Source: Amycolatopsis sp. WAC 01376
GTDB lineage: Bacteria > Actinomycetota > Actinomycetes > Mycobacteriales > Pseudonocardiaceae
Length of the DNA: 64,000 nucleotides
Reading direction: 5' to 3'
Assembly: GCF_003947415.1 (NCBI RefSeq)
Contig: NZ_QHKL01000004.1
Span: forward strand, 558,001-622,000
This document shows, one piece after another, positions 1 through 64,000 of the stretch. The notes below the pieces were generated by a model that saw only the letters and a program-made list of their open reading frames with translations, ran no database searches and was not told the origin of the DNA. The stretch's first letter is position 1. Every line of letters begins with the position of its first letter. The position numbers and the translations under genes are program-made.

Positions 1-1225
1 ACTTCGCCCCGGACCGGTGGATCGCGGCCATGCTTTCGAAGAGCTGCTCGACGCGGGTCTCGTAGAAGTCGGAGATCCACACCACCACGGTGTTGGCGGG
101 CTCGGCGATCTTCGGCTGGGTCAGCGCCATCGCGACCATGCCGTCGTTGCCGCCGCCGAGATTGGTGCGCAGCAGGGTTTCGAACGGATCGTGCACCCAC
201 GGCGTGAGGTCGAGGGCCTGGGTGTCGTAGGCGATCAGGTGAACGTCCACTTTGGGCAGTCCGGCGAAGATCGAGGCCAGTACGGCGCAGTTGACCATCG
301 AGTCCACCATCGAGCCGGACTGGTCGACGACCGCGATGAGCCGCTGCGGGGTGGTCTTCTTCGCGGTCTGCTTGTAGTAAAGGCGATCGACGTAGAGCCG
401 TTCCTCGTCGGGGCTCCAGTTGGTGAGGTTCTTCCAGATGGTGCGATCGAGGTCGAGGTTGCGGAACACGCGCTTCGGCGGGACCGACCGGTCGACCTTG
501 CCCGTCGAGGCCTTCTCGACCTGGGTCCGCAGGACCTCCGCGATCTCGTCGACGTAGCGGCGGATGAGTGACTTGGCGTTGGCCAGCGCCACTCCGGACA
601 GATTGTCCTTGTCCCGCAACAACTGTTCGATGAGGGACATACTCGGGCTCAGCTTCGCCGCGAGCGCGGGATCGGCGAGGACCTCGCGCAGATGCATCCG
701 CTTGACGAGGTCGGCCTCGATGGCACCGAGTTCCGGGCCGATCGACGGGAGCAGCGTGCTCAGGTCGGGAGCCGAGCCCCCGCCGGTACCACCCAGCCCG
801 GTCGGAGCGCCACCGGGACGACCGCCGCGGAGCTCACCGGGGCGGCACCCGAGTGCGCGCTCGAACCAGCCCGCGTCGGCCTGCCAGCTGGACAGCTGCC
901 CGGCCGTCACGGTGGAGGGTGCGGCGGCGAAGACGTTGAGCAGCACCTTCGACACCAGCGCAGCGCGCCGCACCTCCGCGGCCTTGTCCCGGCTGTCTTC
1001 GGCTTCGGGGACCATCAGCCCGTCGAACTCGGCGGCCAGTTCCGGATGACGCTGGACGACCGAGTCGACCGCGACGTTCGGATCGAGCAGCGCGGACGGC
1101 AGGCCGATGTCCTCGACCACGGCCACACTCGCCGCTTCGAGCGCGGCCTGCTCCTCGGGGTCGAAGAGCCGGGCGAGCAGCCGCCAGTACAGGACCTGGC
1201 GGCGGTTGTCCTCGGATTCGCTCAT
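1..1225 (-). CDS. VWA domain protein, YehP-like (3' end outside window)
   Basis: I translated 408 residues on the minus strand without a stop; the gene runs off the window, so its C-terminus is missing. The first 250 residues are helical and not recognisable to me. A von Willebrand A domain follows, with the metal-site motif VVDQSGSM and a later ISDFYE that fits the second metal loop. The ATG overlaps the stop of the upstream gene (ATGA), so translation is coupled. VWA proteins next to SWIM zinc-finger proteins and MoxR-type AAA ATPases form the YehL/M/P/Q-type clusters known from E. coli; here the ATPase, if present, would lie outside the window. The cellular role of such clusters is unsettled. 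No signal peptide is visible, so I expect a cytoplasmic protein. Confidence 0.85.
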   Translation of the reverse strand, partial: MSESEDNRRQVLYWRLLARLFDPEEQAALEAASVAVVEDIGLPSALLDPNVAVDSVVQRHPELAAEFDGLMVPEAEDSRDKAAEVRRAALVSKVLLNVFAAAPSTVTAGQLSSWQADAGWFERALGCRPGELRGGRPGGAPTGLGGTGGGSAPDLSTLLPSIGPELGAIEADLVKRMHLREVLADPALAAKLSPSMSLIEQLLRDKDNLSGVALANAKSLIRRYVDEIAEVLRTQVEKASTGKVDRSVPPKRVFRNLDLDRTIWKNLTNWSPDEERLYVDRLYYKQTAKKTTPQRLIAVVDQSGSMVDSMVNCAVLASIFAGLPKVDVHLIAYDTQALDLTPWVHDPFETLLRTNLGGGNDGMVAMALTQPKIAEPANTVVVWISDFYETRVEQLFESMAAIHRSGAK

Positions 1226-2595
1226 TTCCGCAACAGCCTTCCGGCGCGTTCGCGCAACACGGCCGCGGCGTCGGTGGCCGCCTTCTCGGCTTTCACCCCG
1301 GCCTTGTCCGTGGTGCCCCCGGCCCAGGCTCCGGCGTGCACGGCGGTGGTCTTCTTGCGCACCGTGGTCTCCATCGCGAGCGGCTGGAGCCGGAAACCGC
1401 CGTCCCACCGGATCAGGCCGATGCACGCACTGGAACTCGCGACAGCTTTCGGTGTCAGCGGACCGGCTGCCGGGATGCGGTCGGTCTCGACGGCGAGGTG
1501 ATTCCCGGCGAACGTGAACGTGAGCGCGTCTTCGTCGCCCTCGATGCCGTAACCCTCGAGGAAGACGGGGACGGCGATCCGCACCGGATGCCGATCCAGC
1601 GGTGCGACCGCCGGCGTGACAGCCTTCGGCAGCGCGACACGCGCGGTGGAGAAAGCGTCCGCGGGCTCACCGAGGCGGGCATGTTCGTCCTGCCAGAGCA
1701 GGTCGCCCTCGGCGGTGAGCGGCATCTCGGTGAGGTCCATCGAGCGGCCCTCGCTGATCGCCGTGAGCAGGGAAAGATGCGGGCGCAGCAACTGCCAGAT
1801 CCCGGCGCCGATGATCGTGTCCGGCTTCGGCACTGTCACGCTGGCACGCACGAGACGCGGCGTGCTGCCGTCCTCGGGCTCGAACACTGCGTGGACCTGG
1901 GCTTGGGCGGCCGTCGAGTGCTCCAGCAGATCGACCCCGAGCGGCAGCAGGCGGCCGGTGACCGTGCCGATCGCGGGCGTGGCCACGGGCAAGGTCAGCA
2001 GCATCCCGCGCGACCACAGGTCGCCCCAGCGTCGAACCGGAACTCGTTCCAACGCCGCACCAGGACAGGACGCCGCGAGTTCCGCGGCGAAGCCGTCGAG
2101 CAGGACAGCCAGCCGACGCAGACTCGGTTCCGCGAGCAGAGCGGAGATCACCTGCGCCGAAGCCGAGATCAAATCGTGGTCGATGCCCTGCCAGCCGGCG
2201 CGGGCCAGATCGGACAGCCAGGAACGCGCGGCGGCCGGCAGATTCGGCATGTCCGTCTTGGACACTTGCCGAGTGGACTCCTCTTCCGACGGCCGGCCGG
2301 TCGCCTCGGCGAGGCGCGCGAGGACGGCGTCGTGCACGGAACCGAACACGGCGATCCTCGCCGCCGCAAGGGAAACGAAGTGCTCCTCCCCCGCGGCACC
2401 CGCTGCCGTCTTCTCGGCTGCCTCGGCGACTCGCGACGCCAACGGCGACCCCGCGACGGCCTCGGCCAGCTCGGTCAAACCGGCGATCTTCTGTGGACGA
2501 AGCAACCCGGCGACGAGTACGTCGTCGAAGGCGTCGACAACCGCCAGCGCCTCGTCGAGACCGGCGATGGGGTCGGTGAGCAGATCGGTGCGCAT
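1222..2595 (-). CDS. Unknown protein between SWIM and VWA genes
   Basis: 457 residues, beginning MRTDLLTDPIAG. I do not recognise a domain. The protein is acidic and leucine/alanine rich, with a mixed C-terminal half containing repeated strand-like segments and a basic tail ending in LLRK. The start at 2595 shares one base with the stop of the SWIM gene (TGATG), and its stop overlaps the VWA start. The open frame continues further upstream, but that part lies inside the SWIM gene in another frame and has no codon bias of its own. From position it may be the counterpart of the large unknown protein (YehM type) in comparable clusters, but I see no motif that proves it. Confidence 0.8.
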   Translation of the reverse strand: MRTDLLTDPIAGLDEALAVVDAFDDVLVAGLLRPQKIAGLTELAEAVAGSPLASRVAEAAEKTAAGAAGEEHFVSLAAARIAVFGSVHDAVLARLAEATGRPSEEESTRQVSKTDMPNLPAAARSWLSDLARAGWQGIDHDLISASAQVISALLAEPSLRRLAVLLDGFAAELAASCPGAALERVPVRRWGDLWSRGMLLTLPVATPAIGTVTGRLLPLGVDLLEHSTAAQAQVHAVFEPEDGSTPRLVRASVTVPKPDTIIGAGIWQLLRPHLSLLTAISEGRSMDLTEMPLTAEGDLLWQDEHARLGEPADAFSTARVALPKAVTPAVAPLDRHPVRIAVPVFLEGYGIEGDEDALTFTFAGNHLAVETDRIPAAGPLTPKAVASSSACIGLIRWDGGFRLQPLAMETTVRKKTTAVHAGAWAGGTTDKAGVKAEKAATDAAAVLRERAGRLLRK

Positions 2596-3092
2596 CACAC
2601 CACCGCCCTGGTCGGCGGGAACCAGTGCAGTTCCGGCGCCGGCGCCGTCGACGCTTCGAATTCCAGATACGCCAAGTGCCGCAAGAACTGGCTGAACACG
2701 GACGCGGCGGCGGTGTTGTCGCCCTGCGACGGCCGCGTCGCGCTCATGGTCTGCGAAATGGCCTGCGCGGTCGGCTCCGGAACTTCGACGCGCAAGTACC
2801 GTGCGACACGCTCGGCGCCGTACTGAAGAGTGGATTCGTTGAGCAGGGCGAGGATGTGGTTGCAGAACATGCCCCGCGCCCCGCCACAAGGCCGGTTGTT
2901 GTTGGTGCTACAGGCAAACTCGTACGTGCTCGCCGCGACCGACGAGACGTACACGCGCCCGATGTCCGATCCACTGGACACCACGCCCTGCACCCGTCCG
3001 TCGGCCAGTTCGACGAACGGGACCTTCGCGAGCTTGCGCGGGCGGGCAGGTGGCAACACCCGGGCCGTGCTCGCTCTTTCCCAGTCTGACAA
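2595..3092 (-). CDS. SWIM-type zinc finger protein
   Basis: 165 residues. A cysteine-rich stretch near residues 60-85 (ACSTNNNRPCGG...MFCNHI) ends in the CxH pair typical of SWIM fingers; the first pair is spaced more widely than the usual CxC, so the call is by motif and neighbourhood together. SWIM domains are thought to bind DNA or protein partners. The gene is the first of the coupled SWIM / unknown / VWA operon. The C-terminal half is helical and resembles the helical tails of YehQ-like proteins only in general character. Confidence 0.75.
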   Translation of the reverse strand: MSDWERASTARVLPPARPRKLAKVPFVELADGRVQGVVSSGSDIGRVYVSSVAASTYEFACSTNNNRPCGGARGMFCNHILALLNESTLQYGAERVARYLRVEVPEPTAQAISQTMSATRPSQGDNTAAASVFSQFLRHLAYLEFEASTAPAPELHWFPPTRAVV

Positions 3093-3163
3093 CGCATCTT
3101 CTCCTTGCGGGGTGCCTCGGTGGGGACTGGGATGAACCTAGCGGGCGGCACCGACAGTTTTGA

Positions 3164-3802
3164 TCACATCCGTTGTTTTGCGAGCTGAACGGCCAGATCG
3201 GCGAGGTCCTCGGCGTAGAAGTCGAACCGGTCCGTCGCCACCGGCGGGTCCCCGACAGGCCTCGCGACGTAGGCGGTCCGGAGACCGACACTCTGCGCTC
3301 CCCTCAGGTCCCACGCGTGGGTGGCGACCATCAGCAGCCGCTCCGGCGGCGCACCTGAGGCCCCGACGGCCAGTTCGTAGACGGCCGGGTCCGGTTTGTA
3401 GGTCTGTGCTTCCTCCGCGGAGAGCGCTAGATGCCACCGGAGGCCGGCGTGGGCATTGATCCGCAGCAGGCTCGTCCGGCCGGCGTTGGAGAGCCCGATC
3501 AGCCGGTGATTCTCGGCGAGCCTGGCCAATCCCTCGACGGCGTCGGGCCACGGCGCGAGCTTCGGCACCACGTCCATCTTGGTGGTGACCTGGGCCGCTT
3601 CGCGGTCGAGAACGTCACTCGGGGCGTACGGCCTCTCCCCCTCGACGATGCGTCGCTGCTCGGTCTCGACGTGGCCCTGCCACAGCTCGACCAGCTCGTC
3701 AGCCTCCGCATCCGGCGCGGCTTGCCGAATGGCCGCGCGAATCCCGGCTGGCTCGTCGACGAGCGTGCCGAGTATGTCGAACACCAAGGCGTCGATCTCC
3801 AC
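3164..3802 (-). CDS. HAD-family hydrolase, haloacid dehalogenase type II-like
   Basis: 212 residues from a GTG start at 3802, preceded by GGGAGG. HAD motifs are present in order: nucleophile loop VFDILGTLVD, motif II GLSNAGR, motif III lysine in TYKPDPAVY, and a weak motif IV around ATHAWDLRGA. This pattern is closest to L-2-haloacid dehalogenases, although many members of this subfamily act on phosphate esters, so the substrate is unknown. The second aspartate of the usual DxD pair is replaced (DILGT), as is normal in the dehalogenase branch. The gene is divergent from a CGNR regulator across 64 bases that contain a perfect palindrome, suggesting local control. Confidence 0.85.
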   Translation of the reverse strand: MEIDALVFDILGTLVDEPAGIRAAIRQAAPDAEADELVELWQGHVETEQRRIVEGERPYAPSDVLDREAAQVTTKMDVVPKLAPWPDAVEGLARLAENHRLIGLSNAGRTSLLRINAHAGLRWHLALSAEEAQTYKPDPAVYELAVGASGAPPERLLMVATHAWDLRGAQSVGLRTAYVARPVGDPPVATDRFDFYAEDLADLAVQLAKQRM

Positions 3803-3830
3803 GGAGAACCTCCCGGTAAGGGTTAAAGTA

Positions 3831-3842
3831 GCGGTTAACCGC
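3831..3842. promoter_or_regulatory. 12-base palindrome between divergent HAD and CGNR genes
   Basis: GCGGTTAACCGC is a perfect palindrome in the 64-base divergent promoter region, and a related GGGTTAA lies 10 bases to its left. It is a good candidate operator for the adjacent CGNR regulator. Binding is inferred from position only. Confidence 0.45.
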
Positions 3843-3866
3843 GAACGTACGAGAGGTTGGTAAGGG

Positions 3867-4430
3867 ATGCAAGTAGCATTAGACGATTACGTCTGGGCGG
3901 CGGGCATCGCTACCGACCTGGTCAACACCACCGCGGAGGTCTGGCAAGGCGAAGACAAGCTGCCCGACCTGGCATCTCTCGCCGCCTTCGCCGAGCTTCA
4001 CTCATTGCCCGAGCCCTCCCGGCCCAGTGATCTGCGTGCCGTTCACCGGCTACGCGTCACAGTGCGGGATCTGATCGACCACCCGGACCAGGCGCGCCTC
4101 ATCACCGGCGCCACCGCGCTCACCACTCCGATCGGTGACGTCACCCTTCTGACTGACAGCGCACGATGGGCCGTCTCGGTCCGGCCTGACGCGACGGCCG
4201 CGGACTCCCTGGCCCTAGTCTGCGGCGTCGGAATACTCGGCGTCGTCCAGTCTCTCGGCGTGGAACGGTTCCGCACCTGTGGCGCACCTACGTGCCGAGG
4301 TGCGTTCATCGACACAACGCGCCCTGGACGACGTCGCTATTGCATGCCGGGATTATGCGGAAATCGCGTCAACGTGGCCAACCATCGGGCACGAAAGCTT
4401 TCTCAAGCTGGATTTTTCGAGGCGCCGTAG
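3867..4430 (+). CDS. CGNR zinc-finger transcriptional regulator (ABATE domain)
   Basis: 187 residues. The N-terminal two thirds match the ABATE ligand-binding module often annotated as 'putative stress-induced transcription regulator'. The C-terminal 45 residues hold the CGNR finger: cysteines in TCGAPTC, YCMPGLC, then the diagnostic CGNRVN followed by the basic helix NHRARK. The CGNR domain is thought to bind DNA. ATG at 3867 sits just after AAGGG. It is divergent from the HAD hydrolase gene, a common arrangement for this family, and probably controls it. Confidence 0.85.
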   Translation: MQVALDDYVWAAGIATDLVNTTAEVWQGEDKLPDLASLAAFAELHSLPEPSRPSDLRAVHRLRVTVRDLIDHPDQARLITGATALTTPIGDVTLLTDSARWAVSVRPDATAADSLALVCGVGILGVVQSLGVERFRTCGAPTCRGAFIDTTRPGRRRYCMPGLCGNRVNVANHRARKLSQAGFFEAP

Positions 4431-4624
4431 GCGAAATGCCGTAACAGCGGTTCACGAATTCGGCCCATCAAAGAATAGTGCCCGCTTCGAAGTATGATGC
4501 ATGCGAGTGAACTTTCTCGACAGCGGGCGAGCCATGTTGGAAAATCAGATGCGCGCGACACATTACGGTAATCCCTTGTCGCGCTCAGTTCCCTCGCTCC
4601 CCTCATTCGGCGAAAAGGAAACCC

Positions 4625-5392
4625 ATGCATGACGATGATGAGCCAGTAGGCCGGGTACTCGGCAGGCGGCAGGCGTTGATTCTCCTCGGCGCCGCCGGCG
4701 CGACACTCACTGTCGCCGGATCCGCCACCGCGAGTGCCACCACCCCCAGCGCAGGCACACCCGAGGTCTGCACGCTGGATTGCGTGGTCAAGCCAGAACA
4801 AATGGAAGGTCCGTACTTCGTCGACGAACGGCTCAACCGTTCCGATATCCGCAGTGAGCCATCCACCGGACAGCTGGTCGCCGGCACCGCGCTGGCCATC
4901 AATTTCACCGTTCAGCAAATTCGCCAGCAAGTGTGCACCCCGCTACCGGGGGCCATGGTCGACCTCTGGCAGTGCGACGCGTTCGGGCTGTATTCCGACA
5001 TTCCGTCCCAGGGAAGTCGCGGCCGCCGTTTCCTGCGCGGTTACCAGAACACCGACCAATCGGGAGCGGCCAAGTTCACGACCATTCTTCCCGGCTGGTA
5101 CACGGGACGCACGCTGCATATCCACCTCAAAATACGCACCGTCGGAACCAACGGCCGGCCGTACGAGTTCACCTCGCAGCTCTACTTCACCCCCGAGTTC
5201 GGCGCGGCCTATCTGCGGACCGAACCGTACCGGCGGAAAGGTCCGGCCGACACAACCAACAGCCGGGACTCGATCTACCGCAGCGGCGGAGCCCAGATGC
5301 TGCTGCGTCCACAGCAGGCCGGAAGCGGCTACACGGCGGACTTCGCGATCGGTCTCGACCTCTCGAACACCCAAGTCGGCCGTCCCGACTAG
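4625..5392 (+). CDS. Secreted intradiol ring-cleavage dioxygenase
   Basis: 255 residues. A Tat-like leader (GRRQALILLGAAGATLTVAG) is followed by a mature domain with the four Fe(III) ligands of intradiol dioxygenases: Tyr123 in GLYSD, Tyr159 in GWYTG, and His165 and His167 in LHIHLKI. The family opens catechol rings between the hydroxyls to give muconate-type products. Members with export signals and no N-terminal dimerisation domain occur in actinobacteria and are often placed in lignin or aromatic turnover, but the true substrate is unknown. No partner pathway genes are adjacent. The approximately 190 bases upstream are noticeably less GC-rich than the surroundings and hold no gene that I can see. 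Confidence 0.88.
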   Translation: MHDDDEPVGRVLGRRQALILLGAAGATLTVAGSATASATTPSAGTPEVCTLDCVVKPEQMEGPYFVDERLNRSDIRSEPSTGQLVAGTALAINFTVQQIRQQVCTPLPGAMVDLWQCDAFGLYSDIPSQGSRGRRFLRGYQNTDQSGAAKFTTILPGWYTGRTLHIHLKIRTVGTNGRPYEFTSQLYFTPEFGAAYLRTEPYRRKGPADTTNSRDSIYRSGGAQMLLRPQQAGSGYTADFAIGLDLSNTQVGRPD

Positions 5393-5403
5393 AGCACAGC
5401 ACA

Positions 5404-5435
5404 GGGCCCTCCCCGGCAACCGCCGGGGAGGGCCC
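5404..5435. terminator. Bidirectional hairpin terminator
   Basis: A perfect 14-base stem (GGGCCCTCCCCGGC and its complement) with a 4-base loop lies between the convergent dioxygenase and protease genes. There is no T tract, as is usual in high-GC actinobacteria. Confidence 0.8.
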
Positions 5436-5450
5436 CGCTACATCCAGATG

Positions 5451-6170
5451 TCAGACGCCGGCGATCTGCTGAATCCAGGGCCGGTACCGCGTGATGTTCG
5501 TGTACGCGGTCGTGGTCTGCCGGTCACTCGTCGAGGCGACGCCGACCTGACGGCCGGAGGCGAACATCGGGCCGCCCGAGTCGCCGCCGGCGGTGATGCC
5601 GTCGCCGCGGCGCGCGCACACCGCGATGCCGCCGTTGTAGTCACGGCAGGAGACCGACGTGACCGAGACGTTGGCGACCTTCAGGTAGCGCGACTGGCAG
5701 TTGATCTCCGAGCCGCACTGGCTGGTCGCGCCCCAGCCGTAGACCTGGACGGTCTGCCCGACGGAGACGTTGGCGGTGGTGCCCAGCGGCGAGTACGTGG
5801 CGTTCACCGGGGCGGTGAGGCGCACGATCGCGAGGTCCGCGCTCGCGTGGCGGGTGACCGTGGAGCCGGTGGCCATGGTGCCGCCGCTCTGCTGGTCGAG
5901 GCTGCCGATCCGGAAGGTGAACGTGCCACTGCTGGCGACGCAGTGCTTCGCGGTCAGGATGTACTGCGGCGCGATGATCGTCGAGGTACAGGTCTGCCTG
6001 CCGTTGGCGAAGAGCCTGGCCGCCCAGGGGCCGCTCGACGCGTTCTGGCCGCCGATGATCATCGGCTGGACATCGGAGGACGGTTCCGCGGCGGACGCCA
6101 CGGGGGCGGTGACGCCGAGCAACGCCGCGAAGGCGGTGCCGGCGATCAGGGCGAAGGAGCGAAGTCGCAT
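5451..6170 (-). CDS. Secreted trypsin-like serine protease (S1)
   Basis: 239 residues. A Sec signal peptide (MRLRSFALIAGTAFAALLG, cleaved near ASA-AE) precedes a short propeptide and the IIGGQ start of a chymotrypsin fold. The catalytic triad is His76 in LTAKHC, Asp112 in SADLAIVRL and Ser198 in GDSGGP. Six cysteines could form three disulfides. The residue two before the histidine is Lys rather than the usual Ala (TAKHC), a small variation. It is expected to be an extracellular protease activated by removal of the propeptide. It stands alone; the neighbouring gene is convergent. Confidence 0.9.
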   Translation of the reverse strand: MRLRSFALIAGTAFAALLGVTAPVASAAEPSSDVQPMIIGGQNASSGPWAARLFANGRQTCTSTIIAPQYILTAKHCVASSGTFTFRIGSLDQQSGGTMATGSTVTRHASADLAIVRLTAPVNATYSPLGTTANVSVGQTVQVYGWGATSQCGSEINCQSRYLKVANVSVTSVSCRDYNGGIAVCARRGDGITAGGDSGGPMFASGRQVGVASTSDRQTTTAYTNITRYRPWIQQIAGV

Positions 6171-6450
6171 GGTTCCGACTCATTTCTGCGACCCGGGTTC
6201 GGCCGCGCGATGGGGACGGGTGTGCTGATTCTGGGGCGCGGCAAGAGAAACCTGACACCGACGAAAGTCGTGCAGTGGATACCTATTCCTACGCCGCGGC
6301 CACCGCTAAGTGGCCCGCTAGGTACTGGAACGGCCCGCTGGTTACGACGACCGGCGTCCGTCCACTTGAAACGGATGGCGGCATAACCCCAGGGACATAA
6401 CCTGGCTCCGGGGCTTCCCGAAAACCAGGTCCGCCACCACAATCGGGACC

Positions 6451-7146
6451 ATGACCGCAGCACAGTGGACCCCGACCTACGGCGACCCCTTCGAGCCGGT
6501 GCCCTACCGTCCGGCGCGCATGTCCGCGGAAGAATCGCTGGCCACCGCCGCCGATCTGCGCCGCCGCATGGACTCCCGACGCACCGTGCGGATGTTCTCG
6601 ACCGACCCGGTACCCGAGCAGGTGGTGGTGGACGCCATCGCGGTGGCCTCCACCGCACCCAGTGGCGCACATCAGCAGCCGTGGACCTTCGTGCTCATCA
6701 AGGACGCCGCGACCAAACAGCGGATTCGGGAGGCGGCCGAAGAAGAGGAGCGCGTTTCGTACGAGGGCAGGCTCGGCGAGGAATGGCTGTCCGCCTTGCG
6801 CCCGCTGGGCACCGACTCCGTGAAGACCCATCTCACCGACGCCCCGTACCTCATCGTGGTCTTCCAGCAGCGCTACTTCCTCGACGAGGACGGCACCAAG
6901 CACAAGCACTACTACGTCGACGAGTCGGTGGGCATCGCGGTCGGCATGCTGATCACCGCGTTGCATCTGTCCGGGCTGGCCGCGTTGACGCATACGCCGT
7001 CGCCGATGCGGTTCCTCGGCGAGCTGCTCGAACGGCCTCAGAACGAGAAGGCGTTCGCCGTCATCCCGGTCGGCTATCCGGCGGACGACTGCGTGGTGCC
7101 GAACCTGGTGCGCAAGTCGATCGACCAGGTGCTGATCCGCCGTTGA
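6451..7146 (+). CDS. Iodotyrosine-deiodinase-like nitroreductase-fold flavoprotein
   Basis: 231 residues of the nitroreductase superfamily. The FMN-binding RRTVR and the APSGAHQQPW loop are present. The region EEEERVSYEGRLGEEW, the lysine in DSVKTHLTDAP and the tail PVGYPADDCVVPNLVRKSID follow the layout of animal iodotyrosine deiodinase, in which a Glu, a Tyr and a Lys clamp the halotyrosine zwitterion. All three seem conserved here, as is the Thr near FMN (LTHTP). The expected reaction is reductive removal of iodide, bromide or chloride from halogenated tyrosine. The enzyme is soluble, without the membrane anchor of the animal protein. No operon partner is visible. The family call is firm; the substrate is inferred. 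Confidence 0.85.
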   Translation: MTAAQWTPTYGDPFEPVPYRPARMSAEESLATAADLRRRMDSRRTVRMFSTDPVPEQVVVDAIAVASTAPSGAHQQPWTFVLIKDAATKQRIREAAEEEERVSYEGRLGEEWLSALRPLGTDSVKTHLTDAPYLIVVFQQRYFLDEDGTKHKHYYVDESVGIAVGMLITALHLSGLAALTHTPSPMRFLGELLERPQNEKAFAVIPVGYPADDCVVPNLVRKSIDQVLIRR

Positions 7147-7205
7147 GCGCGAGCGTGACCCGGGTGCGTGTGCGCACCCGGGTTGCGCGAAGCGCCCGCA
7201 AACAA

Positions 7206-7238
7206 GCAGTCAAACTGCGCATTAGTGCAGTTTACTGC
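7206..7238. promoter_or_regulatory. Inverted repeat upstream of the GH109-like gene
   Basis: AAACTGC and GCAGTTT are separated by 8 bases, and outer GCAGT/ACTGC arms extend the symmetry with one bulged base. TTGACA at 7256-7261 may be a -35 box. This is a plausible sugar-responsive operator for the secreted glycosidase downstream; no dedicated regulator is adjacent. Confidence 0.4.
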
Positions 7239-7320
7239 TCACTTTGACGCATCTCTTGACATATCCGGCGGCGATTGGACAAGGTCTGGGCACCGAAGGC
7301 GACACGAAGGAGTGTTCTTC

Positions 7321-8709
7321 ATGGCCGACCTGCCCTCTGTCTCCCGGCGGACACTGTTCGGCGGCGCGCTCGCCACCGGGGCGCTCGCCGCGATCCCGAC
7401 GAGCGCGACCGCAGCCGAAGAGGCGGAAAGCGCGCCTCGCCGTCCTGGTCAGCGCAGCATGATCGGGGTGCCGTTCGAGCGGCACCAGACCGTCCGGATC
7501 GGGATGATCGGTCTCGGCAATCGCGGCATGTCCATGATCGGCGGGTGGAGCGCCGTACCGGGCGCCGCTGTCACCGCCGTCTGCGACATCCGCGCCGAGC
7601 GCGCGAAGGCCGCCGCGGACAAGCTCGCCGCCGGCGGACGTCCGCGCCCGGCCGAGTACGGCGGATCCGCCGACGCCTACAAGAAGATGCTCGCCCGCGA
7701 CGACATCGACCTGGTCTACATCGCCACCCCGTGGGAGTTCCACTACCCGCAGGGCAAGGCCGCGCTGCTGTCCGGCAAGCACGTCGGCGTCGAACTGCCC
7801 ATCGCCACCGAGCTCGACCAGCTGTGGGACCTCGTCAACACCAGCGAGCAGACCGGCAAACACCTGTTCCTTGCCGAGAACTGCAGTTACGGGCGCAACG
7901 AGCTGGCCATCCTCAAGATGGCGCACGAGGGCGTCTTCGGCGAGGTCACCAACGGGCACGGCGGCTATCTGCACGACCTGCGCGCGCTGCTGTTCTCCGA
8001 CACGTATTACACCGACGCGTGGCGCCGGAAATGGCACACCCGCAGCACCGCGAGCTTCTATCCGATGCACGGCCTCGCGCCGATCGCCGCCTGCATGGAC
8101 GTCAACCGCGGCGACCGGTTCGCCACGTTGCGTGCCACGGCGACCGAGCCGAAGGGGCTCGCCGACTACCGGAAACGCCATATGCCGCCGGGCCATCCGT
8201 CGTGGAAAGAGACCTACGTCAACGGCGACCTGGTGACCTGCCTGATCGAGACCGAGCAGGGGCGGATCATCCGCGCCGAGCACGACGTCAGCTCGCCGCG
8301 GCCGTACAGCCGCATCAACAGTCTCGCCGGCAGCCGCGGCATCGTGGAGGACTACCCCGCTCGCATCTACCTGGAGCCCGACCACAGCGGGCACGCGTGG
8401 AAGGACTTCGGGCCGTATCGCGAACGCCACGACCACTGGCTGTGGAAGAAGCTCAAGGACGACCCGAACCTCGGCGGGCACGGCGGCATGGACTACGTGC
8501 TGCAGTGGCGGATCGTGCAGCAGATGCGTGCCGGGCTGGTGCCGGACATCGACGTCTACGACTCGGCGGCCTGGTGCTCCCCCGTGCCGTTGAGCGTGGT
8601 CTCCCTCGCGCGCGGCGGGAAACCGGTCGCGGTGCCGGACTTCACGCGCGGCGGCTGGTCGAAGCCCCGGGCGGGGCTGGACTCGCAGCCTTCGGAGATG
8701 CCCGGCTAG
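7321..8709 (+). CDS. Secreted GH109-type Gfo/Idh/MocA glycosidase
   Basis: 462 residues from ATG 7321, chosen because GAAGGAG lies 8 bases upstream. A Tat leader (SRRTLFGGALATGALAAI) is followed by a Rossmann domain with the NAD-binding GLGNRG, the LVYIATPWEFHYPQG strand-turn and GKHVGVELP. The motif GGHGGMDY near residue 385 is the hallmark of GH109, where NAD is held permanently and glycosidic bonds are cleaved by oxidation at C3, elimination and re-reduction. Characterised GH109 enzymes are alpha-N-acetylgalactosaminidases. Export through Tat fits a protein that must fold around NAD in the cytoplasm. Confidence 0.87.
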   Translation: MADLPSVSRRTLFGGALATGALAAIPTSATAAEEAESAPRRPGQRSMIGVPFERHQTVRIGMIGLGNRGMSMIGGWSAVPGAAVTAVCDIRAERAKAAADKLAAGGRPRPAEYGGSADAYKKMLARDDIDLVYIATPWEFHYPQGKAALLSGKHVGVELPIATELDQLWDLVNTSEQTGKHLFLAENCSYGRNELAILKMAHEGVFGEVTNGHGGYLHDLRALLFSDTYYTDAWRRKWHTRSTASFYPMHGLAPIAACMDVNRGDRFATLRATATEPKGLADYRKRHMPPGHPSWKETYVNGDLVTCLIETEQGRIIRAEHDVSSPRPYSRINSLAGSRGIVEDYPARIYLEPDHSGHAWKDFGPYRERHDHWLWKKLKDDPNLGGHGGMDYVLQWRIVQQMRAGLVPDIDVYDSAAWCSPVPLSVVSLARGGKPVAVPDFTRGGWSKPRAGLDSQPSEMPG

Positions 8710-8749
8710 GACTTGCGGCTCGTGAGTGGCAAGGCTCCGTGAGGGCCCG

Positions 8750-9541
8750 TCACGAGGAGTAGCGAGGCACGACGCGGTAGACACGGAGGTCCTTCGGGGT
8801 CCCCTTGGCGCGGAAACTCCGGCGCGGGCGCACGATCACCGCGCCGGGGTCCAGCTCGTCGACGACGCTTCCGCTGGCCAGCACCTCGTCGCCGTCGGCG
8901 GCGGCCATGATCCTGGCGGCGATGTTCACGTCGACGCCGAGGTAGTCGTTGCCGACGCGGCTCGGGTTGCCGCGGTGGAGCCCCGCGCGCAGATGGGGCA
9001 GGTAGCCCTCGGCCTTGATCACGCTCACGGCGGAGCACGTCTCGTACGCGGCCTTCACCGCCTCGCCCGGGTCGGCGAACACGGCCATCACGCCGTCGCC
9101 GAGTCCTTTCACGATGCTGCCGCGGTGCCCGGTGACGACCGATTCGGTCACCTCGGCGACCGAACGCAGCAGCTCCAGCACGCGCTCGTCGCCCGCCTGC
9201 AACGCCCAGGTCGAGAAGCCGACCAGGTCGGTGAACAGCACCGTGATCCCGTCCGCGGACATCGGCTGCGCGCCGGTCCGGCGGACGGCCTGCCAGGCCT
9301 GCACGGCGGCCAGTCCCAGCTCGCGGGTGGCGCTGGGCCGGTCCGCGCCCGCCTCGGTGAGCAGGCGGGCGAGCCGGTCGGACGAACGGCCCGTCGACGG
9401 CGCCAGCGGGTCGCCGGGCGTGCCGTCCCCCGGGACGAGCCTGCGGAGGAACCGCGCGCCGCGCACCAGTTCGCCGCGCTGGTCCGTCGCACGCAGGAAC
9501 CTGCGGGTCCGGCGATGCCACGGCTCGGGTCGTTCGGTCAC
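8750..9541 (-). CDS. Class III adenylate/guanylate cyclase
   Basis: 263 residues if translation begins at GTG 9541, which has AAGG at a fair distance; an in-frame ATG at 9580 has no ribosome site and is the alternative. An N-terminal helical region of about 100 residues precedes the cyclase homology domain. Metal-binding aspartates are visible in VLFTDLVGFS and GLGDGVMAVF, the base-selecting Lys in IVKGLGD, and the transition-state Asn and Arg in VNIAARI. All residues needed for a catalytically complete homodimer appear present. No membrane segment or sensor domain is seen, so regulation may come through the N-terminus. Confidence 0.85.
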   Translation of the reverse strand: MTERPEPWHRRTRRFLRATDQRGELVRGARFLRRLVPGDGTPGDPLAPSTGRSSDRLARLLTEAGADRPSATRELGLAAVQAWQAVRRTGAQPMSADGITVLFTDLVGFSTWALQAGDERVLELLRSVAEVTESVVTGHRGSIVKGLGDGVMAVFADPGEAVKAAYETCSAVSVIKAEGYLPHLRAGLHRGNPSRVGNDYLGVDVNIAARIMAAADGDEVLASGSVVDELDPGAVIVRPRRSFRAKGTPKDLRVYRVVPRYSS

Positions 9542-9775
9542 GATCAAGACCTTAGACCGCGCACGGTACGACCGGGGCACCTGTCACCGGGATGACAAGA
9601 ATGCGGCACGCATTTCCCCTTTCCGCCTTCGCATGACAATTCATGAACACGCTATTCCACATATGCGTGACAAGATCCACACGTAAAGAAAACGCGAGAG
9701 ATCTTTTCCTTTCCTCGTTGGTGACTTTCCACCTAGATTCGGCGTCGAGCCCATTCAACGACGAAAGGACCTGAC

Positions 9776-10372
9776 ATGACGGAAACCCTCGTACGGAAGG
9801 GTGTTCGGCGGTTCTGCGCGGCCGGGATCGCGGCCGCGGTCGCCGGCACGGTCATGTTCGCCGCGGCGGGAACCGCTGCCGCCGTCGAAAAGAATCTCAC
9901 GTACAAGGGCGGCTTCCCCATCATCGGCGACCAGAAGGTGGCGGTGGTCGTGAAGGCGGAAATCCCGGCGGCGGCGAAGGCCGGGGAGCCGGTTTCGGTG
10001 CCGTTCACCCTCGACGTCGACGCCGGTCAGGCCGCGGGCGACGGGCTCCGGCTCGTCGGTGCCAAGAAGCTCTCCGGCACGATCGGCTCGAAGGTGAACA
10101 TCGCGCTCGGCGAGCAGAAGATCGCGATCCCCATCGAGCTGCCGATCCCCGACACCGAGGTGCCCGCCGAAGGACCGCTGAAGTTCACCGCGCAGGGCAA
10201 GGTCGACTTCACCATCCCCGCGGGCACCCCCGCCGGTGAGGCGACCAGCAGCGTGGACGCTGCGGCGACCTCGCATATCGTCACCGACAGCTCCCTCGGC
10301 GAGTTCGACGTCCAGCTCGCGCTCGACCCGCCCGACCAGGACGCCGTCCTCGGCAAGACGACCGTCAGCTGA
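9776..10372 (+). CDS. Secreted protein of unknown function
   Basis: 198 residues. A signal peptide ends near GTAAA-VEKN. The mature part (about 160 residues) is beta-rich and contains no cysteine, with alternating strand segments such as VAVVVKAEIP and KIAIPIELPIP. It resembles secreted single-domain proteins of unknown function common in Amycolatopsis and Streptomyces. GAAAGGA lies 6 bases before the ATG. A strong hairpin follows the stop, so it is monocistronic. I cannot assign a role; cell-surface or extracellular location is all that the sequence supports. Confidence 0.75.
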   Translation: MTETLVRKGVRRFCAAGIAAAVAGTVMFAAAGTAAAVEKNLTYKGGFPIIGDQKVAVVVKAEIPAAAKAGEPVSVPFTLDVDAGQAAGDGLRLVGAKKLSGTIGSKVNIALGEQKIAIPIELPIPDTEVPAEGPLKFTAQGKVDFTIPAGTPAGEATSSVDAAATSHIVTDSSLGEFDVQLALDPPDQDAVLGKTTVS

Positions 10373-10377
10373 ACCCT

Positions 10378-10412
10378 CGTCTTCCCCCGGCTCGCCGAGC
10401 CGGGGGAAGACG
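10378..10412 (+). terminator. Rho-independent-type hairpin
   Basis: A perfect 16-base stem (CGTCTTCCCCCGGCTC and complement) with a 3-base loop begins five bases after the stop codon at 10372. Confidence 0.85.
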
Positions 10413-10416
10413 CGTC

Positions 10417-10448
10417 TTGACCTCCAGCGCACTGGAGGTCGCAAGCTG
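10417..10448 (+). promoter_or_regulatory. MerR-type operator within a long-spacer promoter
   Basis: TTGACC (10417-10422) is overlapped by the perfect inverted repeat GACCTCCAG-CGCA-CTGGAGGTC (10419-10440). A -10-like AAGCTG follows 20 bases after the -35. A repeat in an over-long 19-20 base spacer is the hallmark of MerR-family activated promoters such as those of SoxR and CueR. The ATG of the next gene lies about 7 bases after the -10, suggesting a leaderless transcript. No MerR gene is in the window. Confidence 0.65.
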
Positions 10449-10454
10449 TCGATC

Positions 10455-11270
10455 ATGTGGATTTGCGACAGGTGCGGTATCGAACATCCCGCCACTCCCG
10501 AACCTCCCCGCTGCGTTCTCGACCGCGGCGAGGTCGGCATCGAGGAAGCAGGCGACCTCGGCGCGCACACCGGACGCTGGTGGACGCACGAGGAACTGAT
10601 CTCCGTGCCGCACAGGACCTTGCACCGCGATCACGGCCGTGGTCTGCACAGCATCAAACGGGAACCGAACTTCGCGATCGGGCACTGGTCGTTCATCGCG
10701 GTGACCCCGGCGGGCACCCTGCTCTGGGATCCGCCGTCCTGGTTGGACACCGAGGTGCTCGACGTCGTGCGCGGCCTGGTCGACGTCGCCGTGATCGCCA
10801 CCAGTCATCCGCACATGTTCGGTGCCCAGCTCGGCTGGAGCCGCGCGCTCGGCGGGGTTCCGGTGCTCGTCAACGAACGCAACCGAGAATGGCTGCCCGC
10901 CCCCGATCCGGCGTTCGAGTTCTGGGACGAGCACGCGGAACCCTTGCCGGGCCTCGAACTCGTCCGGCTCGGCGGGCATATGCGCGGCAGCGCCGTGGCC
11001 AGGACGCCGGACGGCAGCATCCTCGCCGGGGACACGATCTCGGGTGGGCTCGCGCCGGACTGGGTGTCGTTCCAGCGCAACTTCCCCAAGCACGTCCCGC
11101 TTTCGGGCGCCGTGGTCCGCCGCATCGTCGACCGGCTCGACGACTTCGCCTACGACCGGCTCTACACCCTCGGCGGCGACACCATCGATCGTGACGCCAA
11201 GGCCGTGGTGCGCCGAAGCGCCGAAACCCACATCCGGTGGGTGAACGGCGACTTCGACCACCTCACTTGA
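10455..11270 (+). CDS. Metallo-beta-lactamase-fold hydrolase with N-terminal zinc ribbon-like motif
   Basis: 271 residues. The N-terminus MWICDRCGIEHP looks like half of a rubredoxin-type or zinc-ribbon knuckle. The body is a reduced MBL fold: SHPHMFGAQ in place of HxHxDH, GGHMRGSAV for the second histidine loop, and ILAGDTIS for the bridging aspartate. The usual Asp-His of HxHxDH is not present, so the metal site is altered or mononuclear. The nearest families are 'MBL fold hydrolases' of unknown substrate. The stop overlaps the convergent transporter stop by 8 bases. The gene is read from a MerR-type promoter, which suggests induction by a small molecule, metal or redox signal. Confidence 0.75.
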   Translation: MWICDRCGIEHPATPEPPRCVLDRGEVGIEEAGDLGAHTGRWWTHEELISVPHRTLHRDHGRGLHSIKREPNFAIGHWSFIAVTPAGTLLWDPPSWLDTEVLDVVRGLVDVAVIATSHPHMFGAQLGWSRALGGVPVLVNERNREWLPAPDPAFEFWDEHAEPLPGLELVRLGGHMRGSAVARTPDGSILAGDTISGGLAPDWVSFQRNFPKHVPLSGAVVRRIVDRLDDFAYDRLYTLGGDTIDRDAKAVVRRSAETHIRWVNGDFDHLT

Positions 11271-12576
11271 TCGCGTTCTTTTCCTTATTGCGGAAGGTCA
11301 ACGCGATGGCCCCCGCCATCGCCATGAAGAACGCGACGGCCCACATCCCGGCGCGGAAGCTCCCGGTCAACCCCTGCAACCAGCCGGTGAGGTAGGGACC
11401 GACGAAGCCGGACAGGTTACCGAAGGAGTTGATCAGGCCGATCCCGGCGGCGGCACCGACTCCGGTCAGGAAGGCGTTGGGCAGCTGCCAGAACACCGGG
11501 ATCGCGGTGAACACGCCGACCGCGCAGACGGTCACCGCGATCATCACCCACAGCGGCGAGCCGAGATACAGCGCGCCGGCGATCGCGACCGCGCCGACGA
11601 ACGCGGCGATGGCGACGTGCCCCGCCCGTTCGCCGGTGCGGTCCGAATGGCGTGCCCACAGCACCATGGCCACGGCGGCCACCGCGTACGGGATCGCCGT
11701 GATGAGCCCGATCTCCACGATGCTGTAGTTCGTCTGGAACTGTTGCTGGAAGCCCTTGATCACCTGCGGCAAGAAGAACGCGAGCACGTACAGGCCGAAG
11801 ATGATCCCGAAGTAGACGGCGCTCAGCGCGAGCACGCGCGGATCGGTCAACGCCGATCGGGTGCTCACCTCCTTGCCGACCTCACGGGAGTCTTCCGCGT
11901 CGATGGCCGACTGCAACGCCGTGCGCTCCCCCGGGGAGAGCCACTTCGCGTCCTTCGGTTTGCTCGGCAGCAGGAAGAACACCGCCACCCCGAGCAGGAT
12001 CGAAGGCACCCCTTCGGCGAAGAACATGAAGCGCCAGCCGGCGTCGAAGCCGAGGACGCCGTCGCCGTGCTTGATGAGCAGGGACGAAACCGGGCTCCCG
12101 ATGACCGATGAGAGCGGCACCGCGAGGAAGAACAGCGCGACGATCTTGGCTCGCTGCTTGCGCGGGAACCAATAGGTCAGGTACAGGATGATGCCGGGGA
12201 AGAACCCGGCCTCGGCGATCCCGAGCAGCACGCGGACGATGTAGAAGCTGACCTCGCCCTGGATGAACGCGGTGGCCGAGGCGACGATGCCCCAGGTGAC
12301 CATGATCCGCGCGATCCAGATCCGGGCGCCGACCTTGTGCAGGATGACGTTGCTGGGCACCTCGAAGAAGAAGTACCCGACGAAGAACAGGCCCGCGCCG
12401 AGCCCGTAGGCGGCCGAGCTGATGCCGAGGTCGGCGTTCATGGTGAGCGCCGCGAACCCGACGTTGACCCGGTCGAGATAGTTGAGCAGATAGAGCAGCC
12501 CGAGTAACGGGACCAGCCGGATCATCGCCTTGCGTACCGCTGACGCGGTGGACACCTCTGCCGTCTGTTCGTCCAT
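11263..12576 (-). CDS. MFS transporter, anion:cation symporter (ACS) family
   Basis: 437 residues with 12 predicted membrane spans. The signature LLYLLNYLDRVNVGFAAL in the first helix and LGIAEAGFFPGIILYLTYWF in helices 4-5 identify the ACS family (tartrate, galactonate, hydroxyphenylacetate and related permeases). It should import an organic acid with protons; the exact substrate cannot be read from the sequence. It begins 21 bases after the stop of the upstream membrane gene, but no clear ribosome site is seen and the function is unrelated, so co-transcription is uncertain. Its 3' end overlaps the convergent MBL-fold gene by 8 bases. Confidence 0.87.
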   Translation of the reverse strand: MDEQTAEVSTASAVRKAMIRLVPLLGLLYLLNYLDRVNVGFAALTMNADLGISSAAYGLGAGLFFVGYFFFEVPSNVILHKVGARIWIARIMVTWGIVASATAFIQGEVSFYIVRVLLGIAEAGFFPGIILYLTYWFPRKQRAKIVALFFLAVPLSSVIGSPVSSLLIKHGDGVLGFDAGWRFMFFAEGVPSILLGVAVFFLLPSKPKDAKWLSPGERTALQSAIDAEDSREVGKEVSTRSALTDPRVLALSAVYFGIIFGLYVLAFFLPQVIKGFQQQFQTNYSIVEIGLITAIPYAVAAVAMVLWARHSDRTGERAGHVAIAAFVGAVAIAGALYLGSPLWVMIAVTVCAVGVFTAIPVFWQLPNAFLTGVGAAAGIGLINSFGNLSGFVGPYLTGWLQGLTGSFRAGMWAVAFFMAMAGAIALTFRNKEKNAIK

Positions 12577-12597
12577 CCGCGGGAGTGTAGAGGGCGA

Positions 12598-13443
12598 TCA
12601 GAACAGTGGAGGCAAGAACGCACCGAAGTTTCCGCCGGCGGCCCGATCGGCCGGATCCGGATCCACCTGGACCGAGTCCGGGTTCAGCGGGTCGTAGGTG
12701 ACCTTCACCGTCGAACCCCGGGCAGGGGCCTGCATCGGCGAGGTGATCATCGTCGTGATGACGGTCCGCTCACCGCCGTCCGTGGGGAACCGGACCTGCA
12801 CGCTGAACCGCGGATTCCCCATCACCCAGACGTTCGTGAACTCGACGCCGAGCACGTGGCCGATCACCTGACGGCCGGTCTGCGCCAGCGCCTGCGCGCG
12901 GTCGTCCGCCTCGGCCCTGGTGACGAAAGCCCGTCCCAGCACCATGATCATCACCAGCGCGCTCACCCCGGCCACCGCCGGTACGAGATACGGCTCGTAG
13001 TAGACGATCCAATCCACATCGGTCCAGGGGTCGGACGGCAGCCGCTGCCCCACCGACTCTGGCGGCGTCCAGGACGGGATCGCGACGCCACTGCCCAGCG
13101 CGATACCGAGGGACGCGGCCAGGCTGCTCGCCCGGAAGCCGACGCCCATCCCGCTGAGCGACATTCCGCCGCCCCACAGCATCGCGAACCCGAGCGACGA
13201 AGCCACCGTGATCGAGACGCTGAAGAACAGGACGAGCGAGACCGCCGGACCCGCGTCGGGCCCCCACGCGTCGACGCGGTTCAGCGACATCAGCCGGAAG
13301 CCGTCCAGCAGCCCGAGAGCGCCCGACCAGCCGACGGCCGCCCACGCGAGTGTCGTCGGCACGCCGAGCAACCACAGGCGCAGACCCGGGCGGCGGGCCT
13401 GCCGGGGATCTCCCGGCAGGCCGAACTCGAAGGACCCGAACAT
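12598..13443 (-). CDS. Membrane protein of unknown function (DUF3592-like)
   Basis: 281 residues from ATG 13443, preceded by GAGAGGTGA. About four membrane spans: one near residues 20-45, two around 70-120 and one near 175-195. A C-terminal beta-rich domain (about 205-275: IGHVLGVEFTNVW...VKVTYDPLNPDSV) resembles DUF3592-type modules that follow membrane anchors. The end VTYDPLNPDSVQV is typical of such domains. Partners are the next gene upstream, which has the same kind of C-terminal domain, and the CHAT operon before it. A second pair of related architecture lies at 26968-28841. Function unknown. Confidence 0.7.
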   Translation of the reverse strand: MFGSFEFGLPGDPRQARRPGLRLWLLGVPTTLAWAAVGWSGALGLLDGFRLMSLNRVDAWGPDAGPAVSLVLFFSVSITVASSLGFAMLWGGGMSLSGMGVGFRASSLAASLGIALGSGVAIPSWTPPESVGQRLPSDPWTDVDWIVYYEPYLVPAVAGVSALVMIMVLGRAFVTRAEADDRAQALAQTGRQVIGHVLGVEFTNVWVMGNPRFSVQVRFPTDGGERTVITTMITSPMQAPARGSTVKVTYDPLNPDSVQVDPDPADRAAGGNFGAFLPPLF

Positions 13444-13629
13444 CGCCGTCACCTCTCTGTTTGTGCGTGAACCCGCGGCCGCGATCGACGTCGGCGGGGC
13501 GCGGCATGGCATAGCACGTCATGTCGAGCGAACAAGGCGCCCCGCCACCGCGATAGCGGGGCCTTCGGCCGGGCGGGTTCACGCGTATGGTCATTTCTCC
13601 GGACCTGCCGCAGCTCCGCCTACCGTCAC

Positions 13630-14157
13630 CTACGCGATCGGCCCGAACACGGCGACCTTCGCCGGGTCGGCGGGGTCGACGCGGGCTTCGTGACGGGTGC
13701 CGGGCGCGTACTGCTGGATCGTCGCCAGCGGCGCGATCAGCTGCGACACCGTCCGGTAGGTGGCGCCGTCGGCGCGGGTGACCTCGAGCGTCGCGGTGTA
13801 CTGCGCCTGCCCGGCGATCTTCCGGCCGGTCGGCTCCAGCTCACGGATCACCAGGGTGGCGGGCTCGCAGGTGTCGTAGAGCCGCCGCAGTTCGGTGCCG
13901 TAGGCCTGCAATTCCTGCTGCTGGCGCAACTGCTCGTCCATCGGCAAGGCCAGGAACGCCGCCATGTCCGGGTCGGCGTTGAGGTTCCGGAACGCCTGCG
14001 CGGCCAGTTGCGGCGTTGGCAGCTGCGGGGTGATGTCGTGGCCCTGCGCGGCGGCAGCCTGCCGGAACTGTTCCGCGTGGCGGTGGAAGTCCTGCTCCCC
14101 ACGCGCCATGCCCTGCTGTGTCGCGTCGTTGATCTTGTCGCGGATCTTCTTGAACAT
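13630..14157 (-). CDS. Soluble protein of unknown function beside the CHAT operon
   Basis: 175 residues. An N-terminal amphipathic, glutamine-rich helical half (MFKKIRDKINDATQQG, then EQLRQQQELQAYG) is joined to a small beta domain (about 110-175) ending with APGTRHEARVDPADPAKVAV, which resembles the tail domain of the neighbouring membrane protein. No signal peptide or membrane span. The ATG has AAAGGCGG upstream. The gene begins 58 bases after the CHAT protein stop on the same strand, so it may belong to that transcript. No function can be assigned. Confidence 0.7.
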   Translation of the reverse strand: MFKKIRDKINDATQQGMARGEQDFHRHAEQFRQAAAAQGHDITPQLPTPQLAAQAFRNLNADPDMAAFLALPMDEQLRQQQELQAYGTELRRLYDTCEPATLVIRELEPTGRKIAGQAQYTATLEVTRADGATYRTVSQLIAPLATIQQYAPGTRHEARVDPADPAKVAVFGPIA

Positions 14158-14215
14158 CGGGTGCCGCCTTTCGCCGTGTCGTTCGTGCTGGACACAGCTT
14201 CGGCGGACCGGCCCG

Positions 14216-17200
14216 CTACCGAACCCAGGTTTTCCCGTCGTCGGTCGCGTCGAGGCAGGTCAGCGGCGCCCAGAAGACCGGCGAGCCCGCCGGTTCGGGC
14301 TTCTCGCGCCAGCGGGCGAGCCGTGACCGCTGCCAGGCGCACAGTTCGGTGACCGGATCCTCGACGGCGAGCGCGGCGTCGACGGCGATGACCAGTTCGG
14401 ACATCGGGTCCGAACCGGGCACGGCGGCCGAAGTCGGCAAGGCCCAGACCGTGGCGGCGACCAGTCCCGCGCCGGCCGCGACGGCGGCGAGCAGCACACC
14501 GAACGGTTCGGCCAGGCCGAAATCGCTCGCGCTGGCGCAGCCGATCAGCGCCACCCGCGCGGGCATACTGTCCATTTCGGACAGTGCGAGGTCGGCCGCG
14601 GTGAACGGCCGGTGCGCTCCGATCGGGGCGGCCGTGCCGGGAAGATCGGCCGAACAGGACAGATGGAGCGCGGTCTGCGCGCCGTACTCGTCGCGGACCC
14701 GGCTGACGTGTCCCACGAACACCAGCCGCGAACAGGGCCGCGAGAGGAGTTCGGCGAGCAGTCGGCGGTCGGTGTCGGTGCGGCGGACCAGCTCGAGCGC
14801 GCGTCCGGCGGCGGGCAGGACCGGGCCTTCGGCGAGCCGCGCGTCCAGATGACGGATCAGCGGCGACGTCGCGTCCTGCTTGCCCAGCACCGAACCCAGC
14901 TCGCCGAACGCACTCTGGCCGGGGATACGCGGGTCGAGCAGGTAGACGGGCGGGCCGTCGGCGGCGGGCGGGCGGCGTGGGATCGCGGCCGGGGCGAGCA
15001 GTGAGACGTCGGCGACGTCGAGAACGCGCTCGTCACCGTCGAAACAGCTGCCGATCTCGTCGATCTCGAGCACGTGATCGGCCCGGCGGTCGGGCAGGGC
15101 GAGCAGTCCCCACGGGACATCGGCGAGGCTCGGGGACGGCTGGATCCGCAGGAGCGGGCGGGTTCCGCCGTCCGCGGCACGCCGGAGCCGTTCGACCAGG
15201 TCGGCGGGAAGGAGATTGAGGGCGAGGACGCGGGCAAGGCGTTGTTCGCCGGCGAAGCTGCCGAAGGCGTCTTCGCTCAATGAGCGACGGACGGCGTCTG
15301 CCACGCTCTCGCCTTCGCGCGGCGTGGGGGAAGCGGCGTCCAGGCACTGGCGAGCGGTCGCGACCAGGGCGAACTCGATCGGATGGGTGTGAACGGTGTC
15401 GAGGTCCTCGGTGGTCCGCCAGGTGAGGAAGGTGTGGCCGGCGTCGGCGTAGCGCAGCAGGAAAGTCTCGCGTCCGCGCTTCGCCGCGGGCCAGGTCTCG
15501 ACGGTTTCGGCGACCGGACGGGGCAGCTGATATCGCTCCGCGGCGAGGCGGAGCCACGGGTCCAGCTCCATGGGTGAGGAAGGCGACCAGCGCAGCGCGG
15601 GTGGCGGGGCGAGCCGCAGCGGAAGCGACGACGTGACGGAACCCAGTGCCGCCAACGGAAGTCCCTCGGCGACCGGGCCGACTTCTAGGGTGGGCAGCGC
15701 ACCGGTGAGGTCCAGCGAACGGCCCTCGACGCCCGTGTACGCCCCGACGGCGCAGGTGCGCTCGATCAGTTCCGCCGCCAGTCTCGGCTCCTGGAGCCTG
15801 GCCAGCAACGCCATCAGCATTTCCGTCGCCGGACCGGCGACGTCGCGCGCCCAGGCCGTGCGTGCCTGCGGCGAGGTGAACTCGAACCGGTATTCCGCCG
15901 CCGCGAGGGCCAGCGGGAGCAGCAGATCCAGCACCGAGCGCAGGTCCTCGCCGTGGGCGAAACCGATCGTGGCCGCCACGAAATCCGTGTGGAGGCGGTC
16001 CGACCAGTCCCCCGACGTCCGTGCCGACTCCCGGGCGCGGGTCACGTGCTCCCCCGCCGCCGCCCAGTCGCCTTCGGCCATGGCGCAGCGGGCCAGCGCC
16101 ACGTCGAGCCGCCGCAGGCCCGGAACGTCGGCGTTGGCCGTCCAGATCTTTCCCGCGTGCTCGAACTGTTCCCTGGCCTGCGCGACATCACCCGTGTACA
16201 GCAGCAGTGTGCCCAGCGCGTGGCTCGCCTCCGCGACATCGCCGTTCAGGCCCGCCTCCGCGAGTTCGGTGAGGGCGGCGACGATCGCGGCGACCGCTCC
16301 GGGAAGGTCGCCGCCGAAAGCCCGGTCGGCCGCCAGCTCGATGCTCGCCCTGGCGGCCAAGGGACGGCCTTCGTGCTGGGCGCTCAGCCGCAGCAGATCC
16401 GCGCGCGCGTCGGCGTCTTCGCCACCCGCCTGGCGGACGCGGGCGCGTTCGGCGCGCGCCATCGCCTGCAGCGCTGCCACTTGGTCGCGGACCTCGTCGA
16501 TCTCCGCGATGGCGTCCAACGCCGTCAGGATCTCCTCGATCGCGGCCCGCGCGCCCGCCATGTCCCCGGCGGCGATCTGGACGCGCACGTCGAAGATCCG
16601 CAGTTCCAGCTCGTCCGCGCCGTGTACGTCGAGCAACTCGGGCGGGTACTGTTCCGGCCCTTCTTCCTTGCGCAGCGCCGCCCGGCGCCGTTGCCCGGCG
16701 ATCAGCTCACGCGCCTTGACGACGTCGCCTTCCTCCGTGCTCAAGGAGATGAGCACGCGCTCGGCGACCTCCCGGGAGCCTTCGATCATCCGGATCTCGG
16801 CGTACTGTCCGAAGTGGACGATGGCGGCGGTGCTCACCCTGAAGGCTTGAAGCACGGCCTCGGCGCATTGTCTCGCGTTGCGCAGGTCGCCCGCGGAATA
16901 GCAGACGGTGGCCAGATCGCTGACGGCGGCGAGGTCCAGATCCGTCCGGTCCAGCCGTTGCGCGATCTCCCGCATCTTGCCGTACGTCCGGTGCGCGCCG
17001 GCGACGTCCCTGGCGACGGCGAGCCGTTTGGCCTTGTCCTGGAGTTTGGCCGCGTCGATGAGCAGCTTCCGGTACTGGCGTTCGGAAAGCGAACACGCAG
17101 GCAGTTCACCGTACGGTGCCGGGTCGAGGCCGAAATGCCGCGCGACACAACGACAGTTGTAGCCGTGCGAGGTGGCCGGGCCCAGTTCGGGCGGGAGCGG

Positions 17201-17242
17201 CCGGTCCGGTGAGTTCCGGGGCGGTGGCATGCCGACGAGCAC
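14216..17242 (-). CDS. TPR-CHAT caspase-like protease
   Basis: 1008 residues from GTG 17242, chosen because GAGGAG lies 7 bases upstream and the start is one base after the stop of the preceding gene; a longer open frame upstream is the shadow of that gene. Residues about 80-560 are helical repeats of TPR type (many A..L..A.G...A pairs). The C-terminal approximately 300 residues form a CHAT domain, a caspase relative: catalytic His845 in VFVGHVS and Cys902 in LIGCAS, with FGVLLAAVAAGAGLVAATVWALP after it. Known CHAT proteases include separase-like and CRISPR-associated Craspase (TPR-CHAT) enzymes that cut partner proteins after activation. Here the partners may be the two unknown proteins encoded directly upstream. 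Cytoplasmic. Confidence 0.85.
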   Translation of the reverse strand: MLVGMPPPRNSPDRPLPPELGPATSHGYNCRCVARHFGLDPAPYGELPACSLSERQYRKLLIDAAKLQDKAKRLAVARDVAGAHRTYGKMREIAQRLDRTDLDLAAVSDLATVCYSAGDLRNARQCAEAVLQAFRVSTAAIVHFGQYAEIRMIEGSREVAERVLISLSTEEGDVVKARELIAGQRRRAALRKEEGPEQYPPELLDVHGADELELRIFDVRVQIAAGDMAGARAAIEEILTALDAIAEIDEVRDQVAALQAMARAERARVRQAGGEDADARADLLRLSAQHEGRPLAARASIELAADRAFGGDLPGAVAAIVAALTELAEAGLNGDVAEASHALGTLLLYTGDVAQAREQFEHAGKIWTANADVPGLRRLDVALARCAMAEGDWAAAGEHVTRARESARTSGDWSDRLHTDFVAATIGFAHGEDLRSVLDLLLPLALAAAEYRFEFTSPQARTAWARDVAGPATEMLMALLARLQEPRLAAELIERTCAVGAYTGVEGRSLDLTGALPTLEVGPVAEGLPLAALGSVTSSLPLRLAPPPALRWSPSSPMELDPWLRLAAERYQLPRPVAETVETWPAAKRGRETFLLRYADAGHTFLTWRTTEDLDTVHTHPIEFALVATARQCLDAASPTPREGESVADAVRRSLSEDAFGSFAGEQRLARVLALNLLPADLVERLRRAADGGTRPLLRIQPSPSLADVPWGLLALPDRRADHVLEIDEIGSCFDGDERVLDVADVSLLAPAAIPRRPPAADGPPVYLLDPRIPGQSAFGELGSVLGKQDATSPLIRHLDARLAEGPVLPAAGRALELVRRTDTDRRLLAELLSRPCSRLVFVGHVSRVRDEYGAQTALHLSCSADLPGTAAPIGAHRPFTAADLALSEMDSMPARVALIGCASASDFGLAEPFGVLLAAVAAGAGLVAATVWALPTSAAVPGSDPMSELVIAVDAALAVEDPVTELCAWQRSRLARWREKPEPAGSPVFWAPLTCLDATDDGKTWVR

Positions 17243-17243
17243 G

Positions 17244-18287
17244 TCAGAACTCCTCATCGGCGGAAGCGGCCGCCGCCCGTTCGGCGAGCGTCCTGGCCTC
17301 CGGCGGGCGTGCCCGCACGAGCGCGACCACTTCCGCCCGGTCTTCCGCCGTGGTCCCGGCGACGCCCTCGTCCGCCACGCCGACGACGAGGGTGATCTGT
17401 CCACTTTGGACGCGGGCGGCGAGCCTGGCCGCGGTCTCGTCCAGGTCGGCTGTGCCGGTGAACCGCCCTGCGCCCAAGGACAACGGCACTTCCGCGAACG
17501 GCTCACCCTCGTGGGTCGCGAACGCGGTGATCGCCGCGTCGGCGAACGCGCCCGCGACAACGACTTCGAGCCGGGTGGCGGCCGCGGCGGCGACGATCCG
17601 CCACGTCACCGTGTCCTCCGCGGCGTCCAGGATGCCCGGCGGCACTCGTGCCCAGTCGACGCTCGCGCGTCCGCTCGCGAGTACGCCTTCGCCGGGTGCG
17701 ACCGGATCGGTGCCCGCTGCCAGCGCGTACGCACGTTGGCCAGGGGCCGCCATCTCAAGGCGCGCCGCCGCTTCGGCGCGCACGACGTCGTCCTGGTCGT
17801 CGAACCAGGCCGCGAGGCGAGTGCACAATCCCCGGACTTCGCCGGCGACCGGCGCCGCGGCGGCCAGCAGGGCGCCGCCCGCGATCGCCGGGTCGAACAG
17901 TTCGGCCGGGGAGGCTTCGAAATCGTCGAGGAGACCTTCGGCCAGGTCTTCCACGTCCACCGTCGCGACCGCCGTTTCGAGGTCCAGCAACGCCGGGTCC
18001 AGCGAAGGGATTCCGAGCGACGCGCTGGCGGGCCACCAGCGGCGCAGCCAGAGCAGCAAAGCGAGTCTGCCCAATTCCGGCCTGGCGGCGAGGTCCGCTT
18101 GGCCTTGGCCGAGCGCGATGAGACTGGCTTCCGCGCCCGCGAGCCGGGTCAGCCACGGTTCGGCGGCCGCGGCGTCGGTGAGTTCGATGTGCATCGTGGT
18201 CGTCCGGCCGTCGAGGAGATCCGCGAGGGCGAAGCGGATGAGGCCGCCGTCGGCCGCGAGTACGGGTGTGTGCACCGGATGCGTCAC
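17244..18287 (-). CDS. Unknown protein, second gene of CHAT operon
   Basis: 347 residues from GTG 18287, whose bases overlap the upstream stop (GTGA). The sequence is alanine- and leucine-rich with acidic patches. The first 40 residues (GGLIRFALADLLDGRTTTMHIEL) look like a beta-rich module; the middle is helical (LLLWLRRWWPASASLG) and a region about 200-310 alternates strands. No recognisable catalytic motif. It ends in DEEF, two bases before the CHAT start. Tight coupling argues that it works with the CHAT protein, as a regulator, adaptor or substrate; which of these cannot be told. Confidence 0.72.
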   Translation of the reverse strand: MTHPVHTPVLAADGGLIRFALADLLDGRTTTMHIELTDAAAAEPWLTRLAGAEASLIALGQGQADLAARPELGRLALLLWLRRWWPASASLGIPSLDPALLDLETAVATVDVEDLAEGLLDDFEASPAELFDPAIAGGALLAAAAPVAGEVRGLCTRLAAWFDDQDDVVRAEAAARLEMAAPGQRAYALAAGTDPVAPGEGVLASGRASVDWARVPPGILDAAEDTVTWRIVAAAAATRLEVVVAGAFADAAITAFATHEGEPFAEVPLSLGAGRFTGTADLDETAARLAARVQSGQITLVVGVADEGVAGTTAEDRAEVVALVRARPPEARTLAERAAAASADEEF

Positions 18288-19597
18288 GACACGGCCTCCA
18301 GATCCGGCAGGCGGGCCATGAGCGAGCGGCGCACCTTCGTCCGCAGATCCAGCGAGGTCGAACGGACCACGCCGGTGACGAGGTCGCGTACGTCCGCGGC
18401 GTCGGCGGGCAGGTCGCCGCGGACGTCGAAGCCGTGCAGCCGGACCCACAGCCTGCTGAGGAACTGCTTGGCGAACTCGCGAAGGTCGCGCAGGAGTTCG
18501 GCGTCGGGCCGCGGGGTGAGCGGCGTGGCTCCGGCCAGAGCTCGGCGGGCGTGCAGGACGTAACCCTCCCGCGCGACCTGGGCATTGAGCTGCCGCGCGA
18601 ATTCGGGGACACCCGCGGGCGCCGCGCCGTCGAGCGGTCGCAACGCGGGCGCGAGCACGACACCGAGCGCGAAGCAGGCGGCCAACGCGGGCAGGCCGAG
18701 CCCGAATCCGGCGGCGACCCTGGCGAGTTCGTCGTCGACGAGGTCGGCGACGGGGGCCCGCTCGTCCGGGGGAAGACGGCGCAAGGTCGCGCGCACCCGC
18801 CGTTCGACACTGCGTTCGAGGAGTTCGGCCCCGGTTTCGTCGCGCCGGTTCAGCGGTGGGACGGCGGTGCGTTCCCCGCGTTGCAGCCCGAGGTCCGGAA
18901 CCGGGAGCCCGGAGATCTCTCGAACGGCTTCGCTCAGGGCGCGGGCCCCTCCCGGCCGTCGCAGGCCGAGCCCGAGGGCGTGACCGGTGGCCGAATCGGC
19001 GAGGGCACGCCATGCGGTGTCGGACAGCTCGTCGACGAACGTCCGGAGCGCGGAAATGTCCGGTGATACGGCGGGTTCGGTGTTCCAGCGGCGATGCAGC
19101 TCCGCGGTCAGATCCGCCGAATGCCGCGGATCCGCGAGATATGCGGTGAGCTGATCGACGCCCGCCACACCGGCGTCGCCGTGCAGATCCCGCAACGCCG
19201 CCGCGGCCGTCGCCGCCGCGTCCGGACCGGGCGTACCGAAACCCGTCGCCAGCTCATAGGCGAGCGGGAAGCAGACGTCCTGGACGTTGCCGGCCGTGAT
19301 GCGCAGGGCACGGCGCTGGCGTTTGAGGTGGGTGAACCACGCGGCCGTCGCGCGCAACCTGTCCGCGTCGGCCAGCAGCAGTTCCGCCACCTCGGCCGCC
19401 GCGACCGGGTCCAGCACGGGACGCCCCAGCCGGGGCCGCGCCGCCGTGCGGATCACCAGCGGGTCGATGATCTTCTTGATCGTCCGGGTCAGCGGTCCGC
19501 CGTCGGCCGACGACAGGACCTCGACACCGTCGATGCGCTCCCAGGCTTCAGTGAGGACGGCCGAACGCAGCCGGGGCCCGCCCGATCCCGTCGTCAC
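18284..19597 (-). CDS. Unknown protein, first gene of CHAT operon
   Basis: 437 residues from GTG 19597, which follows GGGGAGGG; in-frame GTG 19621 and ATG 19612 are alternatives. Largely helical and alanine-rich, with a possible hydrophobic pair of helices near residues 300-325 (GLGLPALAACFALGVVLAPAL) that might be a membrane-associating hairpin. No known motif seen. The last bases overlap the next start. As the first gene of the cassette it may be a sensor or an effector that the CHAT protease cleaves; that is inference from gene order alone. Confidence 0.72.
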   Translation of the reverse strand: MTTGSGGPRLRSAVLTEAWERIDGVEVLSSADGGPLTRTIKKIIDPLVIRTAARPRLGRPVLDPVAAAEVAELLLADADRLRATAAWFTHLKRQRRALRITAGNVQDVCFPLAYELATGFGTPGPDAAATAAAALRDLHGDAGVAGVDQLTAYLADPRHSADLTAELHRRWNTEPAVSPDISALRTFVDELSDTAWRALADSATGHALGLGLRRPGGARALSEAVREISGLPVPDLGLQRGERTAVPPLNRRDETGAELLERSVERRVRATLRRLPPDERAPVADLVDDELARVAAGFGLGLPALAACFALGVVLAPALRPLDGAAPAGVPEFARQLNAQVAREGYVLHARRALAGATPLTPRPDAELLRDLREFAKQFLSRLWVRLHGFDVRGDLPADAADVRDLVTGVVRSTSLDLRTKVRRSLMARLPDLEAVS

Positions 19598-19689
19598 TCG
19601 CCCTCCCCTCATGCAGGCCACAACTCTATCCGAGTGTCGCGCCGGGGTTCGTGAGTAAGGACTGTCAGGCAGCGCGACCGTTCGGACTA

Positions 19690-19735
19690 ACTTTCGTCCG
19701 TTCTGTACATACTTTCGTTGACTTCGACCGAAAGT
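19690..19735. promoter_or_regulatory. Three ACTTTCG/CGAAAGT boxes before the large secreted protein
   Basis: ACTTTCG occurs at 19690-19696 and 19711-19717, and its complement CGAAAGT at 19729-19735. The second and third form an inverted pair. The cluster lies 57-100 bases before the ATG at 19792 and may be an operator for a sugar-responsive repressor. Confidence 0.45.
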
Positions 19736-19791
19736 CCTCTTAGGTTCAGCGGCGTCACAGAGGTGCTCCGCCGCCGACCCGAGGAGCGACG

Positions 19792-22779
19792 ATGCTTCCG
19801 TCTGTCCGCAAGCGCTTCAACCGGTCCATCGTCGCTTCCTTGGCGCTGGTCACGGCAGTTTCCGGGCTGGTGACAGCCCCGGCCGAAGCGGCCATCCCAC
19901 CCCAGCAACCGGGAGTCACGCTCCGCACGTACGACCTCCAGCGCGAGATCACCAAACTCTGCACGATCAAATCCGGCCAGACGCCGAACGTCGACAAGCT
20001 GATGCCGACGATCAACTGGACCACCACGGCCGACTTCGGGCTCGGTGAACAGTTCGTCTCGGAGGTCATCGGCAACATCGACATCGCCACCGCGGGCCAG
20101 TACGAATTCCGGCTCACGAGCGACGACGGGTCGCGGCTCCGGATCGACGGCCAGACGGTGATCAACCACGACGGTCTGCACGGGGCGACACCGGCGACCG
20201 GCTCGGTCCAGCTGGGCACGGGGTACCACGCGCTGCGGATCGACCATTTCGACAACCTTCACGACCAGCAGGTCACCCTCGAATGGCGGCCGCCGGGCGC
20301 GGCAGGCTTCGCGCTCGTGCCGGCTTCGGTGCTCAGCACCGACGCCGACGTCGTCCGGGTGACTGCGCCGGGACGCAAGGAATGCGAGGGCGCCGCGGAC
20401 TCGCCGGGTGACGGCCTGCCGCTCAACGGCGTCCACCCCGGTTTCACGCTGACGAACCTGCGCCCCGACGGTTTCCAGCCGCAGGTCACCGGCATGGACT
20501 GGCTGCCGGACGGGCGGCTCGCCATCGCCACCTGGGGCGGATCCGACAAGGTCCTCGGCGAGGTCCACCTGCTGAGCAACGTCAGCGGGAACACCGACCC
20601 GAGCAAGGTCCGGACGCAGCGCGTCGCCAGCGGGCTCAAGGAACCGATGGGCGTCAAGTACGTCGACGGCAAGCTGTACGTGTCGGAGAAGACGCGGCTC
20701 GTCGAACTGAACGACACCAACGGCGACGGCGTGACCGACGACTACCGCACCGTCGCCACCTGGCCGTTCGGCGGCAACTTCCACGAGTTCGCCTTCGGCC
20801 TGTTGTACAAGGACGGCTTCTTCTACGCCAACCTTTCCGTGTCCATCAACTACGGCGGCGCCACGACCGATCCGCAGCCCGCGCCGAACCGCGGCACGAC
20901 GATCAAGGTCGACAAAGCCACCGGTCAGGTCTCCTACATCGCCGGCGGGCTGCGCACGCCGCACGGCATCGGCTGGGGACCGGAAGGCGACGTGTTCGTC
21001 ACCGACAACCAGGGCGGCTGGCTGCCGGCGAACAAGCTCGTGCGCGTCAAGCAGGACCGCTTCTTCAACCACTACACCAATCCCGCGGGACCGTTCGACT
21101 CGAAACCGGTGACCTCGCCGGTGTTGTGGTTGCCGCACAACGAGATCGCGAACTCGCCGAGCAACATGGTCATGTTGTCGCAGGGCCCCTTCGCCGGGCA
21201 GATGGTGTACGGCGACGTGACCTACGGCGGGCTCCAGCGTGCCTTCCTGGAGAAGGTCAACGGTGAGTACCAGGGCGCCGTTTTCCGCCTGACGCAAGGA
21301 CTCGAGTCGGGCGTCAGCCGGATCAGCCTCGGCCCCGACGGCGCGATCTACACCGGCGGCATCGACGGCGGAGGCAACTGGGGCCAGCCCGGCAAACTCG
21401 CCTACGGCCTGCAGAAGGTGACACCCAACGGCACGAACGCCTTCGATATCAAGGCGATGCGGGCGGTCGCGGGCGGATTCGAACTCGAGTACACCCAGCC
21501 GCTGTCGGCCGAGACCGCGCAGAACCTGGCGGCGAAGTACCAGGCGCAGCAGTGGCGCTACCAGCCCACCTCGGCGTACGGCGGGCCCAAGATCGACGAG
21601 AAGACGCTGTCCGTCACGTCCGCGAGCCTTTCGGCCGACCGCAAGAAGGTCACGCTGCAGATGGCGGGGCTGAAGGCCGGGCACGTGGTCCACTTGCGGT
21701 CGCCGCGTCCGTTCGCCGCGGAGTCCGGTGCGGCGCTGTGGAGCACCGAGGCGTGGTACACGCTCAACTCGCTGGTCGGTGGCACGCCGGCGAGCACGAC
21801 CTACGAGGCGGAGCGGGCCGCGCTCAGCGGTGGCGCCGGGACGAACACGAACCACGCGGGTTACACGGGCACCGGTTTCGTGGACGGCTACTGGAACCAG
21901 GGCGCCGCGACGACGTTCACCGTCAACGCGCCGAAGACCGGTGCCTACAACGCGGCACTGCGCTACTCGAACGGCCCGGATCCGGCTCCCGGGACCAAAT
22001 CCGTGACCGTCTACGTCAACGGCACCAAGGTGAAACAGGTCAGGCTCGCCAGTACCGGCAACTGGGACACGTGGAACACGCAACCCGAAACGCTGAACCT
22101 GAAAGCCGGAGCGAACACGATCTCCTATCGCTACGACACGGGTGACGCGGGCAACGTCAACCTCGACAGCCTCACCGTCACCGAGTCCCAGCGCATCCAG
22201 TTGTTCAAGGGCACCGACCTGAACGCCTGGGAGAAACGCGCGGGCGGCGCCGCGACGTGGCCGGTCTCGGGCGGCGCGATGGAGTCGAACGGCGGGGACA
22301 TCCGCACGAAACAGCAGTTCGGAGATTTCCGGCTGCACGTCGAGTGGAATGAGCCGAACTATCCGCCCGAGGTCACCGGACAGGCCAGGGGCAACAGCGG
22401 CGTCTACCTCCAGGAACGCTACGAACTCCAGGTACTGGAGTCGTTCGGGGACACCACGCTCGCCAACAACGAAGCGGGCTCGATCTATTCGAAGCGGGCG
22501 CCCGACCGGAACATGGCGACGGCTCCCGGGACCTGGCAGACCTACGACGTCACCTTCCGGGCCGCGCGGTTCGACGGAGCCGGGAACAAGACCGACAACG
22601 CCCGCGTGACCGTGGTCTGGAACGGTGTCGTGGTCCACAACGACGTGGCGATCGACGGCGGCACGGGCGACAACAGCCCGGAGAACGCCGGACCGGGCGC
22701 GATCCGGCTCCAGGATCACGGGGATCCCGGCGAGAATCCGCGATTCCGCAACATCTGGATCGAACCCGTCAGTTATTGA
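19792..22779 (+). CDS. Secreted PA14 / beta-propeller / CBM / DUF1080 protein
   Basis: 995 residues. Signal peptide to about residue 33 (ending PAEAA). Domains in order: PA14-type carbohydrate-binding module (about 45-195, with RLTSDDGSRLRIDGQ); a sorbosone/glucose-dehydrogenase-like beta-propeller (about 220-560, with GMDWLPDGRLAIATWGG and GPEGDVFVTDNQGGWLP); a linker; a CBM6/35-like module (about 665-800, YEAERAALSGGA...VDGYWNQG); and a C-terminal DUF1080 domain (about 805-995, LFKGTDLNAWEKR...NSGVYLQERYELQVLES). DUF1080 proteins include 3-keto-glycoside hydrolases with a concanavalin-like fold. The whole is an extracellular carbohydrate-active protein; whether the propeller has redox activity or only binds is open. 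A repeat motif begins at its stop codon. Confidence 0.88.
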   Translation: MLPSVRKRFNRSIVASLALVTAVSGLVTAPAEAAIPPQQPGVTLRTYDLQREITKLCTIKSGQTPNVDKLMPTINWTTTADFGLGEQFVSEVIGNIDIATAGQYEFRLTSDDGSRLRIDGQTVINHDGLHGATPATGSVQLGTGYHALRIDHFDNLHDQQVTLEWRPPGAAGFALVPASVLSTDADVVRVTAPGRKECEGAADSPGDGLPLNGVHPGFTLTNLRPDGFQPQVTGMDWLPDGRLAIATWGGSDKVLGEVHLLSNVSGNTDPSKVRTQRVASGLKEPMGVKYVDGKLYVSEKTRLVELNDTNGDGVTDDYRTVATWPFGGNFHEFAFGLLYKDGFFYANLSVSINYGGATTDPQPAPNRGTTIKVDKATGQVSYIAGGLRTPHGIGWGPEGDVFVTDNQGGWLPANKLVRVKQDRFFNHYTNPAGPFDSKPVTSPVLWLPHNEIANSPSNMVMLSQGPFAGQMVYGDVTYGGLQRAFLEKVNGEYQGAVFRLTQGLESGVSRISLGPDGAIYTGGIDGGGNWGQPGKLAYGLQKVTPNGTNAFDIKAMRAVAGGFELEYTQPLSAETAQNLAAKYQAQQWRYQPTSAYGGPKIDEKTLSVTSASLSADRKKVTLQMAGLKAGHVVHLRSPRPFAAESGAALWSTEAWYTLNSLVGGTPASTTYEAERAALSGGAGTNTNHAGYTGTGFVDGYWNQGAATTFTVNAPKTGAYNAALRYSNGPDPAPGTKSVTVYVNGTKVKQVRLASTGNWDTWNTQPETLNLKAGANTISYRYDTGDAGNVNLDSLTVTESQRIQLFKGTDLNAWEKRAGGAATWPVSGGAMESNGGDIRTKQQFGDFRLHVEWNEPNYPPEVTGQARGNSGVYLQERYELQVLESFGDTTLANNEAGSIYSKRAPDRNMATAPGTWQTYDVTFRAARFDGAGNKTDNARVTVVWNGVVVHNDVAIDGGTGDNSPENAGPGAIRLQDHGDPGENPRFRNIWIEPVSY

Positions 22780-22840
22780 GGGCTAAGTCAACCGTGTCGT
22801 GGCGTGGGGCCGGTGTCGCTGCCGCGTAGGCGTTCTCCTG

Positions 22841-22893
22841 GTAGTGAGGGCCTCCTTTCCTACCCTGAGGGTAGGGAAGGAGGCTTTCGCTAC
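22841..22893. repeat. Intergenic hairpin, family C (gaggcctccttt type)
   Basis: Arms with GAGGGCCTCCTTTCCTACCCT and a near-complement meet at a single-base loop. Related hairpins lie at 35002-35056 and 53003-53049. It may act as a terminator for the convergent genes on each side. Confidence 0.7.
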
Positions 22894-22949
22894 CGTCGGA
22901 TGTGATCCCTGGTGACAGTGGGGCGGTTGTGACCTCGGCGGCCGGTCGT

Positions 22950-23010
22950 GAAGTACATGAAGGCCCCCTTCCTTGCGCTAGACGCAAGGAAGGGGGCCTT
23001 CATGTACTTC
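22950..23010. repeat. Intergenic hairpin, family A (agtacatgaaggccccctt type)
   Basis: A perfect 28-base stem with the 5-base loop CTAGA; the arm starts GAAGTACATGAAGGCC and ends CCTTGCG. Related copies are at 35152-35208 and, split, at 52620-52973. It probably ends transcription from both flanking genes. Confidence 0.8.
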
Positions 23011-23160
23011 GGCAAGGCGTGACTCGCGTGCTTGGGGACGTGACTCGCGAGATCCGGGTCTGAGCACGCGAGTACGTGCCGCGTCACCCAGCCCCCCGCC
23101 TCACCCGAGACACGCCACGTTTGCCTTACCCCTCAATAGTCCTTACCGGTCCTGGGCAGG

Positions 23161-23907
23161 TCAGGCCGTCTCCGCCGCGAGGACTTCACGGGCGACGAGG
23201 ACGCCGCCGACGAAGCCCATCGGCATCACGATCAGCGCGGCGAACGGGATCAGGCACAGCAGTGACACGGGAAGACCCAGTCCGAGTGCGAGCGCGCGGT
23301 GGCGGCGCAACAGCACCCGTCGCTGCTTCAAATCCATCCCGCGCCGGTAGAACGGCACGGCGATCAGTTCCAGCGCCAGGAACCACGCCGTGACCAAGAC
23401 CAGCAGGACCGGCACGACGGTTTGCCCCACCACCGGGATGAACCCGGCGATCAGGAGCGGGATCGTGAACATCAGCGAACGCAGCACCAGGGACAGCCCG
23501 TCTTTCAGGCCCATCACCAGCAACCGCCACCACGAGAGGTCGACAGCGCCCGGCACTCCACCGAGGTCGTCCTCGACCTTCTCCGCGATGTGCTCGTAGA
23601 ACGGCCCGCCGACGGCGAGGGTGATCGCGGTGAACCCGATCATGGCGATGGCCAGCACCACCCCGAACACCGCGACCCCGACCGCCACCCGGATGGTCGT
23701 CTGCCAGCCCGGCGACCAGTCGTCGGCGAACGGGGTCAGCAGCAGCGAGAGATCGTCGATCCAGAACGCCAGCGCGACGATCCCGCCGATCAGCAGCAGT
23801 GTGGTCAGGACCGCGGGCAACGCCCCGATCAGGAGCAGCTTCGGCGACCGCGCCAGGATGCCGAGCCCTTGCCCGAACATCCGTAAACCCTTGAAGAAAT
23901 CCCGCAT
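23161..23907 (-). CDS. EI24/CysZ-superfamily membrane protein
   Basis: 248 residues. N-terminal MRDFFKGLRMFGQGLGIL and six or so hydrophobic segments, including paired helices near 25-50 and 145-185, match the EI24 family. The conserved GGPFYEHIAEKVE loop and the C-terminal GLPVSLLCLIPFAALIVMPMGFVGG are typical. The family includes the sulfate transporter CysZ, but actinobacterial members are mostly unassigned. It is monocistronic and nearly adjacent to the convergently unrelated FAD oxidoreductase, which lies upstream on the same strand (47 bases). Confidence 0.85.
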   Translation of the reverse strand: MRDFFKGLRMFGQGLGILARSPKLLLIGALPAVLTTLLLIGGIVALAFWIDDLSLLLTPFADDWSPGWQTTIRVAVGVAVFGVVLAIAMIGFTAITLAVGGPFYEHIAEKVEDDLGGVPGAVDLSWWRLLVMGLKDGLSLVLRSLMFTIPLLIAGFIPVVGQTVVPVLLVLVTAWFLALELIAVPFYRRGMDLKQRRVLLRRHRALALGLGLPVSLLCLIPFAALIVMPMGFVGGVLVAREVLAAETA

Positions 23908-23953
23908 CGGACCTTTCTACCGTGTCCGGGATGTCCGGTCGTGGCCGCGGTCC

Positions 23954-25296
23954 TCAAGGCGACCGGAGCCGCTGTCCCGGGTTGAGCAGGTTCCCCGGCG
24001 CGTACCGGGCCTTCGCCTCGGCGAGCTTCGGCCATGCGGGTCCGAAGTGCGCGCGCCAGTCCTCTGTGGACATCGGCAGCGCGTTGGTCGGGTAGGCCTT
24101 ACCGCCCAGGTCCCGTGCCTTCCGGTAGAGGTCCACGTTGAGCTCCAGCAACCGCGCGTTGTGCAGCGGGTCGTCGGGGGAACCGGCGCGCAGCGGGCAG
24201 AACAGCCACGAGAACTCGCCCGGGGGCACGCTGAACAGCGGGGTCTTCAACCGGTCGTTCCGCACCGGATAGAGCAGGAGCAGTCCCGTGGCGCCCAGTT
24301 CGGGTTCGCCGGTAGCGGCGAGGGTTTCGGCCACGAAGTGCTCGACCGTGTCGTCGGGGAGGAACACGTTCAGCCATGGGTGGGGATGGAACCAGCTTCC
24401 CTCCGCCCGTAAGGCCGCCTCGCCGTCGGCCATCCGGTTCAGGAAGTCGAAGTACGTCGTGTCCTCGTCTTCGGACTCGCCGAAGTCGAGCGCGCCCAGC
24501 AACGCGTCCTCGTCCGGCGCGGCGGGCGGCGTGTAGTAGGCGACCGCCTCCAGCATGTACTGCCAGCCGTCGTCGACGGGGATCAGCTGGCCTTCCACGT
24601 AGTCGAACCGACCATCGCGGACGACGGCGCGCTGATCCGCCAGGAACGCCGGAAGGGAGTCGTAGTAGAGCTTCCACCGCCGGGCCCGCGCCTGGGCCGG
24701 GATCAGGCGCAGAGTCGCGCGGGTGATCACCCCGCATTGCCCGAGGCCGCCGAGGACGGCGTCGAACAGGTCCTTGTCGCTGTCGCGTGAGCAGGTCAGC
24801 ACCTCGCCGGCGCCGGTGACCACTTCCAGTTCCACCACGCTGTCGGTCTGCGTGCCGTGGTGGTGGGCGGCGCCGCCGATCCCGCCGACCACCAGCGTGC
24901 CCGCGACGGTCAGCTCGAGATAGTGGTGAGCGCCGGAGGGGTCAGCCCGTGCGGCAGAGTCGTTTCCAGTACCTCACGCCAGCGAGCACCCGCGTCCACG
25001 GAAACCAGTTCACCGGTGACCACCCTTCGCGGCGGCAACGAGGTCATGTCCAGCAGGATCCCGCCCTCGACCTGTCCCTGGCCGTACGACGAATGCCCGG
25101 CGCCGCGGGCGGCGACCGGCAGCCCGCGCGCGGCGGCGAATCTGAGCACCACGGCCACATCGGTCGCCGAAGCAGGCCTGACCACTAGGCCCGGCCTGGC
25201 GTGGACGAGGTTTCCCCAGTCCCGGCTCGCGACGGAAAGGTCCGCTTCTCCGGTGAGGATCTCTCCGGCGATGGCGGGCAGGATCTCGGCGGTCAT
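23954..25296 (-). pseudogene. Cytokinin-dehydrogenase-like FAD oxidoreductase, frameshifted
   Basis: Two reading frames together make a complete BBE/PCMH-type FAD oxidase. The first part (25296 to 24910) holds the FAD domain with ARGAGHSSYGQG, whose His would carry covalent FAD, and breaks off at LTPPALT. The second (to 23954) continues from VVGGIGGAAHHHGTQTDS through FDYVEGQLIPV to the C-terminal YAPGNLLNPGQRL. Restoring one base near 24925 gives ALTDYLELTVAGTLVVGG, the usual family sequence. The order of motifs is close to cytokinin dehydrogenases. It is either a genuine recent inactivation or a one-base sequence error. If intact it would oxidise an amine or alcohol substrate with FAD. Confidence 0.82.
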
Positions 25297-25366
25297 ACCC
25301 GCACGCTACCGACCTAGGCGATTTTCACCGACGCGAACCCTGGCCTCCCGCTGCGAGATTGGTGGC

Positions 25367-26548
25367 GTGACGAACCGAGCGGACACCCTGACGCCGACGC
25401 GCCTGGCGCGCGGCACCGTGCTGGCCGCCGCGCCGCTGACCATCATGGCCGCGGCGATCATCGCGCCGAGTCTGCCCGCGATGCGCGAGGTCTTCGCCGG
25501 AACGCCCGGCTCCGATCTGCTCGTGCGGCTGGCGCTGACCGTGACCTCGCTCGCGATCGCGATCAGCGCGCCGCTGTCCGGGATCGTCGCCGACCGCGTC
25601 GGACGCCGTCCGCTGCTGTTGGCGGGTCTCGGGCTCTACGCGATCTCCGGCACGGCCGGATTCTTCGTGAGCGACCTCCCCCTGTTGCTGGCCACCCGGG
25701 CAGGGCTCGGACTCGCCGTCGGCGCGATCATGACCGCGGTCAGCACCCTGATCACCGACTGGTACTCCGGCGAGCGGCGTGCCTCTTTCCTCGGGTTGCA
25801 GCAGGCATTCGCGAGTCTGGGCGGAGTCGTCTTCCTTCCGCTGGCGGGGTTGCTGGCCACAGTGGACTGGAAGGCACCGTTCTGGATCTATTCCGCCTCG
25901 GCGATCGTGGCCGTCTTCGCGATCGTCTCTCTGCGCGAACCGGCCCGAAGCAGCCTCGCGGCCAGTGCGAGCGAGCGAACGCGACCGCCTGCTCGCATCA
26001 TCGGCGTGTACGTCCTGGCGCTGGTGGCGACGTTGGTCTTCTACATGGCGCCGACGCAATTGCCGTTCCTGCTGGAAGGATTCGGCAGCGGTCCCGCCGT
26101 CATCGGCGCCGTGGTCGCCGGGAGCACGGTGACCGGCGTCGCCGGTGCGCTGGCGTTCCCCCGCCTGCGCGAACGGTTGAGCCCCACGGCGATCACCACG
26201 TTCAGCGTCGCGCTCATGGGCGCGGGCTGGCTGGTGATCGGTACGGCGGGCACCGTCGCCCCAGTGGTGGCGGGGCTGCTCGTCGGCGGGCTCGGCGTCG
26301 GCCTCGTCGTCCCGAACCTCAACCTGCGCCTGGCCGAGTTCGCCCATCCCGCACAGCGCGGCCGGGTCCTCAGCGGCCTGGTGACCGGGATCTTCCTGGG
26401 GCAGTTCCTGTCCCCGCTCGTCGTCCAGCCACTCGTCCAGGGCATCGGCATCTCCGACGCCTTCACCTGGACCGGTGTCGCCATGGGAGCCGGAGCGGCA
26501 CTCGCCGCTCTTTTCACGAACCGGAACAACGGAAAGGAAGAACGATGA
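25367..26548 (+). CDS. MFS transporter (12 spans)
   Basis: 393 residues from GTG 25367; a much longer open frame upstream is the antisense of the oxidoreductase gene and lacks membrane character. Twelve membrane spans, with the MFS loop motif GIVADRVGRRPLLLAG between helices 2 and 3. It is related to arabinose-efflux type drug or sugar exporters. The stop overlaps the ATG of the Dabb gene (ATGA), so the two are coupled; the pair may export or modify one small molecule, but no substrate can be read. Confidence 0.83.
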   Translation: MTNRADTLTPTRLARGTVLAAAPLTIMAAAIIAPSLPAMREVFAGTPGSDLLVRLALTVTSLAIAISAPLSGIVADRVGRRPLLLAGLGLYAISGTAGFFVSDLPLLLATRAGLGLAVGAIMTAVSTLITDWYSGERRASFLGLQQAFASLGGVVFLPLAGLLATVDWKAPFWIYSASAIVAVFAIVSLREPARSSLAASASERTRPPARIIGVYVLALVATLVFYMAPTQLPFLLEGFGSGPAVIGAVVAGSTVTGVAGALAFPRLRERLSPTAITTFSVALMGAGWLVIGTAGTVAPVVAGLLVGGLGVGLVVPNLNLRLAEFAHPAQRGRVLSGLVTGIFLGQFLSPLVVQPLVQGIGISDAFTWTGVAMGAGAALAALFTNRNNGKEER

Positions 26549-26988
26549 TCTACCACGGCAACCGTTTCACCCTGCGGCCCGACGCCGCCCCCCAGCAGGT
26601 CGAAGAAGCATTGGAGAGCCTTCGCAATCAAGGCCGGGTCATCCCGTCGGTGATGTCCTTCGTCGTCGGCCGCGATTTCGGCGGCGAGTACGAATGGGGC
26701 GCCGTCTTCGTGCTCGAAGACCTCGAAGGCTACTGGGAGTACCTCATCCATCCGGCGCACCGGAACACCGACCAGGTCGGACTTCCGCTGGTCGACAAGT
26801 TCGCGTCCTTCGACGTCACCGACGACCCGGATCCGGAAATGGGCGCGAAGATCGCGGAACTGCACCAGCGCCGCTACGACAACGACGCCGAGCTGACCAG
26901 GTTGATCACCGATCTCGGTGAATACTCGGGCAGTGCGGCGCCCGGAAAGCACGGGACGGCCGGGGGTTCAGCCACCGTCCGCGAGTGA
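26545..26988 (+). CDS. Dabb (stress-responsive alpha/beta barrel) protein
   Basis: 147 residues. Begins MIYHGNRFTLRPDAAPQQVEEAL and has the ferredoxin-like fold pattern of Dabb domains: strand, helix, then EWGAVFVLEDLEGYWEYLIHPAH with the conserved YxxHPxH, which normally sits at the dimer pocket. The domain ends near residue 95 and a charged tail follows. Dabb proteins range from stress proteins to small-molecule cyclases, such as olivetolic acid cyclase. Translationally coupled to the MFS exporter. Its 3' end overlaps the convergent membrane gene by 21 bases. Confidence 0.8.
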   Translation: MIYHGNRFTLRPDAAPQQVEEALESLRNQGRVIPSVMSFVVGRDFGGEYEWGAVFVLEDLEGYWEYLIHPAHRNTDQVGLPLVDKFASFDVTDDPDPEMGAKIAELHQRRYDNDAELTRLITDLGEYSGSAAPGKHGTAGGSATVRE

Positions 26989-27966
26989 GCCGCTGCCGCC
27001 GGGGCCGGTCACGATCACCCTGCTGCTCACAGCGGTCCCGAACGGGACGATCGTGACCTGCCACGTCTGCGGCGAACCGACCTCGATCGTCGCCATCGCC
27101 CTCCGGACCAGGGCCGGGACGCGGTCGGCCGCCAGCTCGCTGAGGTCGAACCGCGGCACCTGGGCGGCCGTCGGCGCGAAGACCACGGTCATCCGCCGAT
27201 CCTCGACGACCGCGGTGAGCACCCGGGAGACGTCGGCGGCCTGCGCCAGCGCGTCGATCGCCCGGCGCAGTTCCCCCTCCCCCAGCAGGGAACTGTCGAC
27301 GTTCACGGTCGCGGATCCCGAAGACGACGTGGTCACGCTGGACTCGGTTTCTTCCGCTCGCGCGGGTGCTTCCGGGGTGAAGAGTTCGGCGCGGAACAGG
27401 AACAGCACGAGCGCGGCGCCGAGCAGGAACCCGAGGACCGCGAGCGCGCCATGAGCGCAGCCGTCCGGCGGCTCCTGCACCAGGGTGGACTCCGGGGCGG
27501 ACTCGATCGCGGCCGCGGCCACGCGGCGCTCCCACTCCGGCGACAGCCGCTCCACGATCAGCGCCTTCCACGGCCGTTCCCGCGGGTACTGGACGACGAG
27601 GACGTCGCCAGGCCGATAGTTCGGGAGGTCGACCAGGTTGATGCCGTGGCTGACCTTCAAGCGGTACGACGCCTCGCCTTCGGGGGCGACGGTCAGGACG
27701 AAGTCGACCGGGATGTCACCTGTCTCGGTGCCTCCTGCCCGGAGGCTTTCGATCTTGGCGAGCGCGATGACCGGGACGGTCGCCGCCTCACGGGCACGGC
27801 GCGGCGCCCCGGCGAGGTAGAGCAGGATCCCATAGACGACGGGAAGTCCGACGCCGGTGACGATCAGCGGAACGTACTCGATCATGATGCCGACGACGAA
27901 CGCGCACAGGGTCGTCCCACTGACGATCCCGGTCAGAAAGCCGCGGACAAGGGCGAGTGGCGTCAA
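26968..27966 (-). CDS. Membrane protein of unknown function
   Basis: 332 residues from a TTG start at 27966 (GGAG six bases ahead). Two hydrophobic helices open the protein (residues 10-50), followed by a soluble beta domain (about 60-150: PVDFVLTVAPEGEASYRLKVSHG...PGDVLVVQYPRERPWKALIVE) like the module in the neighbouring gene, then another membrane span (about 175-192) and a C-terminal alpha/beta domain of about 110 residues. Begins 26 bases after the stop of the upstream gene, so the two form an operon. The layout recalls the pair at 12598-14157. Function unknown. Confidence 0.7.
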   Translation of the reverse strand: MTPLALVRGFLTGIVSGTTLCAFVVGIMIEYVPLIVTGVGLPVVYGILLYLAGAPRRAREAATVPVIALAKIESLRAGGTETGDIPVDFVLTVAPEGEASYRLKVSHGINLVDLPNYRPGDVLVVQYPRERPWKALIVERLSPEWERRVAAAAIESAPESTLVQEPPDGCAHGALAVLGFLLGAALVLFLFRAELFTPEAPARAEETESSVTTSSSGSATVNVDSSLLGEGELRRAIDALAQAADVSRVLTAVVEDRRMTVVFAPTAAQVPRFDLSELAADRVPALVRRAMATIEVGSPQTWQVTIVPFGTAVSSRVIVTGPGGSGSLADGG

Positions 27967-27992
27967 GGTGACTCCAGGTTTTCGGGCGGCGT

Positions 27993-28841
27993 TCAGTCCG
28001 CGGGCAGCCAGTCACTGAGGGCGGGGTGGCGCCGGAGCGCCACGAAGATCTTCTTGTCGTCGGCGGGTGAAGCCGGGTCGAACAACACCTCGGCGCCCGC
28101 GATGGTGGTGTCCTTGGTCCGACGAGTCACCCAGTGCCGGACGCCCGCGAGGTCGGCGAACACCACGGTCACGTCCGCGCCCACGACACGGGTGCCGGAC
28201 TCGTCCCCTCCCAGGCGCAGCTTGACGTCGACGATTTCGGCGGGCACCCGCCGCCCGGACCGCAGCAGCCGTTCCCTGGTGCGCGCCATCTCGGCGTGCT
28301 GTCGCGAAAGCCCGACGGTGTACCACAGGGCGAGCAACGTCAGGAGGAGCAGGAACGCGGGCATCCACAGGTCGGCGTAGTACATCAGCCACGCCCAAAA
28401 CCCCCACTTTTCATCCGTGTGGAAGACGGGGTCGACCGCGGTGCCGACGGCGAGCGGCGGAAGCCACCCTCGCGACGAATCCCAGAGGCCGAGCGTACTG
28501 GCCGCGAGGACCAGTACGGCCGGGAACGCCGGCCCCGACTGCCGTCCCTGGTAGCGCCGCACGGCCAGCCCCGCGAGGCCGCCGGCGGCGAAACACCCGA
28601 GGAGACCGAAGGTTCCCCAGATCGCGCGGTACGGCGGATCGCCGTCGCCGAGGTCGTCGAAGACGCTGTCGATCGCCATGGTCCGGAACTGCTCCAGGAT
28701 TTCGCCGAATCCGTCGCCGGTCACGAAACCGCAGACCAGGGTGGCCGCGGAGGCCACGATCGCGCCCACGAGCAGGCGGCGGTCACCTCGCAGGCGCTCG
28801 ATGCGCTCGTACCGGGCCCGGGCCGGGTCCACTGTGTTCAT
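27993..28841 (-). CDS. Membrane protein of unknown function (DUF3592-like)
   Basis: 282 residues from ATG 28841, 9 bases after GGAGG; GTG 28850 would overlap that ribosome site. Four to five membrane spans (residues about 28-48, 78-98, 108-124, 160-182). A C-terminal beta domain (about 200-275: RRVPAEIVDVKLRLGG...VRHWVTRRTKDTTIAGAEVLFDPASP) matches the DUF3592-like tail of the protein at 12598. The upstream bases share a 19-base identity with the end of the CHAT gene. It is the first gene of an apparent two-gene operon and divergent from a TetR regulator. Confidence 0.7.
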   Translation of the reverse strand: MNTVDPARARYERIERLRGDRRLLVGAIVASAATLVCGFVTGDGFGEILEQFRTMAIDSVFDDLGDGDPPYRAIWGTFGLLGCFAAGGLAGLAVRRYQGRQSGPAFPAVLVLAASTLGLWDSSRGWLPPLAVGTAVDPVFHTDEKWGFWAWLMYYADLWMPAFLLLLTLLALWYTVGLSRQHAEMARTRERLLRSGRRVPAEIVDVKLRLGGDESGTRVVGADVTVVFADLAGVRHWVTRRTKDTTIAGAEVLFDPASPADDKKIFVALRRHPALSDWLPAD

Positions 28842-28911
28842 CACGCTCACCTCCGTTTCGGCTGCGCCCAGCCTCCGCCGAACCGGGTGCTACCGAACCC
28901 AGGTTTTGCTT

Positions 28912-28926
28912 CCTAAGCCTATTAGG
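28912..28926. promoter_or_regulatory. Inverted repeat in the TetR promoter region
   Basis: CCTAA-GCCTA-TTAGG lies 34 bases before the TetR ATG. Autoregulatory TetR operators commonly sit in this place; the site also lies in the divergent region to the membrane-protein operon. Confidence 0.45.
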
Positions 28927-28960
28927 CAAGTCCCGAATGGACTATGGTAGAGTCGACGGC

Positions 28961-29533
28961 ATGGCAAGAGCGGGACTGACCACGGAACGGGTGGTCCGAG
29001 CGGGCGCGGACATGGCCGACGAGATCGGCTTCGAGCTCGTGACGCCGACAGAGCTCGCGAAGCGGTGCGGCGTCAAGACGGCGAGCCTGTATTCGCACGT
29101 CAGGAACGCCCACGAACTGAAGACCGAGATCGCCCTGCTGGCCTTGACGGAACTCGCCGATCTCGCCGCCACCGCGGTGGCGGGCCTGGCGGGCAAGGAC
29201 GCGTTGATCGCACTGGCGAACGTCCACCGCGACTACGCCCTCGAACATCCCGGCAGGTTCACCGCCGCGAGGTTCCGGCTCGCGCCGGAACAGGCGGCCA
29301 CCAGCGCCGGCGTCCGGCACGCCGAGCTGATGCGGGCGATCCTGCGCGGTTACGACCTCGCCGAGCCGCATCAGACGCACGCGGTCCGGCTGCTGGGCAG
29401 CGTTTTCAGCGGCTACCTCGGCTTGGAGGCCGCCGGAGGCTTCAGCCACAGCACCCCCGGCTCGCAGGAGAGCTGGACCGAGATCCTCGACGCGCTCGAC
29501 ATCCTGCTGCGCGCTTGGCCCCGAACGAAATGA
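28961..29533 (+). CDS. TetR/AcrR-family regulator (WHG domain)
   Basis: 190 residues. The N-terminal helix-turn-helix is clear: VVRAGADMADEIGFE, then PTELAKRCGVKTASLYSHVRN. The C-terminal half has the TetR WHG pattern (LGLEAAGGFSH near residue 160). An upstream in-frame ATG at 28937 would add eight residues but lies inside the likely operator, so 28961 is preferred. Its stop overlaps the start of the GDSL hydrolase (ATGA), so the regulator probably controls that gene and itself. Confidence 0.88.
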   Translation: MARAGLTTERVVRAGADMADEIGFELVTPTELAKRCGVKTASLYSHVRNAHELKTEIALLALTELADLAATAVAGLAGKDALIALANVHRDYALEHPGRFTAARFRLAPEQAATSAGVRHAELMRAILRGYDLAEPHQTHAVRLLGSVFSGYLGLEAAGGFSHSTPGSQESWTEILDALDILLRAWPRTK

Positions 29534-30687
29534 CCGGAGAAATGTGTACGACCCCGATCACCGCCGCCCTCGTCCGCGGCGCACTGGACCTCGAGTACAC
29601 CGAACGCGGCGTACTCCCCCACCGGCTGCCCGCGCGCGCCAGGCAGCAGATCCCCGACGAACAGCTGGCCATGGCCGAATCGCAGCCGTCCGGCGTGCGG
29701 CTGATCTTCCGTACCGCGGCGACGGTCGTCGAACTGGACGTCATCGCCACCAAACGGTTCCTCGTCGGCGTGCCACCCCGGCCCGACGGCGTCTACGAAC
29801 TGCTCGTCGACGGCAGGCTCGCGGGACAGGCGAGCGTGACCGAGGGCGACACGATCAGCGTCGACATGGCCACCGGCGCCAGGACGCACCAGCCAGGGCC
29901 TGTGCGCACCCTGCGCTTCACCGGCCTGCCCGCCGACGAGAAGGACGTCGAAATCTGGCTGCCGCACAACGAAACGACCCGGCTGGTCGCCCTGCGCACC
30001 GACGCGACCGTCCACAATGCACCGTCGAGCGGCCGCAAGACCTGGCTGCACCACGGCAGTTCCATCAGCCAAGGCTCCAACGCGGCGACCCCGACCGGGA
30101 TCTGGCCCGCCACGGCCGCGGCTCTCGCCGGCGCGGAGCTGGTCAACCTGGGCTTCGGCGGCAGCGCGCTTCTCGACCCGTTCACCGCCCGCGCCATGCG
30201 GGACACCGCCGCGGACCTGATCAGCGTCAAGATCGGCATCAACGTCGTCAACGCCGACCTGATGCGGCTGCGCGCGTTCGGCCCGGCGGTACACGGTTTC
30301 CTCGACACCATCCGGGAAGGGCATCCCAGCACGCCGTTGCTGGTCGTCTCGCCGATCCATTGCCCCATCCACGAGCACACCCCCGGGCCCGGCCAGTTCG
30401 ACCCCGATGGCCTACGGGAAGGAAAAGTGCGGTTCAGGGCCACCGGGGTTCCCGCGGAAACCGCCGCGGGGAAGCTGACGCTCACCGTGATCCGCGGGGA
30501 ACTCGCCCGGATCGTCAAGGAGCGGAGCGCGACCGATCCGAACCTGCGCTACGTCGACGGCCTGGAACTGTACGGCGAAGCCGACCATGCCGAGCTGCCG
30601 TTGCCCGACCGTCTCCATCCGGACGCGGCCACGCACCGGCTCATCGGAGAGCGCTTCGCGAAACACCTCGCCATCGGCGGGTCGTGA
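29530..30687 (+). CDS. SGNH/GDSL-family hydrolase
   Basis: 385 residues if started at ATG 29530, coupled to TetR; ATG 29542 is possible. An N-terminal beta module (residues about 1-160) precedes the SGNH hydrolase: block I HHGSSISQG (catalytic Ser), block II GFGGSAL (Gly), block III GINVVNADL (Asn), and block V DRLHPDAATH (Asp and His). The fold serves esterases acting on lipids, acetylated sugars or thioesters. No signal peptide, so the enzyme is probably cytoplasmic. The N-terminal beta module may bind a carbohydrate, as in some acetyl-xylan esterases, but this is not proven. Confidence 0.83.
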   Translation: MTGEMCTTPITAALVRGALDLEYTERGVLPHRLPARARQQIPDEQLAMAESQPSGVRLIFRTAATVVELDVIATKRFLVGVPPRPDGVYELLVDGRLAGQASVTEGDTISVDMATGARTHQPGPVRTLRFTGLPADEKDVEIWLPHNETTRLVALRTDATVHNAPSSGRKTWLHHGSSISQGSNAATPTGIWPATAAALAGAELVNLGFGGSALLDPFTARAMRDTAADLISVKIGINVVNADLMRLRAFGPAVHGFLDTIREGHPSTPLLVVSPIHCPIHEHTPGPGQFDPDGLREGKVRFRATGVPAETAAGKLTLTVIRGELARIVKERSATDPNLRYVDGLELYGEADHAELPLPDRLHPDAATHRLIGERFAKHLAIGGS

Positions 30688-30806
30688 GCGTGGGGTCGCC
30701 GCGTTTACTGTGCGCGTATACGTCGGTAGTCCCTTCCACGGTACCTATTTTTCTTCCTGTCCAACGAAAGTCGGTACCCGCCCACCGGTGACGCGATCAC
30801 CATGAT

Positions 30807-30828
30807 CGGCACCGGATCACCGGTGCCG
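30807..30828 (+). terminator. Hairpin after the GDSL hydrolase
   Basis: CGGCACCGG-ATCA-CCGGTGCCG, a 9-base perfect stem, lies 120 bases after the stop at 30687 and 90 bases before the next gene. Terminator or promoter-proximal operator. Confidence 0.45.
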
Positions 30829-30917
30829 GGCCACCTCGACCGTGCCCGGCTACCCCACTGTGTCCAGTGCGGCCACCCCTCGCGCTGGATCCTCCCTCGC
30901 GAAAGTGAGTAACCGGT

Positions 30918-32012
30918 ATGCGCACAAACCCCTTAGCTCGTACCGCCACCACACTGGTGGCCGCGGCCGCGGTCATCGGCTTTCTCGCCCCGTCCACGGC
31001 CACCGCCACCACCATCTCGGGCTACTCCCCCACGGTGCAGCACGAAGCCGTCACATCCCTGGCCTCGGAAGCCGGAATCAGCACGGCCGCCGCCGTCGAG
31101 TTCCTCCGGACGCAGACGGCCAGCGTGGAAACACTGCAGAAGGTCACCGCGTCGCTCGGCGCCCGTGCCGCCGACGGCTACCTCGACGACGCCGCCAAGC
31201 CGGTGGTCAACGTGCTCGACCAGGCCGCCGCGGACCAGGTGACCGCGACCGGGGCCCAGGCCCGCGTGGTCAAGCACTCCAGCGCGGCGCTGGCGGGGGC
31301 GCAGAACGCCTTGCAGGCGTTGCCCGCCGTCACGCATACGTCGATCGGCCTCGACCCGAAGACCAACCAGGTCGTGCTGACCATCTCCGACGCGGCGAAG
31401 GGCACCGAAGCCCTCGTGAAGGCCGCCGAAGCGCTCGGCGACCGGGTCCGGGTGGAGCGGACCACCGGCGAGATGCACACCGCGATCTACAACGGCGAGG
31501 CCATCACCGGCGGCGGCACCCGCTGCTCGGTCGGGTTCAACACCAACCGCGGTGGTCAGAACTACATCCTCGACGCCGGCCACTGCACCCGCGCGGTGTC
31601 GCAGTGGAACGTCGGGCCGTCGCAGGGCGCCAGCTTCCCGACCAACGACTACGGCCTGATCCGCAACACCACCGGCAGCGCGCCCGGCGCCGTCACCCTG
31701 TGGAACGGCTCCACCCAGCGGATCGCCTCCGCCGGTACCGCCACCGTCGGGCAGCGGATCAGCAAGAGCGGCAGCACCACCCGCCTCACTTCGGGTTCGG
31801 TGCAGCGGCTGAACGTCACGGTGAACTACGCCGAAGGCGCGGTGCACCAGCTGATCCAGACCAACGCGCTGGCCAACCCCGGTGACTCCGGCGGCTGCCT
31901 CTTCTCCGGCAGTGTCGGGCTCGGCATCACCTCCGGCAAGGGCAGCGGCACCTCGTACTACCAGCCGATCGGTGAGGCGATGAGCGCCTACAGCGTCACG
32001 CTCAACCCGTAA
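30918..32012 (+). CDS. Streptogrisin-like secreted serine protease with pro-domain
   Basis: 364 residues. Signal peptide (MRTNPLARTATTLVAAAAVIG, cleaved around ATA-TT), a pro-domain of about 160 residues like those of alpha-lytic protease and streptogrisins, then a mature protease starting near AITGGGTRCSVGF. The triad is His222 (LDAGHCT), Asp244 (TNDYGLI) and Ser324 (GDSGGCLFSG). Cysteine pairs flank His and Ser as usual. The pro-domain is expected to assist folding and be self-cleaved outside the cell. Monocistronic. Confidence 0.92.
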   Translation: MRTNPLARTATTLVAAAAVIGFLAPSTATATTISGYSPTVQHEAVTSLASEAGISTAAAVEFLRTQTASVETLQKVTASLGARAADGYLDDAAKPVVNVLDQAAADQVTATGAQARVVKHSSAALAGAQNALQALPAVTHTSIGLDPKTNQVVLTISDAAKGTEALVKAAEALGDRVRVERTTGEMHTAIYNGEAITGGGTRCSVGFNTNRGGQNYILDAGHCTRAVSQWNVGPSQGASFPTNDYGLIRNTTGSAPGAVTLWNGSTQRIASAGTATVGQRISKSGSTTRLTSGSVQRLNVTVNYAEGAVHQLIQTNALANPGDSGGCLFSGSVGLGITSGKGSGTSYYQPIGEAMSAYSVTLNP

Positions 32013-32036
32013 GCACGTCGCGAGGCCGGGCGCTGG

Positions 32037-32933
32037 TCACCGCGACCGGGGCCCGGCCTGTGCGTGGAAATAGTCGACGGTGTGGTCACGAAAGCGCTGG
32101 GCGGCAACGGAAAGATAGGTGTCCTCGCGCCACGCGACGCTGAGCACGCGGCGACAGTCGGGATCGTCGACGTCGAGCCAGACCACCGTCGGGCTGGTGA
32201 CCGACCGCAGCCCCAGGGAGGGCACCAACGCGATGCCGAGGCCCGCGTCGACGAGCTGGAAGAGCACCGCGGCCTCGTCTCCCTCGCAGACGACGTGCAA
32301 CGCGAGACCGGCCTTCGCGAAAAGACGATCGACGAGCGCACGCTGCCAATAACCGGGCCGCGTGGTGAGAAACGGCTCGCCCTCCAGATCCGCGAGCCCG
32401 ACGTGACCGCGCCCGGCGAGCCGGTGACCGGCGGGCACGCAGAGCATCACCTTTTCGTCGAGCAGCACGCGACTGTGGATGTCGTCGCCGGGCAGCGGCT
32501 GCGACGTGACGCACAGGTCGACGTCGCCGGATCGCAGCTTCTCCGCCATCCCCTCCCCCGACGCCTGGGACAGCCGCACGTCCACCAGCGGATGGCCGGG
32601 GACGAAGGTACGCAGCGGTTCGGTGAGCACGAGCAGGCTTTCGGCCGCGACGGTGACCGCGCCGCGTTCCAGCCCGGTGGCATCGTCGAGTTCCTGCCGG
32701 GCGTCGTCGAGCTCGGCCAGTGCCCGGTCGACGCGGCGGAGGAACGCGGTGCCGAACCGGTTGAGCCGGATCCGGCGGCCGTGCCGGTCGAACAGCGGCA
32801 CCCCCAGGTCGTTTTCCAGCCTGGCCAGGGTCCGGCTGAGCGAGGGCTGCGCGACACGCAGCTTCTCGGCGGCGCGGCCGACGTGTTCGAGCCGGGCGAC
32901 CGTCTGGAAGTACCGGAGCGCCAGAAGATCCAC
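32037..32933 (-). CDS. LysR-family transcriptional regulator
   Basis: 298 residues. The winged helix-turn-helix (ALRYFQTVARLEHVGRAAEK...QPSLSRTLARLENDLG) is followed by a two-lobe effector domain (about 90-290). It is divergent from the membrane protein and multicopper oxidase genes across 80 bases and probably controls them. Its promoter region contains TGTCTTGGACAGCAT, which also occurs beside the second LysR gene at 58140. The effector is unknown. Confidence 0.87.
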   Translation of the reverse strand: MDLLALRYFQTVARLEHVGRAAEKLRVAQPSLSRTLARLENDLGVPLFDRHGRRIRLNRFGTAFLRRVDRALAELDDARQELDDATGLERGAVTVAAESLLVLTEPLRTFVPGHPLVDVRLSQASGEGMAEKLRSGDVDLCVTSQPLPGDDIHSRVLLDEKVMLCVPAGHRLAGRGHVGLADLEGEPFLTTRPGYWQRALVDRLFAKAGLALHVVCEGDEAAVLFQLVDAGLGIALVPSLGLRSVTSPTVVWLDVDDPDCRRVLSVAWREDTYLSVAAQRFRDHTVDYFHAQAGPRSR

Positions 32934-33013
32934 TGCTGATACCTCACCTGTTATGAACAGATAACCGATCTTGTCTTGGACAGCATAAGCCGTGGTCTCC
33001 TACGTTCGAGCAC

Positions 33014-33421
33014 GTGAGTGAAACCCTGACCGGCCCGAGCCGGAAGGCGAACGGCACGCTGGTGGTGAACCGGATGCTGGTGACCGCCCACGCCGTCGCG
33101 ATCATCGGCCAGCCGGTGTTCGCCGGCGGCTATCTCGGCGGCGACTACGACATGCTCTGGCTGCACCGCTGGGGCGCCGACGCGGTGTCCTACCTGGCGT
33201 ACGCGCAGATCCTGGCGGCGCTGGTCCTGTGGCTGGTGCGCGGACCGCGCTGGTTGTTCTGGGTCAGCCTGCTGCTCGCGCTGGGCGAGACCGGGCAGTA
33301 TCTCGCCGGGATGAAGGGCGCGCTCGATCTGCACGTCCCGCTCGGCGTCGCACTGGTCACCGGAACCGTGCTGACCACGATCGCCGTCTGGCGGCCGCAG
33401 ACCTGGTGGGCGAGCCGATGA
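33014..33421 (+). CDS. Small four-span membrane protein
   Basis: 135 residues from GTG 33014. Hydrophobic spans near residues 20-42, 62-78, 82-98 and 108-126 separated by short loops; the second loop has GGDYDMLWLHRWGAD. No family recognised beyond 'integral membrane protein'. Its stop overlaps the start of the multicopper oxidase (ATGA), so the two work together; it could be a partner membrane subunit, for example to receive electrons or deliver copper, but nothing in the sequence shows this. Confidence 0.78.
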   Translation: MSETLTGPSRKANGTLVVNRMLVTAHAVAIIGQPVFAGGYLGGDYDMLWLHRWGADAVSYLAYAQILAALVLWLVRGPRWLFWVSLLLALGETGQYLAGMKGALDLHVPLGVALVTGTVLTTIAVWRPQTWWASR

Positions 33422-34986
33422 GCCGCCGTCTTCCCCGCCGGACCTTCCTCGGGCTCGCCGGTGGGGCCGGCGTCCTCGTCGCCGCGGGGATCGCCGCTCC
33501 CCGCCTGATCGCACAGGGCGCGCCCGGGACGGGCGAGTTGCTGCGCAGCGCACTCCCACTGCCGGAACCGTTCCGGGTACCGCTGCCGATCCCGCCGATC
33601 CTGCGTCCACAAAGGACCGCCGATGCCGATCACTACACGATCACCCAGCGCGCGGCGACGGCCGAGATCCTGCCCGGTGTCCGGACGCCGATCTGGGGCT
33701 ACGACGGGATCTTCCCTGGTCCGACGATCGAATCGCGGCGGGACAGGACGGTGGTGGCGCACCACCGCAACGAACTCCCCGTCCCGACCGTGGTCCACCT
33801 GCACGGCGGGCACACGCCCGCCGAGTCCGACGGCTACCCGACCGATCTCGTCCTGCCGCGGTCCGGCTGGACCGCCGGGCACACCGGGCACGGCATGGTC
33901 GACTCGCGCGCCCGGATCTCGAACGGCGAGCGCGACTACGTCTTCCCGCTGCGGCAACGCGCCGCGACCCTGTGGTACCACGACCATCGCATGGACTTCA
34001 CCGGTCCGGCCGTGTACCGGGGCCTTGCCGGTTTCCATCTGGTCCGCGACGACGAGGAAGACTCGCTGGGGCTCCCGTCCGGGGACCGTGAGCTGCCGCT
34101 GATGATCGCCGACCGCGCTTTCGACGAGCACGGCGCCTTCGCGTACCCGTCTCTCGACCGGACGCTGCGGACCACGCCGGGGGTGGAAAGCGCTTATGTG
34201 GAAGGCGTTTTCGGCGACGTCATCCTGGTGAACGGCGCACCGTGGCCGGTGCAGGAAGTGGCTGCCGTCAAATACCGCCTGCGTGTCCTCAACGGCTCCA
34301 ACGCCCGGCGCTACGACCTGGCACTGGACCCGCCGCCACCCGGCGGAGGCGGTTTCGTCCAGATCGGCGGCGACCAGGGCCTCCTCGACGCGCCACGCGA
34401 ACACGACCACCTTCCCATCGCACCGGCGGAACGGTACGACCTCGTCGTCGACTTCGGCCGGTATCCGGTCGGCACCGAGGTCACCCTGGTGAACCGGCTC
34501 GGCACCGGCTCGACCGCCAAGGTCATGCGGTTCGTCGTCGCGCGCCGCGCGGCGGACGACAGCCGGATTCCGGCGAAGCTCAGCGAAATCCCGCCGCTCA
34601 CTCGTGACCAGGCCACGACCACGCGGGACTTTTCGTTCCGCGCCGGCACCGTCCACGGCCGCGCGGGCTGGGTGATCGGCGGGGAACCGTTCTCGCCGGA
34701 CCTGATGTCGGCGAGCCCTCGCCTCGGTGACGTCGAGATCTGGCGGTTCGTCGCCGACATCCACCACCCCGTGCATCTGCACCTGGTGGGTTTCCGGATC
34801 CTCTCGCGCGGCGGACGTCCGCCGGGGCCGTTCGACGGCGGTATCAAGGACACCGTCGACCTGAGTCCCGGCGAGTCGGTCGAGGTCATCGCCCGCTTCG
34901 ACGGCTACCGCGGCCGCTACGTCTTCCATTGCCACAACGCCGAACACGAGGACATGGCGATGATGGCGAACTTCGAGGTCGTTTGA
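33418..34986 (+). CDS. Tat-exported multicopper oxidase
   Basis: 522 residues. A Tat leader (PRRTFLGLAGGAGVLVAAGI) and three cupredoxin domains of the CotA / phenoxazinone-synthase / bilirubin-oxidase branch. The copper sites are complete: HLHGGH and WYHDH in domain 1, and HPVHLHLVGF and HCHNAEHEDMAMM in domain 3, where the HCH holds type 1 copper and Met is the likely axial ligand. The enzyme oxidises phenolic or metal substrates while reducing oxygen to water outside the membrane. Coupled to the small membrane protein and divergent from LysR. Strong hairpins follow. Confidence 0.92.
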   Translation: MSRRLPRRTFLGLAGGAGVLVAAGIAAPRLIAQGAPGTGELLRSALPLPEPFRVPLPIPPILRPQRTADADHYTITQRAATAEILPGVRTPIWGYDGIFPGPTIESRRDRTVVAHHRNELPVPTVVHLHGGHTPAESDGYPTDLVLPRSGWTAGHTGHGMVDSRARISNGERDYVFPLRQRAATLWYHDHRMDFTGPAVYRGLAGFHLVRDDEEDSLGLPSGDRELPLMIADRAFDEHGAFAYPSLDRTLRTTPGVESAYVEGVFGDVILVNGAPWPVQEVAAVKYRLRVLNGSNARRYDLALDPPPPGGGGFVQIGGDQGLLDAPREHDHLPIAPAERYDLVVDFGRYPVGTEVTLVNRLGTGSTAKVMRFVVARRAADDSRIPAKLSEIPPLTRDQATTTRDFSFRAGTVHGRAGWVIGGEPFSPDLMSASPRLGDVEIWRFVADIHHPVHLHLVGFRILSRGGRPPGPFDGGIKDTVDLSPGESVEVIARFDGYRGRYVFHCHNAEHEDMAMMANFEVV

Positions 34987-35001
34987 GGGTAGCCGGACCC
35001 G

Positions 35002-35056
35002 GTCCGTGAAGGCCTCCTTGAGGGACTCTGGGTCCCTCAAGGAGGCCTTCACGGAC
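35002..35056. terminator. Hairpin after multicopper oxidase, family C repeat
   Basis: A perfect 25-base stem (GTCCGTGAAGGCCTCCTTGA..., loop TCTGG) begins 16 bases after the oxidase stop. A decayed relative with arms CCTCGGC/GCCGAGG lies at 35094-35145. Confidence 0.8.
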
Positions 35057-35151
35057 TCGGCCACCGCCACGTTCGCCCCACGAGTACCAGCACGCGTGAA
35101 GGCCTCCTTCCCTCGGCTCAGCCGAGGAAACTCGACCTTCATGCCTTCCCC

Positions 35152-35208
35152 AGTACATGATGGCCCCCTTCCTGTACATAGGCGCAAGGAAGGGGGCCTT
35201 CATGTACT
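35152..35208. repeat. Intergenic hairpin, family A
   Basis: AGTACATGATGGCCCCCTTCCT and its near-perfect complement (one mismatch) enclose a 13-base centre. It is the same family as 22950-23010. The surrounding stretch 34987-35578 has no gene. Confidence 0.75.
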
Positions 35209-35335
35209 CGGGAGGGCAAGGACACCGATACCGAGCCGGTCAAGTCACCGGCAGCGTCCCCGAGGCGCGACTGTCCACACGGGACGCCAGTCCGGATCTG
35301 GGCGCCCGATTTGGGCGCTTCGCCCAGCTATGAAA

Positions 35336-35585
35336 GGGGTCGTGAGTGATAAGGAGGGTTAGAACGACCTTTGCCACTCACGACCCCTTGACAGACCCAC
35401 CCATTTCGTCATCAATCAGACATTCAGTCATCGAAATCTGTCCACAGTGGACACTAGGGGCGCGCCGGACAGGGCAACTGAGCACCTGACCTGCAGCAAC
35501 CGCCGCCACTTGCGATCGAAAACCCCGTCCAAGTTCAACGTAAGCTACGTGGCATCAGGTTAGAACCATCCTCACCACTCACGAG
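35336..35585. repeat. Long dispersed non-coding element, copy 1
   Basis: About 250 bases strongly similar throughout to 62193-62455. It starts with GGGGTCGTGAGTG, closes an internal hairpin ending CCACTCACGACCCC at about 35390, then carries shared segments CCATTTCGTCAT, GACATTCAGTCATCGAAAT, GTCCACAGTGGAC, CCACTTGCGATC and AGCTACGTGG, and ends in CCACTCACGAG. No reading frame is conserved. The two ends are partly inverted copies of each other, as in a miniature transposable element. Confidence 0.7.
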
Positions 35586-35887
35586 GCCCGCACCGGGTTG
35601 GTCAGTTCGCCCACGCCTTCGATGGCGACGGTCACCACGTCCCCCGGCTTCATCGGCCCGACCCCGGCCGGGCTGCCGGTGAGCACGACGTCGCCGGGGC
35701 GCAGGGTGAACCAGCGGGTCACCCAGGCGAGGATCGCGGGCACGCCGAAGATCATCTCCCCGGTGGTGGACCGCTGGACGGTCCGCTCGTTGATCCGCGT
35801 GGTCACCTCGAGGTCTCCGCTCCCGATGTCGGTGCTGATCCAGGGGCCGAGCGGCAGCCTGCCCGGTTGGGGCTGAGCGCGGTCCAC
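35579..35887 (-). pseudogene. C-terminal fragment of a fumarylacetoacetate-hydrolase family gene
   Basis: About 100 residues match only the C-terminal third of FAH-family enzymes: LGPWISTDIGSGDLEVTTR, GEMIFGVPAILAWVTRWFTLRPGD and VLTGSPAGVGPMKPGD. A complete member has 250-300 residues, with the metal-binding ExE..D region upstream; that part is absent, and a repeat hairpin (35956-36012) stands where it should be. The start codon that opens this frame has no ribosome site. It is most likely a relic left by deletion between repeats. Confidence 0.75.
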
Positions 35888-35955
35888 ATCGGACGGTCCA
35901 GCGGGGCTCGTGAGTGGCTGCTTCAGCGCTTCCGACGGCCTGGCGTCGAACCCTC

Positions 35956-36012
35956 ATGTCGTGAAGGGCCCCTTTGAGACCTTCATCGTCTCAAAGGGGC
36001 CCTTCACGACAT
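35956..36012. repeat. Intergenic hairpin with gaagggcccctttgagac arm
   Basis: A perfect 25-base stem (ATGTCGTGAAGGGCCCCTTT...) with the 7-base loop CTTCATC, between the FAH fragment and the GntR gene. It serves as a likely terminator for the GntR gene, which ends at 36091. Confidence 0.8.
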
Positions 36013-36090
36013 CCCTACGGACCGCGACCGCTCACGTGGTGTCTGTGGGGCGAACGTGGCGATTACCGAGATCAACCCGCAGCCGGACAG

Positions 36091-36843
36091 CTAGCGGGAC
36101 CGGCGTTCGGCCAGCCAGCGCTCAGAATCGGGAGTGCCGCCGTCGAGCTGATCCACCACCTCGTCGAGGAAGCTGCCGTGCCCGTGATCGGCCAGCGCCT
36201 TCAGCACCGCTTCGGGGTCGCCGCCCTCGATGGTCGTGAGCAGTTCGCGATGCCGTTCGACGTTCTGCATCAACGATTCACCACCGCGGCGGGCACTGCG
36301 GTTGAGCGCCATGCACAACTGCATCTGCAGGGAAAGCGCGCGATACGCCTCGGTGACGCGTTCGTGCCCGGCCAGCGCGACGATCGACTGGTGGAAGTCG
36401 TACTTGCGCTGAGTGAACACACCTTCGTCACCGTCGAGGCCCGCCTGCTCGAAAGCGGCCAGCGCGTCCCGGCAGGCCTGAAGCCGTTCCGGCGAGCGGA
36501 CCGGGATCCCGATCCGGACGGCGAAAGCTTCGAGCTCTTCGCGCAGGGTGACGATTTCGTAGACGTCGTGGCGGGTCAGGGGACGGACGATGACACCGCG
36601 CCGCGGATGGGGTACGACGAGTCCTTCGAAAGCCAGCACCTGCAACGCTTCGCGCAGCGGCGGGCGGGAAACCCCGAGCCGTTCGGTGAGCTTGGCCTCG
36701 ACCAGACGTGTGCCGGGCGGGAGTTCGCCGGAAAGTATCATCGCGCGCAGCGCCTGGGTCGCCAGGTCGGCCATACTCGGCGGCGCGACGATCCGGCCGT
36801 CGTCATAGCGCACGGCACCCATCGAACCCGAAGCCGTCGTCAT
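36091..36843 (-). CDS. GntR-family regulator, FadR subfamily (FCD domain)
   Basis: 250 residues from ATG 36843, preceded by GGGAGGGA; the open frame extends further but without this signal. The winged helix (LATQALRAMILSGELPPGTRLVEAKLTERLGVSRPPLREAL) is standard GntR; the helical FCD effector domain follows with the metal-binding Asp/His set suggested by DFHQSIVALAGHERV and VERHRELLTTI. It is divergent from the RidA-dehydratase operon and is its likely repressor, with an amino acid or keto acid as effector. Confidence 0.9.
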   Translation of the reverse strand: MTTASGSMGAVRYDDGRIVAPPSMADLATQALRAMILSGELPPGTRLVEAKLTERLGVSRPPLREALQVLAFEGLVVPHPRRGVIVRPLTRHDVYEIVTLREELEAFAVRIGIPVRSPERLQACRDALAAFEQAGLDGDEGVFTQRKYDFHQSIVALAGHERVTEAYRALSLQMQLCMALNRSARRGGESLMQNVERHRELLTTIEGGDPEAVLKALADHGHGSFLDEVVDQLDGGTPDSERWLAERRSR

Positions 36844-36863
36844 CGAGACTCCCTCCCTTGCTG

Positions 36864-36937
36864 TATACGGTATATCAACCGCCTTCCTCGTGCGTGAGCG
36901 GTACCTCACGCGAGACCTGCTTGGACTTTTTGTCCAA
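36864..36937. promoter_or_regulatory. Two palindromes in the GntR/RidA divergent region
   Basis: TATAC-G-GTATA at 36864-36874 and TTGGAC-TTTTT-GTCCAA at 36921-36937 are perfect inverted repeats; a further TATACGGT lies at 36942-36949. These are the best operator candidates for the GntR protein and for the HTH regulator in the operon. Confidence 0.55.
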
Positions 36938-36956
36938 CACTTATACGGTTGGTCTC

Positions 36957-37310
36957 GTGACCAACGAGCATCCGTACCCGCCGGCCTTCCGCAGCGGCGA
37001 CCTGGTTTCCGTGTCCGGACGGCTCGGCGTGACCGAGACGGGAGAGCCGGCACCCGGCGGCTTCGACGCCGAATGCCCGCAGGCCTTCGCCAACCTCGAC
37101 GTCGCGCTGCGTTCGGTGGGCGCGACCAGGGCCGACGTGGTGAAGGTCGTCGTGTACCTGACCGACATCACCGACCGCGACGGCCTCAACCGTGTCTACG
37201 AAGAGTTCTTCGCCGAGCCCCGGCCGGCTCGAACCTGTGTCGGCGTCGCGTCCCTGCCCTACGGCGGCAGCGTCGAAGTCGAGGCCCTCGCCCGAGTACG
37301 CGATGTCTGA
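36957..37310 (+). CDS. RidA-family enamine/imine deaminase
   Basis: 117 residues from GTG 36957. The family pattern is visible: PYPPAFRSGDLVSVSGRLG, the helix QAFANLDVALRSVGATRADVVKVVVYLTDI, and the C-terminal PARTCVGVASLPYGGSVEVEALA, in which the Arg that anchors the substrate carboxylate (RTCV) and the Glu near the end are conserved. RidA proteins hydrolyse 2-aminoacrylate-like intermediates released by PLP dehydratases to the keto acid and ammonia. The operon position before a dehydratase fits exactly. Its stop overlaps the next start. Confidence 0.9.
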   Translation: MTNEHPYPPAFRSGDLVSVSGRLGVTETGEPAPGGFDAECPQAFANLDVALRSVGATRADVVKVVVYLTDITDRDGLNRVYEEFFAEPRPARTCVGVASLPYGGSVEVEALARVRDV

Positions 37311-37947
37311 GCAGGACGCGATCCTCGACGCGCTCGCCCCGGTCGCCGACGGCATCGCGGCGACGCTCGGCTCGTTCTGCGAGGTCGTGGTGCACGACTT
37401 CCGCCGTCCGGAGCGATCGGTGGTCGCGATCGCGGGCTCGGTCACCGGCCGCGGTGTTGGCGGCTCGATGAGCGAGATCGGCATGGGCCTGCTCGCCCGC
37501 GGCGACGACGCCGAAGACCAGCTGAACTACGTCACCCGGACGGCGTCCGGGAAGCTGGTGAAGTCTTCGACCATGCTGTTGCGCGACAGCGGCGGCTCGG
37601 TGTTCGGCGCGCTGTGCGTGAACCTCGACGTCACCGCGTTGGGCCAGCTCAAGACCCTGGTCGGTGAACTCGCCGATGTCGGTGCCGCCACCGAAACGCC
37701 GACCACCACCTTCGGCGACGACGTCGACGCGGTGGTGGACGCGATCGTCGACGAACACCAGCTCCGGCTGAACAAACCCTGGGCCGCGCTCAGCCGCGAA
37801 GAACGGCTCGACCTGTTCCGCAGCCTCCACGCGCGCGGTGTCTTCGCCGTGCGGCGGGCGGTGCCCCAGGTCGCCGCCCGCATCGGGATCTCCCGTGCCT
37901 CCGCTTACAACTATCTCGCCGAAATCCGTGATCAAGGAGCATCATGA
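37303..37947 (+). CDS. YheO-like PAS / HTH transcriptional regulator
   Basis: 214 residues. The N-terminal 110 residues match the YheO-like PAS module (ILDALAPVADGIAATLGSFCEVVVHDF, typical of the family), and the C-terminal part holds a DNA-binding helix-turn-helix (RRAVPQVAARIGISRASAYNYLAEIR). Such regulators often control amino-acid catabolic genes beside them. It starts inside the RidA gene's last codons and its stop overlaps the dehydratase ATG, so the three are one coupled operon. Confidence 0.87.
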   Translation: MSEQDAILDALAPVADGIAATLGSFCEVVVHDFRRPERSVVAIAGSVTGRGVGGSMSEIGMGLLARGDDAEDQLNYVTRTASGKLVKSSTMLLRDSGGSVFGALCVNLDVTALGQLKTLVGELADVGAATETPTTTFGDDVDAVVDAIVDEHQLRLNKPWAALSREERLDLFRSLHARGVFAVRRAVPQVAARIGISRASAYNYLAEIRDQGAS

Positions 37948-38906
37948 CCGCCCCCGTGACCATCGACGACATCCGTGACGCCGCCGCCCGCCTGGCCGGT
38001 GTCGCGCACCGGACCCCGGTCGTGCGTTCCCGGACCCTCGACGACCTCGTCGGCGCCGAGGTCTTCATCAAGTGCGAGAACCTCCAGCGTGTCGGTGCCT
38101 TCAAGTTCCGTGGCGCGTACAACGCCGCGTCCCGGCTCTCGCCGGAGCAGCTGGCCAAGGGCATCGCCGCCTACTCCTCTGGCAACCACGCCCAGGCCGT
38201 CGCGCTCGCCGCTCGGGAACTCGGGAGCAGCGCGGTCATCCTGATCCCGGAGGACACCCCGCAGTCCAAAAAGGACGCCACCGCGGGCTACGGCGCCGAG
38301 ATCGTCACCTACGACCGGTACACCGGCGACCGCGTCGCGATCGGTGAAGCGCTGGCGGCCGAACGCGGCCTCGCGCTCATCCCGCCGTACGAACACCCGC
38401 ACGTCATCGCCGGACAGGGCACGGCGGCGCTGGAACTGCTGGAGGACACCGATTCCCTCGACACCCTCGTCGTCCCCGTCGGCGGTGGCGGCCTGATCGC
38501 GGGCAGCTCGACCGCCGCGAAGGCCGTGCGGCCCGGCATCCGGGTCGTCGGCGTCGAACCCGCCGCGGGCGACGACACCAAACGTTCGCTGGACGCCGGG
38601 GAGCGCGTGTCGATCCCGGTGCCGCGGACCATCGCCGACGGCCAGGCCGCCGAGATCCCCGGCGAACTGACCTTCTCGATCAACCGGAAGCTCGTCGACG
38701 ACATCGCGCTGGTCACCGACGACGAGGTCCGCGACGCCATGCGGTTCGCCTTCGAACGGCTGAAGCTCGTCATCGAGCCGAGCGGGGCCACCGGTCTCGC
38801 GGCGCTGCTCAGCGGGCGGATTCCCGTTTCCGGCCGGGTCGGGGTGATCATCAGCGGCGGGAACGTCAGCCCGGAACGCTTCGCCGAACTGATCGCGTCC
38901 GAGTAA
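37944..38906 (+). CDS. PLP-dependent threonine/serine (hydroxyaspartate) dehydratase
   Basis: 320 residues of fold-type II PLP enzymes. The Schiff-base lysine is in GAFKFRGAYN, the phosphate and ring loop in SSGNHAQA, and the glycine loop in PVGGGGLIAGSS. It lacks the C-terminal ACT-like regulatory domain of biosynthetic IlvA, so it is of the catabolic or serine-racemase / threo-3-hydroxyaspartate ammonia-lyase branch. The reaction removes water and then ammonia from a beta-hydroxy amino acid to give a 2-oxo acid; RidA, two genes upstream, would speed the last step. The exact amino acid is not determined. Confidence 0.9.
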   Translation: MTAPVTIDDIRDAAARLAGVAHRTPVVRSRTLDDLVGAEVFIKCENLQRVGAFKFRGAYNAASRLSPEQLAKGIAAYSSGNHAQAVALAARELGSSAVILIPEDTPQSKKDATAGYGAEIVTYDRYTGDRVAIGEALAAERGLALIPPYEHPHVIAGQGTAALELLEDTDSLDTLVVPVGGGGLIAGSSTAAKAVRPGIRVVGVEPAAGDDTKRSLDAGERVSIPVPRTIADGQAAEIPGELTFSINRKLVDDIALVTDDEVRDAMRFAFERLKLVIEPSGATGLAALLSGRIPVSGRVGVIISGGNVSPERFAELIASE

Positions 38907-38942
38907 CACCCGCAATTCGTCACCTACTCGCGATGGGCGCGC

Positions 38943-39920
38943 TCAGAGGCCGAGCCCGCCCGCGAGTACCGGCCAGGAGTTGCGAAGAGCGCGCTGCCAG
39001 TACGGCCAGCTGTGCGTGCCGTCGCCGTAGTAGTCGACGGTCGCCGGGATTCCCTTGGCCTTCAACCGATCCGTGAAGCTCACCGAGGAGGCCAGTGCCT
39101 GGGATTCGAAGATGTCGGACTGGCCCGGCGGATCGAGCGGGCCGGTCTTGCCGTTCCCGCACGAGAGGTAGAGCGCCGTACCGCGCAGGCCGTCGACGTG
39201 GTCGAACGGGTTGTTCGCCGTCCAGAGCGGCCGCATTCCCCAGCTGTCGCCCCAGAGTTCGAGGTAGTTGAAGACCCCCGCGCGAGCGAGGATCCCCTGG
39301 ATGAACAGCGGAGCTCCCTGGTTGAGCGTGTTCGGCACGCCGCTGTAGGACGCCGCCGCGGCGAACATCCCCTTGTGCTTGTAGGAGTACGCGAGCGCGC
39401 CGTATCCGCCGATCGACAGTCCGGCGATCACCCGGCGGGTGCCCGCGCGGTAACCGCGTTCGACGATCTGCCGCACTTCGAGGGTGTGGAAGGTGTCCCA
39501 GTCCGGCGTGCTCTTGAGCCCGAAGTTCCACCACTTCGTGTACATCCCGGCGGGCCCGCCGGTCGGCATGACCACGAGGGCGTCCTTGTCCGCGGTGAAC
39601 GCCTTGACGTCGGTGAACTGGTCCCAAGAGCGGTAGTCCACCGGTTCGCAGCAGCCGTGCAGCAAGTACAGCGTCGGCCAGGTGCGCGTGGGTTGCACGG
39701 CCCAGCCGGTGGGGACGAGCAGGCGGACCATGCCGGTGGTGCCGAGCGACGGCGAACTGATCTTGAGATCGACGGTCCGCGCGTCCAGCCACGTCTCCTC
39801 GACGACCTTCGCGCCGTTGTCGGCGGTGACCGGCGTTGGCGCCGCGCTCGCGGGGATCGAGCTTCCGAGCAGGGCGGCCAAGCACAGCGCCAGCGCACCC
39901 CACCGCCACGTTCGCTTCAT
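38943..39920 (-). CDS. Antigen-85/mycolyltransferase-like secreted esterase
   Basis: 325 residues from ATG 39920, preceded by GAGGAG. Signal peptide (MKRTWRWGALALCLAALLG, cleaved after ASA). The alpha/beta-hydrolase follows the antigen 85 plan: YLLHGCC, VVMPTGG, nucleophile Ser169 in AGLSIGGYGAL, LYLSCGNG and His303 in GDGTHSWPYWQRAL, the last being very close to the GTHSWEYW of mycobacterial Ag85. Ag85 proteins transfer mycolic acids onto trehalose and arabinogalactan. Its start is 13 bases after the carboxylase gene, so it is the last gene of the FAAL-PKS-carboxylase operon and probably transfers the product outside the cell. Substrate inferred. Confidence 0.87.
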   Translation of the reverse strand: MKRTWRWGALALCLAALLGSSIPASAAPTPVTADNGAKVVEETWLDARTVDLKISSPSLGTTGMVRLLVPTGWAVQPTRTWPTLYLLHGCCEPVDYRSWDQFTDVKAFTADKDALVVMPTGGPAGMYTKWWNFGLKSTPDWDTFHTLEVRQIVERGYRAGTRRVIAGLSIGGYGALAYSYKHKGMFAAAASYSGVPNTLNQGAPLFIQGILARAGVFNYLELWGDSWGMRPLWTANNPFDHVDGLRGTALYLSCGNGKTGPLDPPGQSDIFESQALASSVSFTDRLKAKGIPATVDYYGDGTHSWPYWQRALRNSWPVLAGGLGL

Positions 39921-39933
39921 CGTTTCTCCTCGC

Positions 39934-41517
39934 TCACAACGGGATGTTTCCGTGTTTCCTGGCCGGGGTGGTCTGCCGTTTCGTCCGGAGCGTGTGCAGG
40001 GCCCGCGCCACTCGCAGCCGGGTCTGCGACGGCGTGATGACCTGGTCGACGTAGCCGCGTTCCGCTGCCAGGTACGGATTCGAATGCCGTTCGCGGTACG
40101 CCTCGGTGAGCCGCCTTCGTTCGGCGGAGCGCTGTTCCGGCGGCAGCGCGGCCAGTTCGTGCCGGTGCAGCACCCGCACCGCGCCCTCGGCACCCATCAC
40201 CGCGATCTCCGCGGTGGGCCAGGCCAGATTGACGTCCGCGCCGAGATGCTTCGACCCCATGACCGCGTAGCCGCCGCCGTAGGCCTTGCGGATCACCACG
40301 GTCACCATCGGCACGGTCGCCTCGGCGTAGGCGTAGATCAGTTTGGCGCCGCGGCGGATGATCCCGTTCCGTTCCTGCGCCTCGCCGGGAAGGTATCCGG
40401 GGACGTCGGCGAGGGTGAGGATCGGGATGCCGAAGGCGTCGCAGAACCGCACGAACCGCGCGGCCTTCTCCGAGGCGTCGATGTCGATCACGCCGGCCTG
40501 ATGCCGCGGCTGGTTGGCCACGACACCGACGGTGCGGCCCCGCACCCGGCCGAACGCGCAGATCATGTTCGGCGCGAAACCGCTGTGCACCTCCATGAAG
40601 TCGCCGTCGTCGACGAGCCGGACGATCACCTCGGTCATGTCGTAGACCTGGTTGAGCGAATCTGGCACCAGCCGGTCGAGTTCGAGGTCGGTGGCGGTGA
40701 GTTCGGGATCGGTTTCGTCGGCGTACTCCGGGACGGCGTCGAGGTTGTTGGACGGCAGGTAGCCGAGCAGCGTCTGCACCCAGTCGATCGCGTCCTGTTC
40801 GCCGGCCGCCCGGTGGTGGACGTTCCCGGAGACCTCGCTGTTCACCGCGGCGCCGCCGAGCTGCTGGGCGGTGACCCGTTCGCCGCTGACGGCGTGCACG
40901 ACATCCGGCCCGGTGACGAACATGTGCGCGGTCTCGTCGACCATCACGGTGAAGTCGGTGATCGCCGGCGAGTAGACCGCCCCGCCGGCGCAGGGCCCCA
41001 TGATCAGCGAGATCTGCGGGATGACGCCGGAAGCCAGCGCGTTACGCCTGCCGAGCTCGGCGTAATAGGCCAGCGAGACGACGCCTTCCTGGATCCGGGC
41101 ACCGCCGGAGTCGTTGATCCCGACGACGGGGCAGCCCAGCGTCATCGCCAGATCCATCACCTTGAGGACCTTCTCGCCGAAGACTTCGCCCATGCTGCCG
41201 CCGAAGACCGTGAAGTCCTGGGAGAACACACAGATCTGCCTGCCGTCGACGGTGCCGTGCCCGGTCACCACGCCGTCGCCGTACGGCCGGTTGGCGTCCA
41301 TCCCGAACTCGGTGCACCGGTGCCGGGCGAACTGGTCGAGTTCGACGAAGGAACCCGGGTCCAGCAACAGCTCGACGCGTTCGCGCGCGGTCAGCTTGCC
41401 CTTGGCGTGCTGCCGGTCGACCGCCCGCTTCTCGGCGATCCGGACGGCTTCGTCCTGGCGGGCGGCGAGATCGGCGATCCGGAACGCCGTGGTCGGCGCG
41501 AACGGGGCATCGGTCAT
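39934..41517 (-). CDS. Acyl-CoA carboxylase beta subunit (AccD4/PccB-like)
   Basis: 527 residues. Both carboxyltransferase halves are present: the N half with [32 protein letters not shown] and [12 protein letters not shown] (oxyanion glycines), and the C half with [32 protein letters not shown] and [12 protein letters not shown]. The enzyme transfers carbon dioxide from biotin to the alpha carbon of an acyl-CoA. In mycobacteria, AccD4 makes the long-chain carboxyacyl-CoA extender for Pks13. The ATG overlaps the synthase stop (ATGA). The alpha (biotin) subunit is not in the window. Confidence 0.9.
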
Positions 41518-44500
41518 GGTCTCGCCGCCCTCGATGCCCCGAGCCGGGCGGAGAGTTCGGCGGCGACCACTTCGACGTGCGGCGGGTCGATCATCGACAG
41601 GTGATCGCCGGGCACCCGCACCACTTCCAGATCCGTGCAGAAGACGTCCCAGCCGAGGGCGTCGTCGGTACGCAGATACCGCGGATCGAGGGTGGTGGTC
41701 AGCGGATGCGGCTCCTGCGCACGCACCAGGAGCACCGGCCCCGCATAGGGTTCCGGCTGGTAGCGTTCCGCGACCCGGGCGTCCACATAGGACTCGTACT
41801 GATGCCGTAGCACGCCCTGCCCCATCTCCGGGACCTGGGCGGCCAGTCTGCTGATCACCAGCCGGATCTGCTCGTCGTCGCCGAGCTGGACGAGGTCCTC
41901 GCGCGGGATGTCCAGCGGGACACCGTAGGTCCGTTCGACGTGCTCGGCGAACCGGTCGAACCGGTCCAGCAGGATCTCGTCCGGCGCCTTCCCCTGCGCG
42001 GGCAGAGGCAGAATGCTGTCGATCATGAACACGAGATCGACCCGCTCCCCCGCCGCGGTCAGCCGCCGGGCGGTCTCGTAGGCGAGGCAGCCGCCGAACG
42101 ACCAGCCGCCCAGCCGATACGGGCCCTGCGGCTGGATCTCCCGGATCAGCTCGAGATAGCACTCGGCCTTGTCCTCGACGGTGTCCTCTTCGTCGATCCG
42201 TTCGAGCCCGTAGACGGGCCTGCCCCCCGGCAAGAGGCGGACGAGTCCCTCGTACACGCTCGTCGGGCCACCCGCCGGATGGAACAGGAACACCGGATCC
42301 GCGCCGCCTTCGCGCAGCGGCCGGACCGGGCAACCCCCGCGTCCCTCGATCCGGTCACGCAGCAGATCGGCCATCGCGGCGATCGTCGGCGTGGCGAAGA
42401 GCAGGTCGACGTCCGGCACCGCGCCGAGCTGCCCGGCGAACACCGCGCGCAGTCGCTTCGCCGCCTCATGGTCGCCTCCCGCGGCGAAGAAGTCGTCGTG
42501 GACGCCGGGTTCCGCCCCGTCGAGTTCCGCTTGCCAGTGCCGGGCGATCCAGCGTTCGGCCGGATCACGCGGTCCGACGGTCACGGTCGGCCGGGCGGGC
42601 CGCGGGCCTCCCTCGCCGAAGCCTGCCTGTTCGGCGAGGTGATCGGCGAGTTCGCCGAGGCTGGCGCCGCGCAACAGCAACGGAATCGGCAGCGGCAGGC
42701 CGAAATCGCGTTCCACCACGCCCTTCGCGCGCATGGCGGTGAGGGAGTCCAGGCCGAGCCTGGTGAGCGAGACGTGCCTGTCGATCTCGTCCGCGGCGAG
42801 GCCGAGCATCCCGGCGACGAGACCGGCGAGATAGTCGGCCAGCATCTCGCGGGCCGCTTCCGGCAGGACCGCCCGCAGCGCGTCCAATCCGTCCCATGTG
42901 GACGGTACGGTATCCGGTTCTTCCTTCGGTACCAGCATCTCGAAGAACGGCCGTCCGGCCAGACGCGGGAACAGGGCGAGTACCGTCCCGGCGTCGACGC
43001 GGGCGATGCCGGTCGATCCGCGATCACGGTTCAGCACGGCGTCCATCGCCGCCAGCGCCTCGTCGGTGCCGAGCGGTTCGAGCACCGGGTTGCGGCTCCC
43101 GACGGCCGCTCCCGCCTCGCCCCAGGCTCCCCAGCGGATGGTCGCCGCCGGTAACCCGCCTGCCCGGCGCCACTCGACGAGCGCGTCCACCCAGGCGTTC
43201 GCGGTCGCGTAGGCGGCCTGTCCCGGCGATCCGAACAACGCCGCCGCCGACGAGTACGTCAGCCACCAGTCGAGTTCGTGTCCGGCCGTGGCCTCGTGCA
43301 ATCGCCACGCTCCCAGCGCTTTCGCGCGCCAGACAGCCTCGACGGCATCCTCGTCGACGGCGATGGCGGCACCGTCGGCCAGCACACCGGCCGCGTGCAG
43401 CACGCCACGCAACGGCATACCGCCTTCGGTGGCGGCCGCGACCAGCGCTTCGGCCGTTCCCGGCTCGGCGATGTCGCCCGTCACCACGCGGACGTCCGCG
43501 TCCAGTGCACGCAGGTCCGCCAAGACGGCGGGGTTCGCGCCGCGACGCCCGGAAAGGATGAGCCTGGTCGCGCCGCGCCCGGCCAGCCAGTCCGCCGCGA
43601 CCAGTCCGAGGCCGCCGAGACCACCGGTGATCACGTAGGCGCCGTCGCGGACAACGGTTTCGTGACCGGCTTCCCCGAGGTCCGGGCGGGCCAGCAGCCG
43701 CGTGTACCGGACGCCCTCACGCCAGGCGATCTCGTCGTCCGGCGCGTCCGCGTGGAGCTCCGCCGCCAGCCTGGCGACCCACAGCTGTGCCGGATCCGGC
43801 TCGGCATCGAAGTCGACCTGGCTCGCTCGCAGCTCGGGGTGTTCGAAGGCGAGGACACGAACCAGCCCGCGAAGCCAGGCCTGCCCGGGATCACCGCGTT
43901 CGCCGGGCTCGATGGCCGAGGCACCGGCGCTGACCAGCCACAATCGTGGTGCGGACGCCGCTTCGGCCAGCTCGGCGACGACGCCGGAGAGCGTTGCGAC
44001 ACTCCGCGCGGCCCGCATCGGGTCGGGCGCGACCGAAGTGGCCACCCGCGCGAGGACGCCCGTCACTTCGCGGGAACGCAGGATCTCCGCCAGCGCGGTC
44101 CGATCCCCGAGCGGAACCGACACCAGTTCGTCCCCGGCGAGTCGTTCACGCAACGCCGTCGGCCACGGCGACCCGTCCTCCAGGACGACCCAGCTGTGCG
44201 GACCCGGTTTCGCCGCCGGCGGCTCGGCCTGCCGCCAGACCGTCTCGAACAGCAGATCCGCCATCGGCACCGGCAGTGCCGAACGCTGGAACCGGCGGCA
44301 GTAGACGTCGCGGAACTCGACCAGGACGACGTCGTCGGCGTCGACCAGCTGGACGCCGCCGACCAGGCCGTCACCGGCCGGGTCGAGTGAATCGAGTACG
44401 GCGTCGACCCGGACACCGCGCCGAGGATCTCCAGCGAGGACGATTTCGCCAAGGGTCAGCGGCAGAAAGACACCGTCGGCCTCACGCAGCGCGTCCCCGG

Positions 44501-47500
44501 CGGCCGCGGCCAGCGCGTGCAGGCAGGCGTCGGCGATCACCGGATGCAGGACGTACGCGGGATGGCCGGCGGGCAGCGTGATCGACGCCGAGGCCCGGCC
44601 GGGCGCCGCCAGAACCTCTCGCAGGCCACGGAAAGCGGGACCGTAGCTCTGCCCGGCCGCGGCCAGCACCTGGTAGAGGTCGACCGGCCGGGCGTCGCCA
44701 CCGACCGGGCCGAACGGCACGACCGCGGTGTTCCCGTCGCGGACGCGGGCGGTCGCGTGCCGGACCCAGCCGCCGTCCGCGGCCCGCGCGTAGACGTCCA
44801 CTTCGGACGGTCCGGAACCCGTGCTCAGACTGGTCGTCACCTCGGTGTGCGCGACGAGCGGGAGCACACGGTGCAGTTCGAGACCGCTGATGCGCAGGTG
44901 CCCACCCGGCCGCAGGACGGTCTTCACCGCCGCGAGCGCCAGTTCCAGGAAACCGGCGGCGGGGAACAGCGGGACCCCCATCGCCGCGTGGTCGGCCAGC
45001 CACGGCTGCACCGCTGTCCCGACGTCCGCGTGCCACAGATGTCCACCGCCGGTCGGCTGTTCGATGTGGACACCCAGCAACGGATGCGCGCCACCGGATC
45101 CGGGCCGGGAGGCAGGCCGTCGCGGCCAGAACCGTTCGTGCCGCCAGCGTGGTCCGGGCAGCTCGACCGGAAGCGGACGGGGGCCGCCGCCGTCGAGCAC
45201 CACCGGCAGTCCGAGGGCGTGGAGCCGGGCGAGCGAGGTCAGGAACGCCGTCCGCTCGTCGATCCGGCGGCTCGCCGACGGCAGCGCGAGCGCGCCGGTG
45301 CTCTGCTCGATCGCGGCCAGCGCGACCGGATGCGGCGAGATCTCGACGAACACGCCGTACCCGTCCGCGGTCGCCGCCGCCAGCGCCTGGCTGAACCGCA
45401 CCGGACGGCGCAGATTCGCCGCCCAGTAGTCGATGTCGAACACCGGTGACCACTGTGGATCGTCGAGAACACTGCTGTAACAGGGGATCTCAGCCGGTCG
45501 CGGGGAAAGCCCGTCGAGCTCGGCGCGGAACCGGCCGAGGACGGCGTCGACGGCTTCCGAATGGCCGGCACCTCCGACCGGCAACCGCTTCGCCAGCCTG
45601 CCGAGGCCCTCCACATGCGACACCAGGGCCTCGACCTGTTCGGCGCCGCCACTGACGGTGCACTGGACCGGCGAGGCGTAAACCGCGACGGTGATCCCGG
45701 GGAACTCCGCTTCCAGCTCGGCGAGCTCGGCCGGGGACAGTTCGACCACCGCCATCGCGCCGTCGCCGGACGCGTCGACCTCGGCGAGCAGCCGGGCGCG
45801 CGTGGCCATCACGCGCAGGCCGTCGGTGACGTCCAGCGCTCCCGCGACGACGGCGGCCGCGACCTCGCCCATCGAATGTCCGGCCACCGCGGCCGGGACG
45901 ACGCCGTGCGCACGCCAGAGCGCGGCGAGGGCGAGGTGCATGCCGAACAACGCGAGCTGGGTCGCGGCAAGGTCCGGCAGGTCGCACTCGCCGGAGAAGA
46001 CCGCGCGCAAGGAAAACCCCGCTTCGGCCAGGAACACCGGGTCGAGCGCCTCCACCTCGGCACGGAACGCGGGTTCGGAGCGCAGCAGTAGGCAGCCCAT
46101 GCCGGGCCACTGGGAGCCGTAGCCGGAGAAGACGAACACGACGTCGGGAATGGGACCGGCCTCGCCGGCGACGACGTCCCCGCCGTCGCGTCCGGCGGCC
46201 AGTTCCCGCAGCGCGGCGGCGGCCCGGTCGCGTTCCCCGGCCACCACCGCGCCGCGGATCGGCAGATGGTCCCGGCTCCTGGCCAGCGTCGCGGCGACCG
46301 CGGCGAGCGATACCGCGTGATGGGCGGGGTCTTCGAGCCAGTCGGCCAGATCGGCGGCACGCGCCCGAAGTACCTCGGGCGATCGGGCCGACAGCGCCAG
46401 CACCCGCGGGCCCTCGGCGTCCGTCCCGCGAGCGGGGAACGACGCGGCGGGCCACTCTTCGAGGACGACGTGGGCGTTGGTGCCGCCGAACCCGAACGCC
46501 GAGACCCCGGCCCGCACGACGTCGGAGTACCGCGGCCAGTCCGTCCCGGCGCCGACCATCCGGAGGCCGAGACCGGCGAAATCGATATGCGGGCTGGGTG
46601 CGCGATGATGCGGGGTCGGCGGCAGCCGTCGGTGGACCATCGCGAGGACCACCTTGATGAGCCCGGCCATCCCCGCCGCGCCTTCGAGATGCCCCAGATT
46701 TCCCTTCACCGACCCGATCAGGAGTGGTCGGCCGGATTCGCGCCCTGCTCCGAGCACCTCGCCGAGCGCGACGGCCTCGATCGGATCCCCCACCGCCGTC
46801 CCGGTCCCGTGTGCCTCCACGTAGTCCACAGAGGACGGTTCGACCCCCGCCGCCGCGTACGCGTCACGCAGCAGGTCGGCCTGCGCGCCGGGGCTGGGCG
46901 CGACGAGTCCGTTCGACCGGCCGTCGGAGTTGACCGCGCTGCCGCGGATCACGGCGAGCACCCGGTCCCCCGCGCGGCGAGCGGCCTTCAGCGGCCTGAG
47001 CACGATCACGCCGCAGCCTTCACCGCGGGCGATGCCGTCGGCGTCGGCGTCGAACGGTTTGCAATGCCCGTCCGGGGCCAGCACCCCGGCACGCCGGAAG
47101 GACGCGGTGACGGCGGGCGAGAGCAGGAGGTTCACTCCGGCGACGAGCGCCGTCCCGCATTCACCGCGGCGCAGGCTCTGCACCGCCTGATGCACCGCCA
47201 CCAGCGAAGACGAGCACGCGGTGTCGAGGGTGAGGCTGGGCCCGCGCAGGTCGAACAGGTACGAAAGCCGGTTGGCGGCGATGCTCGTCGCGGCCCCGGT
47301 GGCGGACCAGACGTCGACGGTGGCGGGATCGGCCATCGTCAGGTGGCCGTACTCGCCGGCCGAGAGCCCGACGAACACACCGGTCCGGGTTCCGCGCAAG
47401 GTGGACGGCGGGATCCCGGCGTGTTCCAGCGCCGCCCAGGCGACTTCGAGCAGCATCCGCTGCTGGGGATCCATCGCTTCGGCCTCGCCCGGGGTGATGT

Positions 47501-47963
47501 CGAAGAACGCGGCGTCGAAACCGGCGATGTCGCCGAGGAATCCGCCACGGCCGAAGTCCTCCTCGAACGCGTCCCAGCGGCCTTCGGGGACGTCGCGGAT
47601 GCCGTCACGGCCGTCGTCCAGGAGCCGCCAATACCGCTCCGGCGAGTCCGCGCCGCCCGGCAGACGGCAGCCGACACCGACGATCGCGATCGGCTCTCCC
47701 TCGCGGGCTTCACCGCTCACGGTCGCGGAGTCCTCCACTGTGGACAGACGCGCGGCGAGAGCGTCGATCGTCGGGTACTGCCACACCAATGTCGGCGGTA
47801 GCGGGCGGCCGAGGTACCGGCCCAGCTCCGCCGCCAGCTCCATCGACTCCCGGGAGGAAAGGCCGCTCTCGTGCAGCGGGCGGTCCGGGTCGACCCGAGC
47901 CGCGGGCAGCCCGGTCCGCTCCGCCACCCGCGCGACGAGCCAGGCGCGGATCTCCGCGGTCAC
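41514..47963 (-). CDS. Pks13-like type I polyketide synthase with added DH and KR
   Basis: 2149 residues from GTG 47963, overlapping the ligase stop. Domains: N-terminal carrier (Ser37 in ESGLSSRES); ketosynthase about 90-515 (Cys250 in [22 protein letters not shown]); acyltransferase about 605-900 (Ser697 in GHSMGEV; the specificity motif is VGGAGHS at 796-802, neither HAFH nor YASH); dehydratase about 960-1235 (His992 in [10 protein letters not shown], Asp1145 in DACLH); ketoreductase about 1440-1620 ([13 protein letters not shown]); carrier (Ser1740 in GLDSLTAM); a degenerate carrier-like segment (GGDHEAA near 1832); thioesterase about 1860-2149 (Ser1955 in GGWSFGG, PGDHLSM). It should condense a ligase-loaded fatty acyl chain with a carboxyacyl extender. 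Confidence 0.9.
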
Positions 47964-49720
47964 CCGAGCCGCCGCGCGGTCAGCGAACCGTCCAGAAAGG
48001 ACTTCCGGCAGAGGGCGCGGCTGATCTTGCCGCTGGAGGTACGCGGAACCTCGCCGGGGGCGAGGAAGACGACGTCGTGCGGCCGCAGACCGTGCGCGGC
48101 CGAGACCGCCCTCCGGATCTCCGCGGTCGCCACGGCGATGTCGACGTCAGTGCCCTTGGCCCGTTCCGCCACCACGACCGCCGCTTCGCCGCCTTCGCGC
48201 TCGATCGCGAACGCCGCGGCGGAATGCGGCCGGACCGCGGGATGCGTCTCCACGGTCTGTTCGACGTCCTGCGGATAGTGGTTGCGGCCGTCGACGATGA
48301 CGAGATCCTTGAGCCTGCCGGTCATGAACAGCTCGCCCTCGTAACGCACGCCGAGGTCCCCGGTCGCGAGCCAGCCCGCACCGGACTCCGGATCGATCGG
48401 CGGCAGGCCGAAGACACCGTCGGACGCGGCGGGCCGTCCCCAGTAGCCCACACCGACGTTCGGGCCGTTGACCTGGATCTCCCCCACCCGCCCAGGTTCG
48501 ACGAGCGCGCCGGCGACCAGGTCGGCGATGCGGACCCGTTGCCCCGCCGGAAATCCGCAGGAGACGAGCGTGGTGGACACCACGCCGGGGAGGGCGGGCG
48601 TCGCCAGCCCGGCGGCGAGCCGCTCGCGGTCGAAGGCGACCTGGCGCGGGGCCTTGCCCGCTTCGGTGACGGAGACGAGCACGGTGGCCTCGGCCAGCCC
48701 GTAGGAGGAGCGATGCACCTCGGGCCGCAGCCCGCAGTCCTCGAAAGCGCCATGGAACTTCGCGATGGTCGCGGGCAGGACCGGCTCGCTACCGTTGATC
48801 AACGAGACGACCCGGCTCAGTTCGAGGTAACTCTTCTCGTCCTCGGTCACCCGGGAAGCGCTGTAGGCGTAGGCGAAATTGGGTGCCGCGCTGATCGCGC
48901 CGGGACTGGCGGAGAGGGCGCGCAACCAGCGTGACGGCCGTTCGAGGAACGCGAGCGGATCCATCAGGACCGACGCCGCGCCCGCCGCCATCGGCGCGCC
49001 GATCCCGAGGATCAGGCCCATGTCGTGGAACAGCGGAAGCCAGCTGACGGTGGACGTCGTCCCCGTTTCGATCGAGTAGGCGTCGCACGCCTGGCGGGCG
49101 TTGGTGAGCACGTTGCGGTGGGTCAGCATCACACCCGCCGGCGTCCGCGTGGAACCGGACGTGTACTGCAGGTACGCCAGTCCGTCTGGTTCCGGTCGCG
49201 GCCAGGAGCGATCACCGGCCGCGACCGGAGTCGGGGTGTCGACGGCGAGCACGGCGGGGCGCTCGATATCCGTCGAGGAAAGGAAACCGGCGGCGGTGTC
49301 GAGCCCGTCGGCGGTGGTGAGCACGACCCGCGGCGCGCAGTCGGCGGCGACGGCGGCCAGCCTGCCCGCATGCCCCGGGAGGTCCGGGGCGAACAGCGGG
49401 ACCGCCACCAGCCCGGCGCGGATCGCGCCGAGGAAGGCGACGACGTAGTCGACGGACTGCCGCGCCAGGATCGCCGCCCGGTCCCCCGGGGCGGTGAAAG
49501 ACGTCAGGCGGGTGGCGAGGACGTCGACCCGGTCGTCGAGTTCGCGCCAGGACACGGTGACCGCCCGGCCGTCCGCTCCGGCGCGATGGTCGAGATAGGT
49601 CACGGCGACCTCGTCGCCGAGCCGCCACGCCCAGTACCTCAGCAGTGTCGCGAACGACTCGCCGCCGCGCGCGTCGTCCGGCTCGCAGGCGGCGACGACC
49701 GATTCCGAAATGGTTTCCAT
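47960..49720 (-). CDS. Fatty acyl-AMP ligase, FadD32-like
   Basis: 586 residues from ATG 49720 (GAGGGG upstream). It has the adenylation motifs YLQYTSGSTRTPAGV, SWLPLFHDMGLILG and SSYGLAEATV, and the C-terminal GWLATGDLGVRYEGELFMTGRLKDLVIVDGRNHYPQDVE, the signature of fatty acyl-AMP ligases. FAALs make acyl-adenylates and pass them straight to a carrier protein rather than to CoA. FadD32 does this for Pks13, whose N-terminal carrier accepts the meromycolate. The GTGA overlap with the synthase makes the same hand-off very likely here. It is the first gene of the operon. Confidence 0.92.
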   Translation of the reverse strand: METISESVVAACEPDDARGGESFATLLRYWAWRLGDEVAVTYLDHRAGADGRAVTVSWRELDDRVDVLATRLTSFTAPGDRAAILARQSVDYVVAFLGAIRAGLVAVPLFAPDLPGHAGRLAAVAADCAPRVVLTTADGLDTAAGFLSSTDIERPAVLAVDTPTPVAAGDRSWPRPEPDGLAYLQYTSGSTRTPAGVMLTHRNVLTNARQACDAYSIETGTTSTVSWLPLFHDMGLILGIGAPMAAGAASVLMDPLAFLERPSRWLRALSASPGAISAAPNFAYAYSASRVTEDEKSYLELSRVVSLINGSEPVLPATIAKFHGAFEDCGLRPEVHRSSYGLAEATVLVSVTEAGKAPRQVAFDRERLAAGLATPALPGVVSTTLVSCGFPAGQRVRIADLVAGALVEPGRVGEIQVNGPNVGVGYWGRPAASDGVFGLPPIDPESGAGWLATGDLGVRYEGELFMTGRLKDLVIVDGRNHYPQDVEQTVETHPAVRPHSAAAFAIEREGGEAAVVVAERAKGTDVDIAVATAEIRRAVSAAHGLRPHDVVFLAPGEVPRTSSGKISRALCRKSFLDGSLTARRLG

Positions 49721-49889
49721 GGCCCCTCGTTTGACGACGTGAGCAGGAGCGGGTGAATTCGGAACGGCACCGTTGCCGAAAGCGGATTCCATTCCGGAGA
49801 CCGTTCTTTATCTGCCCGGAACTGTATGGATACCGCGGGAAGAGTGTCAATGAAAGGACGGTGAAACGCCGACGGCGATGCCGACGTGC

Positions 49890-51296
49890 TCACCGGGAAG
49901 TGAGAAAGGGGGCACCCGGCTTGTCACTTCGGGACGAACTTCGGCCCGGCCGGGGGTTCAGCAACCTGAGCGCGAGGAGCGCACCGGCCAGTTCCAGCCC
50001 CGCCGCCGCCAGCAGGCCCGCCGTGTAACCACTCGCCAGCGCGGACGCGGCGCCCTCGTCGAGCCGGGCCGTGCGGACCACCGCCAGCACGGCCCCGATC
50101 AGCGCGACGCCCAGCGCGCTCGACAGTTCACGCGACGCGGTGAGCAGCCCGGACACGGTGCCCGCGTGCCGCTCCGCCACGATTTCCAGCGCGTACGAGG
50201 TCAACGGTGTGGTCAGAGCCGATCCGGCACCGATCAGCACCAACCCGGGGATCCGCGGAAGGATTTCCGGCACGTGGTTGACCGCCGCGATCGCCAGCAG
50301 TCCCGCGGCCACCGTCGCCAGCCCAGCCGCGACAGTCCGATGTGGACCGAATCGCGGTACGGCCCAAGGCACCAGCGGCGTCGCGGCGACGACCGCCACC
50401 GCCACCACTACCAGCGGCAATCCGGCTTGCAACGGCCCTAGCCCGAGGGATTCCTGGTGCAGCAACGGCGTGAAGAAGAAGACGCCCGAAACGCCCAATC
50501 CCCACAGCAACTGCACGGTGAGCGCGCCGGCGAAGACCCGCTGACCGGTCAGCTCCACCGGTACCAGCCGCACGCGCGCGCGTCTTTCCCTGAACACGAA
50601 CCAGATCGCGAAGCCCGTGCCCGCGACGCCGAACACCGCGGACAGCAGCGCTCCACCCTCGCCCAACTCCACCACGGCGGCGGTGATCAGGACCATCCCC
50701 GCGGTCACCACCAGCATGGACAGCACGGCAGGCCGCCCGGCCGCCGGATCGCGATCCGCGAGGGCGACCGTACGCGACAGCAGCAGCATCGCCGCCACGA
50801 ACGGGAGATTGACGAAGAAGATCCAGCCCCAGCCCCAATATTCGCTCAGCACACCGCCGAGCGTCGGACCGAGCGCGAGCGCGGCAGCGAGGCAGGCGGT
50901 CCACACCGTCGCCCCGACCGCTCGCCCTCGCGCGTCGAGATTGGTGCGCAGCAGGCTGAGCAGGGCCGGGACCAGGAACGCCGCGGCGGCGCCCTGCAGT
51001 ACCCGCGCGGAGATGACGAGCCACGCCGTCGTGGCCAGCCCGCCGGCCGCCGCGCCGACCCCGAACGCGATCAGCCCGGCCCGCAGCGTCGCGGCCTGAC
51101 CCCAGCGGTCCACCACCGTGCCCGCCACCGGGAGCAGTCCGGCGAAGGGGAGCATGTAGCCGATGCTCACCCATTGCAGCGTGGGCAGCTCGAGGCCGAG
51201 GTCCCGGGCGATCGACGGCGCGCCCGCCGCGACGATCGTGTTGTCGAGGGTGGTGACGAACGCCCCTAACGCGATCATGAGGAGCGTCGGGCGCAT
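49890..51296 (-). CDS. MFS efflux transporter, DHA2 (14-span) type
   Basis: 468 residues from ATG 51296, six bases after GAGGAGG; a longer open frame upstream reads through the IS element and is not coding. Begins MRPTLLMIALGAFVTTLDNTIVAAG, the LDxTIVxxA first-helix signature of DHA2 drug:proton antiporters, and has about 14 hydrophobic spans with VVDRWGQ in the first loop. It lies 170 bases upstream of the acyl-AMP ligase on the same strand and may export the operon's product or be an unrelated resistance gene. An IS30 element ends about 40 bases before the start and may have replaced its promoter. Confidence 0.85.
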   Translation of the reverse strand: MRPTLLMIALGAFVTTLDNTIVAAGAPSIARDLGLELPTLQWVSIGYMLPFAGLLPVAGTVVDRWGQAATLRAGLIAFGVGAAAGGLATTAWLVISARVLQGAAAAFLVPALLSLLRTNLDARGRAVGATVWTACLAAALALGPTLGGVLSEYWGWGWIFFVNLPFVAAMLLLSRTVALADRDPAAGRPAVLSMLVVTAGMVLITAAVVELGEGGALLSAVFGVAGTGFAIWFVFRERRARVRLVPVELTGQRVFAGALTVQLLWGLGVSGVFFFTPLLHQESLGLGPLQAGLPLVVVAVAVVAATPLVPWAVPRFGPHRTVAAGLATVAAGLLAIAAVNHVPEILPRIPGLVLIGAGSALTTPLTSYALEIVAERHAGTVSGLLTASRELSSALGVALIGAVLAVVRTARLDEGAASALASGYTAGLLAAAGLELAGALLALRLLNPRPGRSSSRSDKPGAPFLTSR

Positions 51297-51339
51297 TTTG
51301 CCTCCTCGTGAGCGGTAAGGACGGGGCGGATTCATGCGA

Positions 51340-52553
51340 TCGTCGCAACATGCTCCTGTTAGGACAGTAGCTTGTTGAGTCGTTCGGCTGGGGTGTCCCA
51401 GTCGAGGGTTTTGCGGGGGCGGCCGTTGAGTTCGGCGGCCACCCTCGCAAGGTCTTCCCGGCTGTGCGTGGCGAGGTTGGCGCCTTTGGGGAAGTACTGG
51501 CGGAGCAGGCCGTTGGTGTTCTCGTTCGAGCCTCGTTGCCAGGGTGAGTGCGGGTCGCAGAAGTAGATGTCGAGGTCGGTGGCCAGGGTGATCTGTGCGT
51601 GCCTGGCCATTTCGGTGCCCTGGTCCCAGGCCAGTGACCGGCGCAGCTGTGTGGGCAGGGTCTTGATGGTGGCGATCATCTGGTCGGCGACGGTGGCGGC
51701 GTCTTTCCCGCCGGGCAGGTGCAGCAGCAGGCAGAACCGGGTCGTGCGTTCGACCAGGGTCCCGATCGCCGAACGGTTGTCCTTGCCCATGATCAAATCG
51801 CCTTCCCAATGTCCCGGGACCGCCCGGTCGGCGGCCTCGGCGGGCCGTTCGGAGATCGGGACCATCCCGGCGATCTTGCCCTGGCGGGCCCGGCGCCCAT
51901 CGGGCATCCGCTGCGGCCGGCGGATCGCCCGCCCGGTCCGCAAGCACCGCGCCAGCTCACGCCGCAGCGCGCCCCGGCCTTGGACGTAGATGGCCTGGTA
52001 GATCGTCTCGTGACTCACGTGCATCCTCGGCTGGTCGGGAAAGTCCCGGACCAGCCTGGCAGCGACCTGCTCCGGCGACCACCACGCCCGCAGATCCGCC
52101 TGCACTCTGTCCCGTAACACCAGGTCAACGGCCAGCTTCGCCGGTTTCGGCCGTTTCGCCCGCTCCTCGGCCGCGTGCTGGGCCGAGCTGGCCCGATAGC
52201 CCTGCCCGGTGCTGTTGCGGTCCAGTTCCCGCCCGATCGTGGAGCGATCCCGCCCCAACCGGCGCGCGATCTCCGCTTTCGGCACCTGCTGGGCCCACAG
52301 GATCATGATCTCCTCCCGCTCGCCCAGCGAGAGATAGCGGCCCGACCCAGACTTCGGCGCATTACTGATCACCCCGCCAGCCTCCTCGAACAACCGTCTC
52401 CCACTGGCCCGCGACACGCCCACGGCCACCGCCGCCCGCTCCACCGGCAACCCAGCCCGCACCCGATCCCAGAACGCCACCCGCACATCCCGCGGCAACC
52501 AACGACGACGTTTCCCAGCCACCACAACACCTCCACATCAGATGTTGCGACGA
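51340..52553 (-). mobile_element. IS30-family insertion sequence
   Basis: About 1.2 kb bounded by the inverted repeats TCGTCGCAACAT (51340-51351) and ATGTTGCGACGA (52542-52553), enclosing one intact transposase gene. Target duplications are not clear, so the ends may be off by a few bases. It stands between the efflux gene and a cluster of dispersed repeats. Confidence 0.88.
51359..52525 (-). CDS. IS30-family transposase
   Basis: 388 residues from GTG 52525. Two N-terminal helix-turn-helix regions (VAVGVSRASGRRLFEEAGG and VPKAEIARRLGRDRSTIGREL) precede the DDE core: GHWEGDLIMGKDN (first Asp), SLAWDQGTEM (second Asp) and GSNENTNGLLRQYFPKG (Glu). No frameshift or stop, so it should be active. 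IS30 elements move through a circular intermediate and prefer palindrome-like targets, which fits insertion beside the hairpin-rich strip at 52.6-53.1 kb. Confidence 0.93.
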   Translation of the reverse strand: MVAGKRRRWLPRDVRVAFWDRVRAGLPVERAAVAVGVSRASGRRLFEEAGGVISNAPKSGSGRYLSLGEREEIMILWAQQVPKAEIARRLGRDRSTIGRELDRNSTGQGYRASSAQHAAEERAKRPKPAKLAVDLVLRDRVQADLRAWWSPEQVAARLVRDFPDQPRMHVSHETIYQAIYVQGRGALRRELARCLRTGRAIRRPQRMPDGRRARQGKIAGMVPISERPAEAADRAVPGHWEGDLIMGKDNRSAIGTLVERTTRFCLLLHLPGGKDAATVADQMIATIKTLPTQLRRSLAWDQGTEMARHAQITLATDLDIYFCDPHSPWQRGSNENTNGLLRQYFPKGANLATHSREDLARVAAELNGRPRKTLDWDTPAERLNKLLS

Positions 52554-52619
52554 CCACTAGAACTCAAGCGGCTCTCACGGACGCCTGAGCCTTGTGGTCC
52601 CTGAAGGACTCCTTCCCCA

Positions 52620-52973
52620 AGTACATGAAGGACCCCTTCCTTGCGCCTAGTGTCCTGCACCGGAAGTTCGCGCCGTAAATCCGTATCGATATCCGGCCGT
52701 TTCGCGCCTGGCCCTGGGGTCACGAGGTGATAGGCAGGTCGTGAGTGGTAAGTGTCGTTCTAACGACACTTACCACTCACGACCCCCGTGACCGGTCCGG
52801 AACCTCGCCATGAAGGCCTCCTGGCTCCCTTGAAGTCAGCGAAATGCTCACGGCCTCAGCCGACAGCATCTTCACCGCACGAAACAAGAAACAAGATCCT
52901 TCGGCACCACACCGAATACCACACGAACTTCCGACTCGTGACACTAGGCACAGGAAGGGGTCCTTCATGTACT
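52620..52973. repeat. 354-base element with 34-base terminal inverted repeats (split family A hairpin)
   Basis: AGTACATGAAGGACCCCTTCC...CCTAGTGTC at 52620-52654 is matched in inverted orientation at 52940-52973, with only the TTGCG/TGTG bases differing. In other copies of family A the arms touch; here 285 bases lie between them, including another hairpin (52737-52784). The whole gene-free stretch 52554-53185 contains these repeats and nothing that looks coding. Confidence 0.65.
52737..52784. repeat. Intergenic hairpin, family B (gtcgtgagtggtaag type)
   Basis: GGTCGTGAGTGGTAAGTGTCGTT and its exact complement form a 23-base stem with a 2-base loop (CT). Related sequences form the ends of the long repeats at 35336 and 62193. 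Confidence 0.8.
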
Positions 52974-53002
52974 CCGAAGCGCCCACCCCCAGCCAGGAAT
53001 CC

Positions 53003-53049
53003 GTGAGGGCCTCCTTCCCTACCCTCAAGGTAGTGAAGGAGGCCCTCAC
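53003..53049. repeat. Intergenic hairpin, family C
   Basis: GTGAGGGCCTCCTTCCCTACC and a complement with one mismatch enclose CTCAA. A degenerate piece of family B (ACACTTACCACCCGTGAG) follows near 53100. Possible terminator for the regulator ending at 53186. Confidence 0.7.
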
Positions 53050-53185
53050 TACCCGCCGATGTGGTCCGTGACTGCGTGGACGGCGCGGTCGACTTTAAGG
53101 ACACTTACCACCCGTGAGACGCGACCCCATTCTCACGTGACAATTTCCGCCGTCGACCTTGGTGCCCACGCCACAGAAACGCGAT

Positions 53186-54103
53186 TCAAAGCCAGCCTTG
53201 GCGCGAAGCCTGTACTCCCAGCTGGAATCGCGTCTGCGCGCCCAGCAATTGCTGCAGGCGGCTGATCCGCCGGAGCACCGTGCGCTCGCTGATGCCGAGT
53301 TCGCGTGCGATCGCCTCGTCCGTCAGGCCTCCGCTCAACAGCGCGAGCAGACGGCGAGTGGCGACTGTCGGTTCCTGGGCGGCTTCGGCGTCGTCCGGAC
53401 CACCCGCCCGCACCGGCACACCCATCCGCCAGAACGATGCGAACAACTCGATCAGGGCGCTCAGCATCATCGACGGATGGATCAGCAGGGCGAGCACGTC
53501 ACCGGCGTCGGAGTTCGGGACGGCGATCAGCGCCCGCTTGCTGTCGGCGATCACCAGCTTCAAGGGCAGCCTCGGGAACACCCTGGCCTGCTCCCCCAGT
53601 GCGATACTCGACTGCACCTGGGCGAATCCGTCATCATCCTGCAGCACGGACGAGTCGTAAACCACGCGGTACGCGATGCCCCGCGCCATCGAACCCGGCT
53701 GCACCGTGCTCACCTCGGCCTTCGGGCTCATGTACGACCCGGGGTCCAGGGCGACGATGTCCACGCTCGCCTGCGTCTGCATGGCCTCGAAGGTGGCGAT
53801 CACCTCGTCGCGGCTGCGCAGCACCTCGACGAAATCCGCGTCCCGGCCGGTCCGCAGGGAGTAGGCGGCGCCGAGTACCTCGGCCGCTTCCCGTGCGCGG
53901 ACGGCCGCGGCCTCGTGCTGCGCCGCGAACGCCGACAGTGCCGCCCGCGGCGGGCGCACCTCGACCCCGGAGGCGCCCGCCCGGACCAGACCGAACCGCT
54001 CCAGCTCCGCCAGCTCGGCGCCGGGCGTGATCGGGCGCCCGTCCAGCAGGGCCCGGTACAGCTGCTCGGCCTCCATCGACAGGCCCCGCGACTCGGCGAG
54101 CAT
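53186..54103 (-). CDS. LuxR/TrmB-like helix-turn-helix regulator
   Basis: 305 residues from ATG 54103, with GGAGGAG upstream; an earlier start at 54154 would add 17 residues without such a signal. The N-terminal MEAEQLYRALLDGRPITPGAELAELERFGLV is a TrmB-like winged region, the middle is an approximately 120-residue ligand-type domain, and the C-terminus is a LuxR-type helix-turn-helix (LLSGGLTDEAIARELGISERTVLRRISRLQQLLG). Such proteins are common single regulators in Streptomyces and Amycolatopsis. No partner gene is clear; the neighbour is a separately terminated peptidase. Confidence 0.83.
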   Translation of the reverse strand: MLAESRGLSMEAEQLYRALLDGRPITPGAELAELERFGLVRAGASGVEVRPPRAALSAFAAQHEAAAVRAREAAEVLGAAYSLRTGRDADFVEVLRSRDEVIATFEAMQTQASVDIVALDPGSYMSPKAEVSTVQPGSMARGIAYRVVYDSSVLQDDDGFAQVQSSIALGEQARVFPRLPLKLVIADSKRALIAVPNSDAGDVLALLIHPSMMLSALIELFASFWRMGVPVRAGGPDDAEAAQEPTVATRRLLALLSGGLTDEAIARELGISERTVLRRISRLQQLLGAQTRFQLGVQASRQGWL

Positions 54104-54264
54104 GACGCTTCTCCTCCCCCACCCCAGGATCGACAGGCGTGACATCGATGTCACGCCTCGCGGTATCGCTGCTTCCGTTCACTGCTCTTGAGGGGGTCAG
54201 CGCCGGAATCGTGCGGCTGGACCAGTAACGAAAGGATCACGGATCCCGGTGGAGGCACGCCGAA

Positions 54265-54302
54265 GAGGCTCCCGCGAACCGGATCGGGCTCGCGGGAGCC
54301 TC
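54265..54302 (-). terminator. Hairpin after the tripeptidyl-aminopeptidase-like gene
   Basis: GAGGCTCCCGCGA and its exact complement form a 13-base stem with a 12-base loop, 20 bases after the stop at 54322. Confidence 0.75.
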
Positions 54303-54321
54303 TGTTCAGCGCTTTCGGGGA

Positions 54322-56130
54322 CTAGGCGTTGGCGGGCATCCCCTTCTCGTCGGCCGCCGGGGTCGCGGCGCCTTCGAGCAGCTCACGGACGATCTCGTTC
54401 GCCTTGCGGACCTGGGGGGTGATCATCTTGATCTTGATCTTCCCGTCGTGCCCGAGGTGACCGCCGACCTCGGCGGTCTTGTCCTCACCCGGCAGGGGCA
54501 GCCCCTGGCAGCCGGTGAACTTCTTCTTCGGCGTGAGACCGGTCTGGAAGTAGGCGACGATCGGGTCGTCGACGCAGTCGGTGTTGTACGGGAAGATCCC
54601 GTGGCTGCCTTCGTTGTCGACACTGATCATCTTGGCGCCCGGCAGGGCGTTCGCGGTGGCGAGCGCGCCTTCGTACGGCGTGGCCGCGTCGAGTTCGGTC
54701 TGCGCGATCAGCAGCTTCGGGAACGTCTTCTCCTCCGGCGCCGGCTTGGCGTTGGTGGTCGGCCAGAACGCGCACAGCGGCGCACCCGAGAGGGCCATGA
54801 TCGGCGCGATGAACGGCGCGTTCACGGTCAGGTCGGCCTGCCAGTAGTTCCAGTAATGCAGGTTCTGGTTCCACTGGCCGTCCTGGCACCGGATCGCCTC
54901 GAACGCCGCGTCCCAGGTCTCGACCTCGGCACCGCCCTGGTAGGAAGCCTTGCGCTCGACCGAGTCCTTCTTCGCGATGGCCTCCAGGGCGTTGCCCTTC
55001 GCCTTGTTCAGGAACGCCTTGTTCGCGTCGGTCAGACCGGGCGTGCTCAGTGCCTTCGCGACGACCTGCCCGAGCTTCTCCGCGTCGGTCCCGGTGGGCG
55101 CCGGTCCCTTCGCCAGCGCGGCCACCATCGAGGCCGCGGACGGGTACTGGGAGGTGTCGTACATCGCCGGGATGATGAACCACGCGGCGTAGAGCATGCC
55201 CGCGAACTCCCGGGTGCCGCCCGCCTTCTCCCAATTGCGGCGAATCTCGAGCGGGTCGGTGCCCGTCTTGTACTTGGCGTCGTTGCGCGCCATGTAGGGC
55301 AGCAGTGCTTCCTGGAACTGGCGGTCACGGCTGCGCGGCTGGAGGTCCCAGGTCTTCTCCAGCGTCGAACGGCTCGCGTCGGTCGAGGAGTCGAGCAGGA
55401 ACCGGTGCGCCTTGCTCGGGAACGTCGTGGCGTACCAGGTGCCCAGCCACGTGCCGTACGAGTAGCCGATGTAGCTGGTCTTCTTCTCCCCGAGCAGCAC
55501 CCGGATGAAGTCCATGTCGTACGCGGTCTGCTCGGTGGTGATGAACTTCGTCAGCGGGTTCTTCAGGCAGCCTTCGACCTTCGCCCGGCTGATCACGTTC
55601 TGATCCGTGCTGTCCGGGACGGTGTAGCTACAGGTCAGCGGAGTGCTCTGACCGACACCGCGGGGATCGAAACCGACGAAGTCGTACTGCGAGGCCAGCA
55701 CGGGGCTGCGCATCGCCATCGCGGCGCCCCACGGCAGGCCCTCGCCACCGGGGCCGCCCGGGTTGACCAGCGCGATGCCTTGCCTGCCGGTGCCGGGGTA
55801 GGCGGTCGCGGTCTTGGAGACACGGACGCCGATCGTGTTGCCGTCCTGCGGGTTGTGCCAGTCGCGCGGCACCTGGATGGTGGCGCAGGCGAGGCCCTTG
55901 ACCTTCTTCAGTTCGGCTTCCGTCGCCGGCGCGACGGAGGGGAACGAGCACTCGCCCCAGGCCACGGCCTGTTTGGTCAGCGCGCCGGCGAGCGCCGCGG
56001 TGTCCGGGTCGGCCTTGGCCGCGGGAGCCGCACCCGCGGCGGGAGCCAGTACCAGGCCCGAGGCCAGGAACGCACCGGCGACCACGGCCACCGTGCCTCT
56101 CCGCGTCTTTCTCGTACTACCGATCACCAT
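54322..56130 (-). CDS. Secreted alpha/beta-hydrolase, tripeptidyl-aminopeptidase type
   Basis: 602 residues from ATG 56130, preceded by AAAGGG. Signal peptide (RRGTVAVVAGAFLASGLVLAPAAG, cleaved after GAA). The fold has the oxyanion loop NPGGPGGEGLPWG, FVGFDPRGVGQS, the nucleophile in YIGYSYGTWLG, and C-terminal Asp/His candidates in ELDAATPYEGA and NEGSHGIF, with the extra C-terminal domain of the Streptomyces tripeptidyl aminopeptidase (SlpD/E, Tap) group. The enzyme removes N-terminal tripeptides from extracellular proteins. Expected to be secreted or wall-associated. A longer open frame upstream crosses other genes and is not real. Confidence 0.88.
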   Translation of the reverse strand: MVIGSTRKTRRGTVAVVAGAFLASGLVLAPAAGAAPAAKADPDTAALAGALTKQAVAWGECSFPSVAPATEAELKKVKGLACATIQVPRDWHNPQDGNTIGVRVSKTATAYPGTGRQGIALVNPGGPGGEGLPWGAAMAMRSPVLASQYDFVGFDPRGVGQSTPLTCSYTVPDSTDQNVISRAKVEGCLKNPLTKFITTEQTAYDMDFIRVLLGEKKTSYIGYSYGTWLGTWYATTFPSKAHRFLLDSSTDASRSTLEKTWDLQPRSRDRQFQEALLPYMARNDAKYKTGTDPLEIRRNWEKAGGTREFAGMLYAAWFIIPAMYDTSQYPSAASMVAALAKGPAPTGTDAEKLGQVVAKALSTPGLTDANKAFLNKAKGNALEAIAKKDSVERKASYQGGAEVETWDAAFEAIRCQDGQWNQNLHYWNYWQADLTVNAPFIAPIMALSGAPLCAFWPTTNAKPAPEEKTFPKLLIAQTELDAATPYEGALATANALPGAKMISVDNEGSHGIFPYNTDCVDDPIVAYFQTGLTPKKKFTGCQGLPLPGEDKTAEVGGHLGHDGKIKIKMITPQVRKANEIVRELLEGAATPAADEKGMPANA

Positions 56131-56255
56131 GATCCCTTTCGACAAGAGCCCCCGACGTCCGTACGTGAAGTAAAGACGGGTGATCAGGTTTCCCACACGG
56201 CCCGGAGCTGGCGGATACCCGACATGGCAGGATCTCGACACCGCGCGGCTCCGGC

Positions 56256-56335
56256 GTAACGCGCGTGATCGCCCTTCAATCACGTGAGTTACGCCCCTGA
56301 TCACGCGAGTTACGAGTCTGATCACGCGAGTTACG
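56256..56335. repeat. 21-base tandem repeat, three direct units plus one inverted
   Basis: GATCACGCGAGTTACG-type units start at about 56279, 56300 and 56321 with a period of 21, and GTAACGCGCGTGATC at 56256-56270 is the same motif inverted. The last unit touches the stop of the gene ending at 56331. Related words (GTGACTCGCGTGCTT, CACGCGAGTACGTG) occur at about 23020-23080. Confidence 0.7.
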
Positions 56336-57227
56336 ACTTCCCTTCGCGCAGGTGATCCCGCAACGCCCGCGCCACCCGGGCCATCAGCACTTCGGCCTCC
56401 GGCTGGATCGCCGCGGGCACCCGAGATGCGGTCAGCGCGGCGATCGCGTACATCCCGCCGTCGGCGTGTTCGACCACCCCGACCTCGTGCCGCAGGTTCA
56501 GGACGGTACCCGTCTTCGACGACCATTTCGTGGCGTCGGAGACGAAATCGGGGCTCAGCCGTTGACGCAGCAGGTTGAGTCCCATGAGCTCGCGCACCCG
56601 CGCCGCCACCTCTTCGTCCACTTTGGACGGTTTCCACAGCGCTTCGAGCAGGTTCACGAACGCGCGGGCCGAACCGGAGCTCGCGCGCGTGACGTCGAGC
56701 TGCGGAACGGGATGGCCTTGCCCGGCGGTGCCCGCGTTGATCGCGAGCGCGTGCGCGAGGTGGACGTCCGTGGGGGCGAACCGTTCGGCGGGGGTGTCGC
56801 TGAGGTCCGCGGCCGGATGCCGCGCGGTGATCCCGGAAACGCCCCATTCGCGCGTCATCCTGGTGACCTCGGCCGGCAGCGTCAGCGCGAAGAGCGCGTC
56901 CGCCGCGGTCTCGTCGCTGATGGCCATGCTCAGGTAGAGCAGGTCGTCGATCGCCACCCTGGCCGGATGCCGGAACCGGGTCAGCCCGGTCGGTCCCGGC
57001 GCGGTGGCCCGCCCGGGCTGGACGTCGATCGGCGCCGAACCGTCCAGTTCGCCCCGGCGGATCCGCTCCAGGGTCGCCGCGGCGAGGGGAATCTTCACCA
57101 GCGACGCGCTCGGGAACTCCAGGTCGGGGTCGATGCCGATCTCGTAGCCGGTCCGCAGATCCCGCACCAGGAACGAACCGCGCAGGCCGCCGTCGTCCAG
57201 TTCGGCGCGCAGTGTTCCGGTGTTCAT
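56331..57227 (-). CDS. Cytoplasmic beta-lactamase-fold protein, BlaB-like
   Basis: 298 residues from ATG 57227 (GGAGGAGA upstream). It has the penicilloyl-serine fold motifs SASLVK (SxxK), AISDETAAD (SDN-like, with Glu for Asn) and SSKTG, but no signal peptide, so it should stay inside the cell. It is coupled to the LysR gene by an ATGA overlap. In Streptomyces cacaoi the blaA-blaB pair (a LysR regulator and a serine-penicillin-binding-like cytosolic protein) is needed to induce the divergent blaL beta-lactamase; this locus has the same three genes in the same layout. An independent hydrolase role is also possible. Confidence 0.82.
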   Translation of the reverse strand: MNTGTLRAELDDGGLRGSFLVRDLRTGYEIGIDPDLEFPSASLVKIPLAAATLERIRRGELDGSAPIDVQPGRATAPGPTGLTRFRHPARVAIDDLLYLSMAISDETAADALFALTLPAEVTRMTREWGVSGITARHPAADLSDTPAERFAPTDVHLAHALAINAGTAGQGHPVPQLDVTRASSGSARAFVNLLEALWKPSKVDEEVAARVRELMGLNLLRQRLSPDFVSDATKWSSKTGTVLNLRHEVGVVEHADGGMYAIAALTASRVPAAIQPEAEVLMARVARALRDHLREGKS

Positions 57228-58105
57228 GTCGTCTCCTCCGCGCCGAGACATCGGGCGATGTCCGGCCACAATCGTGCCCGGAGCCGCTGCGCGTCCTCGC
57301 CGAGCCCCGCCGTGATCTCGAATCCGCGCGCGAGCCGGAGCTCGCCGAGCGGCCGCCAGGCCAAGCCGAGTTCGGCGGACTGAGCCGGCGAGCACAACAA
57401 CAGATCGTCCGAACCGAACACGGCCGCCGCGGCCGCGGTGAGCGAATCGGCGACGGGCACCTGCGCGGGCCGCAGCCCCACCGAGTCGCGGATCCGGAAC
57501 AGGCGGTCGCGGATATGCGGCACGTCGTCCTCCGGCTGGATCCAGACCCGGCGTGGCGTGCGGCCGGACCGGCCGACCCGCAGCGTTTCCAGATGCAGGG
57601 CGCCCGCCCGTGGCTTCCCTCTGCTCGCCAGGCCGAGCGGCACCTTCCACCCGCCCTCTTCGGCGGGGACGACCGTGAGCGCCGCGCGGACCTCCTGCGT
57701 ACGCACGAGTTCCGCCCGTTCCCTCGGCGGGGCCTGCCGGAACTCCAGGAAGACGTCGAGCGCTCGCGCCGCCGCGTCGAGTTCGGCGAGCTCGCGGACG
57801 GTGCAGGTTTCCGGCATCGCAAGCCGTAGCGGCCGCAGTTTGGCGCGCTGCGCGTCGTGTTCCATGGCGTCGGCCAGTGCCACCAGCCGTTTCGCCGACG
57901 GCAGCATGTCCCGGCCGAACGGGGTGAGCCGGGCGCGCCGGGTGGAGCGGTCGAACAGCCGCTCGCCGAAATGCCGTTCCAGCGCGGCGATCCGGCGGCT
58001 CGCCACCGGTTGGGGAATGCGGGCGATCGCGGCTCCCGCGGTGAAGGTCCCGGCTTCACTCACGCTCACGAACGCCCGGCAACTGCCGATCAGGTCCACG
58101 ACCAC
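57224..58105 (-). CDS. LysR-family regulator, BlaA-like
   Basis: 293 residues from GTG 58105; GTG 58099 is an alternative, and no strong ribosome site is seen. The N-terminal helix-turn-helix (CRAFVSVSEAGTFTAGAAIARIPQPVASRRIAALERHFG) is typical. It is divergent from the class A beta-lactamase across about 100 bases and coupled to the BlaB-like gene, so it is the likely activator of both. The intergenic region contains TGTCTTGGACAGCAT (58141-58155), repeated beside the LysR gene at 32.9 kb. Confidence 0.87.
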   Translation of the reverse strand: MVVDLIGSCRAFVSVSEAGTFTAGAAIARIPQPVASRRIAALERHFGERLFDRSTRRARLTPFGRDMLPSAKRLVALADAMEHDAQRAKLRPLRLAMPETCTVRELAELDAAARALDVFLEFRQAPPRERAELVRTQEVRAALTVVPAEEGGWKVPLGLASRGKPRAGALHLETLRVGRSGRTPRRVWIQPEDDVPHIRDRLFRIRDSVGLRPAQVPVADSLTAAAAAVFGSDDLLLCSPAQSAELGLAWRPLGELRLARGFEITAGLGEDAQRLRARLWPDIARCLGAEETT

Positions 58106-58140
58106 ATACTATGCGGATTTCGCATGAAAGGGGTCATTAG

Positions 58141-58155
58141 TGTCTTGGACAGCAT
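58141..58155. promoter_or_regulatory. 15-base motif between LysR and beta-lactamase genes
   Basis: TGTCTTGGACAGCAT is identical to bases 32973-32987, in the other LysR divergent region. A possible LysR site or shared -35 region (TTGGAC). GCTGGACAGACTG follows ten bases on. Confidence 0.4.
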
Positions 58156-58206
58156 GACCGGCGCTGGACAGACTGCGGACATCGAACGATCTTGAAAGGA
58201 ATCACC

Positions 58207-59097
58207 GTGTCCGTCACTTCTCGCCGCTGGGCCGCCCTGCTGGCGCTCTCGGTCGTGTCACTCGCCTCGTGCTCCACTCCCGCTCCCGCGCAACCGCCCG
58301 CCGCCACTCCGGCCGCTTCGGTAGACCGAGCCGAATTCGAACAGCTCGAACGTGCTTTCGCCGCCCGTCTCGGGGTGTACGCGGTGGACACCGCGAACGG
58401 CCGCGAGGTCGCCTTCCGCGCCGACGAACGGTTCGCCTACGCCTCGACGCACAAGGTGTTCAGTGCCGGCGGCGTTCTGCAGCGGACGTCGATCGCCGAC
58501 CTGGACCGCACGGTGACCTACGGCCAAAAGGACGTGGTCGTCAATTCGCCGGTCACGGAGAAGCACGTCGGGACGGGCTTGCCGCTGCGCGCCGTCATGG
58601 ACGCGACCCTCCGGTACAGCGACAACACCGGCGGCAACCTGCTCTTCCGCGAACTCGGCGGCCCCGAAGGTCTCAACGCGGTGCTGCGCGGCATCGGCGA
58701 CACCACGAGCCACGCCGACCGGATCGAACCCGAACTCAACGACACCGCGCCCGGCGACCCGCGGGACACCAGCACGCCCCGCGCTCTCGCCGTGAGCCTG
58801 CGCGCGTTCGCCCTCGGCGACGCCCTCCCCGAGGACAAACGCAAGATCCTGGTCGACATGATGCGCGCCAGCACCACCGGCGACCAGAACATCCGGGCCG
58901 GCGTCCCCGGCTGGCCGGTCGCAGACAAGACCGGTACCGCGTCTTACGGAACGCGCAACGACATCGGCGTCGTGTGGCCGCCGAACCGGGCTCCGATCGT
59001 CATCTCGATCCTGACCGACCGGTCCGCCAAGAACGCCAAGATCGACAACAAGCTCCTCGCGCAAGCCACCGCGGCCGTGGTCAAAGCCCTCCCCTGA
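58207..59097 (+). CDS. bla: Class A beta-lactamase (lipoprotein)
   Basis: 296 residues from GTG 58207, six bases after GAAAGGA; a TTG at 58192 is less likely. The signal sequence ends with the lipobox LASC, so the enzyme should be lipid-anchored outside the membrane. All class A active-site elements are present: STHK (Ser70), YSDN (Ser130), EPELND (Glu166) and DKTGTASYGTRND (Lys234 region). It opens penicillins and perhaps cephalosporins. It is divergent from the BlaA/BlaB-like pair, which predicts beta-lactam-inducible expression. A strong hairpin follows the stop. Confidence 0.93.
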   Translation: MSVTSRRWAALLALSVVSLASCSTPAPAQPPAATPAASVDRAEFEQLERAFAARLGVYAVDTANGREVAFRADERFAYASTHKVFSAGGVLQRTSIADLDRTVTYGQKDVVVNSPVTEKHVGTGLPLRAVMDATLRYSDNTGGNLLFRELGGPEGLNAVLRGIGDTTSHADRIEPELNDTAPGDPRDTSTPRALAVSLRAFALGDALPEDKRKILVDMMRASTTGDQNIRAGVPGWPVADKTGTASYGTRNDIGVVWPPNRAPIVISILTDRSAKNAKIDNKLLAQATAAVVKALP

Positions 59098-59112
59098 GCC
59101 ACCGGACGGCTT

Positions 59113-59154
59113 GTCCCGCCGGGGCCGACGAGGATCCGTCCGCCCCGGCGGGAC
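59113..59154. terminator. Bidirectional hairpin terminator
   Basis: GTCCCGCCGGGGC and its exact complement form a 13-base stem with a 16-base loop between the convergent beta-lactamase and VWA genes. Confidence 0.8.
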
Positions 59155-59162
59155 TCACCGGC

Positions 59163-61037
59163 TCAGCGACGGCAGGGGTTGCCCGCCGGATGCGCCGAGG
59201 TTCCGTGCACGTCGGCCTGGGACTCCGCGAGCACGATCTTCGCGAGCACGGTGTCCAGTGCGACGGCCTGCTGCTTCACGACGCCGTTCGCCACGGTCTG
59301 GCCGTTGAGCTTCAGCGAGCCGATGACCAGTGGAATGGTCAGCGGCGCCGAGCCCACCGTGATCGACTCGCCGTTGATCTTCAGCGAAGCGACGTTCGAA
59401 CTGCCCGCCAGGACCGGGGCGAGCCCGCCCGCCGACGGCTGACAGGTCGCCGTGGCCTGCGACTGGATCACGCCGAGTTCGACGGTCAGCCCGAGCGTGC
59501 TGATCACCGTCTTGTCGATCTTGGCCGACGCCAGCGCGCGATCGCCCGCGGCCGGAGCCGCCGACTGGTCGTCCGGCGTGAGATCGGTCGACGCGGTCAG
59601 CACCTTGGTCTCCACCTTGATCAGGCCGGCGTTGAGCGTCGCGGCGGCGACGGTGCTGCTGTCGTCGGCACAAGGCAGGTTCGCCGGGTTGGCCCGCGCC
59701 GCGGTCACGCCGAGGACATTCGCCCCGGTACCCGTGCAGGAAAAGACGCCGTCGCGGTCGTCGTCGACGATCGTGCCGACCCCGGTCGCGTCGACGAGGC
59801 CGGCGCCCGACGGGGCCGAGAGGTTCACCGTGAACGTCTCGTTCGGCTCGTCGACGGTGTCCGGGTTGACCAGGACCGTCACCGGTCTGGTCGTCTGTCC
59901 CGGTGCGAACGTGACAATCCCATTCGCTGCCGCGTAGTCGGCGGGCGCCGTCGCGGTGCCGTTCGCCGTCGCGTACTGGACCGTCACCGGATTCGGGCTG
60001 GGACCGCCGAGCAGCGACACCGTGAACGTCGCCGGTACCTGCGCTCCCCCGGAACCTTCGTTGACCGTCACGTCGTCGATGCTCAACCCGAGCACGCGCA
60101 CGGTCGTGGTCTCGATGTACCCGCGCGAAACACCGTCGACCTGGTAGTCGACGACGCACTGGTAGGTGCCGGGAGCGGCCCCTGCCGACGCCGTGATCGT
60201 CTCGGTGAACGTGGCGACGTCGCCGCTGGCCACCTTGACGCTGCCGGGGTCGTTGGTGACCGTGAGCTGCGGGTCGCAGCTGGTCACCTTCGGGGTCACG
60301 GTGACCTCGATGGACTTGATGCCGTCCAGGATGGCCTGGGAGACCTGACCGGCCGGGACGTTGTTCAGCAGTACACCGCCCGTGGCCGAGGTGATGGCGG
60401 TGGCCTGTCCGGTGGCATCGAGGTTGCCGACGTTGACGGCGACCACGCGGATCTTCGCCGCCTGCAGCGCCGCGATGGTCTGGGCCAGCGTGTGCCCGCC
60501 GCTCGGATCGTGCGAGGGCGCGTCACCGAACCAGGCGATGATGCGGGTGCCGTCCGGCCGGAAGGCGACCGCGCCGGAGGCCAGCTGGTAGAGGGCGTTC
60601 AGGTTCGCCTCCGGCGTGTCCCCGCCTCCCGACGCCGTCCACTGGTTGATCCCCGCCTGCACCGCGGTCGTGTCCCCGGTGATGCCCTGGTTGACCTTGA
60701 ACGGCACGGAATCGGTGAAGTCCTTGTACTCGGCGACGCCGAACTGCGCGGTCGGCTGGGCGGCGAGCACGTCGCCGGTGATGGCGCCGGCGTTCGACCG
60801 TACGTTGCCGATCGGCCCGCCCATGCTGCCCGTGGTGTCCGCGAGCAGGACGAGGTCGGGATTCGGCGGCACCGCCGAGGTCGTCACGTTCTTGGTCACG
60901 GTCGTGCTCTGCCCCGCGTCGAGCGTGAGATCGACCGTGGCCGGGTCGACTCCCGGCGGGGCCGCGGCGGCGACCGCGGTGGACGCGAGCATCGCCGTGA
61001 CGGCGGTCAGAACGACGAAAAATGGTCTTCGCGACAT
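59163..61037 (-). CDS. Secreted VWA / Calx-beta protein
   Basis: 624 residues from ATG 61037 (GAAAGGGA upstream). Signal peptide to about residue 30. A VWA domain (about 60-270) has the MIDAS loop LADTTGSMGG and a later WFGDAPSHDPSGGHT; an immunoglobulin-like segment follows (about 270-350), then a Calx-beta repeat (about 350-460) with FTVSLLGGPSPNPVTVQYATANGTA and the acidic PDTVDEPNETF. The last approximately 150 residues include a choice-of-anchor-like secreted module. The protein is probably an extracellular, calcium-binding adhesion or matrix protein. No sortase motif is visible. Confidence 0.85.
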   Translation of the reverse strand: MSRRPFFVVLTAVTAMLASTAVAAAAPPGVDPATVDLTLDAGQSTTVTKNVTTSAVPPNPDLVLLADTTGSMGGPIGNVRSNAGAITGDVLAAQPTAQFGVAEYKDFTDSVPFKVNQGITGDTTAVQAGINQWTASGGGDTPEANLNALYQLASGAVAFRPDGTRIIAWFGDAPSHDPSGGHTLAQTIAALQAAKIRVVAVNVGNLDATGQATAITSATGGVLLNNVPAGQVSQAILDGIKSIEVTVTPKVTSCDPQLTVTNDPGSVKVASGDVATFTETITASAGAAPGTYQCVVDYQVDGVSRGYIETTTVRVLGLSIDDVTVNEGSGGAQVPATFTVSLLGGPSPNPVTVQYATANGTATAPADYAAANGIVTFAPGQTTRPVTVLVNPDTVDEPNETFTVNLSAPSGAGLVDATGVGTIVDDDRDGVFSCTGTGANVLGVTAARANPANLPCADDSSTVAAATLNAGLIKVETKVLTASTDLTPDDQSAAPAAGDRALASAKIDKTVISTLGLTVELGVIQSQATATCQPSAGGLAPVLAGSSNVASLKINGESITVGSAPLTIPLVIGSLKLNGQTVANGVVKQQAVALDTVLAKIVLAESQADVHGTSAHPAGNPCRR

Positions 61038-61219
61038 GGACTTCCCTTTCGAGACCCGGCGGGAGCCGGAATTCCTGTGGGCCTCCTGGAAAGACGGAAA
61101 GATCCGCATTTCGTTAGCGCGCGACCCGAACGCTCCATGTCAAGGCGCTCAACGGGCTGTTACCGCGAATCCGGCCTACGTAGACAATGTCCGCGCTACG
61201 CCGTCCAGCCGAAACACTC

Positions 61220-61253
61220 CGGCACCTCTCACTCTTCAGCGTGAGAGGTGCCG
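61220..61253 (-). terminator. Hairpin in the 61038-61384 gene-free stretch
   Basis: CGGCACCTCTCAC and its exact complement form a 13-base stem with an 8-base loop, 130 bases after the stop of the small secreted protein gene. The rest of this 347-base stretch shows only the promoter region of the VWA gene and no coding sequence. Confidence 0.7.
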
Positions 61254-61384
61254 AAGCGTTCTCCGTTTTCCGTGATCACCTCGCCAGGGCGAAACCCGAA
61301 TTCATCCGGTGCTCAGCAGCGAATACTCACCGAATGTCGCAACGCCGGCCGCCGATCGATACCGCGGCGAGACATGGCGCCCGG

Positions 61385-61927
61385 TCAGTAAACGCACTGG
61401 ATGACCGCGTCGTCCAGGCGGATGTACTTCGCCGGCCCACCGTTGTTGCCGTAGATCGGCTGGAGGTAGACGGTGCCCACGCCGTTCAGATTGAGATTGT
61501 TCAGCGTGATGAGCTGATAGCCCGCCCAGTCGTCGATCCACTTCACCGTGTGGGAGATTTTCCGCCAGCCGACGGGGTCCCAGATCTCGAGGCCGACGTT
61601 CGCCCCGCCACCGACCGGGTCGGCGTAAATCGCGGCGGCGCAATTCGATCGGTTCGCCGGGAAACTGGCGAGCGACTTCGGCGTCCTCATCGCCGACCAG
61701 CCGTTGTCGGCGAAGAGCCAGCCGTTGTTGTTGCCGGTCCGCGCCACTCCCATGCCGATGTCGAACCAGGAATGCCCGTCACCGCCCTGGATTCCCCGCT
61801 CCCAGACGCCATGGGGATTCGATTCGTAACCGTCGGACCATTGCACGATGCCGGCGTGCGCGGTTCCCGCGACACCCAGGAGTGCCATCGAAAACACCGA
61901 CAGGACGGCGAATATTTTCTTGAACAC
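61385..61927 (-). CDS. Small secreted protein, galactose-binding-like fold suspected
   Basis: 180 residues from GTG 61927 (GAGGGGG upstream). Signal peptide MFKKIFAVLSVFSMALLGVAG, cleaved after AHA. The mature part has many Trp and Gly residues (GYESNPHGVWERG, GHSWFDIGMG, NNNGWLFADNGWSAM) and a C-terminal KYIRLDDAVIQCVY; two cysteines could make a disulfide. The pattern of strands ending with IRLDD suggests a jelly-roll carbohydrate-binding module, but I do not recognise a named family. Confidence 0.75.
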   Translation of the reverse strand: MFKKIFAVLSVFSMALLGVAGTAHAGIVQWSDGYESNPHGVWERGIQGGDGHSWFDIGMGVARTGNNNGWLFADNGWSAMRTPKSLASFPANRSNCAAAIYADPVGGGANVGLEIWDPVGWRKISHTVKWIDDWAGYQLITLNNLNLNGVGTVYLQPIYGNNGGPAKYIRLDDAVIQCVY

Positions 61928-62048
61928 GAGATTTCCCCCTCTTCGCGTGAATTGAACCCTGACAGAGGACCAGAGTCCGGAACGCGAGCACAAGGTACCT
62001 TCGCGCGCACAATCGACTGCCTCGAAGTACCGGCCTAGCGCCTGTTCC

Positions 62049-62078
62049 ATAATGAGGGGTAAGTCAAACGTGGCGTGG
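62049..62078 (+). repeat. Third copy of the attgaggggtaagtcaaacgtgg motif
   Basis: ATAATGAGGGGTAAGTCAAA followed by CGTGGCGTGG matches the two inverted copies at 22773 and 23111-23139. It is the only copy in the gene-free stretch 61928-62511, which otherwise holds the long repeat at 62193. Confidence 0.65.
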
Positions 62079-62192
62079 CCGGAGTTGGCGGCTGGGGCGG
62101 GACCGGCCGAAGAGACGCCTTCCTGACTGTCCATAAGGGACATATCCGAAGAAATCAGTGTCCGAGTTGGGCGAGTTGTGCGGTTTGAGGAG

Positions 62193-62455
62193 GGGGTCGT
62201 GAGTGGGAAAGAGGGTTAGAACGACCTTTGCCACTCACGACCCCCTAACGGAACCGCCCATTTCGTCATTAATCGGACATTCAGTCATCGAAATGTGTCC
62301 ACAGTGGACGTCAGGGCGTGCCGGCTCCCATCGACCAGGGCGACCGAGCGCTTGACGTGCGGCAACCGTCACCACTTGCGATCAAAACCCTGCCCAAGAT
62401 CAACTTAAGCTACGTGGTAAAGAGGGCTAGAACACTACTTGCCACTCACGACCCC
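62193..62455. repeat. Long dispersed non-coding element, copy 2
   Basis: About 263 bases matching 35336-35585 in the same orientation: hairpin GGGGTCGTGAGTGGGAAAG...CCACTCACGACCCC, then CCATTTCGTCATTAATCGGA, CATTCAGTCATCGAAATG, TGTCCACAGTGGAC, CCACTTGCGATC and AGCTACGTGG, and an end CCACTCACGACCCC that is an inverted copy of the beginning. Substitutions and small indels are scattered, with no conserved reading frame. Confidence 0.7.
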
Positions 62456-62511
62456 AGTCCAGAACCACGCTTGGGCGCGAAGACCGCGAACTTGGCTTAT
62501 GAAACGCGGAC

Positions 62512-62988
62512 CTAGCCGAGATCGACCGGCCGTGTCCGCAGTTTGGCGGCGATGCGGGCCAGCGCCTGCTGATCCTCCGCGGTCAAGGGGTCGAGGACGA
62601 GATCCCGCACCGAACGGACGTGCGTGGGCGCCGCCGCGACCACGACTTCGTAGCCGTCGTCCGTGAGCACGGCGAGGGTGTACCGGCCGTCACTCGGGTC
62701 AGGTGCCCTCTCCACCCAGCCTCGCTGCTCGAAGCGTTTGACCACATTGGACAGGCGCGAGAGCGAGCCGTTCGCGAGGTAGGCCAGTTCGCTCATCCGC
62801 AGCCGTCGCTCCGGGGCCTCGGAAATATGACTGAGGGTCAGATATTCGAACAACGTCAGCCCGGCGTCGTGCTGCAACGGCGACTCCAGCCGCCCCGGCA
62901 GCAGGAGGACCAAGGAGACCAGGCCGGTCCAGGCCTCTTTTTCGGCAGGGGTCAGCCACAGTGCTTCGTCCGGGTCCGGGGTGGCCAT
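62512..62988 (-). CDS. MarR-family regulator
   Basis: 158 residues. Central winged helix-turn-helix (LTLFEYLTLSHISEAPERRLRMSELAYLANGSLSRLSNVVKRF, then wing WVERAPDPSDGRYTLAVLTDDG) flanked by dimerisation helices, as in MarR proteins. It is divergent from a RidA-like gene across 92 bases filled with repeated TGAAGTCAA half-sites, so it should repress that gene and itself until a ligand, often a phenolic or electrophilic compound, binds. Confidence 0.9.
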   Translation of the reverse strand: MATPDPDEALWLTPAEKEAWTGLVSLVLLLPGRLESPLQHDAGLTLFEYLTLSHISEAPERRLRMSELAYLANGSLSRLSNVVKRFEQRGWVERAPDPSDGRYTLAVLTDDGYEVVVAAAPTHVRSVRDLVLDPLTAEDQQALARIAAKLRTRPVDLG

Positions 62989-63013
62989 GGCGGAACCTTA
63001 CCCAGAACCAGAC

Positions 63014-63066
63014 GACTTCACACTTGAAGTCAAACCGTGCTACGTTGACTTCAAGCGTGAAGTCAA
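63014..63066. promoter_or_regulatory. Array of MarR-type operator half-sites
   Basis: Four copies of the word TGAAGTC or its complement GACTTCA overlap in three inverted arrangements: GACTTCA/TGAAGTC (63014-63031), CTTGAAGTCAA/TTGACTTCAAG (63023-63055) and TTGACTTCA/TGAAGTCAA (63045-63066). They occupy nearly the whole divergent promoter between the MarR and RidA-like genes. Confidence 0.75.
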
Positions 63067-63080
63067 CGAGAGGATCCACC

Positions 63081-63506
63081 ATGTCCCAGCCGGAGTTCTT
63101 CGCCACTCCCGGATACGGCGACCGGCAACTCGCCGAGATGCGCTACAGCCAGGCGGTGCGCGTCGGCGATCGCATCGAGATCTCGGGACAAGGGGGCTGG
63201 GACGACGACTTGCACTTCCCCGCGGACCTGGAGGAGGAAATCGTCCGGGCCTTCGAGAACGTCGAACGGACCCTCGCCACCGCCGGCGCGACCTGGCGCG
63301 ACGTGATCGCTGTGAACTCGTACCACGTCCCGGAGACACCGGGGTTCATCGGCGAGGTCCACAACCGCGTGATGGTCGAGCAGTTCCGTGCGCGCATGGG
63401 CGACCGCGCGCCGATCTGGACGGAGATCGGCGTCCCTGCCCTCGGCGCGCCGAAAATGCGGGTCGAGATCAGGGTCACCGCGATCGCCGGAAGTGCCCGC
63501 GTGTGA
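63081..63506 (+). CDS. RidA/YjgF-family protein
   Basis: 141 residues from ATG 63081, ten bases after GAGAGGA. It has the family layout: YSQAVRVGDRIEISGQGGW, the helix VRAFENVERTLATAGATWRDVIAVNSYHV and the C-terminal GVPALGAPKMRVEIRVTAIA. The Arg that binds the substrate carboxylate in true RidA (PARxxx before the last strand) is replaced by PIWTEIGV, so it may belong to a subgroup with a different substrate. Divergent from MarR, with shared operators. The longer frame upstream lies within the operator array. Confidence 0.85.
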   Translation: MSQPEFFATPGYGDRQLAEMRYSQAVRVGDRIEISGQGGWDDDLHFPADLEEEIVRAFENVERTLATAGATWRDVIAVNSYHVPETPGFIGEVHNRVMVEQFRARMGDRAPIWTEIGVPALGAPKMRVEIRVTAIAGSARV

Positions 63507-63582
63507 ACGCCGCTCTCCTTGGGTATCCCGAGACTGCACCCATGCTCTTGGCCAAGCTGGGAAACCCGCTAAGGAGACACGC

Positions 63583-63978
63583 GTGGGTATCACGGGAACA
63601 CGGCAGGCTTACGAATTCCCCGCCGGTATCGCCCCGCCTTTGGGAAAGGTACGGGCCTGGCTGCGAGAGCAGCTCGGCGAGGTCGGCCACACCACCATCG
63701 CGGACACCGAACTGCTGACCACCGAACTGGTCACCAACGCGCACGAACACGCGAACGGCGTCTGCGAACTCAGGGTCTCCCTGCCCTCGAACAGGGACGT
63801 CGTCCGCGTGGAAGTCGACGACCACCGTCCGCTCCTGCGGCCGTGCCGCGTGGCCAAACAGGACCCGGCAAGCCCCCGCGGACGCGGGTTGGCGCTGGTC
63901 GAGGCGATCAGCACGCAGTGGGGCGTGAAGGCCGGCACCGGGTACAAAACGGTGTGGGCCGAGATCCCGATGCTCTGA
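63583..63978 (+). CDS. RsbW/SpoIIAB-like ATP-binding protein
   Basis: 131 residues from GTG 63583, five bases after AAGGAGA. It is a GHKL ATPase of the small anti-sigma-factor type: N box ELVTNAHEHANG, the VRVEVDDHRP strand in place of the G1 box DxGxG, and the G2 loop SPRGRGLALVEAIS. Streptomyces and relatives carry many such proteins, some of which are serine kinases or anti-anti-sigma partners. No sigma factor or antagonist gene is adjacent in the window, so the target is unknown. Confidence 0.85.
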   Translation: MGITGTRQAYEFPAGIAPPLGKVRAWLREQLGEVGHTTIADTELLTTELVTNAHEHANGVCELRVSLPSNRDVVRVEVDDHRPLLRPCRVAKQDPASPRGRGLALVEAISTQWGVKAGTGYKTVWAEIPML

Positions 63979-64000
63979 CGAACCAGATCACCTTCCCTCA

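Follow-up and report, generated by a model that had tools for sequence, protein, structure and literature searches.

A four-gene operon in the Amycolatopsis window

Our analysis of the window, a stretch of 64,000 nucleotides of Amycolatopsis DNA, identified a four-gene operon on the minus strand, at the position first claimed for it, with the order fatty acyl-AMP ligase (FAAL), polyketide synthase (PKS), AccD and secreted esterase. The earlier note had described four genes on one strand that overlap or lie no more than 13 bases apart, and ORF and start calls bore this out: the FAAL and PKS genes overlap by 4 bases, as do the PKS and AccD genes, and a gap of 13 bases separates AccD from the esterase. 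Its guess that the host is an Amycolatopsis is likewise right. The operon and its upstream features are as follows:

49890..51296, minus strand: MFS (DHA2-like) transporter, candidate exporter, immediately upstream of the FAAL gene
49821..49850, minus strand: promoter-like TTGACA-18-TACAGT before the FAAL gene (one seen, against a mean of 0.3 in shuffles)
47960..49792, minus strand: FAAL gene, 610 aa, with an alternative ATG start at 49720 (ORF and start calls)
41514..47963, minus strand: PKS gene, 2149 aa, single-module (ORF and domain search)
39934..41517, minus strand: AccD gene, 527 aa, acyl-CoA carboxylase beta subunit of the AccD4/MccB type
38943..39920, minus strand: esterase gene, 325 aa, secreted, with a predicted mycoloyltransferase fold

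The transporter is an MFS protein of the drug-efflux kind. Within the reach of the stretches, a homologue stands ahead of the cassette in 23 of the 28 Amycolatopsis cassette loci. No tRNA or Rfam match was found within the window. The best NCBIfam and PDB matches of the first enzyme are FAALs, which places it in this family although it scores under the subfamily cut-offs (538 bits for fatty acyl-AMP ligase PRK12476, cut-off 922; 498 bits for the FadD32 model, cut-off 975). Its PDB match to FadD32 has an E-value of 1.2e-123; the FAAL tree, with an outgroup too distant to help, does not put the gene with FadD32.

Kinship of the PKS and AccD with Pks13 and AccD4

The PKS has the domain order N-terminal ACP, ketosynthase (KS), acyltransferase (AT), dehydratase (DH), ketoreductase (KR), ACP, a degenerate second carrier (GGDH) and thioesterase (TE), for which the following regions were delimited:

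47745..47942, minus strand: N-terminal ACP (PKS residues 8-73); its GLSSR motif resembles that of Pks13
46434..47708, minus strand: KS region (domain search)
45264..46163, minus strand: AT region, motif GAGHS
44274..45098, minus strand: DH region, with a ten-residue motif (letters not shown) and DACLH present
43104..43658, minus strand: KR region, with GGLGGLG and the S/Y motif
41517..42308, minus strand: TE of Pks13 type; Ser, Asp and His are conserved

The earlier note had overlooked both the DH and KR domains and the absence of the LDGLR loop from the esterase. Several motifs are shared with Pks13: the N-terminal ACP motif is common to the cassette PKS and Pks13, and the AT motif is mostly GAGH in the cassettes and GA(G/S)H in Pks13, as against YASH or HAFH in the modular PKSs that the genome also encodes (L125 and L126). 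The TE matched the Pks13 model with an E-value of 6e-76, approached elsewhere in the genome only by a second cassette, and its catalytic Ser, Asp and His are invariant (10/10 aligned TEs); the TE tree was built without other TEs as outgroup. The KR motifs are intact, and the DH His and Asp are present in 28/28 Amycolatopsis-type rows. Since nine of these 28 have lost the Gly of the DH motif HxxxGxxxxP, DH activity may vary among them; the DH of the Streptomyces relatives lacks the catalytic residues. The presence of DH and KR, which departs from the Pks13 layout ACP-KS-AT-ACP-TE without reducing domains, and a score of 1318 bits against the NCBIfam Pks13 model (curated cut-off 2100) indicate that this PKS is not a Pks13 equivalent. 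With both domains in place, the enzyme is expected to carry out reduction and dehydration of the condensed chain itself.

In a KS+AT tree of 44 rows, the cassette PKSs and true Pks13 formed one clade of 28 rows (support 100/99), and all controls fell outside it, namely MAS-like PKSs, the modular PKSs of the genome and presumptive PpsA/B-like PKSs, so named from their position after a FadD26-like FAAL. The earlier note had named such a phylogeny as a test that could refute its reading; in the outcome, KS and AT fell in with Pks13 rather than with the modular PKSs. We therefore rejected an ordinary modular PKS, and also a PpsA-like PKS, the closest in architecture, as explanations of this enzyme. 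AU tests did not reject trees in which Pks13 is the sister group of the cassette PKSs as a whole (p = 0.516 and 0.286 in two tests), in which all DH-KR cassettes form one clade (p = 0.306) and in which Pks13 joins the second, DH/KR-free type (p = 0.096). A tree uniting the DH-KR cassettes with PpsA to the exclusion of Pks13 was rejected (p = 0.00135). In the KR tree, one MAS-like KR fell within the cassette KRs and those of PpsA/B were distant, so that the reducing domains may have a history other than that of the KS.

The AccD protein falls in one clade with the AccD4 of Pks13 loci (97/96), apart from the PccB/AccD5 type, in a tree that does not include MccB itself. Its closest solved structure is 5inf, which we take to be the stambomycin-pathway enzyme MccB. 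Moreover, it has Gly and Ala where PccB has Phe and Asp, a pair of residues tied to longer acyl-CoA substrates in PMC5187497. Clade and residues thus identify it, by sequence, as an AccD4-type subunit and led us to reject a propionyl-CoA carboxylase. The same residues fail to separate C6 from C16 substrates, and the long chain predicted in the earlier note is not upheld, since they also fit a carboxylase that acts on C6 and longer chains.

The secreted esterase and the distribution of the cassette

The esterase has a signal-peptide-like N terminus and a Ser-Glu-His triad, and its structure model (pLDDT 91.6) predicts a mycoloyltransferase fold, with mycoloyltransferase A of C. glutamicum as best PDB match (TM 0.80). 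The LDGLR loop, present in most mycolyltransferase rows compared and replaced here by LHGCC, has a role in trehalose binding in mycolyltransferases. The esterase tree assigned the protein to a separate clade of 25 rows (100/100) outside the mycolyltransferase clade, nearest to the PS1 type. Thus, the claim that the operon reproduces the fadD32-pks13-accD4 set plus a mycolyltransferase holds for the grouping of KS and AT with Pks13, for that of AccD with AccD4 and for the predicted esterase fold; it is not supported for the PKS as a whole or for the esterase as a true mycolyltransferase. The reported GTHSW(x)YW region is present as GTHSWPYW, although it is not diagnostic because the stand-alone esterases L060, L065 and L071 carry it with no operon in the fetched stretches.

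Of the 249 matches in an esterase search, the best 80 were taken and 78 loci kept, 30 of these loci with an Amycolatopsis title. Among these 30, the order FAAL-KS-AT-DH-KR-TE-AccD-esterase on one strand is found in 27, a conservation beyond chance; of the other three, L050 is cut off within the PKS where its contig begins, and L076, a contig of 4.7 kb, and L095 each show only the esterase. Pks13-type thioesterases occur in 84 genomes of the order, 31 of which (one of them weak) lie outside the family holding true Pks13. The cassette is not universal, as such a thioesterase is missing from at least 20 genomes in the family to which the window belongs. Of 20 further stretches, chosen around TEs of Pks13 type that lie outside family f8, 15 had a comparable esterase, five showed no esterase and 11 no AccD. 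The window's genome also encodes the second cassette, a copy without DH and KR that adjoins a glycosyltransferase.

A putative branched-lipid pathway and its relation to known systems

At the level of sequence, the gene set, its order and conservation, the domains with their catalytic residues and the kinship of KS, AT and AccD with Pks13 and AccD4 are features of this locus, joined by an esterase fold that is predicted. On this basis we lean towards an operon that uses Pks13-type chemistry to make and place an alpha-branched lipid, the PKS itself carrying out the finishing steps, and we infer chemical steps, chain lengths, exporter role, acceptor, location and product as follows. The FAAL would activate one fatty acid and load it onto the N-terminal ACP; AccD would pair with a biotin subunit encoded elsewhere in the genome and carboxylate a second acyl-CoA, and the AT would put the resulting 2-carboxyacyl unit onto the inner ACP. 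Condensation of both chains by the KS would give an alpha-alkyl beta-ketoacyl chain, which the KR may reduce to a mycolate-like alpha-alkyl beta-hydroxy acid. The DH of Amycolatopsis could then dehydrate it to a 2-alkyl-2-enoyl chain; in the Streptomyces relatives, whose DH lacks catalytic residues, the hydroxy acid should stay. The TE might release the chain to a small acceptor, perhaps a sugar, for export by the neighbouring MFS protein, and the secreted mycoloyltransferase-fold enzyme would hand the acyl group to an envelope acceptor. With finishing chemistry inside the main enzyme, the product is probably an unknown branched lipid.

A diffusible secondary metabolite, in which a C6-C9 alkylmalonyl-CoA is added once to a short fatty acid, the MFS protein exports a small lipid signal or antibiotic and the esterase acts as a hydrolase, trimming or detoxifying this product, seems to us unlikely. 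It would suit the drug-efflux type of the transporter, the esterases of the same HGCC kind that stand alone where the fetched stretch has no PKS, and the nearest solved AccD structure, presumably MccB. In PMC5187497, MccB takes medium chains, and a cluster of like description is treated as a cryptic polyketide cluster. Against it stand the grouping of KS and AT with Pks13 apart from modular PKSs, that of AccD with AccD4 (in the tree without MccB), and the entire order conserved in 27 of the 30 Amycolatopsis loci. Furthermore, a Pks13-type TE with a mycoloyltransferase-fold partner would be unusual in an antibiotic cluster.

Less probable still is a glycolipid pathway, in which the TE forms a sugar ester that the esterase only remodels, giving a loose outer glycolipid and nothing wall-bound. 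A glycosyltransferase adjoins the esterase in the second cassette and in 7/7 Streptomyces cassettes, and the Pks13 TE hands its chain to polyols, with trehalose preferred (PMC9210659), but no glycosyltransferase of that family was found in the window. True mycolic acids in a misclassified genus are highly improbable: despite the core related to Pks13 and AccD4, the genome's MMPL-family proteins and its two matches to an arabinosyltransferase family otherwise found, among 14 control genomes, only in Corynebacterium glutamicum, no LDGLR loop is present in the esterase, the DH residues suggest an end product without a 3-hydroxyl, and both Amycolatopsis (PMC8532670, in line with the earlier note) and Pseudonocardiales (PMC6194230) are described as free of mycolic acids.

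Returning to the alpha-branched lipid, we find a condensing core (KS, AT, TE and AccD) and a mycoloyltransferase-fold partner united in one conserved operon, although the genus is described as mycolate-free. Should the product prove to be an envelope lipid, antibiotic-producing genera would have a surface molecule not yet described, and the cassettes would offer harmless relatives of Pks13 for comparing mechanism and ancestry. The origin of the mycobacterial-type double envelope is treated as an open question in PMC6194230, which confines Ag85 genes to mycolate-positive species. A bolder reading, less likely than not, would be that mycolate-free Actinobacteria use a self-reducing "mycolate synthase" cassette to make a lipid and place it on their surface, and that the mycolate system of Corynebacteriales is a specialised offshoot of this older cassette, in which Pks13 lost DH and KR, a separate enzyme took over reduction, and a trehalose-binding loop arose in the esterase.

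Among known systems, a cryptic single-module PKS cluster with such a carboxylase, "widely conserved in Amycolatopsis", is mentioned in passing in PMC5187497 (2016), so that such a cluster is not altogether new to the literature. That cluster resembles the present one in its conserved single module, but neither Pks13 nor AccD4 appears in the paper's main text and the section describing the cluster names no esterase; among the open-access matches listed, by titles and abstract starts, we found none that links Pks13 to Amycolatopsis or Streptomyces cassettes. The MccB/SamR0482 pair for stambomycin extender units shares both AccD specificity residues. PpsA of the phthiocerol cluster is alike in FAAL loading and in the order ACP-KS-AT-DH-KR-ACP (PMC9210659) whereas its presumptive rows differ in showing no TE match and in the placement of their KS, AT and KR. 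Protein PS1/MytA and antigen 85 share the predicted fold and triad of the esterase, which differs in its LHGCC and its separate clade. Finally, the FadD32-Pks13-AccD4 locus of Corynebacteriales, with its nearby mycolyltransferases, is alike in gene set, KS+AT and AccD clades, AT and N-terminal ACP motifs and Pks13-type TE, whereas the Amycolatopsis operon has DH and KR in its PKS, an adjacent MFS gene and an esterase without LDGLR.

Operon layout and the second cassette

Our analysis found the minus-strand operon reported in the earlier note, with the order FAAL-PKS-AccD-esterase, and its overlaps and gap were measured as follows:

38943-49792, minus strand: all four operon genes
FAAL/PKS junction, minus strand: 4-base overlap
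PKS/AccD junction, minus strand: 4-base overlap
AccD/esterase junction, minus strand: genes 13 bases apart
51296-49890, minus strand (same strand as the operon): MFS transporter gene, preceding the FAAL gene
51359-52525: transposase-like gene (HTH_38 and integrase core), directly upstream of the MFS gene
37192-38906, plus strand: YheO-like PAS/HTH regulator and a threo-3-hydroxyaspartate ammonia-lyase-like gene (443 bits against a cut-off of 452), with a 4-base overlap, running convergent to the operon's end

A promoter-like site lies upstream of the FAAL gene. The genome (9.07 Mb) also encodes a second cassette on another contig (stretch L109, G000:C28:40000-59999; positions 7914-19596), which comprises a glycosyltransferase, a mycoloyltransferase-fold esterase, a secreted DUF5642-like protein, a FAAL, a PKS and an MFS gene, with no AccD; its PKS has the order ACP-KS-AT-ACP-TE, without DH or KR. 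A glycosyltransferase is also present in 7/7 Streptomyces cassettes, and a glycolipid is thus a plausible product of the cassette family.

Kinship of the PKS and the carboxylase with the mycolate condensation locus

Trees built from a selected subset of the fetched sequences, with near-identical rows excluded, recovered one clade of the window PKS, the other cassette PKSs and true Pks13 for the KS (42 rows; 100/99), the AT (41 rows; 99/95), the joined KS+AT (38 rows; 100/99) and the joined KS+AT with PpsA/B-like controls (44 rows; 100/99). The KS tree bears out the relationship with Pks13 that the earlier note had proposed to examine by phylogeny. In the 44-row tree Pks13 falls within the cassettes that carry DH and KR, and its branch there has a length of 0.86; AU tests did not reject Pks13 as their sister, so gains and losses could have come in either order.

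Within the window's own genome, the TE part of the Pks13 model gave 255 bits for the window PKS and 245 for the second cassette, followed by a match of 82; judged by sequence, the window TE is of the Pks13 type. The AT motif is GAGH in the window PKS and most cassettes and GA(G/S)H in Pks13, with the variants VAGH (second cassette), GAAH (family f13) and GAVH (one Streptomyces), and the genome's own modular ATs (stretches L125 and L126) carry YASH or HAFH.

The AccD tree (29 rows, MccB absent, with a long-branch warning for other parts of the tree) placed the window AccD in a clade with AccD4 of Pks13 loci (97/96). A passage of PMC5187497 attributes the acceptance of longer chains by MccB to Gly161 and to Ala at the PccB Asp421 position, sites at which PccB carries Phe and Asp. 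Gly and Ala occupy both sites in the window AccD, AccD4 and two other cassette AccDs (f2, f13), and at these sites the genome's own PccB-type copy reads Phe/Asp. The Gly/Ala residues argue for a medium or long extender, either of which would fit. At the sequence level, the kinship of the operon with the mycolate condensation locus is well supported.

The esterase and the distribution of cassettes

A PDB sequence search with the esterase returned protein PS1 as the best match (E 8e-46), followed by antigen 85. Its structure model, built from 27 sequences (pLDDT 91.6), best matched C. glutamicum mycoloyltransferase A (TM 0.80); the first 28 of the 50 structural matches shown are mycoloyltransferases or antigen 85, and ferulic acid esterases and S-formylglutathione hydrolases come next. 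The Ag85-like identity given in the earlier note holds for the predicted fold and the triad, but LHGCC stands where the LDGLR loop is expected, and esterases from non-mycolate producers form a separate clade, with PS1-type proteins nearest. The protein is best called a putative mycoloyltransferase-fold acyltransferase or esterase. Esterases of the HGCC kind occur alone in Micromonospora and others, which cautions against inferring function from fold. In Actinopolyspora xinjiangensis (L088, 8395-10873), MFS and esterase homologues adjoin and the fetched stretch has no FAAL or PKS match, as though the export and transfer half could exist alone.

Among the matches listed, the named proteins most similar to the esterase come from Amycolatopsis. 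The earlier note had suggested seeking the four-gene order elsewhere, and 27 of 30 Amycolatopsis loci (from the best 80 of 249 esterase matches) carry it whole. Of 36 genomes of the genus, counting the window's own, 26 yielded fetched loci; in 24 of those 26 AccD lies next to the esterase. Two stretches of this genus, L226 (G007) and L228 (G014), show another cassette type, with a FAAL, a DH-KR PKS, an esterase and an MFS gene (137-144 bits), with AccD absent within the stretch.

A TE alignment search (E <= 1e-40) of 298 genomes sampled from the order identified a Pks13-type TE in 84: 53 of f8, 24 of f1 (the window's family), 4 of f13, 2 of f2 and 1 of f9, the last a weak match in a stretch holding no other cassette part; at least 20 f1 genomes and 194 further genomes of this sample gave no match. 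Both genomes exceeding the Pks13 cut-off belong to f8, which we infer to be the mycolate family. In f8 most open frames run to about 1,600-1,950 aa, and outside it most exceed 2,000 aa, the second-cassette type excepted. Among 396 genomes sampled from the phylum, 17 matched at E <= 1e-60: the window's genome, 14 from f8 and 2 from f18. Twenty further stretches, hand-picked from 16 genomes, included a FAAL in 19/20, an esterase in 15/20, AccD in 9/20 and an MFS gene of either type in 10/20, one of them weak. L136 and L212 (f2; genome sizes 4.2 and 4.9 Mb) have FAAL-PKS-AccD, no esterase in the fetched stretch and a DH without its His; the genome of L136 (G036) has esterases elsewhere and no arabinosyltransferase match.

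Predicted products and comparison with known systems

By Pfam, the window PKS has the order carrier, KS, AT, DH, KR, carrier, TE. An additional, second carrier-like stretch in the C-terminal part has GGDH at the expected serine position. The KR motifs of the PKS are intact. All 28 Amycolatopsis-type rows (the window plus 27 named loci) keep the DH His and Asp, and the Gly of HxxxGxxxxP is lost from 9 of them; both His and Asp are lost in 7/7 Streptomyces rows, and the His in 2/2 f2 rows. Since these catalytic residues differ by lineage, so does the predicted end product: enoyl in Amycolatopsis and a hydroxy acid in Streptomyces. In the Streptomyces cassettes L085, L090, L091, L093, L094, L099 and L107 the DH lacks its catalytic residues, the KR is retained and a glycosyltransferase follows the esterase; their predicted product is an alpha-alkyl beta-hydroxy acid, the very motif of mycolates. 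What the operon makes, how long the product is and where it ends up are predictions.

Passages of PMC6194230 describe Pseudonocardiales as lacking mycolic acids and Ag85 genes as confined to mycolate-positive species. Section 11 of PMC5187497 reports a cryptic cluster, widely conserved in Amycolatopsis, that has both a single PKS module and an MccB homologue; it is very probably the same operon. Neither Pks13 nor AccD4 occurs in that paper's main text, and our open-access literature search returned, among the matches listed, nothing joining these cassettes with the Pks13/mycolate system. The operon is conserved and for the most part undescribed; it is related to the mycolate condensation locus and carries its own reduction and dehydration domains.

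The window AccD shares its Gly/Ala specificity residues with MccB and differs at these sites from the Phe/Asp of PccB. As a Pks13 counterpart, the PKS agrees in core sequence but differs in having DH and KR, and its best NCBIfam match is the Pks13 model, yet at 1318 of 2100 bits (below the cut-off). The module order of PpsA is given in a passage of PMC9210659 as ACP-KS-AT-DH-KR-ACP; the window PKS resembles, in architecture, a PpsA-like module with a thioesterase added.
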